Below, piece by piece: positions 1-52,028 of a DNA stretch of 52,028 bases. This stretch comes from Flavobacteriaceae bacterium (lineage in GTDB: Bacteria; Bacteroidota; Bacteroidia; Flavobacteriales; Flavobacteriaceae), in NCBI GenBank assembly GCA_009827225.1, contig WUAI01000023.1, positions 1-52,028 on the forward strand. Direction: 5' to 3'. The notes under the pieces were generated by a model. That model saw only the letters and a program-made list of their open reading frames with translations, had not been told where the DNA came from and searched no databases. Made by a program: the position numbers and the translations under genes. How positions within the stretch are numbered: the stretch's first letter is position 1; every line of letters begins with the position of its first letter.

Positions 1-2815
1 CGATGGTCACGTCGTTGAGTACGTTCAAATCAAACATGTTTCCATTGAAAGAGTTCCCTCCTGCGAAGGTAGTCTCCAATGAGGTAGGTGTTCCTGAACT
101 ATCCACAGTGGCAGTCCATCCACAAGCATCGTTAGCGCTGATCAAGAGATCACTTACGTCAATACTCGCCATTCCATTTGCGTCCAGATCAACTTCAATG
201 GCCGTAGAAGTCGGTGCGGTAAAAGTTTGACCGGAATTTACACTTCCCGGAGAGGAGGCTGCCGGTGCATTCCAAACAAAATCGGCAGAAGTGTTCCCAG
301 TTCCCGTCAGTTGAAGAGATTCTCCAATTTGTGTTCCAGAACTTTCAGAAACACCTATATCAGTTGACATCATTCCATCGGCTATACCACCAACGGCAGT
401 GAATGAACCTTCATAACTAAGGAATTGGAGAACTTCTCCATTTTGAGCTAAAACTATTCCGTCAGGGGCACCATTTTGAATTCCGGTAATCGGGAAGTTT
501 ACGGCTCCAAAACCGTTTCCTTCATCATCAATGGTTCCGCTTAACACTACATTGTCGTATTGCGCCCCTCCGTTACCATTGTAAAGTACCAGTGAGTAGG
601 TACTTAAATCGGTGCCTGCTGGCCCTGCAATTTCGATGGCCTCATCCTGATCGGCACCCGTGTTGTCATAATGAATTTCATTGATAAATACTGGGGCACC
701 GGTTACTTCTCCGGCGCATACAATTACCGGAGCTATATTATCTTCCACCGTTACCGTAGCCTGACAAGAAACTGTGTTACCGCTGTCATCAGTTACAAAT
801 ACCTCAAGAAGTACATCGCCTACATCAGCACAGGTAAAGTCTACTGTTGGGCCAATTGGGATGCCACCGCCTCCGGTGGTATAGTTGATCGTACCATTCC
901 AAACTCTAGGACTAAAGATTCCTCCTGTAAATGGCGCGTTGGAAGCAGAACCTAGGTCAATGGTTAAATCTGCATTGCTGAAATTCTGGTTACTTCCATC
1001 TCCATTGGTATATTCATGTGTATTAGCACCGTCCATTACCAAGGCCATGGCATAGGTAGTGTTGGCACTCAATGTGATCGCAGACCCCAGGGTCAATACC
1101 GATGGGTTGTCCTCTCCGGCAGTTGTACCGGTAGCGGTTCCGATCGCTGCGCCCCATGCACCCGCATTGGTTTCATTTCCTACATAGGTTCCTACGAAAG
1201 AATACACATCTACTGAAATGGCAGTTCCGGAAGCGAATGTATTCACATCCAGTCCGTTCACGTCAATATCGTTGGGTCCTACCGTTACATCAAAGTACAC
1301 CGCTCCACCTGGGGCTCCTCCGTTGTTGGAACCAAAGACAGTGGTAAGCGATCCAGAAGCTCCCGGAGGAGATCCGGCTTCAATGGTAGAGATTCCACAG
1401 TTATCCGTAGCAGAAGCTATCAGTTGATCTGCATTTATGGTCGCCATTCCGTTGACATCCAATTCAACTGTAATGTCCTGACATGCAATTACAGGATCTT
1501 CAACATCCAAGACCGTAATATCAAAAGAACAAGTACTGGTTACCCCTAAGAACGAAGTAGCCTCGAAGGTTACCGTAGTGGTTCCAACAGGGAATTCATC
1601 GCCCGATCCAAGTACACCAGGATCCGGAGAAATTTGAACCACAGTTGGAGGAGGGTTGCCTACGGGATCATCACCGTCAATGGCGATCGCATCAGCGTAG
1701 ACCACAACCGCACCACAGGCATTCGGGTCACTGTCGGCTACCACGTCCATAGGACACGAGATAATCGGAGGGGCGCCTCCTAGCGAAACTCCGGAGAATA
1801 CGATTTCAGCGTAACCGGTAAAAGCATCTCCATGATTGGACAATACTTCTAGTCTCATATGTGTCGCATTCACGGCAGCAAACGAGAACATTTCAGGTCC
1901 TTCCGGTCCTGTTCCGGGCACCACCGCAAAATTGGAGGGGCTTCCTGGGACAGGAGTAAAGTTAGTGCCGTCAGTTGATGATGATACGATCACTCCATTG
2001 ATACCGGTAGTACCAGCGGGGCCAGGGCCTCCGCCGTTTTGATTCCAGAATGAGAACCCGTCTATATCGAAAAGTCCTCCCAGAGCGTAATCAATCGTAC
2101 CTGTGGCCGCTAGTGTTACCCAAGAATCGAATGGTGCAGTAGCAGTATGGTTTGCTGTCAGACTGGGAAATGCGTCTAAGCCAACCCCATTGATGGTATT
2201 TATCAAATCAGTACCAAATTCTGAAGGCATAGTGGACGAGGCACTTATCGGTACCACGGGAATTCCTGACGGAGCAGAAAAGGTTTGCCCCGCGTTGATA
2301 CTACCCGGAGACTCGGCTGCAGGAGCATTCCAAACAAAGTCCGGGTACATGCTTCCTGTCCCGGTAAGTTGCAAAGATTCACCTACAGGTGTCCCACTGG
2401 TTTCCGAAACACCTATATCGGTAGACATCATTCCATTGGCAGTTCCTGCTGTTGCACTAAAACTTCCTTCATAACTCAAGAATTGAATAACAGTCGCAGT
2501 GTTATCAATCAACGCTAATCCGTCGGGAGCTCCGTTTTGTATCCCGGCTTGGAAAAAACTCAGGGCTCCAAAACCGGACCCTTCATCATCGATGGTTCCG
2601 GACAGGTTGATGGTGTTGTACAAAGAACCATTGGAACCATTATATAGTTCCACAGACCACCCGGTAAGATCGGTTCCGGCCGGTCCGGCAATTTCGACAA
2701 ATTCACCGGTGTCAGCACCGGAATTGTCATAGTGTAATTCGTTTATAAACACGCCTTGACCATAGGTAATGGCGGCCGTGATTAAACAAAATAAGGTTAA
2801 GGTAATTTTCTTCAT
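1..2815 (-). CDS. large secreted multidomain surface protein (lamin-tail, F5/8C and HYR-like domains), 3' end cut by window
   Basis: The frame is open from the ATG at 2815 to the left edge, about 938 residues, so the C-terminus is missing. A signal peptide (hydrophobic residues about 4-18, ending in YGQ) is followed by VFINELHYDN at residue 22, the start of a lamin-tail-like (LTD) domain of about 160 residues. Next comes a stretch resembling an F5/8 type C (discoidin) sugar-binding domain (about 183-345), a HYR-like immunoglobulin-fold domain (from about 346, ISCPMDVVADSDPNACG), further beta-rich segments, and a second LTD-like copy beginning VFINEIHYDN at about residue 709. Proteins of this build in Flavobacteriia are usually exported and end in a T9SS sorting domain; that end lies outside the window. 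Function is unknown; adhesion or glycan binding is inference from the domains. Confidence 0.8.
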   Translation of the reverse strand, partial: MKKITLTLFCLITAAITYGQGVFINELHYDNSGADTGEFVEIAGPAGTDLTGWSVELYNGSNGSLYNTINLSGTIDDEGSGFGALSFFQAGIQNGAPDGLALIDNTATVIQFLSYEGSFSATAGTANGMMSTDIGVSETSGTPVGESLQLTGTGSMYPDFVWNAPAAESPGSINAGQTFSAPSGIPVVPISASSTMPSEFGTDLINTINGVGLDAFPSLTANHTATAPFDSWVTLAATGTIDYALGGLFDIDGFSFWNQNGGGPGPAGTTGINGVIVSSSTDGTNFTPVPGSPSNFAVVPGTGPEGPEMFSFAAVNATHMRLEVLSNHGDAFTGYAEIVFSGVSLGGAPPIISCPMDVVADSDPNACGAVVVYADAIAIDGDDPVGNPPPTVVQISPDPGVLGSGDEFPVGTTTVTFEATSFLGVTSTCSFDITVLDVEDPVIACQDITVELDVNGMATINADQLIASATDNCGISTIEAGSPPGASGSLTTVFGSNNGGAPGGAVYFDVTVGPNDIDVNGLDVNTFASGTAISVDVYSFVGTYVGNETNAGAWGAAIGTATGTTAGEDNPSVLTLGSAITLSANTTYAMALVMDGANTHEYTNGDGSNQNFSNADLTIDLGSASNAPFTGGIFSPRVWNGTINYTTGGGGIPIGPTVDFTCADVGDVLLEVFVTDDSGNTVSCQATVTVEDNIAPVIVCAGEVTGAPVFINEIHYDNTGADQDEAIEIAGPAGTDLSTYSLVLYNGNGGAQYDNVVLSGTIDDEGNGFGAVNFPITGIQNGAPDGIVLAQNGEVLQFLSYEGSFTAVGGIADGMMSTDIGVSESSGTQIGESLQLTGTGNTSADFVWNAPAASSPGSVNSGQTFTAPTSTAIEVDLDANGMASIDVSDLLISANDACGWTATVDSSGTPTSLETTFAGGNSFNGNMFDLNVLNDVTI
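209..691 (-). repeat. second copy of intragenic LTD-like repeat
   Basis: About 160 codons that repeat the N-terminal domain of the same gene (2268-2752). Shared landmarks include DNxGAD, GTIDDEG, GIQNGAPDG, SYEGSF, MMSTDIGVSE and DFVWNAPAA. The DNA is also closely similar in places, for example around 347-375 compared with 2405-2435, which suggests a fairly recent duplication or gene conversion. Confidence 0.8.
2268..2752 (-). repeat. first copy of intragenic LTD-like repeat
   Basis: N-terminal copy of the roughly 160-codon LTD-like module; its partner is at 209-691. The two copies are separated by about 1.6 kb coding for F5/8C-like and HYR-like domains. Confidence 0.8.
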
Positions 2816-2848
2816 GAATTAAAATTTCAATTTGATTTTTATTAGAAT

Positions 2849-2856
2849 CAAAGATA
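2849..2856 (-). promoter_or_regulatory. promoter -7 element for the surface protein
   Basis: Reading leftward the sequence is TATCTTTG, a full match to the Bacteroidota -7 consensus TAnnTTTG, 33 bases before the start codon at 2815. I see no clear -33 TTG at the expected distance. Confidence 0.55.
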
Positions 2857-2961
2857 GATTTTTCAGAAGAGAAATAGGAAAAGGCCTACTTTAATTAAAT
2901 GTAAAATTTGAAATAATTATAGCCACCTAATTCAAGGGAAGTTCTTGAGTCCGAAGTAGAA

Positions 2962-3966
2962 TTAATTCAGTTTTTCGGTAAGCTTTTTAAAGACCTTTTT
3001 GGGATTTTTACCTTCATAAAGCACAGCATATACTGCATTGATTATCGGGGTCTTGGCCTTCTGTTTGCCACGTGCATGATTTAGCTCAAAAGCACTTTTG
3101 GTCGCATAATACCCTTCAGCAACCATGTTCATTTCCATTTGCGCACTTTTTACCGTGTAGCCTTTACCAATCATATTTCCGAACATTCGGTTTCTACTGA
3201 AAGTGGAATATCCGGTAACCAATAGATCGCCCAAATAGGCCGAACCGTTGATGTCGCGTTTCATCTTATGAACCTTCTTTACGTAACGTTTCATTTCGCG
3301 AATCGCATTACTCATTAACACGCTCTGGAAGTTATCTCCATATCCCAGACCATGTGCGATCCCAGCCGCAAGAGCATAGATGTTTTTCAGCATGGCAGCA
3401 TATTCGGTTCCTATGATATCGTCGCTCGTGGTACATTTTATATAATCGCTTGACAGCATCTGTGCCACCAACTGTGCTTTTTCCTGATCGGCACAAGCAA
3501 TAGTGAGATAAGACAGTCGTTCCAGCGCCACCTCTTCAGCGTGGCATGGTCCTGTAATTACACCGATGTCTTTAAAAGGAATATCATAATGGGTATAGAA
3601 ATGATCTCCTACAATAAGGCTGCTTTCCGGAACAATACCTTTGATCGCAGAGAATATGACTTTTCCCTTTAAGGATTCTGATTTTTTCTGAAGTTCGGCC
3701 TCTACAAAGGCAGATGGGATCACAAAGATGAGGTAGTCTGCATAGCGAATCATTTCATCGATATCGTTACTAAGTTTTAACTGATCGATGTGGAATTCCA
3801 CAGAACTTAAATAATTGGGATTGTGGTATTCCTTTTTAATATGTTCGAGGGCATTTACACTGCGCATGTACCATCCCACTTCATCAAGATTTTCACAAAG
3901 CATCTTCACAATAGCGGTAGCCCAACTACCTCCACCGAATACTGCGAACTTTTGCTTTTTTGACAT
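2962..3966 (-). CDS. gpsA: glycerol-3-phosphate dehydrogenase [NAD(P)+]
   Basis: Reduces dihydroxyacetone phosphate to sn-glycerol 3-phosphate in the cytoplasm, supplying the phospholipid backbone. The N-terminal Rossmann motif is FGGGSWATA (residues 10-18), and the catalytic-lysine motif EYAAMLKNIYA places Lys194 at the active site. The GDLLVT segment and the C-terminal KTPIINAVYAVLY region are typical. I chose the ATG at 3966 (MSKKQKF, 334 residues, the normal family length); the longer reading to 4014 adds 16 residues with no homology and would run through the promoter. It stands alone, divergent from the lipoprotein gene at 4103. Confidence 0.95.
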   Translation of the reverse strand: MSKKQKFAVFGGGSWATAIVKMLCENLDEVGWYMRSVNALEHIKKEYHNPNYLSSVEFHIDQLKLSNDIDEMIRYADYLIFVIPSAFVEAELQKKSESLKGKVIFSAIKGIVPESSLIVGDHFYTHYDIPFKDIGVITGPCHAEEVALERLSYLTIACADQEKAQLVAQMLSSDYIKCTTSDDIIGTEYAAMLKNIYALAAGIAHGLGYGDNFQSVLMSNAIREMKRYVKKVHKMKRDINGSAYLGDLLVTGYSTFSRNRMFGNMIGKGYTVKSAQMEMNMVAEGYYATKSAFELNHARGKQKAKTPIINAVYAVLYEGKNPKKVFKKLTEKLN

Positions 3967-3986
3967 GCTTCCCAATTTCTGAAATT

Positions 3987-4019
3987 CAAAAATACAATTA
4001 TTATAGAAGATCATCCAAA
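3987..4019 (-). promoter_or_regulatory. gpsA promoter
   Basis: Reading leftward, TTTG at 4019-4016 is followed after 21 bases by TATTTTTG at 3994-3987. Both match the Bacteroidota -33/-7 consensus (TTG, 19-21 bases, TAnnTTTG). The -7 element lies 21 bases before the ATG at 3966, which supports that start. Confidence 0.6.
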
Positions 4020-4102
4020 CGCTGTAAATAGTTGTAAAACAGAGAAATACAACTTTGGCATGCTTTTGGTTTCTAGCTTATAGAACCTTAAAATCCAATA
4101 TT

Positions 4103-5023
4103 ATGAGAACATTTAAATTACTATTCGGATTTGCCCTGGTGGCCTTATTGTTTTCTTCGTGTTATACCGAAGTTATTGTGGATGAAACGGAAGTGATTGA
4201 TCCAACACCGACGATTACCTTGAATCAACTGCTGTCGAACTACGAACTTTGGTACGTGGACGTAAATCGTTCTAATGCCAGCGGACAGATCCCTTTCATG
4301 CAGATCGCCTTTACGTTTTCGTTCCGTAATGGAAATGTAATGGCAAACAATAATTTAGTCGGTATTGGCTCACAGGGTTATGGTTTTGGAATTGATGTAG
4401 GATTCTATGATACATTTGTGGACGAATTGGATATTTCCCATGACATCGATGGATTCTACACCTTCGAGGTTACCCAATTAAACAATCGTGAAATCGAATT
4501 ATACTATCGCCCAGGAAACTTACGATACATTCTGGTGGGTTATCAGCGGGCCAATTTCGATTATGACCTGTTGTTCTACGACAATATTCATTATTTCATA
4601 CAGGAATATGTAACCTGGGAGAAGGTTTATACAAGTCCGTATGGGGAGCTAAACGAGTTTGATTATGAAAACTTCCTGCAGTTCCTGCCAGGTGGTGGCG
4701 ATGGAAATTTCCAGAGCTCAAGAGATTTCAATGGCACCCCTATTAATGATATCTACTGGGATTACACGGGGATTTATAATGTGGATGACGTGCAGGGAGA
4801 CCCCTACTTGAAATATTTAACACTTGATTATGATTATTTGGGCAATGAATATTTCGAATTGAACGTTATTAATGACAGTACAATCGAATTGTTCCATACT
4901 CCATCGGGTACGTTATATCGATTCAGAGGAAAAGGATACATTCAGTACAAGAATCAGAGAAAGAAAATGCGCTTGTCTAAAGCCGACATCGAAAAAGAGA
5001 TGATCAAGATAAGCTCATTCTAA
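4103..5023 (+). CDS. conserved flavobacterial lipoprotein, function unknown
   Basis: Lipoprotein of 306 residues with signal MRTFKLLFGFALVALLFSSC; Cys20 is the lipidation site. The mature part is rich in Tyr, Phe and Asp and contains recurring motifs such as NNLVGIGSQGYGFGIDVG and LTLDYDYLGNEYFELNVINDS, suggesting a beta-sandwich. I chose the ATG at 4103 because it gives a clean signal peptide; the upstream ORF start at 4055 does not. Homologues sit beside nadD in many Flavobacteriaceae, and my recollection is that some carry a nadD-like name transferred from the neighbour. Nothing in the sequence resembles a nucleotidyltransferase, so that name should not be used. Role unknown, periplasmic or outer membrane. 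Confidence 0.75.
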   Translation: MRTFKLLFGFALVALLFSSCYTEVIVDETEVIDPTPTITLNQLLSNYELWYVDVNRSNASGQIPFMQIAFTFSFRNGNVMANNNLVGIGSQGYGFGIDVGFYDTFVDELDISHDIDGFYTFEVTQLNNREIELYYRPGNLRYILVGYQRANFDYDLLFYDNIHYFIQEYVTWEKVYTSPYGELNEFDYENFLQFLPGGGDGNFQSSRDFNGTPINDIYWDYTGIYNVDDVQGDPYLKYLTLDYDYLGNEYFELNVINDSTIELFHTPSGTLYRFRGKGYIQYKNQRKKMRLSKADIEKEMIKISSF

Positions 5024-5077
5024 GATATTCAATCCGCGATGTCGGATTCTTAAAAACTTTTGGTTGGTTATTTAGTT

Positions 5078-5123
5078 GAAATCGCCTCGTAAGTGTCAAA
5101 ACTTATTGGGGCGATTTCTTTTT
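5078..5123 (+). terminator. rho-independent terminator after the lipoprotein gene
   Basis: GAAATCGCC at 5078-5086 pairs with GGCGATTTC at 5110-5118, then TTTTT. The loop is long (23 bases). The right arm lies inside the 3' end of the convergent nadD gene. Confidence 0.55.
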
Positions 5124-5708
5124 GTAGAAATTCATTTCATCCAGGTATTCCCAGACCTTATAAGGCAACATAGGTCTCACATTTTTCCCGGCTTCAACCG
5201 ATTTACGAATGAAAGTGGAGGATAGTTCCATAATAGGAGCATTAACCTTTTGAATTCTGGGGTGATCCTGAAACTGATGTTCGACCGTACCTGCCGATAT
5301 CCTTGGGTACACATAAATCGAATAGTTCTCCAAAATTACTTCATAGTTCTTCCACTTATGGAAACTTTTCAGGTTATCCTCTCCCATAATCAGACTGAAG
5401 TGATGATCAGGATATTGCTCTTCCAGATGAGTCAACGTATTTACGGTGTAATTTGGTTGCGGCAAATCGAATTCCACATTGCTCACCTTGAGCTTGGGGT
5501 AATCTTCCAATGCGATTCGAACCATGCTCAGTCTATGATGATCATCGAGTAAACCGCTTCTTTTCTTGTGAGGATTGTGGGGAGTAACCACCATCCAAAC
5601 CTCGTCGAGGTCACTAAATTCCACCAAATGATTAGCAATAGTAAGATGCCCGATATGGATAGGATTAAACGTGCCAAAGTAGAGGCCTATTTTCTTCGGA
5701 AGTTTCAT
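5103..5708 (-). CDS. nadD: nicotinate-nucleotide adenylyltransferase
   Basis: Transfers AMP from ATP to nicotinate mononucleotide, making deamido-NAD in NAD synthesis. The class signature GTFNPIHIGH is at residues 12-21 and the second nucleotide-binding motif, LSSTFIR, lies near residue 166, which is the standard arrangement for the family. Length is 201 residues, as usual. The ATG overlaps the gmk stop codon by four bases (ATGA), so the two are translationally coupled in the yicC-gmk-nadD operon. Confidence 0.95.
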   Translation of the reverse strand: MKLPKKIGLYFGTFNPIHIGHLTIANHLVEFSDLDEVWMVVTPHNPHKKRSGLLDDHHRLSMVRIALEDYPKLKVSNVEFDLPQPNYTVNTLTHLEEQYPDHHFSLIMGEDNLKSFHKWKNYEVILENYSIYVYPRISAGTVEHQFQDHPRIQKVNAPIMELSSTFIRKSVEAGKNVRPMLPYKVWEYLDEMNFYKKKSPQ

Positions 5709-6301
5709 TCCTTTTCTGTCGGACTTTTTTTTTCTGAAATATGCTCTTTCACTAGCTCTTCTGCCTCTTTTAGGGCATTTTCGAGCTGATCATTTTCAAT
5801 GATAAAATCGAATTGGGGAGCGGTGGCCATTTCAACCGAAGCTTTGGCGATTCGCATGTTGATTTTCTCCTCGCTTTCGGTTTTACGTTTTTTCAGGCGG
5901 ATCTTTAATTCGTCCACACTTGGAGGTTTCACAAAAACGGCCAGCGTTTCTTTTGGATATTTCTTTTTGATACGCAAACCGCCTACTACGTCTATATCAA
6001 AAATAACATTACGCCCCTGGGCCCAAATCCGCTCTACTTCGGTTTTTAAGGTTCCGTAGAAATTATCACGATAAACCTCTTCCCATTCCAGAAAATCTTC
6101 ATTTTTAATGTGCTGTTTGAAATCTTTGGTAGAAATAAAGTAATAATCTTTCCCGTCGATCTCATGCCCCCGTGGTTCCCTGGAGGTCGCAGAGATGGAA
6201 AATTCAAGGTTGAGTTCCGGGACATTCAGCAGGTGTCTTACAATGGTTGTTTTGCCACTGCCTGAAGGGGCCGAAAAAACAATGAGCTTGCCTCCTTTCA
6301 T
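5705..6301 (-). CDS. gmk: guanylate kinase
   Basis: Phosphorylates GMP to GDP with ATP in the cytoplasm. The P-loop APSGSGKTT is at residues 11-19, followed by the GMP-binding segment SATSREPRGHEIDGKDYYF and a conserved DIDVVGGLRIKKK region. Length is 198 residues, typical. The start codon overlaps the yicC stop by one base (TAATG) and its stop overlaps nadD, so it sits in the middle of a tight three-gene operon. Confidence 0.96.
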   Translation of the reverse strand: MKGGKLIVFSAPSGSGKTTIVRHLLNVPELNLEFSISATSREPRGHEIDGKDYYFISTKDFKQHIKNEDFLEWEEVYRDNFYGTLKTEVERIWAQGRNVIFDIDVVGGLRIKKKYPKETLAVFVKPPSVDELKIRLKKRKTESEEKINMRIAKASVEMATAPQFDFIIENDQLENALKEAEELVKEHISEKKSPTEKE

Positions 6302-7158
6302 TACAACACGTTTAAGGCTTGTTCCTTTATCTTTTCAAGCTCGTCCTTCATTTGAACCACCAACTGCTGCATAGGTGCGAAGTTCGCTTTACTTCCTATG
6401 GTATTGATTTCCCGTCCCATTTCCTGTGAAATAAATCCAAGCTTCTTTCCATTCGATTGAGGTTGGGCAAGGGTTTCGATAAAATATTCCAAATGATTTT
6501 TTAGCCGAACTTTCTCCTCTGTGATATCATACTTTTCCAGATAGTAGATGAGTTCTTGTTCGAAACGGTTCTCGTCCACAGATTCTTTTAATTCCGAAAC
6601 AGCCTTACGAAGACGTTCCTTCACATTCTCGATGCGTTGTGGATCCAGCTCGATCACTTCCTCTAAAAGTGTGGAAATATTTTCTACCCTGGAGCGAAAA
6701 TCCTTTTCAAGGGATTTCCCTTCATCCGTTCTGTAAGTTATCAAAGAATCTAATGCCTTGTCCAAGGCTTTCAGTATACTGTTGAATTCGTCATCATCTA
6801 TCTCGTCTCGCTCGGTCTTGAGTGCATCTGGCATGCGCACAGCCATTTTTAACAACTCTGTTTCATCTCCAGCCACCACCTTGCCTAACTGAGTCATATA
6901 TTGTTTTACGACACCTTCATTTAGCTGGGTGTTCGTCTCTTCACCCGTAATTTCAACAAAGAGATTAAAGTCCACTTTCCCTCTAGACAATGATTTGGAT
7001 ATGCGATTTCTCATCGCCAGTTCCTTTTCACGATACACACTGGGAACCCTTGCGTTGAGATCCAGATTTTTACTGTTCAGAGACTTAATTTCTACGGTAA
7101 TTTTCTTGGTAGGAAGCTCGATAACGCTTTTACCGTAACCGGTCATGGACTGAATCAT
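6301..7158 (-). CDS. yicC: YicC/YloC family endoribonuclease
   Basis: 285 residues with the two family hallmarks: N-terminal MIQSMTGYG and C-terminal EINTIGSKANF. The central part is a long charged coiled coil. YicC-type proteins have been shown in other bacteria to be endoribonucleases involved in small RNA decay; the exact substrate here is unknown. It is the first gene of the yicC-gmk-nadD operon, an order common in the phylum. Confidence 0.9.
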   Translation of the reverse strand: MIQSMTGYGKSVIELPTKKITVEIKSLNSKNLDLNARVPSVYREKELAMRNRISKSLSRGKVDFNLFVEITGEETNTQLNEGVVKQYMTQLGKVVAGDETELLKMAVRMPDALKTERDEIDDDEFNSILKALDKALDSLITYRTDEGKSLEKDFRSRVENISTLLEEVIELDPQRIENVKERLRKAVSELKESVDENRFEQELIYYLEKYDITEEKVRLKNHLEYFIETLAQPQSNGKKLGFISQEMGREINTIGSKANFAPMQQLVVQMKDELEKIKEQALNVL

Positions 7159-7176
7159 ATTCGTTGTTTATGCCAT

Positions 7177-7184
7177 CAAAGGTA
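7177..7184 (-). promoter_or_regulatory. promoter -7 element of the yicC-gmk-nadD operon
   Basis: Reads TACCTTTG leftward, matching TAnnTTTG, 18 bases before the yicC ATG at 7158. The implied leader is very short. No convincing -33 element. Confidence 0.5.
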
Positions 7185-7228
7185 GTGATTTTAACAGTTT
7201 TGGAAGCACAGAATCGTCAAGAGCGTTT

Positions 7229-7588
7229 TCATTTTTGAATTCGATTCCCTTCTTCATCAAAAACCGATTTCAAATGGGATTCGGTAGTCCAGTAGATCGA
7301 GACGATCAATAATGTGTTCAGGACCACCGTGAGCAAAAGATTATATCCAGGAAGTAGATAATAAAAAAGTAAGGGAAACAAAAGGCTCAACAGACATAAT
7401 TTGATCATTTGCCTCCCGGAATACCTATTGCCTTCGTCCCAGGTATCCTGATTGCGCATGGATCGCCGGGTTCTATATCCGTAGATATAGTTGATCTTTT
7501 TCGGAGGAAATTTCAGCAATACCCAACCAAGAACCAGCAAAAAGACGCAATAACCCATTGCCAGGTAAAAATGGGTGATATCAGTCAA
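7229..7588 (-). CDS. SdpI-like small membrane protein
   Basis: 119 residues with three hydrophobic segments (about 8-26, 63-80 and 83-101). The stretch IYGYRTRRSMRNQDTWDEGN followed by YSGR is the conserved cytoplasmic motif of the SdpI/YhfL C-terminal family (immunity protein to SdpC in Bacillus). In Bacteroidota these short versions are common and not tied to a toxin; no toxin gene is nearby. Its role is unknown. Confidence 0.75.
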   Translation of the reverse strand: MTDITHFYLAMGYCVFLLVLGWVLLKFPPKKINYIYGYRTRRSMRNQDTWDEGNRYSGRQMIKLCLLSLLFPLLFYYLLPGYNLLLTVVLNTLLIVSIYWTTESHLKSVFDEEGNRIQK

Positions 7589-7629
7589 GCTTAAGAAAGT
7601 ATATTGATCAACGTAACTGTTGCATTAAA

Positions 7630-8376
7630 CTAGTCCAGTCTTTTGATCTTGATATTTCGGTACCAAACCTTATCGTCGTGATCCTGAAGACCGATATGAC
7701 CGGTCTGATATTTCCCGAATCCTTCCCAATCAGCAAATTTGGAATCGGCGACCATTGCATCCCATTCGTCGCCATGCACGGGGAAGGTGAATAATTCATT
7801 TCCATTAAATGTAACCTTGCCAAGATTGGTATTGTGATTCACCTCAATGACACATAAGTTCCATTCTCCAACGGGCACTGGTGCATCAAAAGGAGCCGCG
7901 ATCATGTCGTACAGGGAAGCGGCGACATGGGTTTCAAATTTACCATCGGGATGCCCTACATTATCCAATACCTGTATTTCAGGGCCAGTTTCATAGGCTT
8001 CCGGGAATTTTTCATCTTCATGTACTCCCCAGAAAATTCCGCTATTTCCATTTTCTGAAATTTTCCATTCCAGGGACAGAACGAAATTGGTAAAAGTTTC
8101 TTTAGTGATGATATTTTTACCTCCTTCTTCTCCAGGGTTAAACGCCAATGTCCCATCTTCGATGGTCCATTCCGGGTACATTCCTTCTTGCAGATAACCA
8201 CGCCATTGGTCCATAGAAGTTCCATCGAATAGGGTGATCCATTCTGAACTTTCTTCAGCTACTTTCTCTTCTGTGGTCTCCATGGTAGTTTCGGTTTCTG
8301 CAACTTCTTCTTTTTGGCCATCTTTACAGCCGATGAGGATTGTTGCTATTATTACGGTAAATATCGCTTTTCTCAT
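7630..8376 (-). CDS. DUF1080 (3-keto-disaccharide hydrolase/hydratase-type) lipoprotein
   Basis: Exported lipoprotein of 248 residues: MRKAIFTVIIATILIGC, lipidated at Cys17, followed by an acidic Glu/Thr linker and then a concanavalin-like DUF1080 domain (ITLFDGTSMDQWRGY at its start, NGNSGIFWGVHEDEKFPEAYE, GPEIQVLDN, and GHIGLQDHDDKVWYRNIKI at its end). DUF1080 enzymes act on 3-keto-glycosides or their enediol products. I chose the ATG at 8376; the ORF extends only to a TTG at 8385. It is the last gene of a five-gene operon (gaps 10, 3, 9 and 16 bases) with sugar dehydrogenase and isomerase-type genes, which supports a role in the oxidative glycoside route. Confidence 0.85.
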   Translation of the reverse strand: MRKAIFTVIIATILIGCKDGQKEEVAETETTMETTEEKVAEESSEWITLFDGTSMDQWRGYLQEGMYPEWTIEDGTLAFNPGEEGGKNIITKETFTNFVLSLEWKISENGNSGIFWGVHEDEKFPEAYETGPEIQVLDNVGHPDGKFETHVAASLYDMIAAPFDAPVPVGEWNLCVIEVNHNTNLGKVTFNGNELFTFPVHGDEWDAMVADSKFADWEGFGKYQTGHIGLQDHDDKVWYRNIKIKRLD

Positions 8377-8392
8377 AGGGTTCAATTTTATA

Positions 8393-9445
8393 TTATAATC
8401 CTAAAATTTTTCTAAGTTTCTCTTTATCGATCTCTGCGCCGGCAAAATCATCAAAACGTTTTTGAGTGGCTTCAATGATGCGGTCGCTAATAAATTTTGC
8501 TCCTTCCCTGGCACCTTGTTCCGGACTTTTGATTACACATTCCCATTCCATAACCGCCCAGACATCACATCCGTATTCGGTGAGCTTGCTAAATACAGTT
8601 TTATAATCTATTTGCCCGTCTCCAAGGGAACGATAACGTCCCGCGCGATCTTTCCAATCGGAGTACCCACCAAAAGCACCTTTTTTCCCAGTAGGATTAA
8701 ATTCAGAATCCTTTACATGAAAGGCCTTAATGAATTCATGGTAGTGATCTATATATTCCAAATAATCCAGCTGCTGCAGCACAAAGTGACTCGGATCATA
8801 TAAAATATTTACGGCTTTATGATGATTGGTGGCCTCCAAGAAGCGTTCGAAAGTAATTCCATCGTGAAGATCCTCACCGGGGTGAATTTCGTAGCAAACT
8901 GCCACACCGTTATCTTCAAATTCATTGAGAAGTGGCAACCATCTCTTAGCAAGCTCTTCGAAGCCCATTTCTACCAGGCCTTCAGGTCGTTGCGGCCAGG
9001 GATGCCAGGTATGCCATAAAAGGGCACCGCTAAAAGTGGCGTGAGCCTTTAATCCCAGATGTTGAGAGGCTCTAGCCGCACTAAGCATTTGCTGGCGTGC
9101 CCATTCGGTACGTTTCGCCGGGTTGTTCTTACAATCATCCGGTGCAAAGTTGTCGAACATTAGGTCGTAGGCAGGATGAACCGCCACTAACTGACCCTGA
9201 AGGTGCGTAGACAATTCTGTGATTTCCAGGCCATAGGAGTTTATTTTTCCCTTTAGTTCGTCGCAGTACACCTTGCTTTCACCAGCCAGTGAAAGGTCGA
9301 TAAGCCTGCTTTCCCAGGTGGGAATTTGAATGCCTTTATAACCCAAGTCGGCCGCCCATTGACAAAGTCCTTCCAGTGAATTAAAAGGAGCATGGTCGTC
9401 CATGAATTGAGCCAAAAATACAGCGGGTCCTTTGATCGTTTTCAT
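8393..9445 (-). CDS. sugar phosphate isomerase/epimerase-type TIM barrel enzyme (AP_endonuc_2 family), cytoplasmic
   Basis: 350 residues and no signal peptide, so cytoplasmic. The four metal ligands of the xylose-isomerase-like barrel are visible: Glu186 (CYEIHPGED), Asp217 (YDPSHF), His243 (AFHVKDSEF) and Glu300 (AVMEWE). In Bacteroides thetaiotaomicron an enzyme of this fold from a comparable DUF1080/Gfo-Idh cluster was reported to act as the lyase on 3-keto-glycosides; I recall this from the literature and cannot check it here. Isomerisation of a 3-keto sugar is the alternative. It lies between the Gfo/Idh dehydrogenase and the DUF1080 gene. Confidence 0.85.
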   Translation of the reverse strand: MKTIKGPAVFLAQFMDDHAPFNSLEGLCQWAADLGYKGIQIPTWESRLIDLSLAGESKVYCDELKGKINSYGLEITELSTHLQGQLVAVHPAYDLMFDNFAPDDCKNNPAKRTEWARQQMLSAARASQHLGLKAHATFSGALLWHTWHPWPQRPEGLVEMGFEELAKRWLPLLNEFEDNGVAVCYEIHPGEDLHDGITFERFLEATNHHKAVNILYDPSHFVLQQLDYLEYIDHYHEFIKAFHVKDSEFNPTGKKGAFGGYSDWKDRAGRYRSLGDGQIDYKTVFSKLTEYGCDVWAVMEWECVIKSPEQGAREGAKFISDRIIEATQKRFDDFAGAEIDKEKLRKILGL

Positions 9446-9454
9446 ACGTTTAAA

Positions 9455-10591
9455 TTATTTCAGGGATTTCCAGACATTTCCTTCCCTATGAGATTGAACG
9501 GCGGTCTCGATGAAGTACATTCCACGAACCCCATCACGCATGGAAGGGAATTCTGCAGGGTCATAACTTTCACCTCTAACGGCTTTTGCCATCCCTTTAT
9601 AAATGTTACCCATAGCGTCGAATATTCCTTCGGGATGGCCGGGAGGTAACTTGGTTCCATCAAGAGACAATTCGCTGTTATAGGAATGTCCAGGCTTCAA
9701 AATACGCAACGGCTTACCATCCTCCAGCAAGTACAGGTAATTAGGATTTTCCTGTTCCCAGCGCAGCCCCGCTTTTTTGCCATAGACGGCAACCCTGAAA
9801 TTATTTTCTTCTCCCGTAGCGATCTGACTCGCTCGCAGTACCCCTTTTACATAGCTATCAAAGCGAAGCAATACCGTACCATCGATATCCATTTGGTTGT
9901 CTTCGTACAAATGATTCAAATCCGCTAAAATACCTTTCACCTCTAGGCCGGTCATGTATTCGATCATTTGATAAGCATGTACACCAATATCCCCCATGCA
10001 GCAGCTAATCCCCGATTTTTCCGGATCAAGGCGCCATGTGGTTTTGCGAAGTTCAGGATCGTGAATTATAGGATTGATCCAACCCTGATAGTATTGTGCG
10101 TCTACTTTTTGTATTTCCCCAATCACACCTTCAGCAATCATACTTTTCATTTGGCGAACCATAGGATAGCCGGTGTAAGTATGCGTCAAGGCAAAAAGAT
10201 TATTGTGCTCCTTTTGAATTGATTCCAGTTCCAACGCCTCCTCATAGGTCATGGTCATGGGTTTCTCACAGATTACGTTAAAGCCTGAAGCCAGCAGCTT
10301 TTTGGCCATAGGGAAGTGCAAAAAATTCGGCGTGAGTATGGAAAAAACCTGTATGCGTTCATCTTCAGGTAGCTTCAATTCCCCGGCTACCATAGCGTCA
10401 AAATCCGGATAGATCCTGTCCGTCGGAATTCCGATTTCTTCAGCAAATTCAATACTTTTTTCATATTCCGGGTTAAAAACCGCCCCGGTCAATTGATAGG
10501 CGTCAAACATACTGGCGGCGACTCTATGCAATACCCCAATAAGGGAATCACCTCCTCCTCCAAGTACACCCCATCTTATTTTATTACTCAT
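9455..10591 (-). CDS. Gfo/Idh/MocA family NAD(P)-dependent sugar oxidoreductase
   Basis: 378 residues. N-terminal Rossmann fold with GVLGGGGDS (8-16), the family Glu-Lys-Pro triad at 109-111 (ICEKPMTMT), and the substrate-side motif GDIGVHAYQMIEYMTG with its conserved Asp and His. No signal peptide, so cytoplasmic. Members oxidise or reduce the C3 hydroxyl of sugars, inositols and glycosides. In this operon it could reduce a 3-keto sugar delivered by the permease to the parent hexose, or oxidise glycosides itself; direction cannot be decided from sequence. Confidence 0.88.
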   Translation of the reverse strand: MSNKIRWGVLGGGGDSLIGVLHRVAASMFDAYQLTGAVFNPEYEKSIEFAEEIGIPTDRIYPDFDAMVAGELKLPEDERIQVFSILTPNFLHFPMAKKLLASGFNVICEKPMTMTYEEALELESIQKEHNNLFALTHTYTGYPMVRQMKSMIAEGVIGEIQKVDAQYYQGWINPIIHDPELRKTTWRLDPEKSGISCCMGDIGVHAYQMIEYMTGLEVKGILADLNHLYEDNQMDIDGTVLLRFDSYVKGVLRASQIATGEENNFRVAVYGKKAGLRWEQENPNYLYLLEDGKPLRILKPGHSYNSELSLDGTKLPPGHPEGIFDAMGNIYKGMAKAVRGESYDPAEFPSMRDGVRGMYFIETAVQSHREGNVWKSLK

Positions 10592-10594
10592 ATA

Positions 10595-11824
10595 CTATTC
10601 TTTGTATTCGATTTGTTCATTTTTAAACAGAAGAGCGAAAATTACAAATACCACTGCAGCAAAAATAGCAGGGAATATCCATACCTCTTTCCAGTTATGT
10701 TGTGCTTCAGCAATTAGATTAGCGTCCATCACTCTTCCCGATATGTAAAAACCGATAAGCATCCCAACACCATATGTTGCAAGAGTTATCAATCCTTGGG
10801 CAGCACTTTTAATTTTTTCTCCTGCTTTACTGTCGGTATAAATTTGTCCGGAAACGAAGAAGAAGTCATAACATATTCCATGGAGAACGATTCCAGTTAT
10901 GATCATAAAAAAGAGGTCGCCAGTATCACCGAATGCGAATAACAAATAACGAACCGCCCAAGCTAACATTCCTACCAATATGGTTTTTTTAAATCCATAT
11001 TTTTTAAAGAAGAAGGGAAGCAATAGCATAAACACTATCTCTGATACTTGACCGGCAATTGTCAATGCCGTTGACGCCTCAACTTCATTCTCGGTGAGAA
11101 AGACACTTAGATTTTGATAATAAAAGGCAAGTGGCACACATATTAATACAGAGGAAATGAAGAAAACGAGAAAGTTTCTATCTTTTAAAAGTTTTAATGC
11201 ATCCAAACCTAGTATATCAGAGATACTTATTTTTTCATTTTTGCCTAATTTCGGAGGTGTTTTTGGAAGAATAAAACTAAATACTCCTAAAACTCCAGAT
11301 GCGATCGCCGACATCAAGAAAGTATTTTTTAACAATCCCGCCTCAATGCTTTCTTTTGAGTCCCAAGCAAAAATGAAACTAATCGAAAGCCCTACCACGA
11401 CCCATCCAATTGTACCCCAAACTCGAATTTTTGGAAATTGTTTTGTTGGATCGGACATTTGATGGAATGATACTGAATTTACTAGGGCCAGAGTAGGCAT
11501 ATAAGCAATCATATACCCAAGGACATAAGGATAGAAATTGGAAAAATCTGTAGCCACATATAATTTATACATAAGGAAAGCTCCAATTAGATGCAGCACT
11601 CCCAATATTCTTTCAGCATTAAAGAAACGATCTGCGATCAAACCTATAATGAAAGGCGCAATAATGGCACCCCATGATTGGGTAGAATATGCCATTGCTG
11701 TGTCACCCCCAGTAGCAGCAAGATTGTTTGGTAAAAATGAACTCATGGTAACAAACCAGCCTCCCCAAATAAAAAACTCGAGGAACATCATAAAGGACAA
11801 TTTAAAATAAGTGAGCGATTTCAT
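10595..11824 (-). CDS. MFS permease of the nucleoside:H+ symporter (NupG-like) family
   Basis: 409 residues with about 12 hydrophobic segments. The start FKLSFMMFLEFFIWGGWFVTM and the YSTQSWGAIIAPFIIGLIADR loop are characteristic of the Nuc_H_symport family. In Bacteroidota, members inside sugar isomerase/DUF1080 operons are probably sugar or keto-sugar importers and not nucleoside carriers; that is inference from context. The gene is clearly richer in A+T than its neighbours: two consecutive 60-base lines (11161-11280) have only 16-17 G+C bases. It is three bases from the Gfo/Idh gene. Confidence 0.85.
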   Translation of the reverse strand: MKSLTYFKLSFMMFLEFFIWGGWFVTMSSFLPNNLAATGGDTAMAYSTQSWGAIIAPFIIGLIADRFFNAERILGVLHLIGAFLMYKLYVATDFSNFYPYVLGYMIAYMPTLALVNSVSFHQMSDPTKQFPKIRVWGTIGWVVVGLSISFIFAWDSKESIEAGLLKNTFLMSAIASGVLGVFSFILPKTPPKLGKNEKISISDILGLDALKLLKDRNFLVFFISSVLICVPLAFYYQNLSVFLTENEVEASTALTIAGQVSEIVFMLLLPFFFKKYGFKKTILVGMLAWAVRYLLFAFGDTGDLFFMIITGIVLHGICYDFFFVSGQIYTDSKAGEKIKSAAQGLITLATYGVGMLIGFYISGRVMDANLIAEAQHNWKEVWIFPAIFAAVVFVIFALLFKNEQIEYKE

Positions 11825-11834
11825 ACGGTTGGTT

Positions 11835-12812
11835 TTATTTTGCTTTTGCGTAGGCTTTGTTGATCAAATTCTTAGTGGCCACGATTCCGTCGGGCTCACT
11901 TAAGGTTTCAGATTCATATTCCACTCCGATATATCCTTCATAACCAGCGTCCTTGACGATCTGTAGCATCTTATAGAAATCGATCTTGGTTTCATTTCCA
12001 TCTTCGTCAAACTCGTAAGCCTTTGCACTTACCGCCATGGCAGCGGGCATCATCATTGCCAGCCCTTTATAGTAGTCCGGGAACTCTTCCACACATTTTC
12101 CCCATCGTTCTTCGTTCTCACGCTTAACGCACCAATTTCCGAAATCGGGTAAGGTTCCACAATTTGGCATATCCACTCCTTTGATCGCTTGCATTACCAG
12201 TGGGGCGTCGGAAGAAAGCCATCCGTGGTTTTCCGCCAGCACATTGATTCCCTTGGTAGCTGCATACTGGGACAATTTTCTTAATCCGTCCTGCACGACA
12301 TCGATCCAAATTTCCGGGGCGTTAGTCCCAAATGTATTCACTCGAATGGCATGTCCGCCCATCTTATCCACGGCATCTACCCATTTCTTATGGTTTTCGA
12401 CGGCCAGATTTCTTTTTTCCAGATTAGGATCGGCCAGGTCGCCTTCATGGTCCACCATTACCAATACGGTGGAAACGCCATGTTTTTTTTGTTCATTTAT
12501 CAATGAGTCCACAACCGCATCGATCCCTAATTCTTTTACATCATCTTCATAGAATTGAGTAACGTATTCAACCGCATCGAATCCCAACTCTTTCGCATCG
12601 CGAGCAAAATTGTAAGGATTACCATCTGGCGCTTGGTAACGCATATGAAGCGACCATTGCGCCAAGGAAATTTTAGGAGATGATTCGGAATCAGCTTTGA
12701 CTTCTGTTGTGGCTTCTTCATTTACCGCCTCGGTATCCTGAGTCTCTTCTGTAGAATTTTTACAAGAGATAACCAGCAGGCAAAGCATTAATAGCGTGGA
12801 GATTTCTTTCAT
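11835..12812 (-). CDS. exported lipoprotein TIM-barrel sugar isomerase/epimerase
   Basis: 325 residues: signal MKEISTLLMLCLLVISC (lipidation at Cys17), a Glu/Thr-rich linker, then an AP_endonuc_2 barrel (ISLAQWSLHMRYQ, GFDAVEYVTQFY, VLAENHGWLSSD, LPDFGNWCV, GYIGVEYESE). The last motifs supply the metal-binding acidic residues. I chose the ATG at 12812 because it starts the lipoprotein signal; the longer ORF from 12926 runs through the intergenic region. It is the first gene of the leftward operon. A lipoprotein-anchored copy next to a cytoplasmic homologue suggests that keto-sugar chemistry starts outside the inner membrane. Confidence 0.85.
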   Translation of the reverse strand: MKEISTLLMLCLLVISCKNSTEETQDTEAVNEEATTEVKADSESSPKISLAQWSLHMRYQAPDGNPYNFARDAKELGFDAVEYVTQFYEDDVKELGIDAVVDSLINEQKKHGVSTVLVMVDHEGDLADPNLEKRNLAVENHKKWVDAVDKMGGHAIRVNTFGTNAPEIWIDVVQDGLRKLSQYAATKGINVLAENHGWLSSDAPLVMQAIKGVDMPNCGTLPDFGNWCVKRENEERWGKCVEEFPDYYKGLAMMMPAAMAVSAKAYEFDEDGNETKIDFYKMLQIVKDAGYEGYIGVEYESETLSEPDGIVATKNLINKAYAKAK

Positions 12813-12871
12813 AATTTTCAATATATATTTCCGTAGAAAGAAGTGCTTTCTTCGGCTTGGATAATTCTGCC

Positions 12872-12879
12872 CTAAGGTA
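12872..12879 (-). promoter_or_regulatory. possible -7 element of the leftward glycoside operon
   Basis: Reads TACCTTAG leftward, one mismatch to TAnnTTTG, 59 bases before the start at 12812. The palindrome at 12936-12949 lies upstream of it. Weak call. Confidence 0.3.
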
Positions 12880-12935
12880 GCTTTTTTTTGAAAAAAATTA
12901 GGTCGTATATTCGATTCTGTTATCATTTTCTCAGC

Positions 12936-12949
12936 CGAAAACGATTTCG
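12936..12949. promoter_or_regulatory. LacI-family-like operator in the divergent glycoside promoter region
   Basis: CGAAAACGATTTCG, an imperfect palindrome with a central CG and outer arms CGAAA/TTTCG. It sits between the two divergent sugar operons (12813-13099). It shares the pattern CGAAAACGWTTKCR with sites at 24227 and 33943. LacI/GalR-family operators characteristically have this central CpG flanked by A and T runs. Confidence 0.5.
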
Positions 12950-13099
12950 TATTGCAATGAATTATTTTTAAGAGTTCATTTTTGCTAAAACCAAAAAAAA
13001 AATGGACATTTAAGGGTTTGGTTTGAAAAAGTTATAATAACACTGCACTTTTTCAGCCATGAATCAAAAGTTTAACTAACCCGTATATAATAGAAAGAA

Positions 13100-14797
13100 A
13101 TGGCAAACCCGAATGAACAGTATGACGCGATTGTTGTAGGTTCCGGAATTAGCGGCGGATGGGCCGCTAAAGAACTATGTGAGAACGGTCTCAAAACACT
13201 TGTTTTGGAAAGAGGCCGAATGGTAAAGCACATAGAGGATTACCATACCATGAATATGGATCCCTGGGATTTTAAGTATAAAGGACAACTTCCCAAGGAA
13301 GAACAATCAAAACAAGAAAAACAAGCCCGGACGGGGTATACAACTGATGAAGCTCATCGTCACTTTTTTGTAAATGATCTTGATCATCCTTACAATGAGG
13401 TAAAGCGTTTTGACTGGATGCGAGGATATCATGTTGGTGGTCGTTCATTAGTATGGGGTCGTCAAAGTTATCGACTCTGCGATTTTGATTTTGAAGCCAA
13501 TAAGAAAGAGGGAATCGCAGTGGACTGGCCGGTTCGCTATGATGATATTTCTCCTTGGTACGATAAGGTAGAGGAGTACATTGGTGTAAGTGGTGAGAAC
13601 TTGGGATTACCTCAGCTACCAGACGGTAAGTTTTGCCCTCCGATGGAACTGAATTGTGCTGAAGAAGACCTTAAAGGGAAGATTGCAGATAATTATACTG
13701 ACGGTCGTTTACTAACGATCGGAAGAGCAGCTCATATCACGGGGACAGGTACTTTTGAAGGGCGTTCAGCCTGCCAGTTCAGAAATCGATGTATGCGCGG
13801 ATGTCCATTCGGTGGATATTTCAGCAGTAATTCGTCCACACTTCCGGCTGCAGAGAAAACAGGAAACCTCACACTCCGGCCCAACTCGATTGTGGCCGAA
13901 GTGATCTATGATGAAGCAAGCGGAAAGGCGAGTGGTGTCAAGGTTATCGATGCAGAAACCAAGGAAGAAATGGTATTCAATGCCAAAGTAATCTTCCTAT
14001 GTGCTTCGGCAATTGCCAGTGCGGCTATATTGATGCATTCGAAGAGCGAGCGTTTCCCGAACGGAATGGGGAACGATAGTGGAGAGTTAGGCCATAATAT
14101 TATGGACCACCATTTTAAAGCAGGTGCATGGGCAACAGTAGAAGGGTTTGAAGATAAGTACTATAAAGGACGTCGTCCGAATGGGATATATATCCCTCGA
14201 TTCCGAAACGTTGGAGGAGAGACCGATCAACCGAATTTCAAGCGAGGATATGGTTACCAGGGAGGTGCAAGTCGAAGTCATTATGAAGAAATGATCGCCG
14301 AGTTGGCTTATGGTAAAGATTTGAAAGCTCAGGTAACCAAGCCGGGTAAATGGAGAATGTTGCTGTTAGGGTTTGGTGAGTGTCTGCCTTATCATGAAAA
14401 CAAAATGATGCTGGATTATGATAATCTGGACCAGTGGGGATTACCCACTGTCACCTTCGATGTGGAATGGAAGGAAAACGAATACGAAATGAGAAAGGAC
14501 ATGGTGCAGCAGGCTGTTGAGATGCTGGAAAGCGCCGGTTATACTGAAATTGAAGAATGGGATGACCCGGGAGCACCAGGACTGGGAATCCACGAAATGG
14601 GAACAGCCCGAATGGGGAAAGACCCGAAAACATCGGTATTGAATGGAAACAATCAAATTCATGCCGTACCGAATGTATATGTAACCGATGGGGCCTTCAT
14701 GACCTCGGCTAGTTGTGTGAATCCGTCACTTAGCTATATGGCGTTTAGTGCGAGAGCAGCACATCATGCCGCTAACCAAATTAAAAACCAAGCATAA
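13100..14797 (+). CDS. GMC family FAD-dependent sugar dehydrogenase (glycoside 3-dehydrogenase-like large subunit)
   Basis: 565 residues. The FAD-binding GxGxxG is at 14-19 (VGSGISGG). Active-site motif IHEMGTARM supplies His498 and the CVNPSLSYM segment supplies Asn541. Three cysteines, C225, C231 and C235 (CX5CX3C), lie where some FAD glucose dehydrogenases hold an iron-sulfur cluster. There is no signal peptide; export is expected by hitch-hiking on the Tat-type signal of the next gene's product. The stop overlaps the next start by one base (TAATG). Together they resemble the glucoside 3-dehydrogenases, which oxidise the C3 hydroxyl of many glycosides; gluconate or other polyol dehydrogenase is possible. 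Confidence 0.85.
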   Translation: MANPNEQYDAIVVGSGISGGWAAKELCENGLKTLVLERGRMVKHIEDYHTMNMDPWDFKYKGQLPKEEQSKQEKQARTGYTTDEAHRHFFVNDLDHPYNEVKRFDWMRGYHVGGRSLVWGRQSYRLCDFDFEANKKEGIAVDWPVRYDDISPWYDKVEEYIGVSGENLGLPQLPDGKFCPPMELNCAEEDLKGKIADNYTDGRLLTIGRAAHITGTGTFEGRSACQFRNRCMRGCPFGGYFSSNSSTLPAAEKTGNLTLRPNSIVAEVIYDEASGKASGVKVIDAETKEEMVFNAKVIFLCASAIASAAILMHSKSERFPNGMGNDSGELGHNIMDHHFKAGAWATVEGFEDKYYKGRRPNGIYIPRFRNVGGETDQPNFKRGYGYQGGASRSHYEEMIAELAYGKDLKAQVTKPGKWRMLLLGFGECLPYHENKMMLDYDNLDQWGLPTVTFDVEWKENEYEMRKDMVQQAVEMLESAGYTEIEEWDDPGAPGLGIHEMGTARMGKDPKTSVLNGNNQIHAVPNVYVTDGAFMTSASCVNPSLSYMAFSARAAHHAANQIKNQA

Positions 14798-15438
14798 TGG
14801 ATAGAAGAAGCGCACTTAAAAACATTGGATTGGGAGCTGGATTTCTTGTAGCTACCCCAACCATTATGAGCTTATTACAAAGCTGCAATAATGAACCTGA
14901 GTTTATTCCTGTTTTCTTCACACCGGGTGAAGGTCATGCACTGAGACGTATGGTGGATCTTATCATTCCTTCAGACGAACAAGTTCCGGGCGCAGTGGAC
15001 GTTGGAGTACATTCCTTTATCGATCAATATTGTAATGCAGTTTTGGAGGAGGAAGATCAGCAAATGGTGAAAGCCGGCTGGGTGGCTATTGGAGATAAGT
15101 TCCGAAGCAAGTTCGAAAAAGAGCTGGCCGATGGGAAACCGGAAGAATTTACTCAGTTATTGGATGAATACTTAAAGACCTCCAAGGAAGAACAACGCGC
15201 CTATGGCGATAAAATGGGAGAGTTTATGATGGCATTTGCGGAGGACCCCAGTGCCACACCGGATTCGGATGCACTGATATTTTCTACTCTAACGGGAATG
15301 CGCGGTATCACTATCTGGGGTTGGAAATCAAGTGAGGAAATAGGAAAGAATGTACTATGGTACGATCCTGTGCCCGCCCAACAAATAGGATGTATTCCGC
15401 TTAGTGAAGCTGGCAATGGAAATGCCATGGCGCTTTAA
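14797..15438 (+). CDS. gluconate 2-dehydrogenase subunit 3 family protein (Tat-exported small subunit)
   Basis: 213 residues. N-terminus MDRRSALKNIGLGAGFL has the Tat twin arginines and ends in LLQSC, a likely lipobox (Cys29). The remainder is a helical Gluconate_2-dh3 domain (FTPGEGHALRRMVDLIIPSD; GMRGITIWGWKSSEE; VLWYDPVPAQQIGCIPL). Such subunits carry the GMC catalytic subunit across the membrane as a folded complex. Translationally coupled to the GMC gene and seven bases ahead of the TIM-barrel gene. Confidence 0.85.
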   Translation: MDRRSALKNIGLGAGFLVATPTIMSLLQSCNNEPEFIPVFFTPGEGHALRRMVDLIIPSDEQVPGAVDVGVHSFIDQYCNAVLEEEDQQMVKAGWVAIGDKFRSKFEKELADGKPEEFTQLLDEYLKTSKEEQRAYGDKMGEFMMAFAEDPSATPDSDALIFSTLTGMRGITIWGWKSSEEIGKNVLWYDPVPAQQIGCIPLSEAGNGNAMAL

Positions 15439-15445
15439 ATACTAA

Positions 15446-16387
15446 ATGATGAAAAGACGAGATTTTATACAAAAGGGAGCCCTTGCAGGTTCCCTTTTTT
15501 CATTGGGAGGAACTGCACTGGGTTCCGAATTACGGAATCAATCCCAACTCTTACAGGAGGATGCAATGTATAAGTTCAATCTGCAATATGCCCCGCACGA
15601 TGGAATGTTCAAGGCTCATGCAGGTGAGTCAATTTTGGATCAGCTTAGATTTATGGCTGATCAAGGCTTCACTGCCTTTGAGGATAACGAGATGAAGAAT
15701 CGTAGCATGGATGAACAACGAGCCATTGCCACGATCATGGAAGAAAAGGGTCTTTCCATGGGGGTCTTTGTAGCTCATAAGATTTATTGGAAGGAACCAA
15801 ACCTCGCCAGTGGGAAAGAAGCTTGGCGAGAAGAATTTTTGACCCACATCAGGGAATCTGTTGAGGTGGCAAAAAGGGTCAACGCCAAATGGATGACCGT
15901 GGTTCCCGGCCATGTGGATCTTCGCCTGAATGAACACTATCAAATGACCAATGTGATAGAAACATTGAAACGGGCGAGCGAGATTCTGGAGCCACATGGA
16001 CTCGTTATGGTATTGGAACCACTCAATTTTCGGGATCACCCGGGCCTGTTTTTAACCGAATCACCTCAAGCCTACGAGATTTGTAAGGCGGTGGACAGCC
16101 CATCATGTAAAATACTTTTCGACATCTATCATCAACAGATCCAGGAAGGTAATTTAATACCCAATATCGAAGCATGCTGGGATGAGATCGCGTATTTTCA
16201 GATTGGAGATAATCCGGGCCGTAATGAACCTACTACCGGAGAGATCAACTATAAGAATGTTTTCAAGTATATTCATTCCAGGGGGTTTAAAGGTATCCTG
16301 GGAATGGAACATGGAAATTCCATGGATGGTAAGAATGGAGAAATGGCGGTGATCGAAGCCTATAAAAAAAGCGATGACTTTTTGTAA
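15446..16387 (+). CDS. Tat-exported hydroxypyruvate-isomerase-like TIM-barrel enzyme
   Basis: 313 residues. The signal MMKRRDFIQKGALAGSLFS carries a clear Tat motif (RRDFIQK). The mature part is an AP_endonuc_2/Hyi-like barrel with metal-ligand motifs MVLEPLNFRDHPG, ILFDIYHQQIQEG, AYFQIGDNPGR and GILGMEHGNS. Two adjacent ATGs (15446, 15449) are possible starts. It is third in the GMC operon, so it probably acts in the periplasm on the oxidised sugar made by that dehydrogenase, for example as a keto-glycoside lyase or isomerase. Confidence 0.85.
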   Translation: MMKRRDFIQKGALAGSLFSLGGTALGSELRNQSQLLQEDAMYKFNLQYAPHDGMFKAHAGESILDQLRFMADQGFTAFEDNEMKNRSMDEQRAIATIMEEKGLSMGVFVAHKIYWKEPNLASGKEAWREEFLTHIRESVEVAKRVNAKWMTVVPGHVDLRLNEHYQMTNVIETLKRASEILEPHGLVMVLEPLNFRDHPGLFLTESPQAYEICKAVDSPSCKILFDIYHQQIQEGNLIPNIEACWDEIAYFQIGDNPGRNEPTTGEINYKNVFKYIHSRGFKGILGMEHGNSMDGKNGEMAVIEAYKKSDDFL

Positions 16388-16397
16388 TCATCGCTTT
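16364..16397 (-). terminator. terminator of the azurin gene
   Basis: AAAGCGATGA at 16368-16377 pairs with TCATCGCTTT at 16388-16397. Read leftward the hairpin is followed by seven Ts (16370-16364). The stem overlaps the 3' end of the convergent TIM-barrel gene and may also slow rightward transcription. Confidence 0.75.
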
Positions 16398-16417
16398 GAT
16401 ATACTTGTACTAGTAAA

Positions 16418-16930
16418 CTAATTCACAATAAACTTTCCTTTCATGACACCCGAATGACCCGGGAAGCTACAGATGAAATCATAGGTGCCTGAATCAGGGG
16501 CAGTGAATGTTACGGAAGTGCTTTGCCCTCCTCCAATCATTTTTGTGTGCGCGATAACATCCTTACCTCCATCAGGAATCCAGTCTTCCGCTTCTCCGAC
16601 ATTAGCCGCAGCCAATGAAAAAGTAGGGATATCTACTCCAGGTTTTAGAACAACAAAGTTGTGCCCCATTACCTTAATATCCATTTTACCGATGTGACGT
16701 AGCGTGATGGTGACTTCCTGCCCGGAATTCACGGTGATTTCCGACTTACTGAATTTCATCAGGTCATCTCCGGTTATTCCGATGTTCACCGAGTTGTCGT
16801 CTGCTTTTTTAGTTTCTTTTTTGGTGCCGATCTTTACCGATTCTTCTTCGGTTTTCTTCTCTTTTTCACCACCGCAGCTAATCAGTAACGCCAAGGCGAA
16901 AAGAGGAAGGTATTTTTTAAGGATTTTCAT
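16418..16930 (-). CDS. azurin, lipoprotein blue copper protein
   Basis: 170 residues: lipoprotein signal ending LLISC (Cys19), a Lys/Glu linker, then a complete azurin domain. Type 1 copper ligands are His90 (VMGHN), Cys154, His159 and Met163 (CSFPGHSGVM, with the azurin spacing of 5 and 4). Azurins carry electrons in the periplasm, usually to cytochrome oxidases. The start overlaps the end of the yheT-like gene by 14 bases, so the two are probably co-transcribed. Nearby GMC dehydrogenases need an electron acceptor, and no cytochrome c gene is present here; azurin taking that role is conjecture. Confidence 0.92.
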   Translation of the reverse strand: MKILKKYLPLFALALLISCGGEKEKKTEEESVKIGTKKETKKADDNSVNIGITGDDLMKFSKSEITVNSGQEVTITLRHIGKMDIKVMGHNFVVLKPGVDIPTFSLAAANVGEAEDWIPDGGKDVIAHTKMIGGGQSTSVTFTAPDSGTYDFICSFPGHSGVMKGKFIVN

Positions 16931-17894
16931 AGGATAGTTTTGAATTTATAAATTGAAGCACACGCTCCTCACTATAATAGATAGTATTTGTTTTGTGAAA
17001 GCCCACATGGCCTCCATGAATTGGTGTTTCAAGATAGATGTTTTTAGAGCCAGAAGCAAATTCTCTTGGATAGCAATTTGGGGATAGGAACGTATCATTT
17101 TCAGCATTTAATATGAGCACGGGGATAGATATTTCCGGAACAAACTGTAAACTGCTATTTCGTTCGTAATAGTCGAAGGCATCCTTAAATCCGTGGGCAG
17201 GAGCCGTATAAATGTTATCGAAATCCAATAAGGACTTTATCTTTTTGAGGTCGTTCGTGTCCATTTGTTCAGGAAATTTCTCGAGTTTTTCCTTGAACTT
17301 TCCTTTTAGATCGATCAAAAAAGATGTACGATATACCCAATTTTGAAATTCGGTTAAACGCTCTAAAGATCCTTTCAGATGAAGCGGGCTGGAAATTGCC
17401 ACGGCGGATTTGATTTCGGCAGGAACATTGTTTCGCTCCCCAAGATATTTCAGCAAAAGATTACCACCTAAACTAAAACCTACCAGGGCGATATGGTCAT
17501 ACATATCTTTTTCGAGCAGATGATGTATAACCTGCTCCAGGTCCTCAGTTTTACCTGCATTATAGGATTCATATTTTAAATTGGTCTCACCACTGCATCC
17601 TCGATAGTTTACCGCACAAACGTCCCAACCATTTTGGGTGAGCAGTTTGGCCTGGCCTCTTATATAGGTTCGTTGAGCGTTTCCTTCCAATCCATGAAGT
17701 AAAATAACAAGCCTGCCTTGTTTTTCTTCGGAATGCGAGAAATCAAGGTCCAGGAAATCCCCGTCTTTCATTGAAATGCGCTCTCTTTTTTGTGTGATGG
17801 AAGGTGTGGTTCTTAGTTTGGCGGAATAGATCGTAGAAAAATGCCCGTTTTTAAACAATCCTTTGGCTCGATAAGGTGAAGTGATAATGGGCAT
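16917..17894 (-). CDS. YheT-type alpha/beta hydrolase
   Basis: 325 residues. Alpha/beta-hydrolase fold with oxyanion segment LLHGLEGNAQ, nucleophile elbow GFSLGGN, acid ENDTFLSP and catalytic His in HGGHVGF. The NYRGCSGE motif and the N-terminal PYRAKGLFKNGHFSTIYS are typical of the YheT/AB-hydrolase-4 group. No signal peptide. Substrate unknown; relatives act as esterases. Heads a two-gene operon with azurin. Confidence 0.88.
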   Translation of the reverse strand: MPIITSPYRAKGLFKNGHFSTIYSAKLRTTPSITQKRERISMKDGDFLDLDFSHSEEKQGRLVILLHGLEGNAQRTYIRGQAKLLTQNGWDVCAVNYRGCSGETNLKYESYNAGKTEDLEQVIHHLLEKDMYDHIALVGFSLGGNLLLKYLGERNNVPAEIKSAVAISSPLHLKGSLERLTEFQNWVYRTSFLIDLKGKFKEKLEKFPEQMDTNDLKKIKSLLDFDNIYTAPAHGFKDAFDYYERNSSLQFVPEISIPVLILNAENDTFLSPNCYPREFASGSKNIYLETPIHGGHVGFHKTNTIYYSEERVLQFINSKLSYENP

Positions 17895-17930
17895 ATAATC
17901 GAAAGGTTTGTGTTGAATTATTCAGCGATT

Positions 17931-17938
17931 CAAAGATA
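17931..17938 (-). promoter_or_regulatory. promoter -7 element of the yheT-azurin operon
   Basis: Reads TATCTTTG leftward, a full TAnnTTTG match, 37 bases before the ATG at 17894. Divergent from the tetR promoter at 17998. Confidence 0.55.
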
Positions 17939-17980
17939 AAATGTAAAAGCAAAAAGCTAAAATTTTATTAAAATTTTTTC

Positions 17981-17996
17981 TGAAACGATCATTTCA
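17981..17996. promoter_or_regulatory. TetR operator, copy 1 (autoregulatory)
   Basis: TGAAACGATCATTTCA, a 16-base near-perfect palindrome, immediately upstream of the tetR -7 element, so a bound protein would block RNA polymerase. The second copy at 18615-18630 differs at only one base. Confidence 0.75.
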
Positions 17997-17997
17997 C

Positions 17998-18005
17998 TAT
18001 CTTTG
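17998..18005 (+). promoter_or_regulatory. tetR promoter -7 element
   Basis: TATCTTTG, a full match to TAnnTTTG, ending 10 bases before the tetR ATG. Transcription would start only about 4-6 bases before the ATG, giving a nearly leaderless mRNA. Confidence 0.6.
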
Positions 18006-18015
18006 AACCGGAATT

Positions 18016-18597
18016 ATGGCAAGACAAGAAGCATTTAATAGAGAAGAAGTAATAGGTAAGGCAAAAGAAGTCTTTTGGAGCAAAGGCTACAATGGCACTT
18101 CTATGCAAGATCTTGTGGATGCCATGGATTTGAACCGCAGCAGTATATATAATTCCTTTGGAAGTAAGATGGATCTATACCGTCTTGCGTTGGATCAGTA
18201 TCGGTCGGAAAGTGGTCAATTATTCGATGAGATTGAAGAAAAGCCTAAGAACGGACTTGAGAAAATAGGCCTCATTTTTCTTTATTCACTGGAAAGTATT
18301 CACAAGGACAGCGAGGACAAAGGTTGTATGCTCATTAACTGTAGTACTGAAATGGGAAACCAATGTAATGACCTTAACGGATTTTTAGAATCGAATTACC
18401 AGAATGTTGTAAAGAGATTTGAGGAGTTGGTCGTTAAAGGACAACAGGATGGATCCATTAGAAGTGATGAAGACCCGGGATCCCTGGCGAATTACATCAC
18501 CAGTACATTTCATGGGTTCCGAATTACCGGGCTGCATACCAAGGATCAAAAAGCATTGAAAGGAATCATTCAAAACGTATTGAAGACTATCGCATAA
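18016..18597 (+). CDS. TetR/AcrR family transcriptional regulator
   Basis: 193 residues. The N-terminal domain has the standard helix-turn-helix, TSMQDLVDAMDLNRSSIYNSFGSK (about residues 33-56). The C-terminal ligand domain has the segment GCMLINCSTEMGNQC, with three cysteines, typical of a subgroup linked to SDR or reductase genes. It likely represses itself and the downstream SDR gene, because the same operator precedes both genes. Inducer unknown; the cysteines make an electrophile or redox signal possible. Confidence 0.92.
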   Translation: MARQEAFNREEVIGKAKEVFWSKGYNGTSMQDLVDAMDLNRSSIYNSFGSKMDLYRLALDQYRSESGQLFDEIEEKPKNGLEKIGLIFLYSLESIHKDSEDKGCMLINCSTEMGNQCNDLNGFLESNYQNVVKRFEELVVKGQQDGSIRSDEDPGSLANYITSTFHGFRITGLHTKDQKALKGIIQNVLKTIA

Positions 18598-18614
18598 ATT
18601 TTTTTAACCAATTT

Positions 18615-18630
18615 TGAAACGAACATTTCA
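18615..18630. promoter_or_regulatory. TetR operator, copy 2 (in front of the SDR gene)
   Basis: TGAAACGAACATTTCA, 15 of 16 bases identical to the site at 17981-17996, in the 63-base gap between tetR and the SDR gene. Confidence 0.75.
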
Positions 18631-18660
18631 GAAAAATATTAACCTATAAAAACAAAGAAC

Positions 18661-19413
18661 ATGGGAAAATTTGATAATAAAGTAGTAGTAGTTACCGGAG
18701 GAAACTCTGGAATCGGTTTAGCCACCGTACAAGGCTTTCTTAACGAAGGTGCGAAAGTGGTTTTTTCCGGAAGAAGACAAGAAGCACTGGATGAAGCTGC
18801 CAGAAATCTCAATGGCGATTTCAAAGCGGTATTGGCCAATCAGGCAAATCCGGAAGATAACAGACATCTTATCGAAGAGGCTGTAAAAGCTTATGGAAAA
18901 ATCGATGTGATTTTTGCGAACGCAGGGGTCGCTCAGTTTGCTCCGGCCGATCAGATCAACGAGGACTTTTTCGACAATCAATTTAACATCAACATCAAAG
19001 GGCCGGCATTTTTGGTGAAAGAAGCGATTCCTAATCTGAATCAAGGTGCAAGTATTATTTTTAATACTTCTATCGTACACCAGAAAGGATTTGAAGGAGC
19101 AGGGGTTTACAGTGCCACCAAGGGAGCGCTACGTGCCTATGCCCGTGTGCTCACCACCGAACTTGCACCAAAAGGAATTCGTGTGAATTCGATCGCGCCG
19201 GGCCCCATCGGAACACCAATCTATAATAAAATGGAAGGGATGACCGATGAGCAGGTTCAGGAAATGGGCGCTGCTTTTGCACAAAATGTCCCTCTGAAGC
19301 GATTCGGGGAGTCCAAAGAAATTGCAGATGCGGTGTTATTCCTTGCCAGTGATGACGCGAGCTACGTAAACGGGATCGAGTTGGAGATCGATGGGGGAAT
19401 GAGCCAGATTTAA
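18661..19413 (+). CDS. SDR family NAD(P)-dependent oxidoreductase
   Basis: 250 residues, a classical short-chain dehydrogenase. Cofactor motif TGGNSGIG at 12-19, NAGV at 87-90, catalytic Ser137, Tyr150 and Lys154 (YSATK), and the C-terminal NGIELEIDGGMSQ. Arg38-Arg39 after the second beta strand (SGRR) suggests a preference for NADP. The substrate is not predictable. It is regulated together with the upstream tetR by a shared operator and ends in a strong terminator. Confidence 0.92.
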   Translation: MGKFDNKVVVVTGGNSGIGLATVQGFLNEGAKVVFSGRRQEALDEAARNLNGDFKAVLANQANPEDNRHLIEEAVKAYGKIDVIFANAGVAQFAPADQINEDFFDNQFNINIKGPAFLVKEAIPNLNQGASIIFNTSIVHQKGFEGAGVYSATKGALRAYARVLTTELAPKGIRVNSIAPGPIGTPIYNKMEGMTDEQVQEMGAAFAQNVPLKRFGESKEIADAVLFLASDDASYVNGIELEIDGGMSQI

Positions 19414-19430
19414 TTTCTTGTTAATCGAAT

Positions 19431-19460
19431 AAAAAAGTACCTGATTCAGGTACTTTTTTT
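19431..19460 (+). terminator. terminator after the SDR gene
   Basis: AAAAAAGTACCTGA and TCAGGTACTTTTTT form an uninterrupted stem around a very short centre, followed by a T run. Separates the tetR-SDR unit from the thioesterase gene. Confidence 0.85.
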
Positions 19461-19492
19461 GTTTTTTTGTACTCTTCTGAAAAACACTTGCT

Positions 19493-19978
19493 ATGTATTT
19501 AAAGGAATTTGAAATAAGATGGAGCGATATCGATGCGAATCGTCATCTTGCCAACAGCGCCTATATTAATTTTATGAGTCATACGCGCATGAGTTTTCTA
19601 ATTGATCAGGGAATCGATCAGAAAATCATGCACAAGTATTCCATCGGCCCAGTAGTTTTCTTTGAACATGTTTATTATTTCAAGGAATCATTTCAGGGAC
19701 AACCCGTACGGGTGAGTTTTGAATTAGGAGGTGTGAGCGAAGATGGAATGTTCTTCAGATTTATTCACAATTTCTACGACAGAAAAGGACGAAACCTGGC
19801 TTACTGTGAAATGCAGGGTGCCTGGATGAACCTGGCGACAAGAAGTCTCACCCCTCTGCCTGAAGACTTGCTCCCGTTGATGAATGATGCTCCGAAGACG
19901 GATGATTTCCAGATACTCACCAAAGAATCGATGAGAAAGGGAAGCAGAATACCGGTAGACCTGGACCCCGATTCATAA
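19493..19978 (+). CDS. hotdog-fold acyl-CoA thioesterase (4HBT family)
   Basis: 161 residues. The start YLKEFEIRWSDIDANRHLAN contains the catalytic-site pattern of 4-hydroxybenzoyl-CoA thioesterases (Asp followed by xNxH), then NSAYINFMSHTRMSFL. Hydrolyses acyl-CoA thioesters; the chain specificity is unknown. Single gene; ends 14 bases from the convergent EamA gene. Confidence 0.85.
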   Translation: MYLKEFEIRWSDIDANRHLANSAYINFMSHTRMSFLIDQGIDQKIMHKYSIGPVVFFEHVYYFKESFQGQPVRVSFELGGVSEDGMFFRFIHNFYDRKGRNLAYCEMQGAWMNLATRSLTPLPEDLLPLMNDAPKTDDFQILTKESMRKGSRIPVDLDPDS

Positions 19979-19992
19979 TCGGAAAATTTCTT

Positions 19993-20889
19993 TTACATTC
20001 TTGCGGTACGTGCGGTCCGGGTGGAAAGAAAAACCCCTGTAAAAATCAACACCGCCGCCAGAACGCGCAAACCTGTTAGGCTGTCGGCTCCCACAAAGAT
20101 GGCAAATAAGGTCGCGAGCACAGGCTGAAGATAGATGAATGCTCCTATGGTGGAAGGGCTTAATTGCTTTAATGCATATATATTGAATAAATAAGTAAGC
20201 ACCGTAGTTCCAATAACCACAAATGCGAGCTTCCATATTTCAGAAAAACCAAGGCTACTCCATGCCACCTCACTGAATTCGTTGAACCCGAACGGGATAT
20301 TTAGAAATATCGCGATTAGGAAAAATATTTTCATCAAGGTGATGGAACTGTATTTGGCGACCATCGGTTTCACCAGAATAAGGTAGAAAGCATAGGAGGT
20401 GGCGTTTACAATAAATAGAATATTTCCCAATGGAATATTGGGGGCATTGGGTTGAGTTTTCGCGCCAAACAGGATAAGCAGGAGCGCACCTACCAGACCC
20501 ATTCCAATTCCGATAGATTTCAACCATGTAATTCGTTCTTTTAGAAAGAACGCGGACAATACGAGCAATAGAACAGGAGTAAGCGTAATTACAACGGAAC
20601 TATTGATAGGAGTGGAAAGTTCGAGCCCTTTAAAGAACATATTCATATTGAGTACCATTCCAAAAAGTGCGCAAAGCAAGAGCCTGGGCCAATCTTTCCG
20701 TTCGATTTTCTCGCGTGGATATAAAAAACTAATTAACCAGAAAATAATAGCAGCCCCCAGGACTCTCAGGAATACGAAACCGTATGGACCAATTACCGTA
20801 GGCATGAGTCCTTTTGCTATGGTATGGTTTACTCCATAGATAGCGCTGGCGCCTGTTGCGGCTAATAATGCAAGTGCTCTGGGATTCAT
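19993..20889 (-). CDS. EamA/DMT family transporter
   Basis: 298 residues, ten hydrophobic segments arranged as two EamA halves (about 8-140 and 155-292). The first half contains the usual SAIYGVNHTIAKGLMP and LELSTPINSSVVITLTPV motifs. An inner membrane metabolite exporter or importer of unknown substrate. Its ATG overlaps the stop of the upstream ArsC-like gene by four bases. Confidence 0.88.
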   Translation of the reverse strand: MNPRALALLAATGASAIYGVNHTIAKGLMPTVIGPYGFVFLRVLGAAIIFWLISFLYPREKIERKDWPRLLLCALFGMVLNMNMFFKGLELSTPINSSVVITLTPVLLLVLSAFFLKERITWLKSIGIGMGLVGALLLILFGAKTQPNAPNIPLGNILFIVNATSYAFYLILVKPMVAKYSSITLMKIFFLIAIFLNIPFGFNEFSEVAWSSLGFSEIWKLAFVVIGTTVLTYLFNIYALKQLSPSTIGAFIYLQPVLATLFAIFVGADSLTGLRVLAAVLIFTGVFLSTRTARTARM

Positions 20890-21245
20890 TCAGATTGATG
20901 ACTAAGGGCGACCGCTTGCTCAACAATTTTTTTACTGTTCCCGATGAAGATCTGGTCATCGATAATAATGACCGGACGCTTCAAAAAGGTATAATGTTCC
21001 AAAATGAACCTCTTAAAATCATCTTCCGATAATACTTCATCTTTGAGCCCCCTCTCTTTATATAGTTTCGCTCTTTTACTGAAAAGCGCCTCATAACTTC
21101 CCGCCATTTTTTTCATGTCCTCAAGTTGTGCAACCGTAATTTCCTGCGACTTGATGTCTTGCTTTTCAAATTTCATGTTGGGATTTAATTGAGCGATAAT
21201 TCGTTTGCAAGTATCGCAAGTGGAGAGATGGTAAATTTTTCTCAT
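20886..21245 (-). CDS. ArsC/Spx family thioredoxin-fold protein
   Basis: 119 residues. HLSTCDTCKRIIAQL carries the CxxC of the ArsC/Spx fold, and LKRPVIIIDDQIFIGNSK is the conserved cis-proline region. It most resembles the YffB/MgsR-type ArsC-like reductases. Without a neighbouring ars gene an arsenate reductase role is unlikely; a redox-regulatory role is possible. Coupled by four-base overlaps to both neighbours in the operon. Confidence 0.82.
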   Translation of the reverse strand: MRKIYHLSTCDTCKRIIAQLNPNMKFEKQDIKSQEITVAQLEDMKKMAGSYEALFSKRAKLYKERGLKDEVLSEDDFKRFILEHYTFLKRPVIIIDDQIFIGNSKKIVEQAVALSHQSE

Positions 21246-22009
21246 AGAAATGTGGATTTTATAAACGTTTCTATTTCAGATAAAGGTATTTCCAGTTCGA
21301 TAGCTCCGGCTCCGTAACTGGCAATGTCATAGGCGTTGTAAACGGCAATAACAGATTCCGAAGTAAAACCAATCGTTTCAGGAAGATAGAAGGTCTCATC
21401 ATCAAACCAAAAACCTGTGGAGTTGATGGATTCATTTTGGGCGATATCATTATTATTTCTGAATACTTCCTCAGCATATTTTTTAAAACCGGCATAATCT
21501 TCAAAAATATCTTCCGGGGTCAATTCCAACCCGGTTTCCAGATCGATGTTCAGGAAATGAACCGTTCCATAACCATGGGCCCCACCACTGAAAATATACT
21601 GGCGCATTTCCAGAGATACAAATTCGTTGTTCTGAAAAAGTTCGGTGGTGGAAATATCTGCAATGTATCCGCCATTATCCAATTCCGTGGGCAAGTCGGT
21701 TTGATAGTCGCGATAAGCAAGGATGAAATCAGTCGCAGCTTCCTCCATAGTACTTGCTGCCGGTTTATCGTCTTCACCAAGGAACAGCGACGCTACGATA
21801 AAATCCTCAATTTTAGAGTTGATTGAAGCCGAGATAGGAGATTCTTGCGGGATACTCAGATAATTCACCGTGACCTCCGAGCAAAAGTCGGTTTTACAAA
21901 TTTCCAGCATATCTTCGGTGAAAACTTCAGAAGTAAATACCACCGAATTGTCCTGGGAACATCCCCAGAATATCAGAACAACACTAAGCCATCGAAAGGT
22001 GTAATTCAT
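21242..22009 (-). CDS. DUF3298/RsiV-like lipoprotein
   Basis: 255 residues with lipoprotein signal ending IFWGC (Cys17). The mature protein has the PdaC/RsiV arrangement: an N-terminal domain (ISASINSKIEDFIV) and the DUF3298 part (FSGGAHGYGTVHFLNIDLETG, ELTPEDIF, FYLPETIGFTSESVIAVYNAYDIASYGAG). Related domains occur in the RsiV anti-sigma factor and a peptidoglycan deacetylase; neither catalytic nor sigma-binding parts are apparent here. Probably periplasmic. First gene of the DUF3298-ArsC-EamA operon. Confidence 0.82.
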   Translation of the reverse strand: MNYTFRWLSVVLIFWGCSQDNSVVFTSEVFTEDMLEICKTDFCSEVTVNYLSIPQESPISASINSKIEDFIVASLFLGEDDKPAASTMEEAATDFILAYRDYQTDLPTELDNGGYIADISTTELFQNNEFVSLEMRQYIFSGGAHGYGTVHFLNIDLETGLELTPEDIFEDYAGFKKYAEEVFRNNNDIAQNESINSTGFWFDDETFYLPETIGFTSESVIAVYNAYDIASYGAGAIELEIPLSEIETFIKSTFL

Positions 22010-22052
22010 CGGTTAAAAATACGACAGTTTTCATTATGAATTCGGAAAGAGT

Positions 22053-22060
22053 TATTTTTG
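22053..22060 (+). promoter_or_regulatory. metB promoter -7 element
   Basis: TATTTTTG, full TAnnTTTG match, 19 bases before the ATG at 22080. Confidence 0.5.
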
Positions 22061-22079
22061 TTTTTTAAAAGTTTACTTA

Positions 22080-23219
22080 ATGAAATTTAACACCAAAACT
22101 ATACACGGAGGACAGGAACATGACAAGGCTTATGGTGCTGTGATGCCCCCCATTTATCAAACTTCAACCTATGCTCAAAGTACGCCCGGAGGACATAAAG
22201 GATATGAATATTCACGCACACATAACCCTACGCGGAATGCCCTTGAAAATGCTTTCGCAAGTATAGAAAATGGCCAATATGGGTTAGCTTTTGGCAGTGG
22301 ATTGGCCGCCATCGATGCTGTAATTAAGTTGCTAAAACCCGGAGATGAGGTAATATCTACCAACGATTTGTACGGTGGGACGTACCGTTTGTTCACTAAA
22401 GTGTTTGAAGACTTTGGGATCAAGTTTCATTTTATTGGAATGGAGAATGCGGACAAGGTGGAAAGTTTCGTTAATGAGAATACCAAATTGATCTGGGCAG
22501 AGACCCCCACAAATCCCATGATGAATATTATTGATATTCGGGCATTGTCCAAAGTGGCTAAAAAACACAATCTTTTATTGGGAGTGGATAATACTTTTGC
22601 CACCCCTTACTTGCAACGACCTTTGGATTTGGGAGCAGATATTGTGATGCACAGTGCGACGAAATATTTGGGAGGACATAGCGATGTAGTAATAGGAGCA
22701 TTGGTGGTGAAGGACGAAGAACTGGCGGAGAGACTATATTTCATTCAAAATGCAAGTGGTGCTATTTGTGGTCCTCAGGATAGTTTTCTGGTCCTTCGCG
22801 GGATCAAGACCTTGCACGTTCGTATGCAACGACATTGCGAGAATGGCAAAGCAGTAGCCGAATACCTGGAGAACCATCCGAAAATTGAAAAGGTATACTG
22901 GCCTGGATTTGAGTCTCACCCCAATCATGATGTCGCAAAGAAACAAATGGATGATTTCGGGGGAATGATCTCTTTTGTGACGAAAGGAAACGATTATGAT
23001 GAAGCCATTCGAATTGTGGAAAATCTTAAGATTTTCACCCTGGCAGAAAGTTTAGGAGGTGTAGAAAGTTTGGCCGGACATCCGGCGAGTATGACTCATG
23101 CCAGTATTCCGAAAGAGGAGCGAGAAAAAACAGGAGTGTTGGATTCCCTGATTCGCCTGAGCGTTGGAATCGAAGATGCCTCTGATTTAATCGCAGATTT
23201 GGAACAAGCCATAGGTTAG
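22080..23219 (+). CDS. metB: cystathionine gamma-synthase/lyase family PLP enzyme
   Basis: 379 residues of the Cys/Met metabolism PLP family. Schiff-base Lys195 lies in HSATKYLGGHSD. Other marks are YSRTHNPTR (phosphate binding), the SGLAAIDAV turn, AETPTNPMMNI and the C-terminal LAESLGGVESLAGHPASMTH motif. The family includes cystathionine gamma-synthase, gamma-lyase and O-acetylhomoserine sulfhydrylases, which sequence reading cannot separate; length and context fit a synthase or lyase in the transsulfuration path. Confidence 0.85.
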   Translation: MKFNTKTIHGGQEHDKAYGAVMPPIYQTSTYAQSTPGGHKGYEYSRTHNPTRNALENAFASIENGQYGLAFGSGLAAIDAVIKLLKPGDEVISTNDLYGGTYRLFTKVFEDFGIKFHFIGMENADKVESFVNENTKLIWAETPTNPMMNIIDIRALSKVAKKHNLLLGVDNTFATPYLQRPLDLGADIVMHSATKYLGGHSDVVIGALVVKDEELAERLYFIQNASGAICGPQDSFLVLRGIKTLHVRMQRHCENGKAVAEYLENHPKIEKVYWPGFESHPNHDVAKKQMDDFGGMISFVTKGNDYDEAIRIVENLKIFTLAESLGGVESLAGHPASMTHASIPKEEREKTGVLDSLIRLSVGIEDASDLIADLEQAIG

Positions 23220-23240
23220 GATTGTACCAGTTATGACAAT

Positions 23241-23274
23241 AAAAAAGCGGCTTAAAAAGCCGCTTTATTTTTTT
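23241..23274. terminator. bidirectional terminator between metB and the convergent outer membrane protein gene
   Basis: AAAGCGGCTT (23244-23253) pairs with AAGCCGCTTT (23257-23266). It is followed by T-rich sequence rightward and by six Ts leftward, so it can serve both converging genes. Confidence 0.8.
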
Positions 23275-23288
23275 ATCGTTTTTCTGAA

Positions 23289-24089
23289 TTAATCCAGGTA
23301 ATAAATATATCCAAAGTTCAGCCAGAAGATCCAGTCGTTTGCTTTGTTCTCCGGTACCTCGACCACTCCATTGTTATCAAAGCTTGGGTTAAGTCCGTCT
23401 ACCCAATTGGAAAAGTAATACTGCCATCTTGCATCAAGCATTAAGTCACTCAATGGGCTCAACTTATAACGCACTCCTGCACTCATTACAACAGACCAGG
23501 TAGAGTCTCCTTCCTGTTGAAAGGAATTGATATATTTTGGTGGTGTGGTGATAGGCGTATTTAAAGGGCCCAATTCACTGTAAACTTCAGGATCGAAACT
23601 TACCCAGTGAACCCCCACGCTTCCAAAAGGCGCCAATTTATAGGAACCTGCAGCAAAGTCTCGGATACTCAAAGGGAAATATTCCAGTTGTGCCCCGATA
23701 TCGAATACTGTCGATGATCCTTTCATGGCTCGAAGAGCATCCGCTGTGGGCGAAGTTCTGTCGGGATCCACCCATTCACCAAGGTGATCAAAATTTGTTT
23801 TGTGATAATCGATTTCACTTCGGATCTTGAAGTGATCGTTGAAATATACGTCTCTTGTATAGCAGTTACAATCGGCTCGATATGAGAAGTTTATATAGTG
23901 AATTAAACCTATACCAAACCCCACATTTCCAATGTTGGTCTCAAAATCATAACGCTGTCCATAATCGGAATAAAAGGCCACCGGACCGGCGATTACCCCT
24001 ATCTCATGAGAGAAGCCTAATTGGCTATAAACTTCTTGCCTGGCAAAGGCTAGAAATAAAAATACCAATAGCAATATTCTGGTATTCAT
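23289..24089 (-). CDS. outer membrane beta-barrel protein, probable THC0290_0291 family
   Basis: 266 residues with a signal peptide (to about residue 22, ending VYSQ). The body has alternating hydrophobic/aromatic strands and ends in a terminal aromatic-rich strand FGYIYYLD. The start QLGFSHEIGVIAGPVAFYSD, then YGQRYDFETN and YRADCNCY, match my memory of a family conserved in Flavobacteriia and named after fish-pathogen proteins. Function unknown. A -7 element lies at 24118. Confidence 0.7.
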   Translation of the reverse strand: MNTRILLLVFLFLAFARQEVYSQLGFSHEIGVIAGPVAFYSDYGQRYDFETNIGNVGFGIGLIHYINFSYRADCNCYTRDVYFNDHFKIRSEIDYHKTNFDHLGEWVDPDRTSPTADALRAMKGSSTVFDIGAQLEYFPLSIRDFAAGSYKLAPFGSVGVHWVSFDPEVYSELGPLNTPITTPPKYINSFQQEGDSTWSVVMSAGVRYKLSPLSDLMLDARWQYYFSNWVDGLNPSFDNNGVVEVPENKANDWIFWLNFGYIYYLD

Positions 24090-24117
24090 GTTAATTCAGG
24101 TTTAGTTTGAGACGTAA

Positions 24118-24125
24118 CAAATATA
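24118..24125 (-). promoter_or_regulatory. promoter -7 element of the outer membrane protein gene
   Basis: Reads TATATTTG leftward (TAnnTTTG), 29 bases before the ATG at 24089. Confidence 0.5.
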
Positions 24126-24208
24126 TAAAAACATATCAAACAGGAAAATATATTACTTCTAATTAGCTGTTTTCGCTTAAAAACCGCCGACTATTTTGGT
24201 ATATGGCG

Positions 24209-24216
24209 TATATTTG
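24209..24216 (+). promoter_or_regulatory. gdhA promoter -7 element
   Basis: TATATTTG followed by CCCC, a full consensus match. It implies a leader of about 200 bases before the ATG at 24428. The LacI-like palindrome lies just downstream of the expected start point. Confidence 0.5.
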
Positions 24217-24226
24217 CCCCAATTAA

Positions 24227-24240
24227 CGAAAACGTTTTCA
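24227..24240. promoter_or_regulatory. LacI-family-like operator at the gdhA promoter
   Basis: CGAAAACGTTTTCA; its inner 12 bases GAAAACGTTTTC are a perfect palindrome with central CG. It lies about 10-23 bases after the -7 element, a position fit for repression. Same pattern as 12936 and 33943. Confidence 0.55.
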
Positions 24241-24427
24241 AATTGTTGAATTTTCAGTTTGAAATGCTTTTTTAAAGTTATTTTGAAGTATTGATATTTT
24301 TTAGCGGGATTTATTATTAATTCCGAAATCGATTTTTCGAAAACCTATTAAAAAATTAAAGTAATTCGGTTAAATAACGGGCAATAACTGTGTGATTATT
24401 GACCCCACAACAAAACAACCCAAGCAC

Positions 24428-25771
24428 ATGAAACAAAGTATTAAAGATTTTATTTCAGAAGTAGAAAAATTAAACCCGAATGAACCTGAATTTATCCAGG
24501 CGGTTACCGAAGTAGCCGAGACGGTCATTCCATTTATTGAAGAAAATGAAAAGTACCAGGGCAAGAAATTGCTGGAACGAATGGTAGAACCAGAACGTAC
24601 TGTTTTGTTCCGTGTACCATGGACCGACGACAATGGTGAAGTTCATGTGAACAAGGGCTATCGAATTGAGTTCAATTCGGCGATTGGCCCTTACAAAGGA
24701 GGATTGAGATTCCACCCTACTGTGAATCTAAGCATCCTAAAGTTCCTCGGATTCGAACAAGTCTTTAAGAACAGCCTTACTACACTGCCTATGGGAGGCG
24801 GTAAGGGGGGTTCGAACTTCAACCCCAAAGGAAAAAGCGAGGCCGAAGTAATGCGCTTTTGTCAAAGTTTTATGACGGAACTTTCCAGGCATATTGGTCC
24901 GGATACCGACGTCCCTGCCGGTGATATTGGCGTGGGAGGCCGTGAAATTGGATATATGTTCGGGCAATACAAACGACTAAGAAACGAATTCACCGGAGTA
25001 CTTACCGGAAAAGGGCGTAGTTACGGAGGATCATTGATTCGTCCGGAGGCTACCGGGTATGGTAATGTATACTTCGCGCAAAATATGCTACAGACCAAAG
25101 GAGAAAGCTTCAAAGGAATGACCGTGGTCATCTCTGGTTCCGGAAATGTTGCGCAGTTCGCGGCGGAAAAAGCGATTCAACTTGGTGGTAAGGTAGTCAC
25201 TATGTCAGATTCTGGCGGGTATATTCATGATGAAGATGGTATCGACGAGGATAAACTGCAATTCATCATGCAACTAAAAAATGTGAAGCGTGGACGCATC
25301 AAGGAATATGTTGAAAAGTATCCTTCAGCCTCATTCCACGAAGGAAATCGTCCTTGGGGAGTGCCCTGTGATATCGCTTTGCCATGTGCAACACAAAACG
25401 AATTGAGCGGTGAGGAAGCAAAAACCTTAGTAGAGAATGGATGTATTTGTGTAGGAGAGGGAGCCAATATGCCTACCACTCCTGAAGCTATTGAAGTATT
25501 TCACAAAGCCAAGATCTTATTTTCACCAGGGAAGGCTTCAAATGCAGGTGGTGTGGCGACTTCAGGACTTGAAATGTCGCAAAATTCACTGCGTTTGAGT
25601 TGGACCAGGGAGGAAGTAGACGAAAGACTTCACGCTATTATGAATGATATTCATGCCGCTTGTGTAAAATATGGTAAAGATGGCGATGGTTATGTGGATT
25701 ATGTTAAAGGTGCAAACATTGCAGGTTTTGTAAAAGTTGCCGACGCCATGCTCGCTCAGGGGGTCGTTTAA
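24428..25771 (+). CDS. gdhA: NADP-type glutamate dehydrogenase (hexameric, about 50 kDa class)
   Basis: 447 residues, the standard length. Interconverts 2-oxoglutarate plus ammonium and glutamate. Conserved blocks: YKGGLRFHPTVNLS, the catalytic-Lys region LPMGGGKGGSNFNPKG, PAGDIGVGGREIGYM and the Rossmann motif SGSGNVAQFAAEKA, with VTMSDSGG following. The Ser residue after the second strand (MSDSGG) suits NADP. I chose the ATG at 24428; a GTG at 24392 would add 12 residues with no homology. Confidence 0.95.
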   Translation: MKQSIKDFISEVEKLNPNEPEFIQAVTEVAETVIPFIEENEKYQGKKLLERMVEPERTVLFRVPWTDDNGEVHVNKGYRIEFNSAIGPYKGGLRFHPTVNLSILKFLGFEQVFKNSLTTLPMGGGKGGSNFNPKGKSEAEVMRFCQSFMTELSRHIGPDTDVPAGDIGVGGREIGYMFGQYKRLRNEFTGVLTGKGRSYGGSLIRPEATGYGNVYFAQNMLQTKGESFKGMTVVISGSGNVAQFAAEKAIQLGGKVVTMSDSGGYIHDEDGIDEDKLQFIMQLKNVKRGRIKEYVEKYPSASFHEGNRPWGVPCDIALPCATQNELSGEEAKTLVENGCICVGEGANMPTTPEAIEVFHKAKILFSPGKASNAGGVATSGLEMSQNSLRLSWTREEVDERLHAIMNDIHAACVKYGKDGDGYVDYVKGANIAGFVKVADAMLAQGVV

Positions 25772-25791
25772 ACCTTGTATTAACACATTCA

Positions 25792-25819
25792 AAAGGTTGC
25801 CTTTCAGGCAGCCTTTTTT
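25792..25819 (+). terminator. gdhA terminator
   Basis: AAAGGTTGCCT and AGGCAGCCTTT pair (one G-U) around loop TTC, then a T run to 25819. Confidence 0.85.
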
Positions 25820-25887
25820 GTTTGATATCCTGCAATAAATAGTATTTTAGCGTGTTATTTAATTTGAATGTTGAGGTAATATTATAC

Positions 25888-28170
25888 ATGAGAATAATTC
25901 TATTTTCTTTATTGCTTATTATCCCATTTTTGGGATCTTCTCAGAACTTTGAAGATACCTGGACAGGATTCTTCTCATATACCTCAGTAAAAGGGGTTAC
26001 CCAGGGCAATGACAAAGTTTACGTTGCTGCAGAAAACGCAATTTTTACCTTCGACTTATTCTCCCAGGAAGTGAAAACGATTTCTTCGATCAATGGTCTT
26101 AGTGGAGAGATTATTTCGAGTATCTACTACAGTGAACTTTTTGAATTGCTGGTAATTGGTCACGAAAATGGTTTGATCGAGATCATTAAGGATGGTGAGG
26201 AGGATATCCTGTCGGTGGTAGACATCCTCGAGAAGAACTCCATTCCGCCCGACAACAAAAACATCAATGAATTCTACGAATACAATGGGAACCTATATAT
26301 CTCCACTGAATTTGGTATTTCAGTGTACGACCTGGCTGCCCTTGAATTTGGCGACACCTATTTTATCGGGAATTTCGGAACTCAAATCAATATCAATCAG
26401 GTTACAGTTCTGGAACCATACATCTATGCAGCTACTACCACAGAAGGGGTAAAGCGGGCAATGGTAGAAGATGACAACCTTATCGATTTCGAGAACTGGA
26501 CTAATATTACAACGGGAAATATCCGGGGAATAGAAACATTGGGCAACGAAGTTTATATCGCCCGAAATAATAACACAATTGCCAGATACATTGAGAGTGT
26601 AGGATTCCAACAAGTAGGAACCGTTCCCAGCACTGTGCTCGACTTCAAGACCATCAATGATCAATTGGCGATCACCACCATAGATCAAATAAGTGTTTAC
26701 GGTCCGGGATTCGTACAATTGGCCGCCGTGAATGGTTTGTTGAATTTTGACTACGAATTACAATCAGGGATCGCTTTTGGGAATAACTTTTATATGGGTA
26801 CTGCGGAAAATGGCTTGCTCATCGTTCCTTATGGCGGGAACCAGGCAAACCAGATTTTACCCGATGGGCCCATTTTAAACCGCCCTTTTTCGATAGATGC
26901 CACACCCGGCCAGTTGTGGGTGGTATTTGGTGATATAACCGTTAACTTTAATCCTTTTGGGCCTATCAGCAGACTTGGAATCAGTAACTTAAGGGATAGC
27001 ACCTGGACCAATATTCCTTATGAGGAAATTGAAGGTGCGACAGATATTGTGAACGTGACCATCAATCAGAATAATCCAAATGAGGTATATATGAGTTCCT
27101 ATATAGGGGGGCTGCTGGAGATCAATGATCAGACTCCTGTGGAATTGTTCAACCAAAATAACAGTCCGCTGGAGATTCCTTTCGAAGATCCTGCAATAGG
27201 GATCAGAATATTTGGTTCCGATTTCGATCGACAAGGCAACCTATGGTTTGTACAATCAAAATTGAACAACGGACTTATACGAAAATCACCTTCCAATCAA
27301 TTTCAGAAAGTAGATTTTAGCGATGTCCTGGACGGAGAGAACGAATTGGCCCTTACTGAATTAAAGGTGAGCCGTGAAGGTTTTGTGTTTTTTGGTACTG
27401 CGGAAAACGGCCTTGTGGGATTCAATCCCAACAATGGTATCCTCAATCGAATTGATGAAGGCCAGGGGAACGGAAATCTCTCCAACAGAAATGTTAGGGC
27501 ACTTGAATTTGACAGCCAGAACCGATTATGGATCGGTACCATTAGTGGTTTGAGAGTGCTGTTTAATGTTGGCGGATTTTTCGAGGATCTTGGTAATGTC
27601 GAGGCTCAGGAGATTATCATCCTTGACAATGGAATTCCCCAGGAACTGCTATTTGAGCAATCCATTACCGATATTGAAGTTGATGGCTCGAATAACAAAT
27701 GGATCGCCACGGCCACGTCGGGAGTTTTTTATCTTTCTCCAAATGGGCAAGAAACTCTATTGCGTTTTACCAAAGATAATTCGCCGTTACCCTCAAATAA
27801 TGTACAGGACATAGCAATCGATGAGCTGAGTGGTAGAGTTTATTTTGCCACTGTAAATGGCCTGGTCGCCTTTGAAGGAACCTCTACCGCTCCTCGTGAT
27901 AATTTGGAAAATGTATATGCCTTTCCTAATCCGGTCCGACCCGGGTTTACGGGGAATGTTACCATCGACGGGCTTACCGCGAATGCCAATGTAAAAATTA
28001 CCGATATCGAGGGGAATTTGGTATTCGAGACCACTAGCGAAGGGGGAAGCGTTTTATGGGATACTACTGCTTTTGGGAACTATCGGGTGGCATCTGGTGT
28101 CTACATGGTGATGATCACCACCGAAGATGCCCTGGAAACCAAAGTTTCCAAAATAATGATCGTACGTTAA
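25888..28170 (+). CDS. porZ: PorZ-like type IX secretion system protein (beta-propeller with T9SS sorting domain)
   Basis: 760 residues. Signal peptide MRIILFSLLLIIPFLGSSQ, then two propeller-like regions with repeated motifs of the two-component-regulator propeller type (LWIGTISGLRVL, NKWIATATSGVFYLS, RVYFATVNGLVAF), and a T9SS type A C-terminal domain from about residue 675 (VYAFPNPVRPG to KIMIVR). PorZ of Porphyromonas gingivalis has this build and length; it is part of the T9SS attachment complex that delivers A-LPS to cargo. The start at 25888 gives the signal peptide. It is one base upstream of recO, an order I recall from other flavobacteria. Confidence 0.8.
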   Translation: MRIILFSLLLIIPFLGSSQNFEDTWTGFFSYTSVKGVTQGNDKVYVAAENAIFTFDLFSQEVKTISSINGLSGEIISSIYYSELFELLVIGHENGLIEIIKDGEEDILSVVDILEKNSIPPDNKNINEFYEYNGNLYISTEFGISVYDLAALEFGDTYFIGNFGTQININQVTVLEPYIYAATTTEGVKRAMVEDDNLIDFENWTNITTGNIRGIETLGNEVYIARNNNTIARYIESVGFQQVGTVPSTVLDFKTINDQLAITTIDQISVYGPGFVQLAAVNGLLNFDYELQSGIAFGNNFYMGTAENGLLIVPYGGNQANQILPDGPILNRPFSIDATPGQLWVVFGDITVNFNPFGPISRLGISNLRDSTWTNIPYEEIEGATDIVNVTINQNNPNEVYMSSYIGGLLEINDQTPVELFNQNNSPLEIPFEDPAIGIRIFGSDFDRQGNLWFVQSKLNNGLIRKSPSNQFQKVDFSDVLDGENELALTELKVSREGFVFFGTAENGLVGFNPNNGILNRIDEGQGNGNLSNRNVRALEFDSQNRLWIGTISGLRVLFNVGGFFEDLGNVEAQEIIILDNGIPQELLFEQSITDIEVDGSNNKWIATATSGVFYLSPNGQETLLRFTKDNSPLPSNNVQDIAIDELSGRVYFATVNGLVAFEGTSTAPRDNLENVYAFPNPVRPGFTGNVTIDGLTANANVKITDIEGNLVFETTSEGGSVLWDTTAFGNYRVASGVYMVMITTEDALETKVSKIMIVR

Positions 28171-28171
28171 A

Positions 28172-28891
28172 ATGCAAGTTTCTACACGGGCATTGGTGTT
28201 TACCTCTGTAAAATATTCTGAAGCCGATTTAATCGTAAGCTGTTTTACCGAAGATTTTGGATTGAAGAGCTATTTACTTCGTGGGATCATGAAATCCAGG
28301 AAGGGAAAACTTCGTGCTTCCCTATTTCAACCGCTTACGTTGCTGCGATTGGAAGCCATTCATAAGGATAAGGGTACTTTAGAAAGAATCAAAGAAGCTA
28401 AGATCCTTTCTCCATACAAGACCTTGCATTCCGAAGTGGTGAAATCGGCATTAGTGTTGTTTATTGCTGAAATGCTCAAGAATTCCATACAGGAAGAAGA
28501 AGCCAACCCTGAACTTTTTCAATACTTGGAAACCAGTATGCTCTGGCTGGATGAAAATGATAATGCAACCCATTTTCATTTGTTATTTTTACTTCGGCTT
28601 ACGGCGTATTTAGGCTTTTATCCGGATACTTCACATATAGACAAACCCCATTTTAATTTGATCGAAGGTAATTTTGAAGCAGAAGCCTATGGCGACTACT
28701 GTGAAACCGGTGATCATGTGGAGGTCTTCAAGCAATTGTTCGGCATAGATTTTGATGCTTTAGTTACCATAAAAACCACCAAAAAACAGCGATCTCAGAT
28801 CCTTAATTTGTTATTGTTGTATTATCAATTACATTTGCAGGGCTATAAAAAACCGAAGTCGCTTTTGGTGTTGAACCAACTATTTAACTAA
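28172..28891 (+). CDS. recO: DNA repair protein RecO
   Basis: 239 residues. N-terminal OB fold begins VSTRALVFTSVKYSEADLIVSCFTEDFGLKSYLLRG; the C-terminal helical part follows, with LLFLLRLTAYLGFYPD. RecO loads RecA onto SSB-coated single strands in the RecFOR route. The zinc-binding cysteine cluster of many RecO proteins is absent, as in other Bacteroidota. Middle gene of the porZ-recO-TonB receptor operon (gaps 1 and 2 bases). Confidence 0.92.
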   Translation: MQVSTRALVFTSVKYSEADLIVSCFTEDFGLKSYLLRGIMKSRKGKLRASLFQPLTLLRLEAIHKDKGTLERIKEAKILSPYKTLHSEVVKSALVLFIAEMLKNSIQEEEANPELFQYLETSMLWLDENDNATHFHLLFLLRLTAYLGFYPDTSHIDKPHFNLIEGNFEAEAYGDYCETGDHVEVFKQLFGIDFDALVTIKTTKKQRSQILNLLLLYYQLHLQGYKKPKSLLVLNQLFN

Positions 28892-28893
28892 GC

Positions 28894-31308
28894 ATGCGGA
28901 CCCTCCTCCTTTTCCTATGTTTCATAGGATTTTCTATATATACCTACGCTCAAAAAATTCAGGTACTTAGCGCAGATAGAACTATGCCGGTATCGGGGGC
29001 AGCTGTTTACAATAGTGATAAATCCAAGAATGGTATTACCGATTTCGACGGAAATGTGGACATATCACAGTTTGCCGATGAAGAGATAATTAATTTTCAG
29101 CATATCGGCCATGTTACCTTGTCAATTTTAAAGAATGAAATCCTTGCCCAGGGAAATAAGGTGATTATGGAGGTGAACGCCAGCACATTGGATGAGATCG
29201 TATTATCTGTCGCAAAGTTCGGTCAACGCAAAAAAGATATTCCTCAGCAAATTGTGAGTGTAACCAGCGAGGATGTGGTATTCCGAAATCCGCAAACTGC
29301 TGCCGATTTACTGGAAAGTAGCGGCCAGGTGTATGTACAAAAGAGTCAGTTGGGAGGAGGAAGCCCCTTAATACGCGGATTTTCAACGAACCGTTTGTTG
29401 ATCACCGTAGACGGGGTTAGATTTAACACTGCCATTTTCAGAGGAGGGAATGTACAGAACGTAATTTCGATCGACCCATTCAGCATAGATCGTACCGAGG
29501 TAATCTTAGGGCCGGGATCGGTGGTATACGGAAGTGATGCGGTAGGTGGAGTTATGAATTTCTACACCAAGAATCCGCGATTTTCATTCGAAAAAGGACT
29601 CGACTTTTCCGGGAATGTTTTAGGGCGATATGCATCTGCGAACAATGAAAAGACAGGACATCTCGAATTAAACTTTGGGATGAAAGAATGGGCATTTTTA
29701 ACGAGTGTATCTTTTAGCGATTTTGATGATCTTAGAATGGGGAGTCACGGACCGGATGACTATTTGAGAAACGAATATGTGGAGACGATTAATGGAGTGG
29801 ATACGGTTGTGGAAAATGATGATCCATTGGTACAGCGTTTTACAGGATATGACCAGATCAATTTCATGCAAAAAATTCGCTTTGCCCCTTCGAAACAGTG
29901 GGATTTTAATCTGGGCTTATTCTACACCACTACTAGCGATTATCCCAGGTACGATCGATTGATCAGAAAAGATGAAGGGCAACTTCGTTCGGCGGAATGG
30001 TTCTATGGACCGCAGGAATGGATGAGCGGAAACTTACAGATTTCACATCAGCAGGACGGGGTGGCCATGTTTGATGATAGTAAGTTTACATTGAGCTATC
30101 AGCGTTTTAAGGAAAGCCGCAACCATAGAGATTTTGGAGCGATCACCCTTTTTGAAAGCGATGAAGAGGTAAATGCGTACAGTGCCGGGCTTGATTTTAC
30201 CAAGAAAATTGGTAAGAGTAATCTATTTTATGGAGCTGAATACGTTTATAATAAAGTAGGTAGCGAAGGAAAACAAACCGATGTTTCCAATGGGACTTCC
30301 ATTCCGGATGCTTCCCGATATCCGGATGGAGCTATTTGGCAGTCGATAGCGGCCTATGCCAGTTTCCAAAGCAAGCTTTCCGAAGAGTTATCATTTCAAG
30401 GTGGCTTGAGATATAACCATGTACTCGTGGATGCCGATTTTACTGAAAACAATAACTTTTTTGACCTTCCATTCTCAGAAGCAAATGTGGACACTGGAGC
30501 TTTAACCGGAAGTGCCGGTATAACCTGGCAACCCAACGAAGTTTTAGGATGGAGGCTTAACTTTGGTACTGCGTTCAGAGCACCAAACGTGGATGATTTA
30601 GGGAAGATTTTTGACAGTGAACCGGGCAGTGTGGTAGTCCCTAATCCTGATGTGGAGGCGGAATACGCCTATAACGGAGAATTAGGAGCCACGCTTAATT
30701 TCGACAATGTCCTGAAACTGGAGATTGCCGGATATTATACCGTCTTGAAGGATGCCCTGGTGCGAAGGGATTTTAACCTTAACGGGGAAACGATTATAGA
30801 TTACCAGGGAGAGCCAAGCAATGTACAGGCGATTAAAAATGCGGGAAGAGCAGAAGTGTATGGTTTTGAAGCCGGAATGGAATTTAATTTTTCTGAGCAA
30901 CTGAAGCTAACATCGCAGTTCAATCTAACAGACGGATTTACCCTGGAGGAAGACGGAAGTGAAGTTCCCATCAGGCATGCGGCACCCCAGTTCGGGAATA
31001 CGCATTTGCTTTACCAGTGTAAGAAATGGAAGTTCGATGCCTTTGCGGAGTACAATGGAAAATTCGATTTTGAAGATCTGGCTCCAAGTCAGCAAAACAA
31101 TGCATTTCTTTATGCACTGGATGAGAACGGTAATCCTTTTTCCCCAACCTGGTACACTTTGAATTTCGCTGCTCAATGTCAGATCACCGAGAGCCTTTTG
31201 CTCAATGCCACCCTTGAAAACATTACCGACCAACGATATCGTCCTTACGCCAGTGGAATAGCCGCTCCGGGAAGGAACCTTATCGTATCTGCCAGTTATA
31301 AGTTTTAA
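28894..31308 (+). CDS. TonB-dependent outer membrane receptor
   Basis: 804 residues: signal peptide (to about 19, TYAQ), a short carboxypeptidase-like N-terminal domain (VSGAAVYNSDKSKNGITDFDG), plug domain (GGGSPLIRGFSTNRLLITVD, TEVILGPGSVVYGSDAVGGV), and a 22-strand-type barrel ending in aromatic ASYKF. The plug resembles haem/haemoglobin-type receptors (VDGVRFNTAIFRGGN), but the ligand is not certain; no haem-uptake genes are near. Its last four bases overlap the convergent ppc stop. Confidence 0.9.
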   Translation: MRTLLLFLCFIGFSIYTYAQKIQVLSADRTMPVSGAAVYNSDKSKNGITDFDGNVDISQFADEEIINFQHIGHVTLSILKNEILAQGNKVIMEVNASTLDEIVLSVAKFGQRKKDIPQQIVSVTSEDVVFRNPQTAADLLESSGQVYVQKSQLGGGSPLIRGFSTNRLLITVDGVRFNTAIFRGGNVQNVISIDPFSIDRTEVILGPGSVVYGSDAVGGVMNFYTKNPRFSFEKGLDFSGNVLGRYASANNEKTGHLELNFGMKEWAFLTSVSFSDFDDLRMGSHGPDDYLRNEYVETINGVDTVVENDDPLVQRFTGYDQINFMQKIRFAPSKQWDFNLGLFYTTTSDYPRYDRLIRKDEGQLRSAEWFYGPQEWMSGNLQISHQQDGVAMFDDSKFTLSYQRFKESRNHRDFGAITLFESDEEVNAYSAGLDFTKKIGKSNLFYGAEYVYNKVGSEGKQTDVSNGTSIPDASRYPDGAIWQSIAAYASFQSKLSEELSFQGGLRYNHVLVDADFTENNNFFDLPFSEANVDTGALTGSAGITWQPNEVLGWRLNFGTAFRAPNVDDLGKIFDSEPGSVVVPNPDVEAEYAYNGELGATLNFDNVLKLEIAGYYTVLKDALVRRDFNLNGETIIDYQGEPSNVQAIKNAGRAEVYGFEAGMEFNFSEQLKLTSQFNLTDGFTLEEDGSEVPIRHAAPQFGNTHLLYQCKKWKFDAFAEYNGKFDFEDLAPSQQNNAFLYALDENGNPFSPTWYTLNFAAQCQITESLLLNATLENITDQRYRPYASGIAAPGRNLIVSASYKF

Positions 31309-33875
31309 GCGGAATTTCGACTTGCGTTAATATTTCCGAAGAGAGAACGGGTCACCATCTTTTCAAAAGTTTCGATCAACTTAGGATCACTACCTTCCTT
31401 TTTCAGACGATGTATTTCCCTCAACGCATATTGTTGAATCGTTAATAGGGGCAAAACGATCTTCTCACGGATATCAATCGATGCTTTCATTGCCAGGGAA
31501 TCTTCCATCAATTCTGTATACCCTGTTAGTTTTAATAGTATCGCCAGGGTTCGCTGATATTCCTCATGGATCAACGTCCAGAATTCACCGAACTCCGGGT
31601 CTTCTTTCATGTACGCCGTAAGCCCAAAGAACGATTTGGTGAGACTCATCATACTGTTTTCCAAAAGAGTTCTGAAGAAGGACGAATTTTCGTAAAGAGA
31701 TTGAATCTTGTCAAATTCACCTGCCTTCTCAAATTGCTCCATTGCGATTCCCACACCAAAGAAGCCGGGAACATTTTGTTTTAATTGGCTCCAACTTCCT
31801 ACAAATGGAATGGCCCTCAATTCACTAAATACCAACTCACTGCTCTTGCCTCGTTTGGAAGGACGGCTACCGATATTGGTTTTGGCGTAGTATTTTAAGG
31901 TGCTCATCTGTTCCAGGTAAGGAAGGAATTTGGGATGACTCTTAAAATCTTTATAGGCTTCATAGCTTAGTTCAGCCAATCTATCCATAGTGTTTCGATC
32001 TTCCGGACTCAAGCCCGAATCTTCATCACTGAATACCGCATTCTGAATTCCTGAACTCAACAATTGTTCGAGGTTATACTGACAGCTTTCGGGAGTCCCG
32101 AAGTTGGAACTGATCGTTTGACCTTGAATGGTAAGCTGAACTTCTTCATGCTCGATGGTGTTCCCCAGGGAAGCATAAAATTGATGCGTCTTACCTCCAC
32201 CTCGGGCAGGGGGTCCGCCTCGTCCATCAAAGAAAATTACTGAAACGCCATATTTGCGGGACATTTCAGTAAGGCGTTCTTTGGCCGTGAAGATGCTCCA
32301 GTTGGCCATCAAATAACCACCGTCTTTGGTTCCATCGCTGAAACCAAGCATGATCGATTGTCGGTTTCCTCTTCTTGATAAGTGTTCAGAATATGATTTG
32401 TTCGAATAAAGGGTCTCCATGACGTCGGCAGCTACCTGTAGATCGTCCACTGTTTCAAACAATGGGATCACATCTACGGTAGGGGTTTTCCAATCACACA
32501 GGCGGATCATGGCGAAAGCCTCAAGCACATTGACCACACTTCCATTGTTACTGATGATATAGCGATGACAGCCTTCTTCGCCATTCGTTTTTTGAATGGT
32601 CTTCATGGCATAGATGGATTCTATGGTTTTTTTCGAAATTTCCGAATCCAATGAAGAGGGATCGACGGTACCGCTAAGATTGCTGAGAAACTCAATCTTT
32701 TCCGCATCGCTCATGTTGGGATAATCGGCCTGAAATAAATTGGGATATGCTTCCGCAATTCCCCTAATGGCTGTGGTATGTACACGTGAATCCTGCCGAA
32801 TATCCAGTGTGGCGAAATGAGTTCCGAATAATCTTACTTTATAAATAAGATCATTCACCCGGTCCACAAATAATGACTGGTGTTGTTCAATGAGGATTTC
32901 TCTAATATTGATAAGTGTGTTCAGTATTTCTTCGGAAGAAATTGTGACTTCGTCACCTTCGGAATAGGCGTTATCGTAAAGACGTGACTCCAGTTCGGAG
33001 CTGATCCCGACCACACCTTCGAAAGTGATCCTGCGACGCAGGTTTCGAAGATCCCGGAAATAATTCTTTAATACTGTCTTTCTTAATCGATTTGCGACTT
33101 TAAGAGTAATTTCCGTAGTGACAAAAGGATTCCCATCGCGGTCTCCACCGGGCCAGAATCCCAGGTTTAGTATACGGTTTTCCAAGGGAATTTCACCAAA
33201 GATATTCCCTTGTATATAACTGTAGATCGCACTCGAAGAATGATAAAACACGTTCTCCAGGTACCAGATCAAACTTACAGCCTCGTTATAAGGAGTAGGC
33301 TTTTGTTTTTTAAAGAAGGGAGTTTTACCCAGCTGCGCCAATAATAGTTTAATCTCGTCCAGACGGTTTTCTTCGATGGCCTTAGCCAGGTCTGTTATAA
33401 TCCCAAGTACCGATCCCGGATAGAATTGCGTGGGATGTGCGGTAAGCACGGGCCTTACTTTAAATCTCTGGAGATACTCTCGCAATTCCTCCGTTTTGTT
33501 CTTAGCCTCGGCTTCTTCCTTTACCTGTCGCAAGGTACCGTGGCCATCCATATTATTGATTTGGGTGAAGGCGGCGTCCTCTATGGCATCAAACAAAACA
33601 ACCTGTCTTTCGATATATTGAATGAAACGGAACAGCAGGTTGATCTGTCGCTTAGGACCCCGGTGTTCCTGGTACTTTTTAAAGAATTCATCAACTATTT
33701 CCGTCGGATTTTTATCTTTTGCAAAGCCTTTCTCACACACACTTTGGAACAACGGCAATAACACTCCTGTATTCGAAATAGAGTCGAAAGGAAGCGTCAT
33801 GAATATACTGTTGTATATCTGGTATTTTGACAAAACATGTTGTTCGAATCGTTCAAGTTTGGTATGTCGCATCAT
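31305..33875 (-). CDS. ppc: phosphoenolpyruvate carboxylase
   Basis: 856 residues. Fixes bicarbonate onto PEP to give oxaloacetate, refilling the TCA cycle. Recognisable catalytic blocks: VLTAHPTQ (the His motif, usually HPTE or HPTT), GGDRDGNPFVT, GFSDGTKDGGYLMANW and FFDGRGGPPARGGG. The C-terminus is SRNSA in place of the usual RNTG. These departures fit the Bacteroidota lineage of the enzyme. Starts at one of two adjacent ATGs (33875, 33872). The promoter region carries a LacI-like palindrome at 33941. Confidence 0.93.
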   Translation of the reverse strand: MMRHTKLERFEQHVLSKYQIYNSIFMTLPFDSISNTGVLLPLFQSVCEKGFAKDKNPTEIVDEFFKKYQEHRGPKRQINLLFRFIQYIERQVVLFDAIEDAAFTQINNMDGHGTLRQVKEEAEAKNKTEELREYLQRFKVRPVLTAHPTQFYPGSVLGIITDLAKAIEENRLDEIKLLLAQLGKTPFFKKQKPTPYNEAVSLIWYLENVFYHSSSAIYSYIQGNIFGEIPLENRILNLGFWPGGDRDGNPFVTTEITLKVANRLRKTVLKNYFRDLRNLRRRITFEGVVGISSELESRLYDNAYSEGDEVTISSEEILNTLINIREILIEQHQSLFVDRVNDLIYKVRLFGTHFATLDIRQDSRVHTTAIRGIAEAYPNLFQADYPNMSDAEKIEFLSNLSGTVDPSSLDSEISKKTIESIYAMKTIQKTNGEEGCHRYIISNNGSVVNVLEAFAMIRLCDWKTPTVDVIPLFETVDDLQVAADVMETLYSNKSYSEHLSRRGNRQSIMLGFSDGTKDGGYLMANWSIFTAKERLTEMSRKYGVSVIFFDGRGGPPARGGGKTHQFYASLGNTIEHEEVQLTIQGQTISSNFGTPESCQYNLEQLLSSGIQNAVFSDEDSGLSPEDRNTMDRLAELSYEAYKDFKSHPKFLPYLEQMSTLKYYAKTNIGSRPSKRGKSSELVFSELRAIPFVGSWSQLKQNVPGFFGVGIAMEQFEKAGEFDKIQSLYENSSFFRTLLENSMMSLTKSFFGLTAYMKEDPEFGEFWTLIHEEYQRTLAILLKLTGYTELMEDSLAMKASIDIREKIVLPLLTIQQYALREIHRLKKEGSDPKLIETFEKMVTRSLFGNINASRNSA

Positions 33876-33891
33876 CCGTAAATTGAATCAT

Positions 33892-33899
33892 TAAAGGTA
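33892..33899 (-). promoter_or_regulatory. possible ppc -7 element
   Basis: Reads TACCTTTA leftward, one mismatch to TAnnTTTG, 16 bases before the ppc start. Confidence 0.3.
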
Positions 33900-33940
33900 A
33901 ACAAAAAACTCTGTATTATTAGTGTTTATAAGGGATGAAC

Positions 33941-33958
33941 TACGAAAACGTTTGCGTA
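33941..33958. promoter_or_regulatory. LacI/PurR-like operator between ppc and the carboxylate transporter
   Basis: TACGAAAACGTTTGCGTA, an 18-base palindrome broken only at one symmetric pair. Its inner 16 bases differ at one position from the E. coli PurR box ACGCAAACGTTTGCGT (known from memory). It lies in the 174-base divergent region and shares CGAAAACGWTTKCR with 12936 and 24227. Confidence 0.65.
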
Positions 33959-34049
33959 AATCTAATGATTTCATCTCCGATCTGACACTCATTGAACGCA
34001 AATCAAAATTTCGGTCGAATGGTTTCGAAAATTTCATTACTTCATCAAA

Positions 34050-35510
34050 ATGTGTAGTTTTGGAATCGTGAACTTTTTCCCGTTTTACAAACAACTGGCT
34101 TTTATTCTCGGGCCTCTTTCCTGTATTCTATTGCTTTGGATTCCGGGCGACGTATTCTCATCTTCCCTCGATCCTGTGCTGGCGGTAGCTCTTTGGATGA
34201 TCATTTGGTGGATAAGTGAAACTGTTTCAATTTCGGTGACGGCCTTGTTACCGTTGGTCTTATACCCCCTGTTGAATGTCATGGATATAAAAGCAGTGGC
34301 AGGGAACTATGCAAACCCAATAGTGTTTTTGTTTTTTGGCGGATTCGTAATTGCACTGGCACTGGAGAAGGTCAATCTACATAAACGCATTGCACTTTCT
34401 ATTTTGAAATTAACTGGGACCAGAGCTAACGGGATCATACTCGGGTTTATGCTGGCAACCGCCCTATTGAGTATGTGGATTTCAAATACGGCGTCGACGG
34501 TGGTTATGCTTCCTATTGCGGTATCGGTTATTTCGTTGCTCATTGATGATGCCGATGGATACACAAAAAATGACCGCTTATTTGCTTTGTCAGTCATGTT
34601 AGGAATTGCGTTCGCAGCAAATATTGGCGGAATGGCTACATTAATTGGAACGCCACCTAATTCCGTAATGCTTGCATTTTTGAATGAAACCTATCAAATA
34701 GATATTGGCTTTTTTCAATGGATGAAACTGGGAGTACCGTTTTCAGCCATTATGTTGGTTATTGCTTATTTTTTCATCACCAGGGTCTTTTATCGCAATA
34801 GGTTAGGAAATATTGCAAAGTCTGGGGACATCATCGACACCGAACTCAAAAAACTGGGGCCTTTATCACATGGAGAAAAAGTGGTCCTGACGGTTTTTCT
34901 GCTTACGGCTGTTGCATGGATTCTTAGAGCCAGTCTCAACCGATGGTTTCCGGCCCTGGATCTTACTGATACTACTATTAGTATGATTGCCGCTTTAGCG
35001 ATGTTCACCATTCCATTAAAATTCAAAATGGGGAGTTTCCCGCTGAAATGGAGAGATACCGAAAGACTGCCATGGGGCATCTTGATCTTATTTGGAGGAG
35101 GATTGGCATTAGCTTCTGGCCTAACCAAGGCTGGATTCATCGATGTTATTGGGGAGTTTATTTCTTCACAGGAAAACTGGAGTGTATGGGCCATCACCGC
35201 AGTGCTCATTGTATTGATGTTATTCATGACGGAATTAATGAGCAACGTTGCTTTGGTTACCATTTTGGTTCCCCTGGTAGTGGGGATTGCAATCGGATTG
35301 GAAGTTCCAATTCTTCAAATGGTGATCCCGGTTACCCTAGCTGCAAGTTGTGCTTTCATGTTACCAATGGCCACTCCACCAAACGCCATTGTTTTTGCGA
35401 GCGGACATATTAAAGTACATCAAATGGCGAGAATAGGAATTGTCTTAAATGTAGTTTCAATTCTTTTGTTGATCACTGTGGCATATTACCTCGTCCCAAT
35501 CCTATTCTAA
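34050..35510 (+). CDS. SLC13/DASS-type sodium-coupled carboxylate transporter
   Basis: 486 residues with 11-12 membrane segments. DASS signatures are present: the first SNT-type sodium motif WISNTASTVVMLPIA and the C-terminal counterpart LMSNVALVTILVPL followed by LPMATPPNAIVFASG. Likely imports C4-dicarboxylates or related acids with sodium, fitting its divergent partner ppc and nearby acs. The ATG at 34050 gives the longest reading; TAGTTTTG at 34055-34062 followed by GTG at 34068 would allow a later, leaderless start. Confidence 0.88.
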   Translation: MCSFGIVNFFPFYKQLAFILGPLSCILLLWIPGDVFSSSLDPVLAVALWMIIWWISETVSISVTALLPLVLYPLLNVMDIKAVAGNYANPIVFLFFGGFVIALALEKVNLHKRIALSILKLTGTRANGIILGFMLATALLSMWISNTASTVVMLPIAVSVISLLIDDADGYTKNDRLFALSVMLGIAFAANIGGMATLIGTPPNSVMLAFLNETYQIDIGFFQWMKLGVPFSAIMLVIAYFFITRVFYRNRLGNIAKSGDIIDTELKKLGPLSHGEKVVLTVFLLTAVAWILRASLNRWFPALDLTDTTISMIAALAMFTIPLKFKMGSFPLKWRDTERLPWGILILFGGGLALASGLTKAGFIDVIGEFISSQENWSVWAITAVLIVLMLFMTELMSNVALVTILVPLVVGIAIGLEVPILQMVIPVTLAASCAFMLPMATPPNAIVFASGHIKVHQMARIGIVLNVVSILLLITVAYYLVPILF

Positions 35511-35525
35511 AACACTTCAAGAATT

Positions 35526-37433
35526 CTACAATGCATTTTTGATAATCTCATCCACCACATCCGGATTCAATAGGGTACTGGTGTCACCGAGATTCTTAGT
35601 ATCGTTGCCTGCGATCTTTCGTAGAATACGTCGCATGATCTTCCCGCTCCTGGTTTTTGGCAATCCGGAAGTGAACTGAATTTTATCCAACTTTGCGATG
35701 GGCCCGATACGTTCGGTAATCAATTGATTGATCTCGTTCCTCAGGTTGTTTTGATCACGGCCTTCTCCTACCTCCTTCAGGATTACATATCCGTACAATG
35801 CGTTTCCTTTGATATCATGCGGGAACCCTACAATGGCACTTTCAGCAACGGCCGGATGCTCATTAATGGCATCTTCGATGGGTGCAGTCCCCAGGTTGTG
35901 ACCGGATACGATGATCACGTCATCTACCCGTCCCGTAATTCGATAGTAACCTGTCGCATCTCTTAAGGCACCGTCTCCGGTAAAATATTTGTTCTCAAAG
36001 GCAGAGAAATACGTGTCCTTATAGCGTTGGTGATTTCCCCAAATGGTTCGAGCCATCGAAGGCCATGGAAATTTTATGCAAAGCCTCCCGTTCATCTGAT
36101 TTTCGGTGATCTCTTCGCCATTCTCGTCCATGAGACACGCTTGTATCCCGGGCAAAGGAAGTGTAGCAAAAGTGGGGATAGTAGGTGTGGAAAAAGGAAT
36201 AGGGGAGATCATGATACCTCCGGTTTCGGTTTGCCACCAGGTGTCGACGATCGGACTTTTTTTCTTCCCAATATTATCATTATACCAATGCCAGGCTTCT
36301 TCATTAATGGGCTCTCCAACGGTTCCCAGGACCTTGAGGCTGGACAGGTCATATTTCTCCACAAAACTGAGGTTTTCCTTGGCCAGCGCACGAATTGCCG
36401 TAGGTGCCGTATAGAATTGATTGATCTTGTGCTTAGCGACGATCTCCCAAAACCTACCCCAGTCCGGATAGTTGGGAACTCCTTCAAACATCACCGTAGT
36501 CGCCCCATTCGCAAGCGGGCCATATACTATATAACTGTGCCCTGTGATCCAGCCAATATCGGCCGTGCACCAGTACACATCTTCTTCATTATACTGAAAG
36601 ACATTTTTAAAGGTATATGCACTATACACCATATATCCTGCGGTGGTATGTACCATACCCTTAGGCATACCGGTGGAGCCCGAAGTATAAAGGATGAACA
36701 ATGGATCTTCTGCATTCATGATCTCTGCGCCACAATCTTTATAAGCGACTTCGAGAAGTGGAGCCAGCCAGTAATCACGGTCTTCTTGCATCGTAATTTC
36801 AGAATGAATCCGTTTAGCTACCAATACAGTTTCAACACCTTCACAGTCTTCCAGGGCTTTGTCCACTATTCCCTTGAGATCGATGGTTTTATTTCCTCGG
36901 AATGAGCCATCGCTGGTAATCACCATTTTGCAATCACTGTCATTGATCCTGGTTGCGAGTGCGGCGGCAGAGAAGCCGGCAAATACCACCGAATGAACTG
37001 CACCAATTCGTGCGCAGGCCAATACCGAAATCGCCAACTCCGGGATCATGGGCAGATAAATACACACCCGGTCCCCTTTTTTGATACCGAAGTCTTTCAA
37101 TACATTGGCCATTTCCGAAACCCGCTCATAGAGCTGTTTGTAGGTAATATGCTCAGCTTCGGCCTTTGGGTCGTTGGGCTCGAATAAGATGGCCGTTTTA
37201 TTCCCTCGAATATGTAAATGACGATCGAGGCAATTTTCGGTAATGTTCAATTTCGCACCTTCGAACCATTTCAATTCTGGTTTGCTGAAATCCCAGGACA
37301 GAACCTTATCCCATTTTTTTCTCCAGATAAAGTTTTCTTCGGCGATTTCTTCCCAAAACTGCTCTGGGTTCTGCACAGATTTTCGGTAGACCTGAAAATA
37401 TTCTTCCAGGTTTTTAATGTGATATTGACTCAT
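35526..37433 (-). CDS. acs: acetyl-CoA synthetase (AMP-forming)
   Basis: 635 residues. Activates acetate with ATP and CoA. AMP-binding signature YTSGSTGMPKG, VVFAGFSAAALATRINDS (CoA/N-terminal region), DTWWQTETGG, and YFTGDGALRD, then the GRVDDVI hinge. Catalytic and acetylation-target Lys598 is in PKTRSGKIMRR. Length is near the family norm of 650. A possible -7 variant TACCTTAG lies at 37465-37458. Convergent with the carboxylate transporter, 15 bases apart. Confidence 0.95.
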   Translation of the reverse strand: MSQYHIKNLEEYFQVYRKSVQNPEQFWEEIAEENFIWRKKWDKVLSWDFSKPELKWFEGAKLNITENCLDRHLHIRGNKTAILFEPNDPKAEAEHITYKQLYERVSEMANVLKDFGIKKGDRVCIYLPMIPELAISVLACARIGAVHSVVFAGFSAAALATRINDSDCKMVITSDGSFRGNKTIDLKGIVDKALEDCEGVETVLVAKRIHSEITMQEDRDYWLAPLLEVAYKDCGAEIMNAEDPLFILYTSGSTGMPKGMVHTTAGYMVYSAYTFKNVFQYNEEDVYWCTADIGWITGHSYIVYGPLANGATTVMFEGVPNYPDWGRFWEIVAKHKINQFYTAPTAIRALAKENLSFVEKYDLSSLKVLGTVGEPINEEAWHWYNDNIGKKKSPIVDTWWQTETGGIMISPIPFSTPTIPTFATLPLPGIQACLMDENGEEITENQMNGRLCIKFPWPSMARTIWGNHQRYKDTYFSAFENKYFTGDGALRDATGYYRITGRVDDVIIVSGHNLGTAPIEDAINEHPAVAESAIVGFPHDIKGNALYGYVILKEVGEGRDQNNLRNEINQLITERIGPIAKLDKIQFTSGLPKTRSGKIMRRILRKIAGNDTKNLGDTSTLLNPDVVDEIIKNAL

Positions 37434-37480
37434 AGGTATACTGAAATTCTAGAATTACTAAGGTACACAAGTTTGATGAT

Positions 37481-38158
37481 TTATTTGGATTTGCCGAGCA
37501 GTCGCAATCCTTCTTTTCGGCTTAGGGGTTGAAGCGGTGTTCGGTCGGCAAAAACCCGGACCCATTCCGGGTTTGTTTTGCTGTATTCACGCAAAACCCA
37601 GCCTATGGCTTTATTGATAAAGAACTCAGAGGACCCCAAAAGAGGATCTATTGTTCTTTCCAGAAGAGATGTATCCAGTTTCTCTTTGTATTTCAGCTGA
37701 AATAGCAAGGCCGAACGCTGTAGCCACATATTCCCCGATTGCAACCATTTTTGAACGTAAAGCTCACGCAGGTTCGGATATTTCAGAAAAAAAGAACCCA
37801 TCAAATGCACAGCGATGAAATCCACCGTATCCCACCAGGATTTTTCGATCACCATGAACTCCATAAGTTGTATGTCTTCTTCGGAAAATTGCCGAGCATA
37901 CTTTTTGGTGAGTTCCATCCCGAAATACTGAAATTCCCGTTCTGGTAAACCCCACAACGTTTCAATCAAAGAATGAAGTATGGTCTTTACCGGCAGCGCA
38001 GATTTCACCAAAAATTCCTTCTGGATATCTCTTCGAATAGGGGCCTTAATTCCGAAGAAATCAAACTTATCCTTCATATACGATTTTTGCCCCCCGGCAT
38101 TTACAGGATCAGCGTGCTTTTGAAAGCTTGATTTTAGTTTGTCGATATACTCATTCAT
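37481..38158 (-). CDS. DNA alkylation repair enzyme (AlkD-like HEAT-repeat glycosylase)
   Basis: 225 residues, all-helical HEAT-like fold. The N-terminal motif KFDFFGIKAPIRR and the mid-protein IEKSWWDTVDFIAVHL, with Trp-Trp-Asp, match the AlkD catalytic region (the Asp is the key catalytic residue), and FINKAIGWVLREYSKTNP is the conserved C-terminal helix. Removes positively charged alkylated bases such as 3-methyladenine or 7-methylguanine. Last gene of a five-gene operon; overlaps its upstream neighbour by eight bases. Confidence 0.9.
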   Translation of the reverse strand: MNEYIDKLKSSFQKHADPVNAGGQKSYMKDKFDFFGIKAPIRRDIQKEFLVKSALPVKTILHSLIETLWGLPEREFQYFGMELTKKYARQFSEEDIQLMEFMVIEKSWWDTVDFIAVHLMGSFFLKYPNLRELYVQKWLQSGNMWLQRSALLFQLKYKEKLDTSLLERTIDPLLGSSEFFINKAIGWVLREYSKTNPEWVRVFADRTPLQPLSRKEGLRLLGKSK

Positions 38159-38537
38159 GATTCGCCGAAGCTTTTTTAAGCAGGTACCCGGTTGTGATCA
38201 AAACAAATCCGAGGAAAGGAATGAGCAGGGTTACAATGAAAGTGGTCATGAAAAAATTTCCTCCCCTGAAATTGAAAAAGTACAACATCCATAAACCGAT
38301 GATCAGGGTGAGAAAGCCTCCAAATACATGGCGCTTGTATGCGATAAGGGAAACGATGAAAAGGATCACCCAGGGTAAGGCATTCGGACTGTTCTTCACT
38401 AGAGCTGAGAGTCCGTTGCCATAAGCTTCCATCCCGGAAATGAGCGAAAAAACCAATAAGACGACACTTATTATCAATAATAAGATTCGCGCTGCATTAC
38501 GCGTCCATTTGATCCATTTCAGTTGAGATGCTTCCAT
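38151..38537 (-). CDS. small membrane protein of unknown function
   Basis: 128 residues with four predicted membrane segments (about 14-34, 52-66, 72-91, 96-120). I do not recognise a motif beyond GGFLTLIIGLWMLYFFNFRGG. It belongs to the operon with AlkD-like and VIT1-like genes (gap of three bases upstream, eight-base overlap downstream). Confidence 0.7.
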   Translation of the reverse strand: MEASQLKWIKWTRNAARILLLIISVVLLVFSLISGMEAYGNGLSALVKNSPNALPWVILFIVSLIAYKRHVFGGFLTLIIGLWMLYFFNFRGGNFFMTTFIVTLLIPFLGFVLITTGYLLKKASANHE

Positions 38538-38540
38538 AGT

Positions 38541-39290
38541 TTATTTCGAATTGATGATGATGTGTTCCAGGAAGTCACCCACAAAATAGGCTACTAAAGC
38601 GGCGATCACTCCCAATGCCAGGGTTTCCAAAACACCTTTTACGATCTTGGTCTCCGTGACATAGGTTTTCAGAAATCCAACAATAATAAATCCTATTGCG
38701 GTAAGAATAGAGGCTATAAGGAATAAGTTCCCCTCGATAGGATTGAAATAGTCCCATACATAAGTGAGTAAGGGAATGAGCCCAATGAGGATAAATGAAA
38801 TATAAGTCACTAATCCCATGTAAAATGGTGATTTGGAATCCTCCATCATATGTAGTTCCTCTTTCATCATCACGTCCACCCATCGATCTTTATCGGCTGT
38901 AATGACCTCAACGACTTGTTCCAGAAGCTCTCCTTCAAAACCTTTCGCCCGATAGATCTCGCGAATCTCTTCAGTCTCGACTTCCGGAAGGTTGTCTACC
39001 TCCCAATATTCCACCTGCTTGTGCTTGTTGTAGTTGTCCTTTTCCGACTTTGCTGAAAGATAAGCTCCCACCGACATGGCAAATCCGTCGGCCAAAAGAT
39101 TGGCAAATCCGAGGATTATGATGATGACACTATCCAAACCTGCTCCCACCGCTCCGGCAACCACAGCAAAGGTCGTGACGCACCCATCGATGCCTCCATA
39201 GACAAACTCACCCAGGTAGGCTTCGTATTTTTGAAATAACCCTTTGTTACCATGCAGGGTATTTTCATGATGTGAGTTCGAATCTACCAT
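38541..39290 (-). CDS. VIT1/CCC1-type iron or manganese transporter
   Basis: 249 residues. First segment [20 protein letters not shown] and [23 protein letters not shown] carry the VIT1/CCC1 family signature; a cytoplasmic acidic loop ([20 protein letters not shown]) supplies putative metal-binding Glu residues; two pairs of membrane segments follow. Family members export Fe2+ or Mn2+ from the cytosol, so it may limit metal toxicity here. Confidence 0.88.
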
Positions 39291-39292
39291 AA

Positions 39293-39721
39293 TTAGCTCA
39301 GGTCTAAATTGCCTGTCATATATTTTAACTGGTAGGTAAAGGAACTAATTCTCCAGCCTAAAGGAGTTTTCTTAAGATCCAATATATAGTTACCCACAAA
39401 TTCGCGTGTCTTTCCGTTGACGGCCGATTCCTTGTAATGCGTTGCTGTGGCATAAGCGAATACCTCGGCAGAGTTTTCTTCCTTCAAGGTGACCAGATAA
39501 TTGCCGCCCAAATGGTTGATGAAATCGATGCCTTGGAATCCTTCGTCCCACAGAGCACAAATATCCGCGGAAGCAATATTTTTGGCACCCCCACCCATGG
39601 AACCTATGTCCAGGAACACTTCTGCTGTGAAAACCTCGTCCTGTAACTGGGTCCATTTTCGGTTGTCGGTATAAATGAAAAGTTTGTTGACTATTTCGAT
39701 GATAGATTCTCTTTCGGTCAT
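39293..39721 (-). CDS. SnoaL-like (NTF2-superfamily) protein
   Basis: 142 residues, cone-shaped alpha+beta barrel of the SnoaL_4 type ([20 protein letters not shown] at the start, then [15 protein letters not shown], and a C-terminal [17 protein letters not shown]). Small-molecule-binding fold with unknown substrate. Its start overlaps the DUF1572 stop by four bases and its stop is two bases from the VIT1 gene. Confidence 0.8.
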
Positions 39722-40296
39722 TGTTTTTTATTTTTTGATTGAATGAATTCGTCGGTAAAATGTGCCTTGTGTTTTTCTTTGGAAAACTTCTCAGCATTAT
39801 AAGCTTTGGATTGATTCTTCGGAATAGATAGGCTCTTCCAGTCCGGGCCTTTGATCATCCTACCGATGTAGACGATTTGACCTAAGTGATACGCATAGTG
39901 GGCCAGTTGACGGTTTATAGCTTCCGGGATAGTATGCCCCTGATTTCGGATATAAATGGTGGTGTTGAAATTTTCGGCATTGATGGTTTCTAATGCTGAA
40001 AAAACCGTGGCCCAGCCTTCGTTCCATTTCCGAAGCATTTCTTCCCGGGATCGAATAATATCTTCAAATTCTTTATCCCGCTCCCGCCATTCTTTTTCTC
40101 CGTCTGTGGTTAGGAAATTAGTCCAGCGGGACATCATATTACCCCATAGATGGTTCACGGTTATAGCGATGGAATTGCTCTCTTCATTGAACTGCCAAAA
40201 CAGATCCTTATCATCCAATTGGGCAAAGGTTGTTTCCCCCAAATGTTGGTAGTAATGGAACTGTTTTGTGATGCTTTCGAGATAGTTTACTGTCAT
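39718..40296 (-). CDS. DUF1572 (DinB-like) protein
   Basis: 192 residues. A four-helix DinB-like fold with metal-ligand histidines plausible in NHLWGNMMSRW and QLAHYAYHLGQIVYIGRMIKG, the DUF1572 hallmark. Possibly a thiol-dependent S-transferase relative. First gene of the DUF1572-SnoaL-VIT1-membrane protein-AlkD operon. Confidence 0.85.
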   Translation of the reverse strand: MTVNYLESITKQFHYYQHLGETTFAQLDDKDLFWQFNEESNSIAITVNHLWGNMMSRWTNFLTTDGEKEWRERDKEFEDIIRSREEMLRKWNEGWATVFSALETINAENFNTTIYIRNQGHTIPEAINRQLAHYAYHLGQIVYIGRMIKGPDWKSLSIPKNQSKAYNAEKFSKEKHKAHFTDEFIQSKNKKQ

Positions 40297-40333
40297 GTAA
40301 CGGAATTAATTGAAGATTCGAATACCGTTACTC

Positions 40334-40354
40334 TAAAGTACAAAATATACTTTA
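40334..40354. promoter_or_regulatory. 21-base inverted repeat upstream of the DUF1572 operon
   Basis: TAAAGTA, seven bases, TACTTTA, perfectly symmetric in the arms, 38 bases upstream of the DUF1572 start. Possible operator; regulator unknown. Confidence 0.35.
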
Positions 40355-40409
40355 TAAATGCAGTGTTTCAAGGGCTTTATACGAATTGTTGACTCATTAA
40401 TAAACATGT

Positions 40410-40439
40410 ACAAACGTTTACAAACGACTATAAACGACA
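40410..40439 (+). repeat. three tandem 10-base direct repeats upstream of ssb
   Basis: ACAAACGTTT, ACAAACGACT and ATAAACGACA follow without spacer, so the AAACG core recurs every 10 bases, one helical turn. A related ACAACCGTTT is at 40451-40460. They lie upstream of the ssb promoter, in an activator-like place. Confidence 0.7.
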
Positions 40440-40478
40440 GTAAGTGCGTAACAACCGTTTTATTTTCTGAAGGCGTTT

Positions 40479-40486
40479 CATATTTG
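40479..40486 (+). promoter_or_regulatory. likely ssb promoter -7 element
   Basis: CATATTTG followed by CAC, one mismatch to TAnnTTTG, 60 bases before the ATG. Confidence 0.4.
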
Positions 40487-40546
40487 CACTGTCGAACCGA
40501 GAGACGGTGAGATAGTCTTAACTGTTTAATAGTAAAATTTAAAATT

Positions 40547-40882
40547 ATGAACGCACTTAGAAACAAAGTACAGTTGATTGGTAGATTAGGGCAAGACCCT
40601 GAAATTGTAAACTTCGATGACGGTAACAAAATGGCGAAATTCTCCATGGCGACCGACGATAGTTACAAAGACAAAAGCGGACAAAAAGTAGAACGTACCC
40701 ATTGGCATAATGTGGTAGTTCGTGGAGGCCTCGTTAACGTGGTAGAAAACTATGTGATCAAAGGGCAGGAGATCGCCATCGAAGGAAAATTGACGAACCG
40801 TTCCTGGGATGATAAAGAAGGTAACAAGCGGTACACGACCGAGATCGTTTGTAACGAATTGTTATTGCTGGGAAATAAATAA
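40547..40882 (+). CDS. ssb: single-stranded DNA-binding protein, short paralogue without acidic tail
   Basis: 111 residues, only the OB-fold: LRNKVQLIGRLGQDPEI, WHNVVVRGGLVNVVENYVIKGQ and IEGKLTNRSWDD. It ends CNELLLLGNK, with no Gly/Pro-rich linker and no acidic DDDIPF-type tip, which in main SSBs recruits repair and replication partners. This suggests a secondary SSB for a special state (competence, phage-like or stress). The main SSB should lie elsewhere. A strong terminator follows. Confidence 0.93.
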   Translation: MNALRNKVQLIGRLGQDPEIVNFDDGNKMAKFSMATDDSYKDKSGQKVERTHWHNVVVRGGLVNVVENYVIKGQEIAIEGKLTNRSWDDKEGNKRYTTEIVCNELLLLGNK

Positions 40883-40906
40883 TTCCATGAATGGAATTGA
40901 TAAAAG

Positions 40907-40930
40907 ACAGGGGCTAAGGCCCCTGTTTTT
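40907..40930 (+). terminator. ssb terminator
   Basis: ACAGGGGC and GCCCCTGT form a stem around TAAG, followed by a T tract to 40930. Confidence 0.88.
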
Positions 40931-40963
40931 GTTTTGAACCTGTTTTAGATAAAAATCGATTGA

Positions 40964-42244
40964 CTACACTAATTTAAAACGCTCCACCATCTGTCTTTCC
41001 AGTCCTTCTCTATGGTCAGGATGTGCGATCGAAATAAGTGCTTTAGCACGTTGTTTCAAACTTTTTCCAAATAGGTTCACTACTCCATATTCTGTAGCGA
41101 CATAATGAACGTGCGCCCTTGTGGTTGTTACCCCTGCACCGGTTTGAAGGAAAGGAACAATTTTAGACACCCCTTTTTTGGTCGTAGATGGCATGGCAAT
41201 AATGGGCTTGCCACCCGGCGACAATGAGGCAGCCCGAATAAAGTCCATTTGTCCTCCCACCCCTGAATATTGATACGTACCTATGGTGTCGGCACAAATC
41301 TGACCGGTAAGGTCAATCTCAATGGCACTGTTGATAGCCGTAACCTTAGGATTGGCACGAATAATAGCCGTATCATTGGTATAGGCCGCTTCTTTAAAGT
41401 GTACCGAAGGATTATCATCCAGGAAATCGTACAATTTTTGAGAACCGGCGGCAAAGGTGGTCACGATCTTATTGGTCTTAATTTCTTTTTCTTCCCCGGT
41501 AATGACTCCCTTCTCGATCAAGGGTAGCAGTCCGTCGGAGAACATCTCGGTATGAACTCCCAGTCGCTTGTGGTCTTGAAGATTGTGTAGCACCGCATTG
41601 GGAATGGTTCCAATTCCCATTTGTAAAGTAGCTCCATTTTCGATCAATCCTGCCACATTTCTTCCTATTTCATTTTCGATCGCTGTAGGTTCTCCAAATC
41701 CTACTTCATGAATGGGATTGTCGATTTCCACGGCATAGTTGATATTGTCTATATGAATGATACCATCGCCGTGAGTACGCGGCACCCTTGGGTTGACCAA
41801 AGCGATCACCTTTTTGGCATTCTGTATAGCAGGAATCGTAATATCTACAGATACTCCAAGAGAACAATACCCATGACGGTCCGGAGGGGACACCTGGATG
41901 AAAGCGACGTCCAGCGGGAGTATATTTTTTCGGAACAACCAATGGATCTCGCTCAGGAATATAGGAATGTAATCTCCATTATTGGTATTCACTCCTTTTC
42001 GAACATTCGAACCCACAAAGCAACTGTAAAGTTTGAAAGAGTTGGAACAGGGAGGCTCCATATACGGAGCATCTCCATCAGTATGGATCTGGACGATCTC
42101 TATATTTTCCAGTTCTTCATGTCGATCACAAAGTTGGTTGATTAAGAGGTTTGGAGTCATTGCTGCTCCCTGGAAAAATACACGGTCTCCCGATTTTACC
42201 TGTTGGACAGCTTCGGCGACAGAAACGATATTGAGTTGGCTCAT
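40964..42244 (-). CDS. acetyl-CoA hydrolase/transferase family (4-hydroxybutyrate CoA-transferase-like)
   Basis: 426 residues, two-domain family I CoA-transferase. HTEMFSDG includes Glu233, the likely thioester-forming residue; other signatures are QMGIGTIPNAVL, NSAIEIDLTGQICAD, GVGGQMDFIRAASLS and RAHVHYVATEYGVVNLFGKS. Moves CoA between acyl groups (acetyl, butyryl or 4-hydroxybutyryl). The exact acceptor is unknown. A near-consensus -7 element CATCTTTG lies at 42271-42264. Confidence 0.88.
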   Translation of the reverse strand: MSQLNIVSVAEAVQQVKSGDRVFFQGAAMTPNLLINQLCDRHEELENIEIVQIHTDGDAPYMEPPCSNSFKLYSCFVGSNVRKGVNTNNGDYIPIFLSEIHWLFRKNILPLDVAFIQVSPPDRHGYCSLGVSVDITIPAIQNAKKVIALVNPRVPRTHGDGIIHIDNINYAVEIDNPIHEVGFGEPTAIENEIGRNVAGLIENGATLQMGIGTIPNAVLHNLQDHKRLGVHTEMFSDGLLPLIEKGVITGEEKEIKTNKIVTTFAAGSQKLYDFLDDNPSVHFKEAAYTNDTAIIRANPKVTAINSAIEIDLTGQICADTIGTYQYSGVGGQMDFIRAASLSPGGKPIIAMPSTTKKGVSKIVPFLQTGAGVTTTRAHVHYVATEYGVVNLFGKSLKQRAKALISIAHPDHREGLERQMVERFKLV

Positions 42245-42328
42245 GCTTGAATCAATTAAAGGGCAAAGATGCTAAGCCCAGCGGATTTCAGTTATGATAA
42301 TTATCAGTAACCTATATTAATTTTCAAT

Positions 42329-43231
42329 TTAAAAATAAATCTCTTGTGCCAAACGATAGGTATTCGCATGTGCATCAATGATGGTTTTAATGTCCGGGGA
42401 GTATCCTCCACCCATGCTAACTTGTACCGGGATATTGAGCTCTTTGCAGGTAGACAACACATAACGATCACGCTCTTTACAACCATCCGGAGTACATCCG
42501 AGGCGCCCAAGTTTATCGGTTGAAACTATATCGACGCCACTTAGGTAGAAAATGAAATCTGGTTGTACTTCGGAAATCAAATCGGGGAGGGTATTATTCA
42601 GAATTCGCAAATATTCTTCATCTCCGGTTCCGTCTTTAAGTCCGATATCAAGATCACTTTTTTCTTTTCTGAAGGGGTAGTTTCCCTGTCCGTGCATGGA
42701 GAATGTAAATACACTGGTGTCATTCTGAAATATCTCAGCGGTACCGTTCCCCTGGTGCACATCGAGATCAACCATCAGTATTTTTTTTGCAAGCTTTTTC
42801 TTCTGAAGGGTACGGGCACCCACCGCCTGATCGTTGAACAGACAAAAGGCTTCGCCACGATTGGTATAAGCATGGTGCGTCCCACCGGCAATATTCATGG
42901 CGATACCATTTTCCAGTGCAAATTCGCAACCAATAATGGTCCCTTGAGTAATGATATGTTCCCGTTCAATTAGTTTTTCTGAAAGTGGAAAACCAATCTT
43001 CCTTGCTTCCGATTTGCTAAGAGAAAGAGATCTTAAATTATCAATGTATTCCCTGGTATGCACCAGTTCAATGTCTGCATCCTCCGGGTATCCCGGATCG
43101 AAAAAATTATCGAGTTCGCAGGTGCCTTCGCGCAATAACTGTTGGTAGAGCAATTCGTATTTCGACATCGGAAATCGATGTCCCAATGGCAGTGGGTGTT
43201 TAAAAATGGGATTATATGCTACTTTCAGCAT
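42329..43231 (-). CDS. histone deacetylase-like zinc hydrolase
   Basis: 300 residues. The histidine pair His119-His120 (GGTHHAY), zinc ligands Asp157 and His159 (VDLDVHQGNGT), a further Asp in LSGVDIVSTDKLG, and the transition-state Tyr in GGGYSP are all present, so it should be active. Bacterial homologues deacetylate acetoin-utilisation proteins, acetylpolyamines or other small amides; an acs gene is about 5 kb away but not linked. Its start overlaps the previous gene's stop by one base. Confidence 0.9.
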   Translation of the reverse strand: MLKVAYNPIFKHPLPLGHRFPMSKYELLYQQLLREGTCELDNFFDPGYPEDADIELVHTREYIDNLRSLSLSKSEARKIGFPLSEKLIEREHIITQGTIIGCEFALENGIAMNIAGGTHHAYTNRGEAFCLFNDQAVGARTLQKKKLAKKILMVDLDVHQGNGTAEIFQNDTSVFTFSMHGQGNYPFRKEKSDLDIGLKDGTGDEEYLRILNNTLPDLISEVQPDFIFYLSGVDIVSTDKLGRLGCTPDGCKERDRYVLSTCKELNIPVQVSMGGGYSPDIKTIIDAHANTYRLAQEIYF

Positions 43232-44664
43232 TAAAAATCGAACTTTACCAAACGATATTCATCGTCCGCCTTGGCATAGTATCCAAAATAGTATTGGTCT
43301 TGCCATTCAAAAAGAGTAGCAGCGGCAAATTTGTCCAATCCTTGTATGTAATCTTTAATCTGATCAAATTTCTTTGCAGTAGCCGTTCCTTCCACGTGGT
43401 TAAATTCCATATCAAACAAACCATAGGTTCTCATAGCGTCGGTGGTAATATAACCGGCAAAAGACCCCGACAGACTTCCTATTCCTGCGCCCATCAATAC
43501 GGCTCCGCCTATTCCACCAACAAAACCTCCTAAAAGAATCAATGTGCTGGGATCCCTTTCGATGGCCGCACCAAAGCTCACCTCATAAGTACCATCAGAG
43601 AGCATCGCACTGATCGACGGGTTATTCGCCGACATACGCCGCAGGAGAGCAGCTGTTTCTTTGTTTGAGTTCACTTCCTTGTCGTCACTCTTTGGCTTCA
43701 GAATGGGTCCGTTCTTAAAAGTGATTTCATCTTTCTTCCCTACCACGTATTCTTTGATCACTTCATTGTCGGGAACCTGCACCATACGCAGTATCATTTC
43801 TTTGCCATTGGTGGCGATTTGAAACAGGCGATCGTACAATAAAAAGCTGTTAGTTTCAATCCCAAGTGTCGAACCCTTAAACTGATATTGGTCGATCTTC
43901 TGAATATTGGTAAGCATCAGGCTTAGATCGAGATCGATGATATATGTAAACTGATCGAACTTGTCGGAAGTATAAGTTACATTATCGGCAGACGTATATG
44001 CCTTTAAGAATTTAGCAGTGCTTTCCAGCGAATTGGGGGTGTCCCAATTTATGTGCTGCATATCAATAAAAGCCCCGGTGGTATCATCTCTTGTGAACAG
44101 CTCATAGATCCTTATGGGTTTGTTTCTTCGGTCCAGGAAAGCGTCCTCTGCAAATTCAATTTTACCTGGTACAAAATTAAAGTCTTTATCCAGTTTATAA
44201 ATGACCAGTGAATTTCCTTTTTTGGATACTGTGATCAGATGAATTTGATTATTATGCTGAACCGCATTGATAAAACGTTCATCTTCCAACTCAAATTCCA
44301 TGTCCTGTGGAATAGCCTTGTTTTCATCGAATAGGAAAGTGATATTTCCATATTGACGGCCGCTTCCGGTACTTAGCAGGATCTTATGAGAGTTCCCGTC
44401 GATATGATACCCCACAAATTCAGAAACATAGTCGTTGGGCATTTTACTTTCCGCACTGCCTATTAATTCAAGATTTTCGTTGTACAATGAAGCATAGATC
44501 TTGTTGTTCTCAGCGAGGAACAATGCCATATTTCCAGTTTCGTCATCCAGCACCTGGAACGATTGTTTGATGTTTCGGGTAAGATCGGGAATGGTTACCA
44601 CTACTTCCTGCGCTTGCGCAATCATAGTTGCAAATGCGATGAGTAGTATTAGGAATTTCTTCAT
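43231..44664 (-). CDS. secreted protein of unknown function with a glycine-zipper segment
   Basis: 477 residues with a signal peptide (MKKFLILLIAFATMIAQAQ). The bulk is beta-rich with propeller-like repeats and Asn/Asp turns. Near residues 373-402 lies LGGFVGGIGGAVLMGAGIG, a Gly-zipper that could insert in or span a membrane. I do not recognise the family. It lies between metG (gap of four bases) and the histone deacetylase-like gene (one-base overlap), so it is co-transcribed with both. Confidence 0.75.
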   Translation of the reverse strand: MKKFLILLIAFATMIAQAQEVVVTIPDLTRNIKQSFQVLDDETGNMALFLAENNKIYASLYNENLELIGSAESKMPNDYVSEFVGYHIDGNSHKILLSTGSGRQYGNITFLFDENKAIPQDMEFELEDERFINAVQHNNQIHLITVSKKGNSLVIYKLDKDFNFVPGKIEFAEDAFLDRRNKPIRIYELFTRDDTTGAFIDMQHINWDTPNSLESTAKFLKAYTSADNVTYTSDKFDQFTYIIDLDLSLMLTNIQKIDQYQFKGSTLGIETNSFLLYDRLFQIATNGKEMILRMVQVPDNEVIKEYVVGKKDEITFKNGPILKPKSDDKEVNSNKETAALLRRMSANNPSISAMLSDGTYEVSFGAAIERDPSTLILLGGFVGGIGGAVLMGAGIGSLSGSFAGYITTDAMRTYGLFDMEFNHVEGTATAKKFDQIKDYIQGLDKFAAATLFEWQDQYYFGYYAKADDEYRLVKFDF

Positions 44665-44668
44665 GCCC

Positions 44669-46741
44669 TTAGTTTATCGTACTTCCGTTTTCGATCCCTT
44701 CATCATCAGGATTTACAAATACCAGATTCCCATCGGCTTTTTCGGTCATTAGTATCATTCCTTCGCTTTCAACACCTCTCAAAGCTCTCGGGGCCAGGTT
44801 CACGAGCACGGTGACTTTTCTACCGATTATCTCCTCGGCACTGAAACTTTCAGCAATCCCTGATACGATAGTCCGAACATCGATCCCGGTGTCCACCTTC
44901 AGCACCATTAGCTTTTTGGTCTTTGGCATTTTTTCAGCTTCGAGGATGGTTCCTACACGCAGGTCCAACTTGGTAAAATCTTCAAATTGTATCATATCTT
45001 TTATGGGTTCAAGCGTTGAATTGTTTTCTTCATTTTCTTTTTTGCTGGCCACCAATTTATCTCGCTGTGCCTGCATCTGTACATCTTCAATCCTTGCAAA
45101 CAGCAATTCACTCTTAGCAATTTCATGTCCCTCAGGAATTAGTTGATGTGTTTCTGTAATCTTACCCCAATCAAGTTCAGGATCCTGCAAGGAATCAATG
45201 CGTAAAATGCGTTTCAATTTATCCGAAGTATGAGGAAGAAATGGTTCGCTAAGTATAGCAAGAGCTGTCGCTATTTGCATAGCAATATACATCACGGTTT
45301 GGGTCCGTTCTTCATCGCTCTTAATGGTCTTCCAGGGCTCTTCGTCGGCAAGGTATTTATTTCCCAATCGGGCCACATTCATCAGTTCGGCTTGGGCTTC
45401 TCTGAAGCGATATCGCTCAATGGAACTAGCAATCACTTCCGGGTACGTTTGAAGTTCTTTCAACGTAATTTGATCGACTTCGGAAAGCGCATTGGGTGTA
45501 GGGACTACACCATCATAATATTTATGGGTGAGCACAGCCACCCGATTGATAAAATTTCCGAAGATAGCCACCAACTCACTATTATTGCGCGCCTGGAAAT
45601 CGGACCAGGTGAAATCGTTGTCCTTGGTTTCCGGAGCATTGGCAGTAAGCGTATATCGCAACACATCCTGTTGATCAGGAAACTCCTCCAGGTATTCATG
45701 CAACCATACAGCCCAGTTTTTACTTGTCGAGATTTTGTTCCCTTCCAGGTTCAAAAACTCATTGGCAGGAACATTGTCCGGCAGGACATAACTGCCCTCG
45801 GCCTTTAGCATACTTGGGAAGATGATACAATGAAATACGATATTGTCCTTCCCAATGAAGTGTAATAGTTTCGTTCCTTCGTCTTTCCAGTAGGGTTCCC
45901 AATCTTTTTGATATTGATCTGCCCATTCTTTTGTAGCCGAAATGTAACCAATCGGAGCATCGAACCATACATAAAGCACTTTGCCGTCGGCCCCTTCTAC
46001 AGGCACGGGAATCCCCCAATCCAGGTCGCGGGTCACGGCACGTGGCCTTAATCCATCGTCGATCCAGGACTTGCATTGCCCATAAACATTGGTTTTCCAA
46101 TCTTTTTTATGTCCTTCGATAATCCATTCTTTCAACCATGGCTCGTATTGATCTAACGGTAGAAACCAGTGCTTGGTTTTTTTGGTAACCGGAGTACTTC
46201 CGCTGATTGCACTTTTAGGATTGATAAGATCGGTGGCGTTATGAGAAGTACCACAATTCTCGCATTGGTCTCCATAACTTTCTTCATAACCGCACTTCGG
46301 ACAGGTACCAATTACAAAGCGGTCTGCCAGGAATTGCTGTGCTTCTTCGTCGTACAATTGTTCGGTTACCTCTTCGGTAAATTTCCCATCATCGTACAAT
46401 TTCTTAAAGAATTCTGAAGCGGTGTCGTGATGAATTTTTGCTGAAGTTCTGGAATAATTATCGAACGATATACCAAATTGCTCAAAGGAGGTTTTAATCA
46501 TGGCGTGGTATTTATCCACCACCTGCTGTGGGGACACTCCTTCTTTTTTGGCCTTTAATGTTATGGGAACTCCATGTTCGTCACTTCCGCAAATGAACAG
46601 AACGTCCTTTCCCTGCAGTCTTTGATATCGTGCATAGATATCAGCAGGCACATAAACACCCGCCAAATGTCCTATATGCACAGGGCCATTCGTGTAGGGT
46701 AATGCTGCGGTAATCGTATATCTTTTCGGATCCTGGATCAT
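44669..46741 (-). CDS. metG: methionyl-tRNA synthetase
   Basis: 690 residues. HIGH motif H22-I-G-H25, the Zn-knuckle domain [24 protein letters not shown] (KMSKS equivalent), and a C-terminal EMAP-like tRNA-binding domain ([20 protein letters not shown] onward) that makes it a dimer form. I chose the ATG at 46741 (MIQDPKRY); the upstream ATG at 46783 lies within the promoter -7 element at 46781-46788. Confidence 0.96.
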
Positions 46742-46780
46742 GGTTATTTCTGAAATATGCTTTACAGGATAAAACAGCTG

Positions 46781-46788
46781 CAAAAATA
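46781..46788 (-). promoter_or_regulatory. metG promoter -7 element
   Basis: Reads TATTTTTG leftward, a full TAnnTTTG match, 40 bases before the chosen ATG. Confidence 0.55.
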
Positions 46789-46813
46789 ACGATTTTAAAT
46801 TCGGAAAGGATAT

Positions 46814-46839
46814 AAAAAATCCCCCAAGAAGGGGGATTT
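46814..46839 (-). terminator. terminator of the DUF1800-DUF1501 operon
   Basis: AAATCCCCC and GGGGGATTT form a stem around AAGAA; leftward it is followed by six Ts. It lies just after the DUF1501 gene stop at 46843. Confidence 0.85.
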
Positions 46840-46842
46840 GAA

Positions 46843-48471
46843 TTATTTGATCATAATCGATTTACTGTAATGCTGCCCGCCGGTGCTTATTCGGTAAATA
46901 TATTGACCGAAACTGAGTCGGGTATTGGTATTGGCAATCACATCAACGGAGTGTTGTCCGGGGAAAAGCATCTCGTTTTTGAGCGTAGCGATTTCTTTCC
47001 CCATGATATCATAGAGTTTGATATTGACATGTGCCGTTACCGGCATTTGCATCTCGATATAGGTTCGATCGTTGGAATAGGTCGGACGATGAACGAATCG
47101 GGAGACATTTCCGAAGTCGATCGTATCCAGAATCTCACAATTGAATCCGAGATCTAAAGTTTCATAAGATTGTCCCAGCAGTATCAAATCCAACACCGAT
47201 GGGTCCAAACAGAACCAATTGGTAAGCACAGAACTGTATACATCCCGGAAATCTGAAGAAGGAATTAAATTGTCGTTGTTATCCCAAATATTGATATCAG
47301 GATGTTCACCAACAAATCCACTTCCCTCTAGCGCAGGACCAAACAACATTACTGGAGAAGCCGCGCCATGATCCGTTCCGAATGATCCATTCTCGTAGGG
47401 TCGTCGCCCAAATTCAGAAATCGTCATCGACAATACTTGTGAATCCATTCCCGAAGTGGCCAGATCGTCATAAAAGTTCTTCATTGAAGCTGATAAATCT
47501 TCGAGTAGAGTCTGATGTAGATCTGCCTGCTCCGCATGAGTATCGAAACCATTGAGGGTTACCATATAAACTTTGGTGCCCAATCCACCTTTGATCAGTC
47601 GGGCTACAATCGCTAACTGGTTTGAAAGCTCGGCATCTTCATAAGGCGCATCGTTATTGGCAGCCAAATAGGCATCATTGATCACCCCTGCATATTGGAA
47701 TGTCGTATTTGTGGTAGACCTCATAAACAGCAGTTTGTCACCGTAAACACAATCCGGTATATCCAGGACATCGTGTACCGTGCCGCTTTCAGCTACACTG
47801 GCCAATTGTTCCGGATTCGCTACTGCAAAGGCGTAATTATTGTCGTTGCCTTCAAAGATGAGGTTTCCGATACTACCTATCTGAACGGCAGGTGGAACAT
47901 CCGGCGGATTTACGAGATAATCGGGATACAGATCCTCGAAATATCTTCCCCACCAACCTGTAGGCTCGAAGAGAACAGATTCCGCAGATGCCCATATATC
48001 AGAAGATCGGAAATGAGAGAGATTTTGGTTGGGATACCCCACACCGTGCACTACTTTCATTTTACCGTCACCCCACATGGGTTGCAGATTGTTCATATAA
48101 TTCGGCATTCCGAAGTCACTATTCAGCATGATGAGATCGTTTTGCTCATGCCGAATGGTAGGCCGTAAGTTGGCATAACTCGCGTAGTCGTACACCGGAA
48201 CTATAGTATTCAGGCCATCGTTACCTCCTTTAAGGCGAACGATCACCAATATGTTGTCATTTTCACTTTGCGATAGGGCCACGGAAAGCGGTGATGGCTT
48301 AGAGGCAGAAACCGAAGTAGTTCCTCCCAGCATCATACTACCTGCACCTGCTAATCCAAGCGCCTGGATAAATGATCGCCGGTTCCACTGAATGTGCTCC
48401 TGATCGTGAATTGTCTTTTCATCTTTCGAAGAAGATGGTTGTTTTGGAATATGATGATGATTGTTACACAT
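46843..48471 (-). CDS. DUF1501 protein with Tat-type signal and T9SS C-terminal sorting domain
   Basis: 542 residues. A hydrophilic N-terminal extension precedes [19 protein letters not shown] (about residues 30-48), which has the Tat twin-arginine form. The DUF1501 domain (sulfatase-like fold: [53 protein letters not shown]) follows. The last 84 residues ([15 protein letters not shown] through KSIMIK) are a T9SS type A sorting domain. Function unknown; surface-exposed. Pairs with the DUF1800 gene nine bases upstream. Confidence 0.85.
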
Positions 48472-48479
48472 AGCAGTTT

Positions 48480-49949
48480 TTATTTAAGTTGAAATTCGGG
48501 CATTTTGGCAATGTGAACCAGCAGTAAATAGCACTGGTATGGTGCTTCAGACCAGCTGAGGTTCCAGGTGCCGTCGTCGTAGTAATTTTGGGGGATTTCC
48601 CACTTAAATATATCGGTCGCTACTACGTAATCATTCGCAGTATGTAATGGTTTGCTCACAAAATGATCCACCATTACCTGGGTGATAAATTCCGGGTCGT
48701 TGCTATCGTTAGACAAATCTCTGGCGAGATCAACCAACGAAAATTCGTATCCATTACCAAACAGGTATCCGAGATAGAGTTCCATAAGAGACCATCGTCC
48801 GGCAAGAGTAGAGGAGTTTATCCAGGTTTCGTCTCGTTGCCATCCGGAAACATCGGGCGGGTCATAGATTTCCTGACCCATAAGTCCGGCGTAATACAAA
48901 AACGCATCCAAAATAGCATCGTCATAAAAGAACTGAGTGTCATTCACAAAAGAATTGATCACATCGAACGGACTCTTGATAATTACCCCTAACGCTCTTT
49001 CATCAAAGAAATGCTCACTTTTGAATAGCAGTTTCAACATCGGTACCATTTCCCAGTTATTGTTGATCAATTCCTGGGCGAGAGGTGCGATAATCTCAGT
49101 TTCAATCACGGCATCTACCGACGGACTCACAAAGAATTTATAGAGCTTCGTGGTAATGAAGGTCGCTATCTGGGTAGTTCGCTGTTCGAATAAAATATCG
49201 ATGACATCGTCGTAATCCCAGGGACCTTCCTGGTTGAAAATCGTTTTATTGGTCGCATCAAAGGTACTGGCATCAAAATAGATATCGCCGCCATATTCGG
49301 TCCAGTGATTGTAACCTGTAAGGGCCCTGGATGTTTCAGTAATATCTTCCTCGGTATACGTATGTCCTTCACCTAGAGTGAATAATTCATAAAGCTCTCT
49401 GGCATAATTCTCATTCGGGTTGAAATTTGTATTCTGAAATCCATTCAGATACAACAACATGGCATTACTCACCCCAATTTCCCGCACAAAGTCTTTAAAA
49501 TTTCCAAGTGCATGGGTCTGGTTGATGTTGTAATACTGAAACATATACGGAGAATAGAAATACGTCTCTAACTCGGTCACGAAATGATTCATCCAGAAAA
49601 ATGTGAGTCTTCCACGTAACTTTTCCGAAATAATATCATTCCCGGATTGTAATCTCCAGTTAAATACATTTTCGTTATTCTCGGTTTCAAAATCTGTAAA
49701 ATCACTGAACGCCCAATATCCCCATGGAGGGGCAGGCGTCACAGGTAGATTGTAGGCGCCATCTACCAAAGAATCTATAAAATCTCCGGGAGAAAGGGCC
49801 AGGGCATCATCTATCTCGATAATATTGGCTCCGAAACCTAATCTCCGAAAAACATGTTTAATTTTGCTTGTATTCCAGGGATTGCCTCCGGAAGGAACAT
49901 AAGGATCTAGCGTAGCTGCATTACAAGAAGGATTCGTAGCTATTTCCAT
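48480..49949 (-). CDS. DUF1800 family protein
   Basis: 489 residues of the DUF1800 family, marked by IKHVFRRLGFGAN, LRGRLTFFWMNHFVTE, NFKDFVREIGVSNAMLLYL, NENYARELYELFTLGEGH and DPPDVSGWQRDETW. No clear signal peptide at the predicted start. Always found with a DUF1501 gene in Bacteroidota and Planctomycetes; the pair's job is not known to me. First gene of a two-gene operon. Confidence 0.85.
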   Translation of the reverse strand: MEIATNPSCNAATLDPYVPSGGNPWNTSKIKHVFRRLGFGANIIEIDDALALSPGDFIDSLVDGAYNLPVTPAPPWGYWAFSDFTDFETENNENVFNWRLQSGNDIISEKLRGRLTFFWMNHFVTELETYFYSPYMFQYYNINQTHALGNFKDFVREIGVSNAMLLYLNGFQNTNFNPNENYARELYELFTLGEGHTYTEEDITETSRALTGYNHWTEYGGDIYFDASTFDATNKTIFNQEGPWDYDDVIDILFEQRTTQIATFITTKLYKFFVSPSVDAVIETEIIAPLAQELINNNWEMVPMLKLLFKSEHFFDERALGVIIKSPFDVINSFVNDTQFFYDDAILDAFLYYAGLMGQEIYDPPDVSGWQRDETWINSSTLAGRWSLMELYLGYLFGNGYEFSLVDLARDLSNDSNDPEFITQVMVDHFVSKPLHTANDYVVATDIFKWEIPQNYYDDGTWNLSWSEAPYQCYLLLVHIAKMPEFQLK

Positions 49950-49997
49950 AGGCTTAAAGGGATTTAGGGTTTAATCGAATTTTAAATATACTGAAAA

Positions 49998-50024
49998 CAA
50001 GTCTTTTATAAGTCTTGAGACTTG
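49998..50024. promoter_or_regulatory. triple half-site element between the DUF1800 operon and the LD-carboxypeptidase gene
   Basis: AAGTCTT occurs at 49999-50005 and again at 50010-50016, 11 bases apart, and the second forms a palindrome AAGTCTTGAGACTT (50010-50023). Outer CAAGTCT/AGACTTG also pair. Looks like a regulator-binding array; regulator unknown. Confidence 0.4.
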
Positions 50025-50078
50025 AATTTAACGAAATGGTTTAAATTTAACTACTATTGAGACTCACATTTATTGCTG

Positions 50079-50981
50079 ATGGTTACACCACCTTTTCTTA
50101 ATCCCGGAGATATCGTAGGGATCGTCTCCACTGCCCGTAAAATAAGCGATGAGGAGATCTCTCCTTTACTTGAATTGATCAAAAGCTGGGGTCTCAAACC
50201 CAGGATTGGAAAGAGCATAAATGCTGAGAATGACCAATTTGCCGGCAATGATGCCATTCGCGCCTCTGATTTGCAGGAAATGCTGGATGATAAGGATGTC
50301 AAAGCTGTTTGGTGCGCCAGAGGAGGATATGGTACCGTTCGGATTCTAGATTCGTTAGATTTTTCCGTTTTTATGGAGCATCCCAAATGGATTGTTGGAT
50401 ATAGTGATGTCACCGTCCTACATAGTCATATCCACGGTTTTGGGATTGAATCCCTACATGCTAATATGGCGACCGATATCCACACCAAGTCTGAAGACAC
50501 TCGCAGTAGCGTTCATGAGGTGCTCTTCGGAAATGATCTGGTGCATGAGTATGTTTCCGAAGAAAACAAAAACAGGCCGGGTAAAGCCACGGGAGAACTC
50601 GTGGGAGGCAACCTTTCCATATTGTATTCCCTATTGGGAAGCCAATCGGCTATAGACACCAAGGGTAAAATCTTATTTATCGAAGATCTCGACGAATACC
50701 TGTACCATATCGACCGTATGATGATGAACTTAAAGCGGAACGGACTACTAGATGGCTTGGCGGGTCTTATCGTAGGCGGAATGAACGATATGAATGATAA
50801 TACCATCCCTTTTGGAAAAACCGCGGAAGAGATAATCCAAGAGCATGTCGAGGAATTTGACTATCCGGTTTGCTATGGATTTCCAGCGGGACACATTCAG
50901 GATAACCGCGCACTCATCTTGGGCCGGAAGGTCGAACTGGAAGTTTCATCCTCCAGAGTTTTGATCGATTTTAACGCTTGA
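50079..50981 (+). CDS. LD-carboxypeptidase (peptidase family S66)
   Basis: 300 residues. Cleaves the L,D bond that releases the terminal D-Ala from murein tetrapeptides during recycling. The nucleophile Ser is in VGYSDVT and the Glu is in FIEDLDEYLYHIDRMMM, with a catalytic His in FPAGHIQDN. NPGDIVGIVSTARKI is the typical start. I chose the ATG at 50079; the ORF extends to a TTG at 50073. Overlaps the convergent LRR gene by 11 bases. Confidence 0.88.
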   Translation: MVTPPFLNPGDIVGIVSTARKISDEEISPLLELIKSWGLKPRIGKSINAENDQFAGNDAIRASDLQEMLDDKDVKAVWCARGGYGTVRILDSLDFSVFMEHPKWIVGYSDVTVLHSHIHGFGIESLHANMATDIHTKSEDTRSSVHEVLFGNDLVHEYVSEENKNRPGKATGELVGGNLSILYSLLGSQSAIDTKGKILFIEDLDEYLYHIDRMMMNLKRNGLLDGLAGLIVGGMNDMNDNTIPFGKTAEEIIQEHVEEFDYPVCYGFPAGHIQDNRALILGRKVELEVSSSRVLIDFNA

Positions 50982-52012
50982 TAAGTCGTCTGCTGCTTAT
51001 TGCACCATCCGCCCATTCAATATTCAAAATATAAACACCGGAAGGTAAATATGAGATGTTGTGAGAAGGGCCACTTGAAAGCTGTATTTTTTGTCCCAGT
51101 GTGTTGATCAGTATTGTATTCTCTAATTGAAGGGTTTGATCAAATCGAATATAAAAATGATCTTGAACCGGGTTGGGTGAAATCGTAAAATCGGCAATCT
51201 TTAGGTCCGTATTGGATAGTATACAGGTTTCACTATACTCTGCAATTGGATCCTTGTTCCAGTTACCTGCATTCGTAGAATAATCGATATCATCTACGCA
51301 TATCAAATCAAGGTTCGGATTGTCCCTTGCATCCATGGTGTGAATGTTGGTGTTATTGCCATTACGGAGATCAAGAAAATTCAGATCGTTGTTTTCAAAT
51401 CGAAGCGTTGCCAGGGCATTGGCGTTCGTGAGATCGATATTTTCAATCACATTATTATAGCACCAGACGATTTCGAGTAAATCCGGGTTTTCCGGGAATG
51501 TGATGGACGTGATGGAATTGTCATGACTTATTATTTGATATAATTGATTATTTCCAAACAGGTCCAGGGTGGTTAACTGGTTGTTCTGACAACTAAGATC
51601 ACTGAGTATGGTGTTGTTACTCAAATCTAAAGCAGGAAGCTGATTATTCTGGCATGCCAGACTTACCAGGTTGTCATTGCCACTCAGGTTTATGGACGTT
51701 AATTGATTGTTTTGGCAATCCAGCGTAATCAAGGTTGTGTTGAAAGATACGTTGAGACTTGTGATCGAATTTTCTGCACAGTCCAGCAATTCCAGATCCA
51801 CGAAGGCCTCAATGCCGGTTAAATCTGAAATCCCGGAATTGGTGACATTCAAAAAGAGTACTCCCTCAGCATCTGTATTCAAAATATCTCCGGTCATACC
51901 ATTCGAGTCGATGCCCAAAGAAATTAACTTGCTCTCAAATGCGGGATCGGGGATAGCTGTGGTTTGACAAGTTATGGAACCGAAGACCAATAAACTAAGT
52001 AACGTAATTGCA
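50971..52012 (-). CDS. secreted leucine-rich-repeat protein with T9SS sorting domain, 5' end cut by the contig end
   Basis: At least 347 genuine codons. The visible N-terminus is LAITLLSLLVFGSITCQ, the hydrophobic part of a signal peptide whose first residues are lost past the right edge; the apparent TTG start at 51990 is not the real start. About eight roughly 21-residue LRRs of the LxxLxCQNNQLTxLDLSxN type follow, then Cys-containing caps (LICVDDIDY, ETCIL) and a T9SS type A tail (FTISPNPVQDHFYIRF to SRRLIKR). Probably surface-anchored, ligand unknown. Confidence 0.85.
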
Positions 52013-52028
52013 AGATCGGAAGAGCACA
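52013..52028. other. Illumina adapter remnant at the contig end
   Basis: AGATCGGAAGAGCACA is identical to the first 16 bases of the TruSeq read-1 adapter (known from memory). It is not biological sequence and should be trimmed. It abuts the truncated LRR gene. Confidence 0.93.

Follow-up and report, generated by a model that had tools for sequence, protein, structure and literature searches.

Does the segment between positions 7630 and 16387 of a flavobacterial contig encode a pathway that breaks glycosides through 3-keto intermediates, and on which side of the inner membrane would each step take place? The window analyzed here is the whole stretch of 52,028 nt (contig WUAI01000023.1, assembly GCA_009827225.1, Flavobacteriaceae bacterium, forward strand, 1-52,028). 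An earlier sequence-only reading had described eight contiguous genes in two divergent operons, and this arrangement was confirmed: all eight ORFs are intact, five pointing leftward and three rightward (Table 1), with the Pfam families as described. Judging from the hydratase identity, export patterns, co-occurrence, and active-site residues read from the sequences, the cluster quite probably encodes, in a flavobacterial form, the route that cleaves glycosides by oxidation, elimination, hydration, and reduction.

Table 1. Genes of the cluster and the neighboring azurin gene, with positions in the window.
Feature	Position	Strand	Matches and signals
DUF1080 / 3-keto-disaccharide hydrolase family lipoprotein	7630..8385	-	PF06439 2e-44; lipobox LIGC
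HYD, predicted cytoplasmic 2-hydroxy-3-keto-glucal hydratase	8393..9445	-	AP_endonuc_2; 8ro4 match 1.4e-161
Gfo/Idh/MocA oxidoreductase, cytoplasmic	9455..10591	-	PF01408, PF22725, PF02894
MFS permease, Nuc_H_symport (PF03825)	10595..11824	-	PF03825 1.5e-114
LIPTIM, exported lipoprotein TIM barrel	11835..12812 (ORF 11835-12926)	-	AP_endonuc_2; lipobox VISC
GMC FAD dehydrogenase catalytic subunit, probable glycoside 3-dehydrogenase	13100..14797	+	PF05199, PF00732
Gluconate_2-dh3 small subunit, Tat lipoprotein by pattern	14797..15438	+	PF13618 1.5e-19
TATTIM, Tat-exported TIM barrel, accessory	15446..16387	+	AP_endonuc_2
Azurin-type cupredoxin lipoprotein	16418..16930	-	TIGR02695 109.1 bits vs cut-off 105.1

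The genome (3.25 Mb, 99.28% complete) contains three AP_endonuc_2 matches, and all three are located inside these 9 kb. The sole GMC_oxred_C match of the whole genome also lies in the cluster, as does the sole PF06439 match over the cut-off; one more PF06439 match in the genome falls below it. Gfo/Idh proteins are not exclusive to the cluster (of 8 matches genome-wide, 6 exceed the cut-off). The gathering of these families in 9 kb is far beyond chance. A Pfam scan of the eight proteins at E 1e-3 found no glycoside hydrolase family except PF06439, "3-keto-disaccharide hydrolase". In the intergenic stretch, a promoter scan returned 2 promoter-like sites against 1.4 expected. Judging by the titles returned, a literature search found nothing on flavobacterial GMC/Gluconate_2-dh3 clusters.

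The key identification is that of the barrel HYD, which by its sequence is a 2-hydroxy-3-keto-glucal hydratase. Over its full length it is identical to the solved hydratase at 227 of 349 positions, a figure of 65% that refers to structure 8ro4 and not necessarily to the hydratase AtHYD of Agrobacterium tumefaciens, and it keeps all the metal-site-like motifs (CYE-x-HPG, LYDPSH, FHVKD, and EWEC). No match joining "2-hydroxy-3-keto-glucal" to "hydratase" was returned by the literature search. The best PDB relative of the Gfo/Idh protein is 3v5n (3.4e-85); the protein carries EKP at 109-111 and D-x3-H at 201/205, motifs whose meaning we presume, and is probably a 3-keto-glucose reductase.

The sequence-only reading had proposed comparing all three barrels with characterized 3-keto-glycoside lyases. 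In the Foldseek and PDB comparison only LIPTIM was lyase-like; HYD appears to be a hydratase and TATTIM resembles epimerases and isomerases. The start of LIPTIM is most likely at 12812: the internal Met found there is followed by the signal sequence and the lipobox. Its AF2 model (pLDDT 90.6) retrieved 4ovx, followed by C-glycoside deglycosidases. With the latter (DgpB-C, DfgA-B, and CGD) it has in common the fold and the Glu-x-His, Asp, and Glu residues. It differs from them in being exported, in lacking the strand-7 His, and in having no second subunit alongside; the Pfam scan of the window genes gave no match of the DUF6379 type, which we take to be the beta subunit of C-glycoside deglycosidase. 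E194-x-H196 of LIPTIM, which corresponds to the metal Glu and catalytic His on strand 5 of the deglycosidases, aligns with Glu141/His143 of PuCGE, although the independent E-value of this block, 0.0012, is itself weak; both residues are invariant in 24 of 24 aligned sequences. His143 of PuCGE is named as catalytic in the available text (PMC10628242). Where the deglycosidases and the hydratase have His in strand 7, LIPTIM has Ser262, likewise invariant (24/24), so that one probable metal ligand would be missing. LIPTIM is probably a 3-keto-glycoside beta-eliminase, and because it has the Glu-x-His of the deglycosidases we assign it, together with DUF1080, to periplasmic cleavage. The DUF1080 lipoprotein, whose PDB relatives include 8tda, 8rr2, and 4jqt, is probably a periplasmic 3-keto-glycoside cleavage enzyme.

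TATTIM was rejected as a lyase: it is of the Hyi/tagatose-epimerase type, has LEPLN at 190 and no E/H-x-H at that strand, and occurs in only 22 of 61 well-covered loci. Tagatose 3-epimerases and 3ngf were its best Foldseek matches, with YcjR in 33rd place. The notion that TATTIM is an ordinary hydroxypyruvate isomerase was not upheld either, because it reaches 130 bits with the hydroxypyruvate isomerase model, whose cut-off is 353.45, and does not belong to that equivalog. From model and sequence, it is probably a keto-sugar epimerase or isomerase.

The GMC protein contains HEMGTARMG at 498 and NPS at 541, motifs that we assume to have their usual meaning, and is probably a glycoside 3-dehydrogenase. 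Its closest solved relatives are the large subunits of fructose and glucose dehydrogenase, not 3-dehydrogenases, which counts against oxidation at C3. The GMC subunit has no signal of its own, and the small subunit would bring it across the membrane. Signal patterns in orthologues were counted with the two loci of the genome itself left out and with matches covering <60% of the query excluded. Small-subunit orthologues have the RR motif in 65 of 65 sequences and a lipobox pattern in 62 of 65; the protein thus looks like a Tat lipoprotein rather than a plain Tat protein. Export patterns were also found in the orthologues of LIPTIM, DUF1080, and TATTIM, whereas none of the 80 HYD orthologues has a lipobox or RR signal. 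These patterns support the earlier division of labor, with oxidation and cleavage taking place beyond the inner membrane and reduction in the cytoplasm.

We used a sample of 100 genomes of the family for a phylogenetic profile. HYD is present in 42 of them. LIPTIM accompanies it in all 42 and occurs alone in 2; HYD and GMC occur together in 41 genomes, with HYD alone in 1 and GMC alone in 4. The co-occurrence of HYD with LIPTIM, GMC, and the permease agrees with the proposal that the genes form one functional unit. All seven core families were found near HYD in 40 of the 61 well-covered loci, and at least one was missing in the other 21. Clusters of Pseudoalteromonas and Hymenobacter without a LIPTIM match contain exported AtOGE-type barrels in which H-N-H, D, H, and E are all kept.

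The azurin gene is a convergent neighbor, outside the operon and outside 7630-16387, and its product is a candidate for the electron acceptor of the GMC dehydrogenase. In 17 loci its neighbor is the small subunit or TATTIM; some other loci have a cytochrome c in this position. Of 44 genomes that gave a match at 1e-3, the 35 with E 4.8e-26 or better were counted for azurin. HYD is present in all nine that were dropped, and there the matches fall within open frames no shorter than 650 residues. Distances cover 20 of these 35 genomes. Of the 58 genomes lacking HYD, 12 contain azurin too, and in four genomes with HYD azurin and GMC are on separate contigs, or no GMC was found. On the other side, yicC and gmk are each kept in 55 of 80 loci; therefore, the linkage of azurin to the cluster is in part an inherited neighborhood. 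No CxxCH motif was present in the six cluster proteins scanned or in window ORFs of at least 90 aa, and the literature search found nothing pairing azurin with GMC dehydrogenases.

We infer the reactions in this organism, along with substrate, cargo, and acceptor, as follows. The GMC/small-subunit dehydrogenase, its two parts exported jointly via the Tat signal of the small subunit, would oxidize C3 of a glycoside in the periplasm and pass electrons to the neighboring azurin. The 3-keto group acidifies the C2 hydrogen, and there LIPTIM (by beta-elimination), the DUF1080 lipoprotein, or both would cut the glycosidic bond. The resulting 2-hydroxy-3-keto-glucal would enter through the PF03825 permease; in the cytoplasm, HYD would convert it to 3-keto-glucose, which Gfo/Idh would reduce to glucose. 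TATTIM probably epimerizes or isomerizes non-gluco keto-sugars, widening substrate entry. The sequence-only reading had the permease importing keto-sugars. Import probably stands, with a cleavage product as cargo; however, the cytoplasmic barrel is a hydratase without an export signal, which makes 2-hydroxy-3-keto-glucal a more likely cargo than a keto-sugar. It is possible, though we lean somewhat against every part holding, that a single hydrolysis is split over two compartments with a reactive glycal shuttled between them: a 4ovx-family LIPTIM would make 2-hydroxy-3-keto-glucal, the "nucleoside symporter" MFS protein would be its dedicated importer, the cytoplasmic hydratase and reductase would finish the reaction, and the first oxidation would be drained via a blue-copper protein, whose place cytochrome c takes in sister lineages.

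Alternatively, DUF1080 alone might both cleave and hydrate outside, with the permease importing 3-keto-glucose, LIPTIM acting as an epimerase that feeds DUF1080, and HYD rescuing leaked glycal. Epimerases are indeed close fold relatives of LIPTIM (4.0e-12, against 1.2e-12 for the deglycosidases), and DUF1080 is near HYD in 58 of the 61 well-covered loci (missing in three) when divergent copies are counted; such divergent relatives occur near HYD in four loci, that of locus L009 being PF06439 at 7.2e-40. If DUF1080 fully hydrolyzed 3-keto-glycosides, a cytoplasmic hydratase would be unneeded for that flux. Yet HYD, the best conserved protein in most loci, would be an odd candidate for a mere rescue enzyme, and LIPTIM has the Glu-x-His motif of the lyases. 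DUF1080 is present in all 42 HYD genomes and in 18 without HYD; LIPTIM, with its 2 such genomes, tracks HYD more tightly. We consider this alternative unlikely.

The Pfam and NCBIfam names of the PF03825 protein would suggest an ordinary nucleoside permease, placed in the operon by chance; the protein matches the Pfam model but scores 361.2 bits with the NCBIfam nucleoside permease (TIGR00889), below the cut-off of 446.1. When only matches that exceed the Pfam cut-off are counted, which keeps 36 of 39 genomes, the permease co-occurs with HYD in 34 genomes (Fisher p 1e-16); 8 of the 42 HYD genomes lack it and only 2 of the 58 HYD-less genomes have it. In the 100 genomes, 33 of 38 copies are at most 10.2 kb from HYD, and in six loci inspected a second MFS family fills the slot of the missing permease. 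A chance neighbor is thus very improbable. We would be equally surprised by polyol or cyclitol catabolism, in which GMC would act on inositol or a polyol, HYD would serve as inosose dehydratase, and Gfo/Idh as inositol dehydrogenase. Weak matches to IolE (HYD, 52.6 bits) and IolG (Gfo/Idh, 49.6) point that way, but they are far under the cut-offs of 290 and 355, HYD reaches 540.7 bits against the hydratase and 32 against IolE, and this route has no place for DUF1080 or LIPTIM; it was rejected.

The chemistry that we favor has published counterparts. The available text on A. tumefaciens describes a four-enzyme glycoside pathway, GlycDH / AtOGE / AtHYD / Gfo, and calls the hydration step preliminary; the word "periplasm" is absent from the main text (PMC10628242). 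Both the pathway and the cluster have a GMC protein with a Tat small subunit, a protein that is a hydratase by sequence, and a Gfo/Idh protein, which in the cluster would be the reductase; a TIM barrel is the lyase in the pathway and the lyase candidate in the cluster. The lyase role here, in contrast, would fall to exported lipoproteins, and the permease is an MFS protein, whereas related loci in Rhizobium and Phyllobacterium have ABC transporters nearby. The AtOGE-type set of H-x-H, Asp, His, and Glu was found in none of the genome's three AP_endonuc_2 proteins; the cluster would therefore work like the A. tumefaciens pathway without being an orthologous copy of it.

The LacABC system of Caulobacter crescentus, in which we take LacA to be the GMC protein and the third component a cytochrome c, differs from the window, which has azurin and no cytochrome c gene; this comparison was made by description. 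In the available text, three-component LacABC and DUF1080 form a pathway for lactose, relatives of which occur in Pedobacter, Indibacter, and Algoriphagus, and DUF1080 is proposed to hydrolyze 3-keto-glycosides fully in Caulobacter; the fate of the keto-sugar is left open, and no hydratase is named in section 10 (PMC9007349). Together with the hydratase identity, these two published systems support the 3-keto-glycoside chemistry first proposed for the cluster.

The sequence-only reading had pointed to a reported Bacteroides thetaiotaomicron cluster. This is not the closest parallel: the model for its 3-dehydrogenase BT2158 (NF058561), presumably a Gfo/Idh and not a GMC protein, matches only the Gfo/Idh protein of the window, at 24.7 bits where the cut-off is 750. 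BT2156-BT2160 comprises DUF1080, a second, alternative cleavage protein, and a periplasmic glycoside 3-dehydrogenase, elements that the cluster would share; the available text names no GMC protein for it, whereas the cluster has one. According to a review, BT2158 with either BT2156 or BT2157 is enough in vitro; BT2157 and BT2158 by themselves were not enough in B. fragilis, and deletion of BT2157 or BT2158 caused no defect on raffinose-family sugars (PMC11300592, PMC12385236, PMC11501099).

The chemistry is already known from other bacteria, which limits the surprise; the compartment split and several of the parts look like a candidate variant. If the assignment is correct, 4ovx-type exported barrels would be lyases, flavobacterial "nucleoside" symporters would import keto-sugars or glycals, and cluster-linked azurins would accept electrons from GMC dehydrogenases, giving testable functions to three families with misleading or uninformative names. 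Counts of glycoside hydrolases would miss this route, whose hydratase is found in close to half of the sampled genomes of one family. It would also offer a hypothesis for the fate of the keto-sugar product, a question that the available Caulobacter text leaves open (PMC9007349). The pairing of HYD with an adjacent Gfo/Idh gene recurs in Pseudoalteromonas, Hymenobacter, Phyllobacterium, Sphingobium, Rhizobium, and Pantoea.

The leftward barrel without a signal (HYD) is identical at 227 of 349 positions (65%) to 8ro4, deposited as a 2-hydroxy-3-keto-glucal hydratase. This identity is decisive for the identification, and HYD is predicted to be a 2-hydroxy-3-keto-glucal hydratase. Among alternatives of named function IolE comes closest, with 32 bits against 540.7. 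In the A. tumefaciens pathway, oxidation at C3 by GlycDH is followed by AtOGE-catalysed elimination to 2-hydroxy-3-keto-glucal, hydration by AtHYD, and reduction to glucose by Gfo; the assignment of AtHYD to the hydration step rests on preliminary evidence (PMC10628242). The likeness of HYD links the cluster to 3-keto-glucoside chemistry more securely than the family names DUF1080, GMC, and Gfo/Idh could, and the pathway class proposed in the sequence-only reading is well supported.

The window ORFs and Pfam matches bore out the eight uninterrupted genes in two divergent groups. The reported lack of a glycoside hydrolase gene also held, apart from PF06439 itself: no other glycoside hydrolase family matched among the eight proteins (Pfam, E 1e-3). 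Genome-wide, the matches to AP_endonuc_2 (three), GMC_oxred_C (one), and over-cut-off PF06439 (one) all lie inside the cluster; the Gfo/Idh family, with eight matches, six over cut-off, is not exclusive to it. The cluster is one unit, not a coincidence.

Genes of the cluster and other features of the window
Feature	Coordinates	Orientation	Remarks
DUF1080 lipoprotein (PF06439)	7630-8385	-	leftward group
HYD	8393-9445	-	barrel without signal
Gfo/Idh/MocA enzyme (Gfo)	9455-10591	-	leftward group
MFS permease (PF03825)	10595-11824	-	follows LIPTIM
LIPTIM (lipoprotein barrel)	from 12812	-	ORF opens at 12926; internal Met precedes signal sequence and lipobox
GMC dehydrogenase	13100-14797	+	rightward group
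Small subunit (Gluconate_2-dh3)	14797-15438	+	Tat motif and lipobox
TATTIM	15446-16387	+	Tat-type exported barrel
Azurin-type lipoprotein	16418-16930	convergent with GMC operon	after TATTIM
Histone deacetylase family protein	42329-43231		
Methionyl-tRNA synthetase	44669-46783		
DUF1501 and DUF1800 gene pair	46843-49949		

From at least 596 matches to HYD, we fetched the loci of the best 80 (74-95% identical), titled mostly as Flavobacteriaceae or its genera, some only as Bacteroidetes or Bacteroidia, and one as Rokubacteria. Among these best 80, the divergent layout recurs around HYD, with the small subunit on the opposite strand in 52/58 loci. In the 61 well-covered loci (no less than 9 kb of sequence preceding HYD and 3 kb following it), Gfo was found near HYD in 61, GMC in 60, the small subunit in 57, LIPTIM in 55, the permease in 47, and TATTIM in 22. 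Searching with the window protein detected DUF1080 in 54, and counting a divergent relative raised this to 58; the complete set of seven core families was accordingly present in 37 or 40. HYD occurs in 42 of 100 sampled genomes of the family. LIPTIM is present in all 42 and only two others, GMC in 41 and four others, a PF06439 match (E 1e-3) in all 42 and 18 others, and the over-cut-off PF03825 permease in 34 and only two others. The sampled genomes are mutually related, and Fisher values for these associations therefore overstate independence.

Several loci vary around this layout. After HYD, L009 (11071-11886), L012, L015, and L076 encode the divergent DUF1080 protein, about 270 residues long; similar proteins occur in 51 fetched loci (E 1e-10), in many of them in addition to a DUF1080 gene of the window type. 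L016, L017, L026, L036, L040, L049, and L053 have an extra GMC gene between Gfo and HYD, on the opposite strand, and the sole GMC found in L019 sits there. In the Aquimarina loci L008, L009, L014, and L015, Gfo/Idh is clearly different (42-45% identity), with the hydratase otherwise conserved.

Export signals were judged on orthologues by simple sequence patterns, with no trained predictor. The small subunit has an RR motif in 65/65 and a lipobox in 62/65, LIPTIM a lipobox in 54/64 (RR in 12/64), and TATTIM RR in 23/24. DUF1080 has a strict lipobox in 49/70 and any Cys within residues 12-30 in 58/70. HYD has neither RR nor lipobox in 80/80. Gfo lacks RR (0/77), and the lipobox-like matches in 7/77 are taken for chance. 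GMC also has neither pattern (73/73), as expected if the small subunit carries it out; we read the hydrophobic N-terminal stretch in 71/73 as the FAD-binding strand. These patterns would place oxidation and cleavage outside and hydration and reduction inside, in agreement with the sequence-only reading. Its imported keto-sugar fared less well: with only a keto-sugar made outside, the conserved, signal-less HYD would have little to do, and we infer that the elimination product, 2-hydroxy-3-keto-glucal, would be the simplest cargo.

The three barrels had been put forward for structural comparison with 3-keto-glycoside lyases. The LIPTIM model (mean pLDDT 90.6) had as best Foldseek match 4ovx, titled only xylose isomerase domain protein, and at ranks 2-7 the C-glycoside deglycosidases DgpB-C and DfgA-B; since UlaE, tagatose epimerases, and YcjR have comparable E-values and are interspersed with the deglycosidases at lower ranks, fold alone is not decisive. 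A profile of 24 LIPTIMs found 4ovx, then DgpC-type chains first (whole chains 2.4e-12, 1.1e-11, and 1.2e-11). In 7bvr (same sequence as 7exz, PuCGE), E141/H143 aligned with LIPTIM E194/H196 (block independent E-value 0.0012), and D223 aligned with the Asp of PDFG; His143 is the named catalytic histidine of PuCGE (PMC10628242). The deglycosidases have a strand-7 histidine, whereas LIPTIM has Ser262, which counts against a standard metal site.

The nearest structures to TATTIM (pLDDT 83.5) were tagatose 3-epimerases and 3ngf; YcjR, a 3-keto-glucoside 4-epimerase, ranked 33rd. LEPLN stands at the site of the lyase E/H-x-H. A role as accessory epimerase or isomerase would fit.

The far clusters L083 (Pseudoalteromonas) and L084 (Hymenobacter) had no LIPTIM match; their barrels have signal-like N-termini and H-N-H, D, H, and E. 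A profile of these and a Rhizobium barrel matched AtOGE (8bvk) at 3.9e-47, and 8tct, 8tcd, and 8tcs more strongly. With AtOGE-type exported barrels where LIPTIM is unmatched, different barrel families seem to fill the exported lyase slot in different lineages. According to a review, B. thetaiotaomicron BT2158 works in vitro when joined by BT2156 or, alternatively, by BT2157, a DUF1080 protein, and in B. fragilis BT2157 and BT2158 required a third gene (PMC12385236); this offers a precedent for two cleaving enzymes occurring together. L083 (Pseudoalteromonas sp. CF6-2 plasmid NZ_CP091443.1, 10834-18368) has seven genes on one strand, ordered Gfo-HYD-MFS-DUF1080-GMC-small subunit-exported AtOGE-type barrel, and a divergent AraC regulator heads the run.

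PF03825 is named for nucleoside H+ symporters; the window permease scores 361.2 bits, short of the 446.1 that the NCBIfam nucleoside permease model requires. In the 100 genomes, 33/38 over-cut-off PF03825 copies lie within 10.2 kb of HYD. Across the 80 loci, 59 have a PF03825 permease and 12 a second MFS family, including three with both; 12 have neither on the stretch examined. In the six inspected loci with both flanking genes (L017, L024, L050, L076, L080, and L082), the PF03825 slot between LIPTIM and Gfo is taken by this second, unrelated family (MFS_1, not PF03825, in three members scanned with Pfam).

The electron acceptor of the Rhizobium radiobacter glucoside 3-dehydrogenase is a mono-haem cytochrome c (PMC9915066). 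The window has no CxxCH ORF of at least 90 aa. In 17 loci the small subunit or TATTIM has a nearby opposite-strand gene for an azurin lipoprotein, no more than 160 bases away in 13 of them. Cytochrome c relatives containing CxxCH occur in 12 loci (Pfam was run on the L064 and Hymenobacter proteins only), one of which also has azurin. Nine of the 12 are convergent with the small subunit on azurin's side, two are upstream of GMC on its strand, and one is elsewhere; in the Hymenobacter cluster the cytochrome is in line with the other genes. Azurin occurs in 23/42 genomes with HYD versus 12/58 without (p 6e-4), and within 4 kb of GMC in 15 of those 23. The linkage is suggestive, not proof, of azurin as acceptor of the GMC dehydrogenase; yicC and gmk, on the other side, are conserved too (55/80 loci each).

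The oxidation-elimination-hydration-reduction route is already published for A. tumefaciens, and closely related routes for Caulobacter and B. thetaiotaomicron. In the open-access literature searched (most subscription papers lie outside it), we did not find this lineage's combination of hydratase inside, 4ovx-type putative lyase outside, PF03825 putative importer, and azurin or cytochrome c.

Elsewhere in the window, the histone deacetylase family gene is two genes from the methionyl-tRNA synthetase gene, the one between having no Pfam match. DUF1501 and DUF1800 genes are often found together; the pair here is unrelated to the glycoside cluster.
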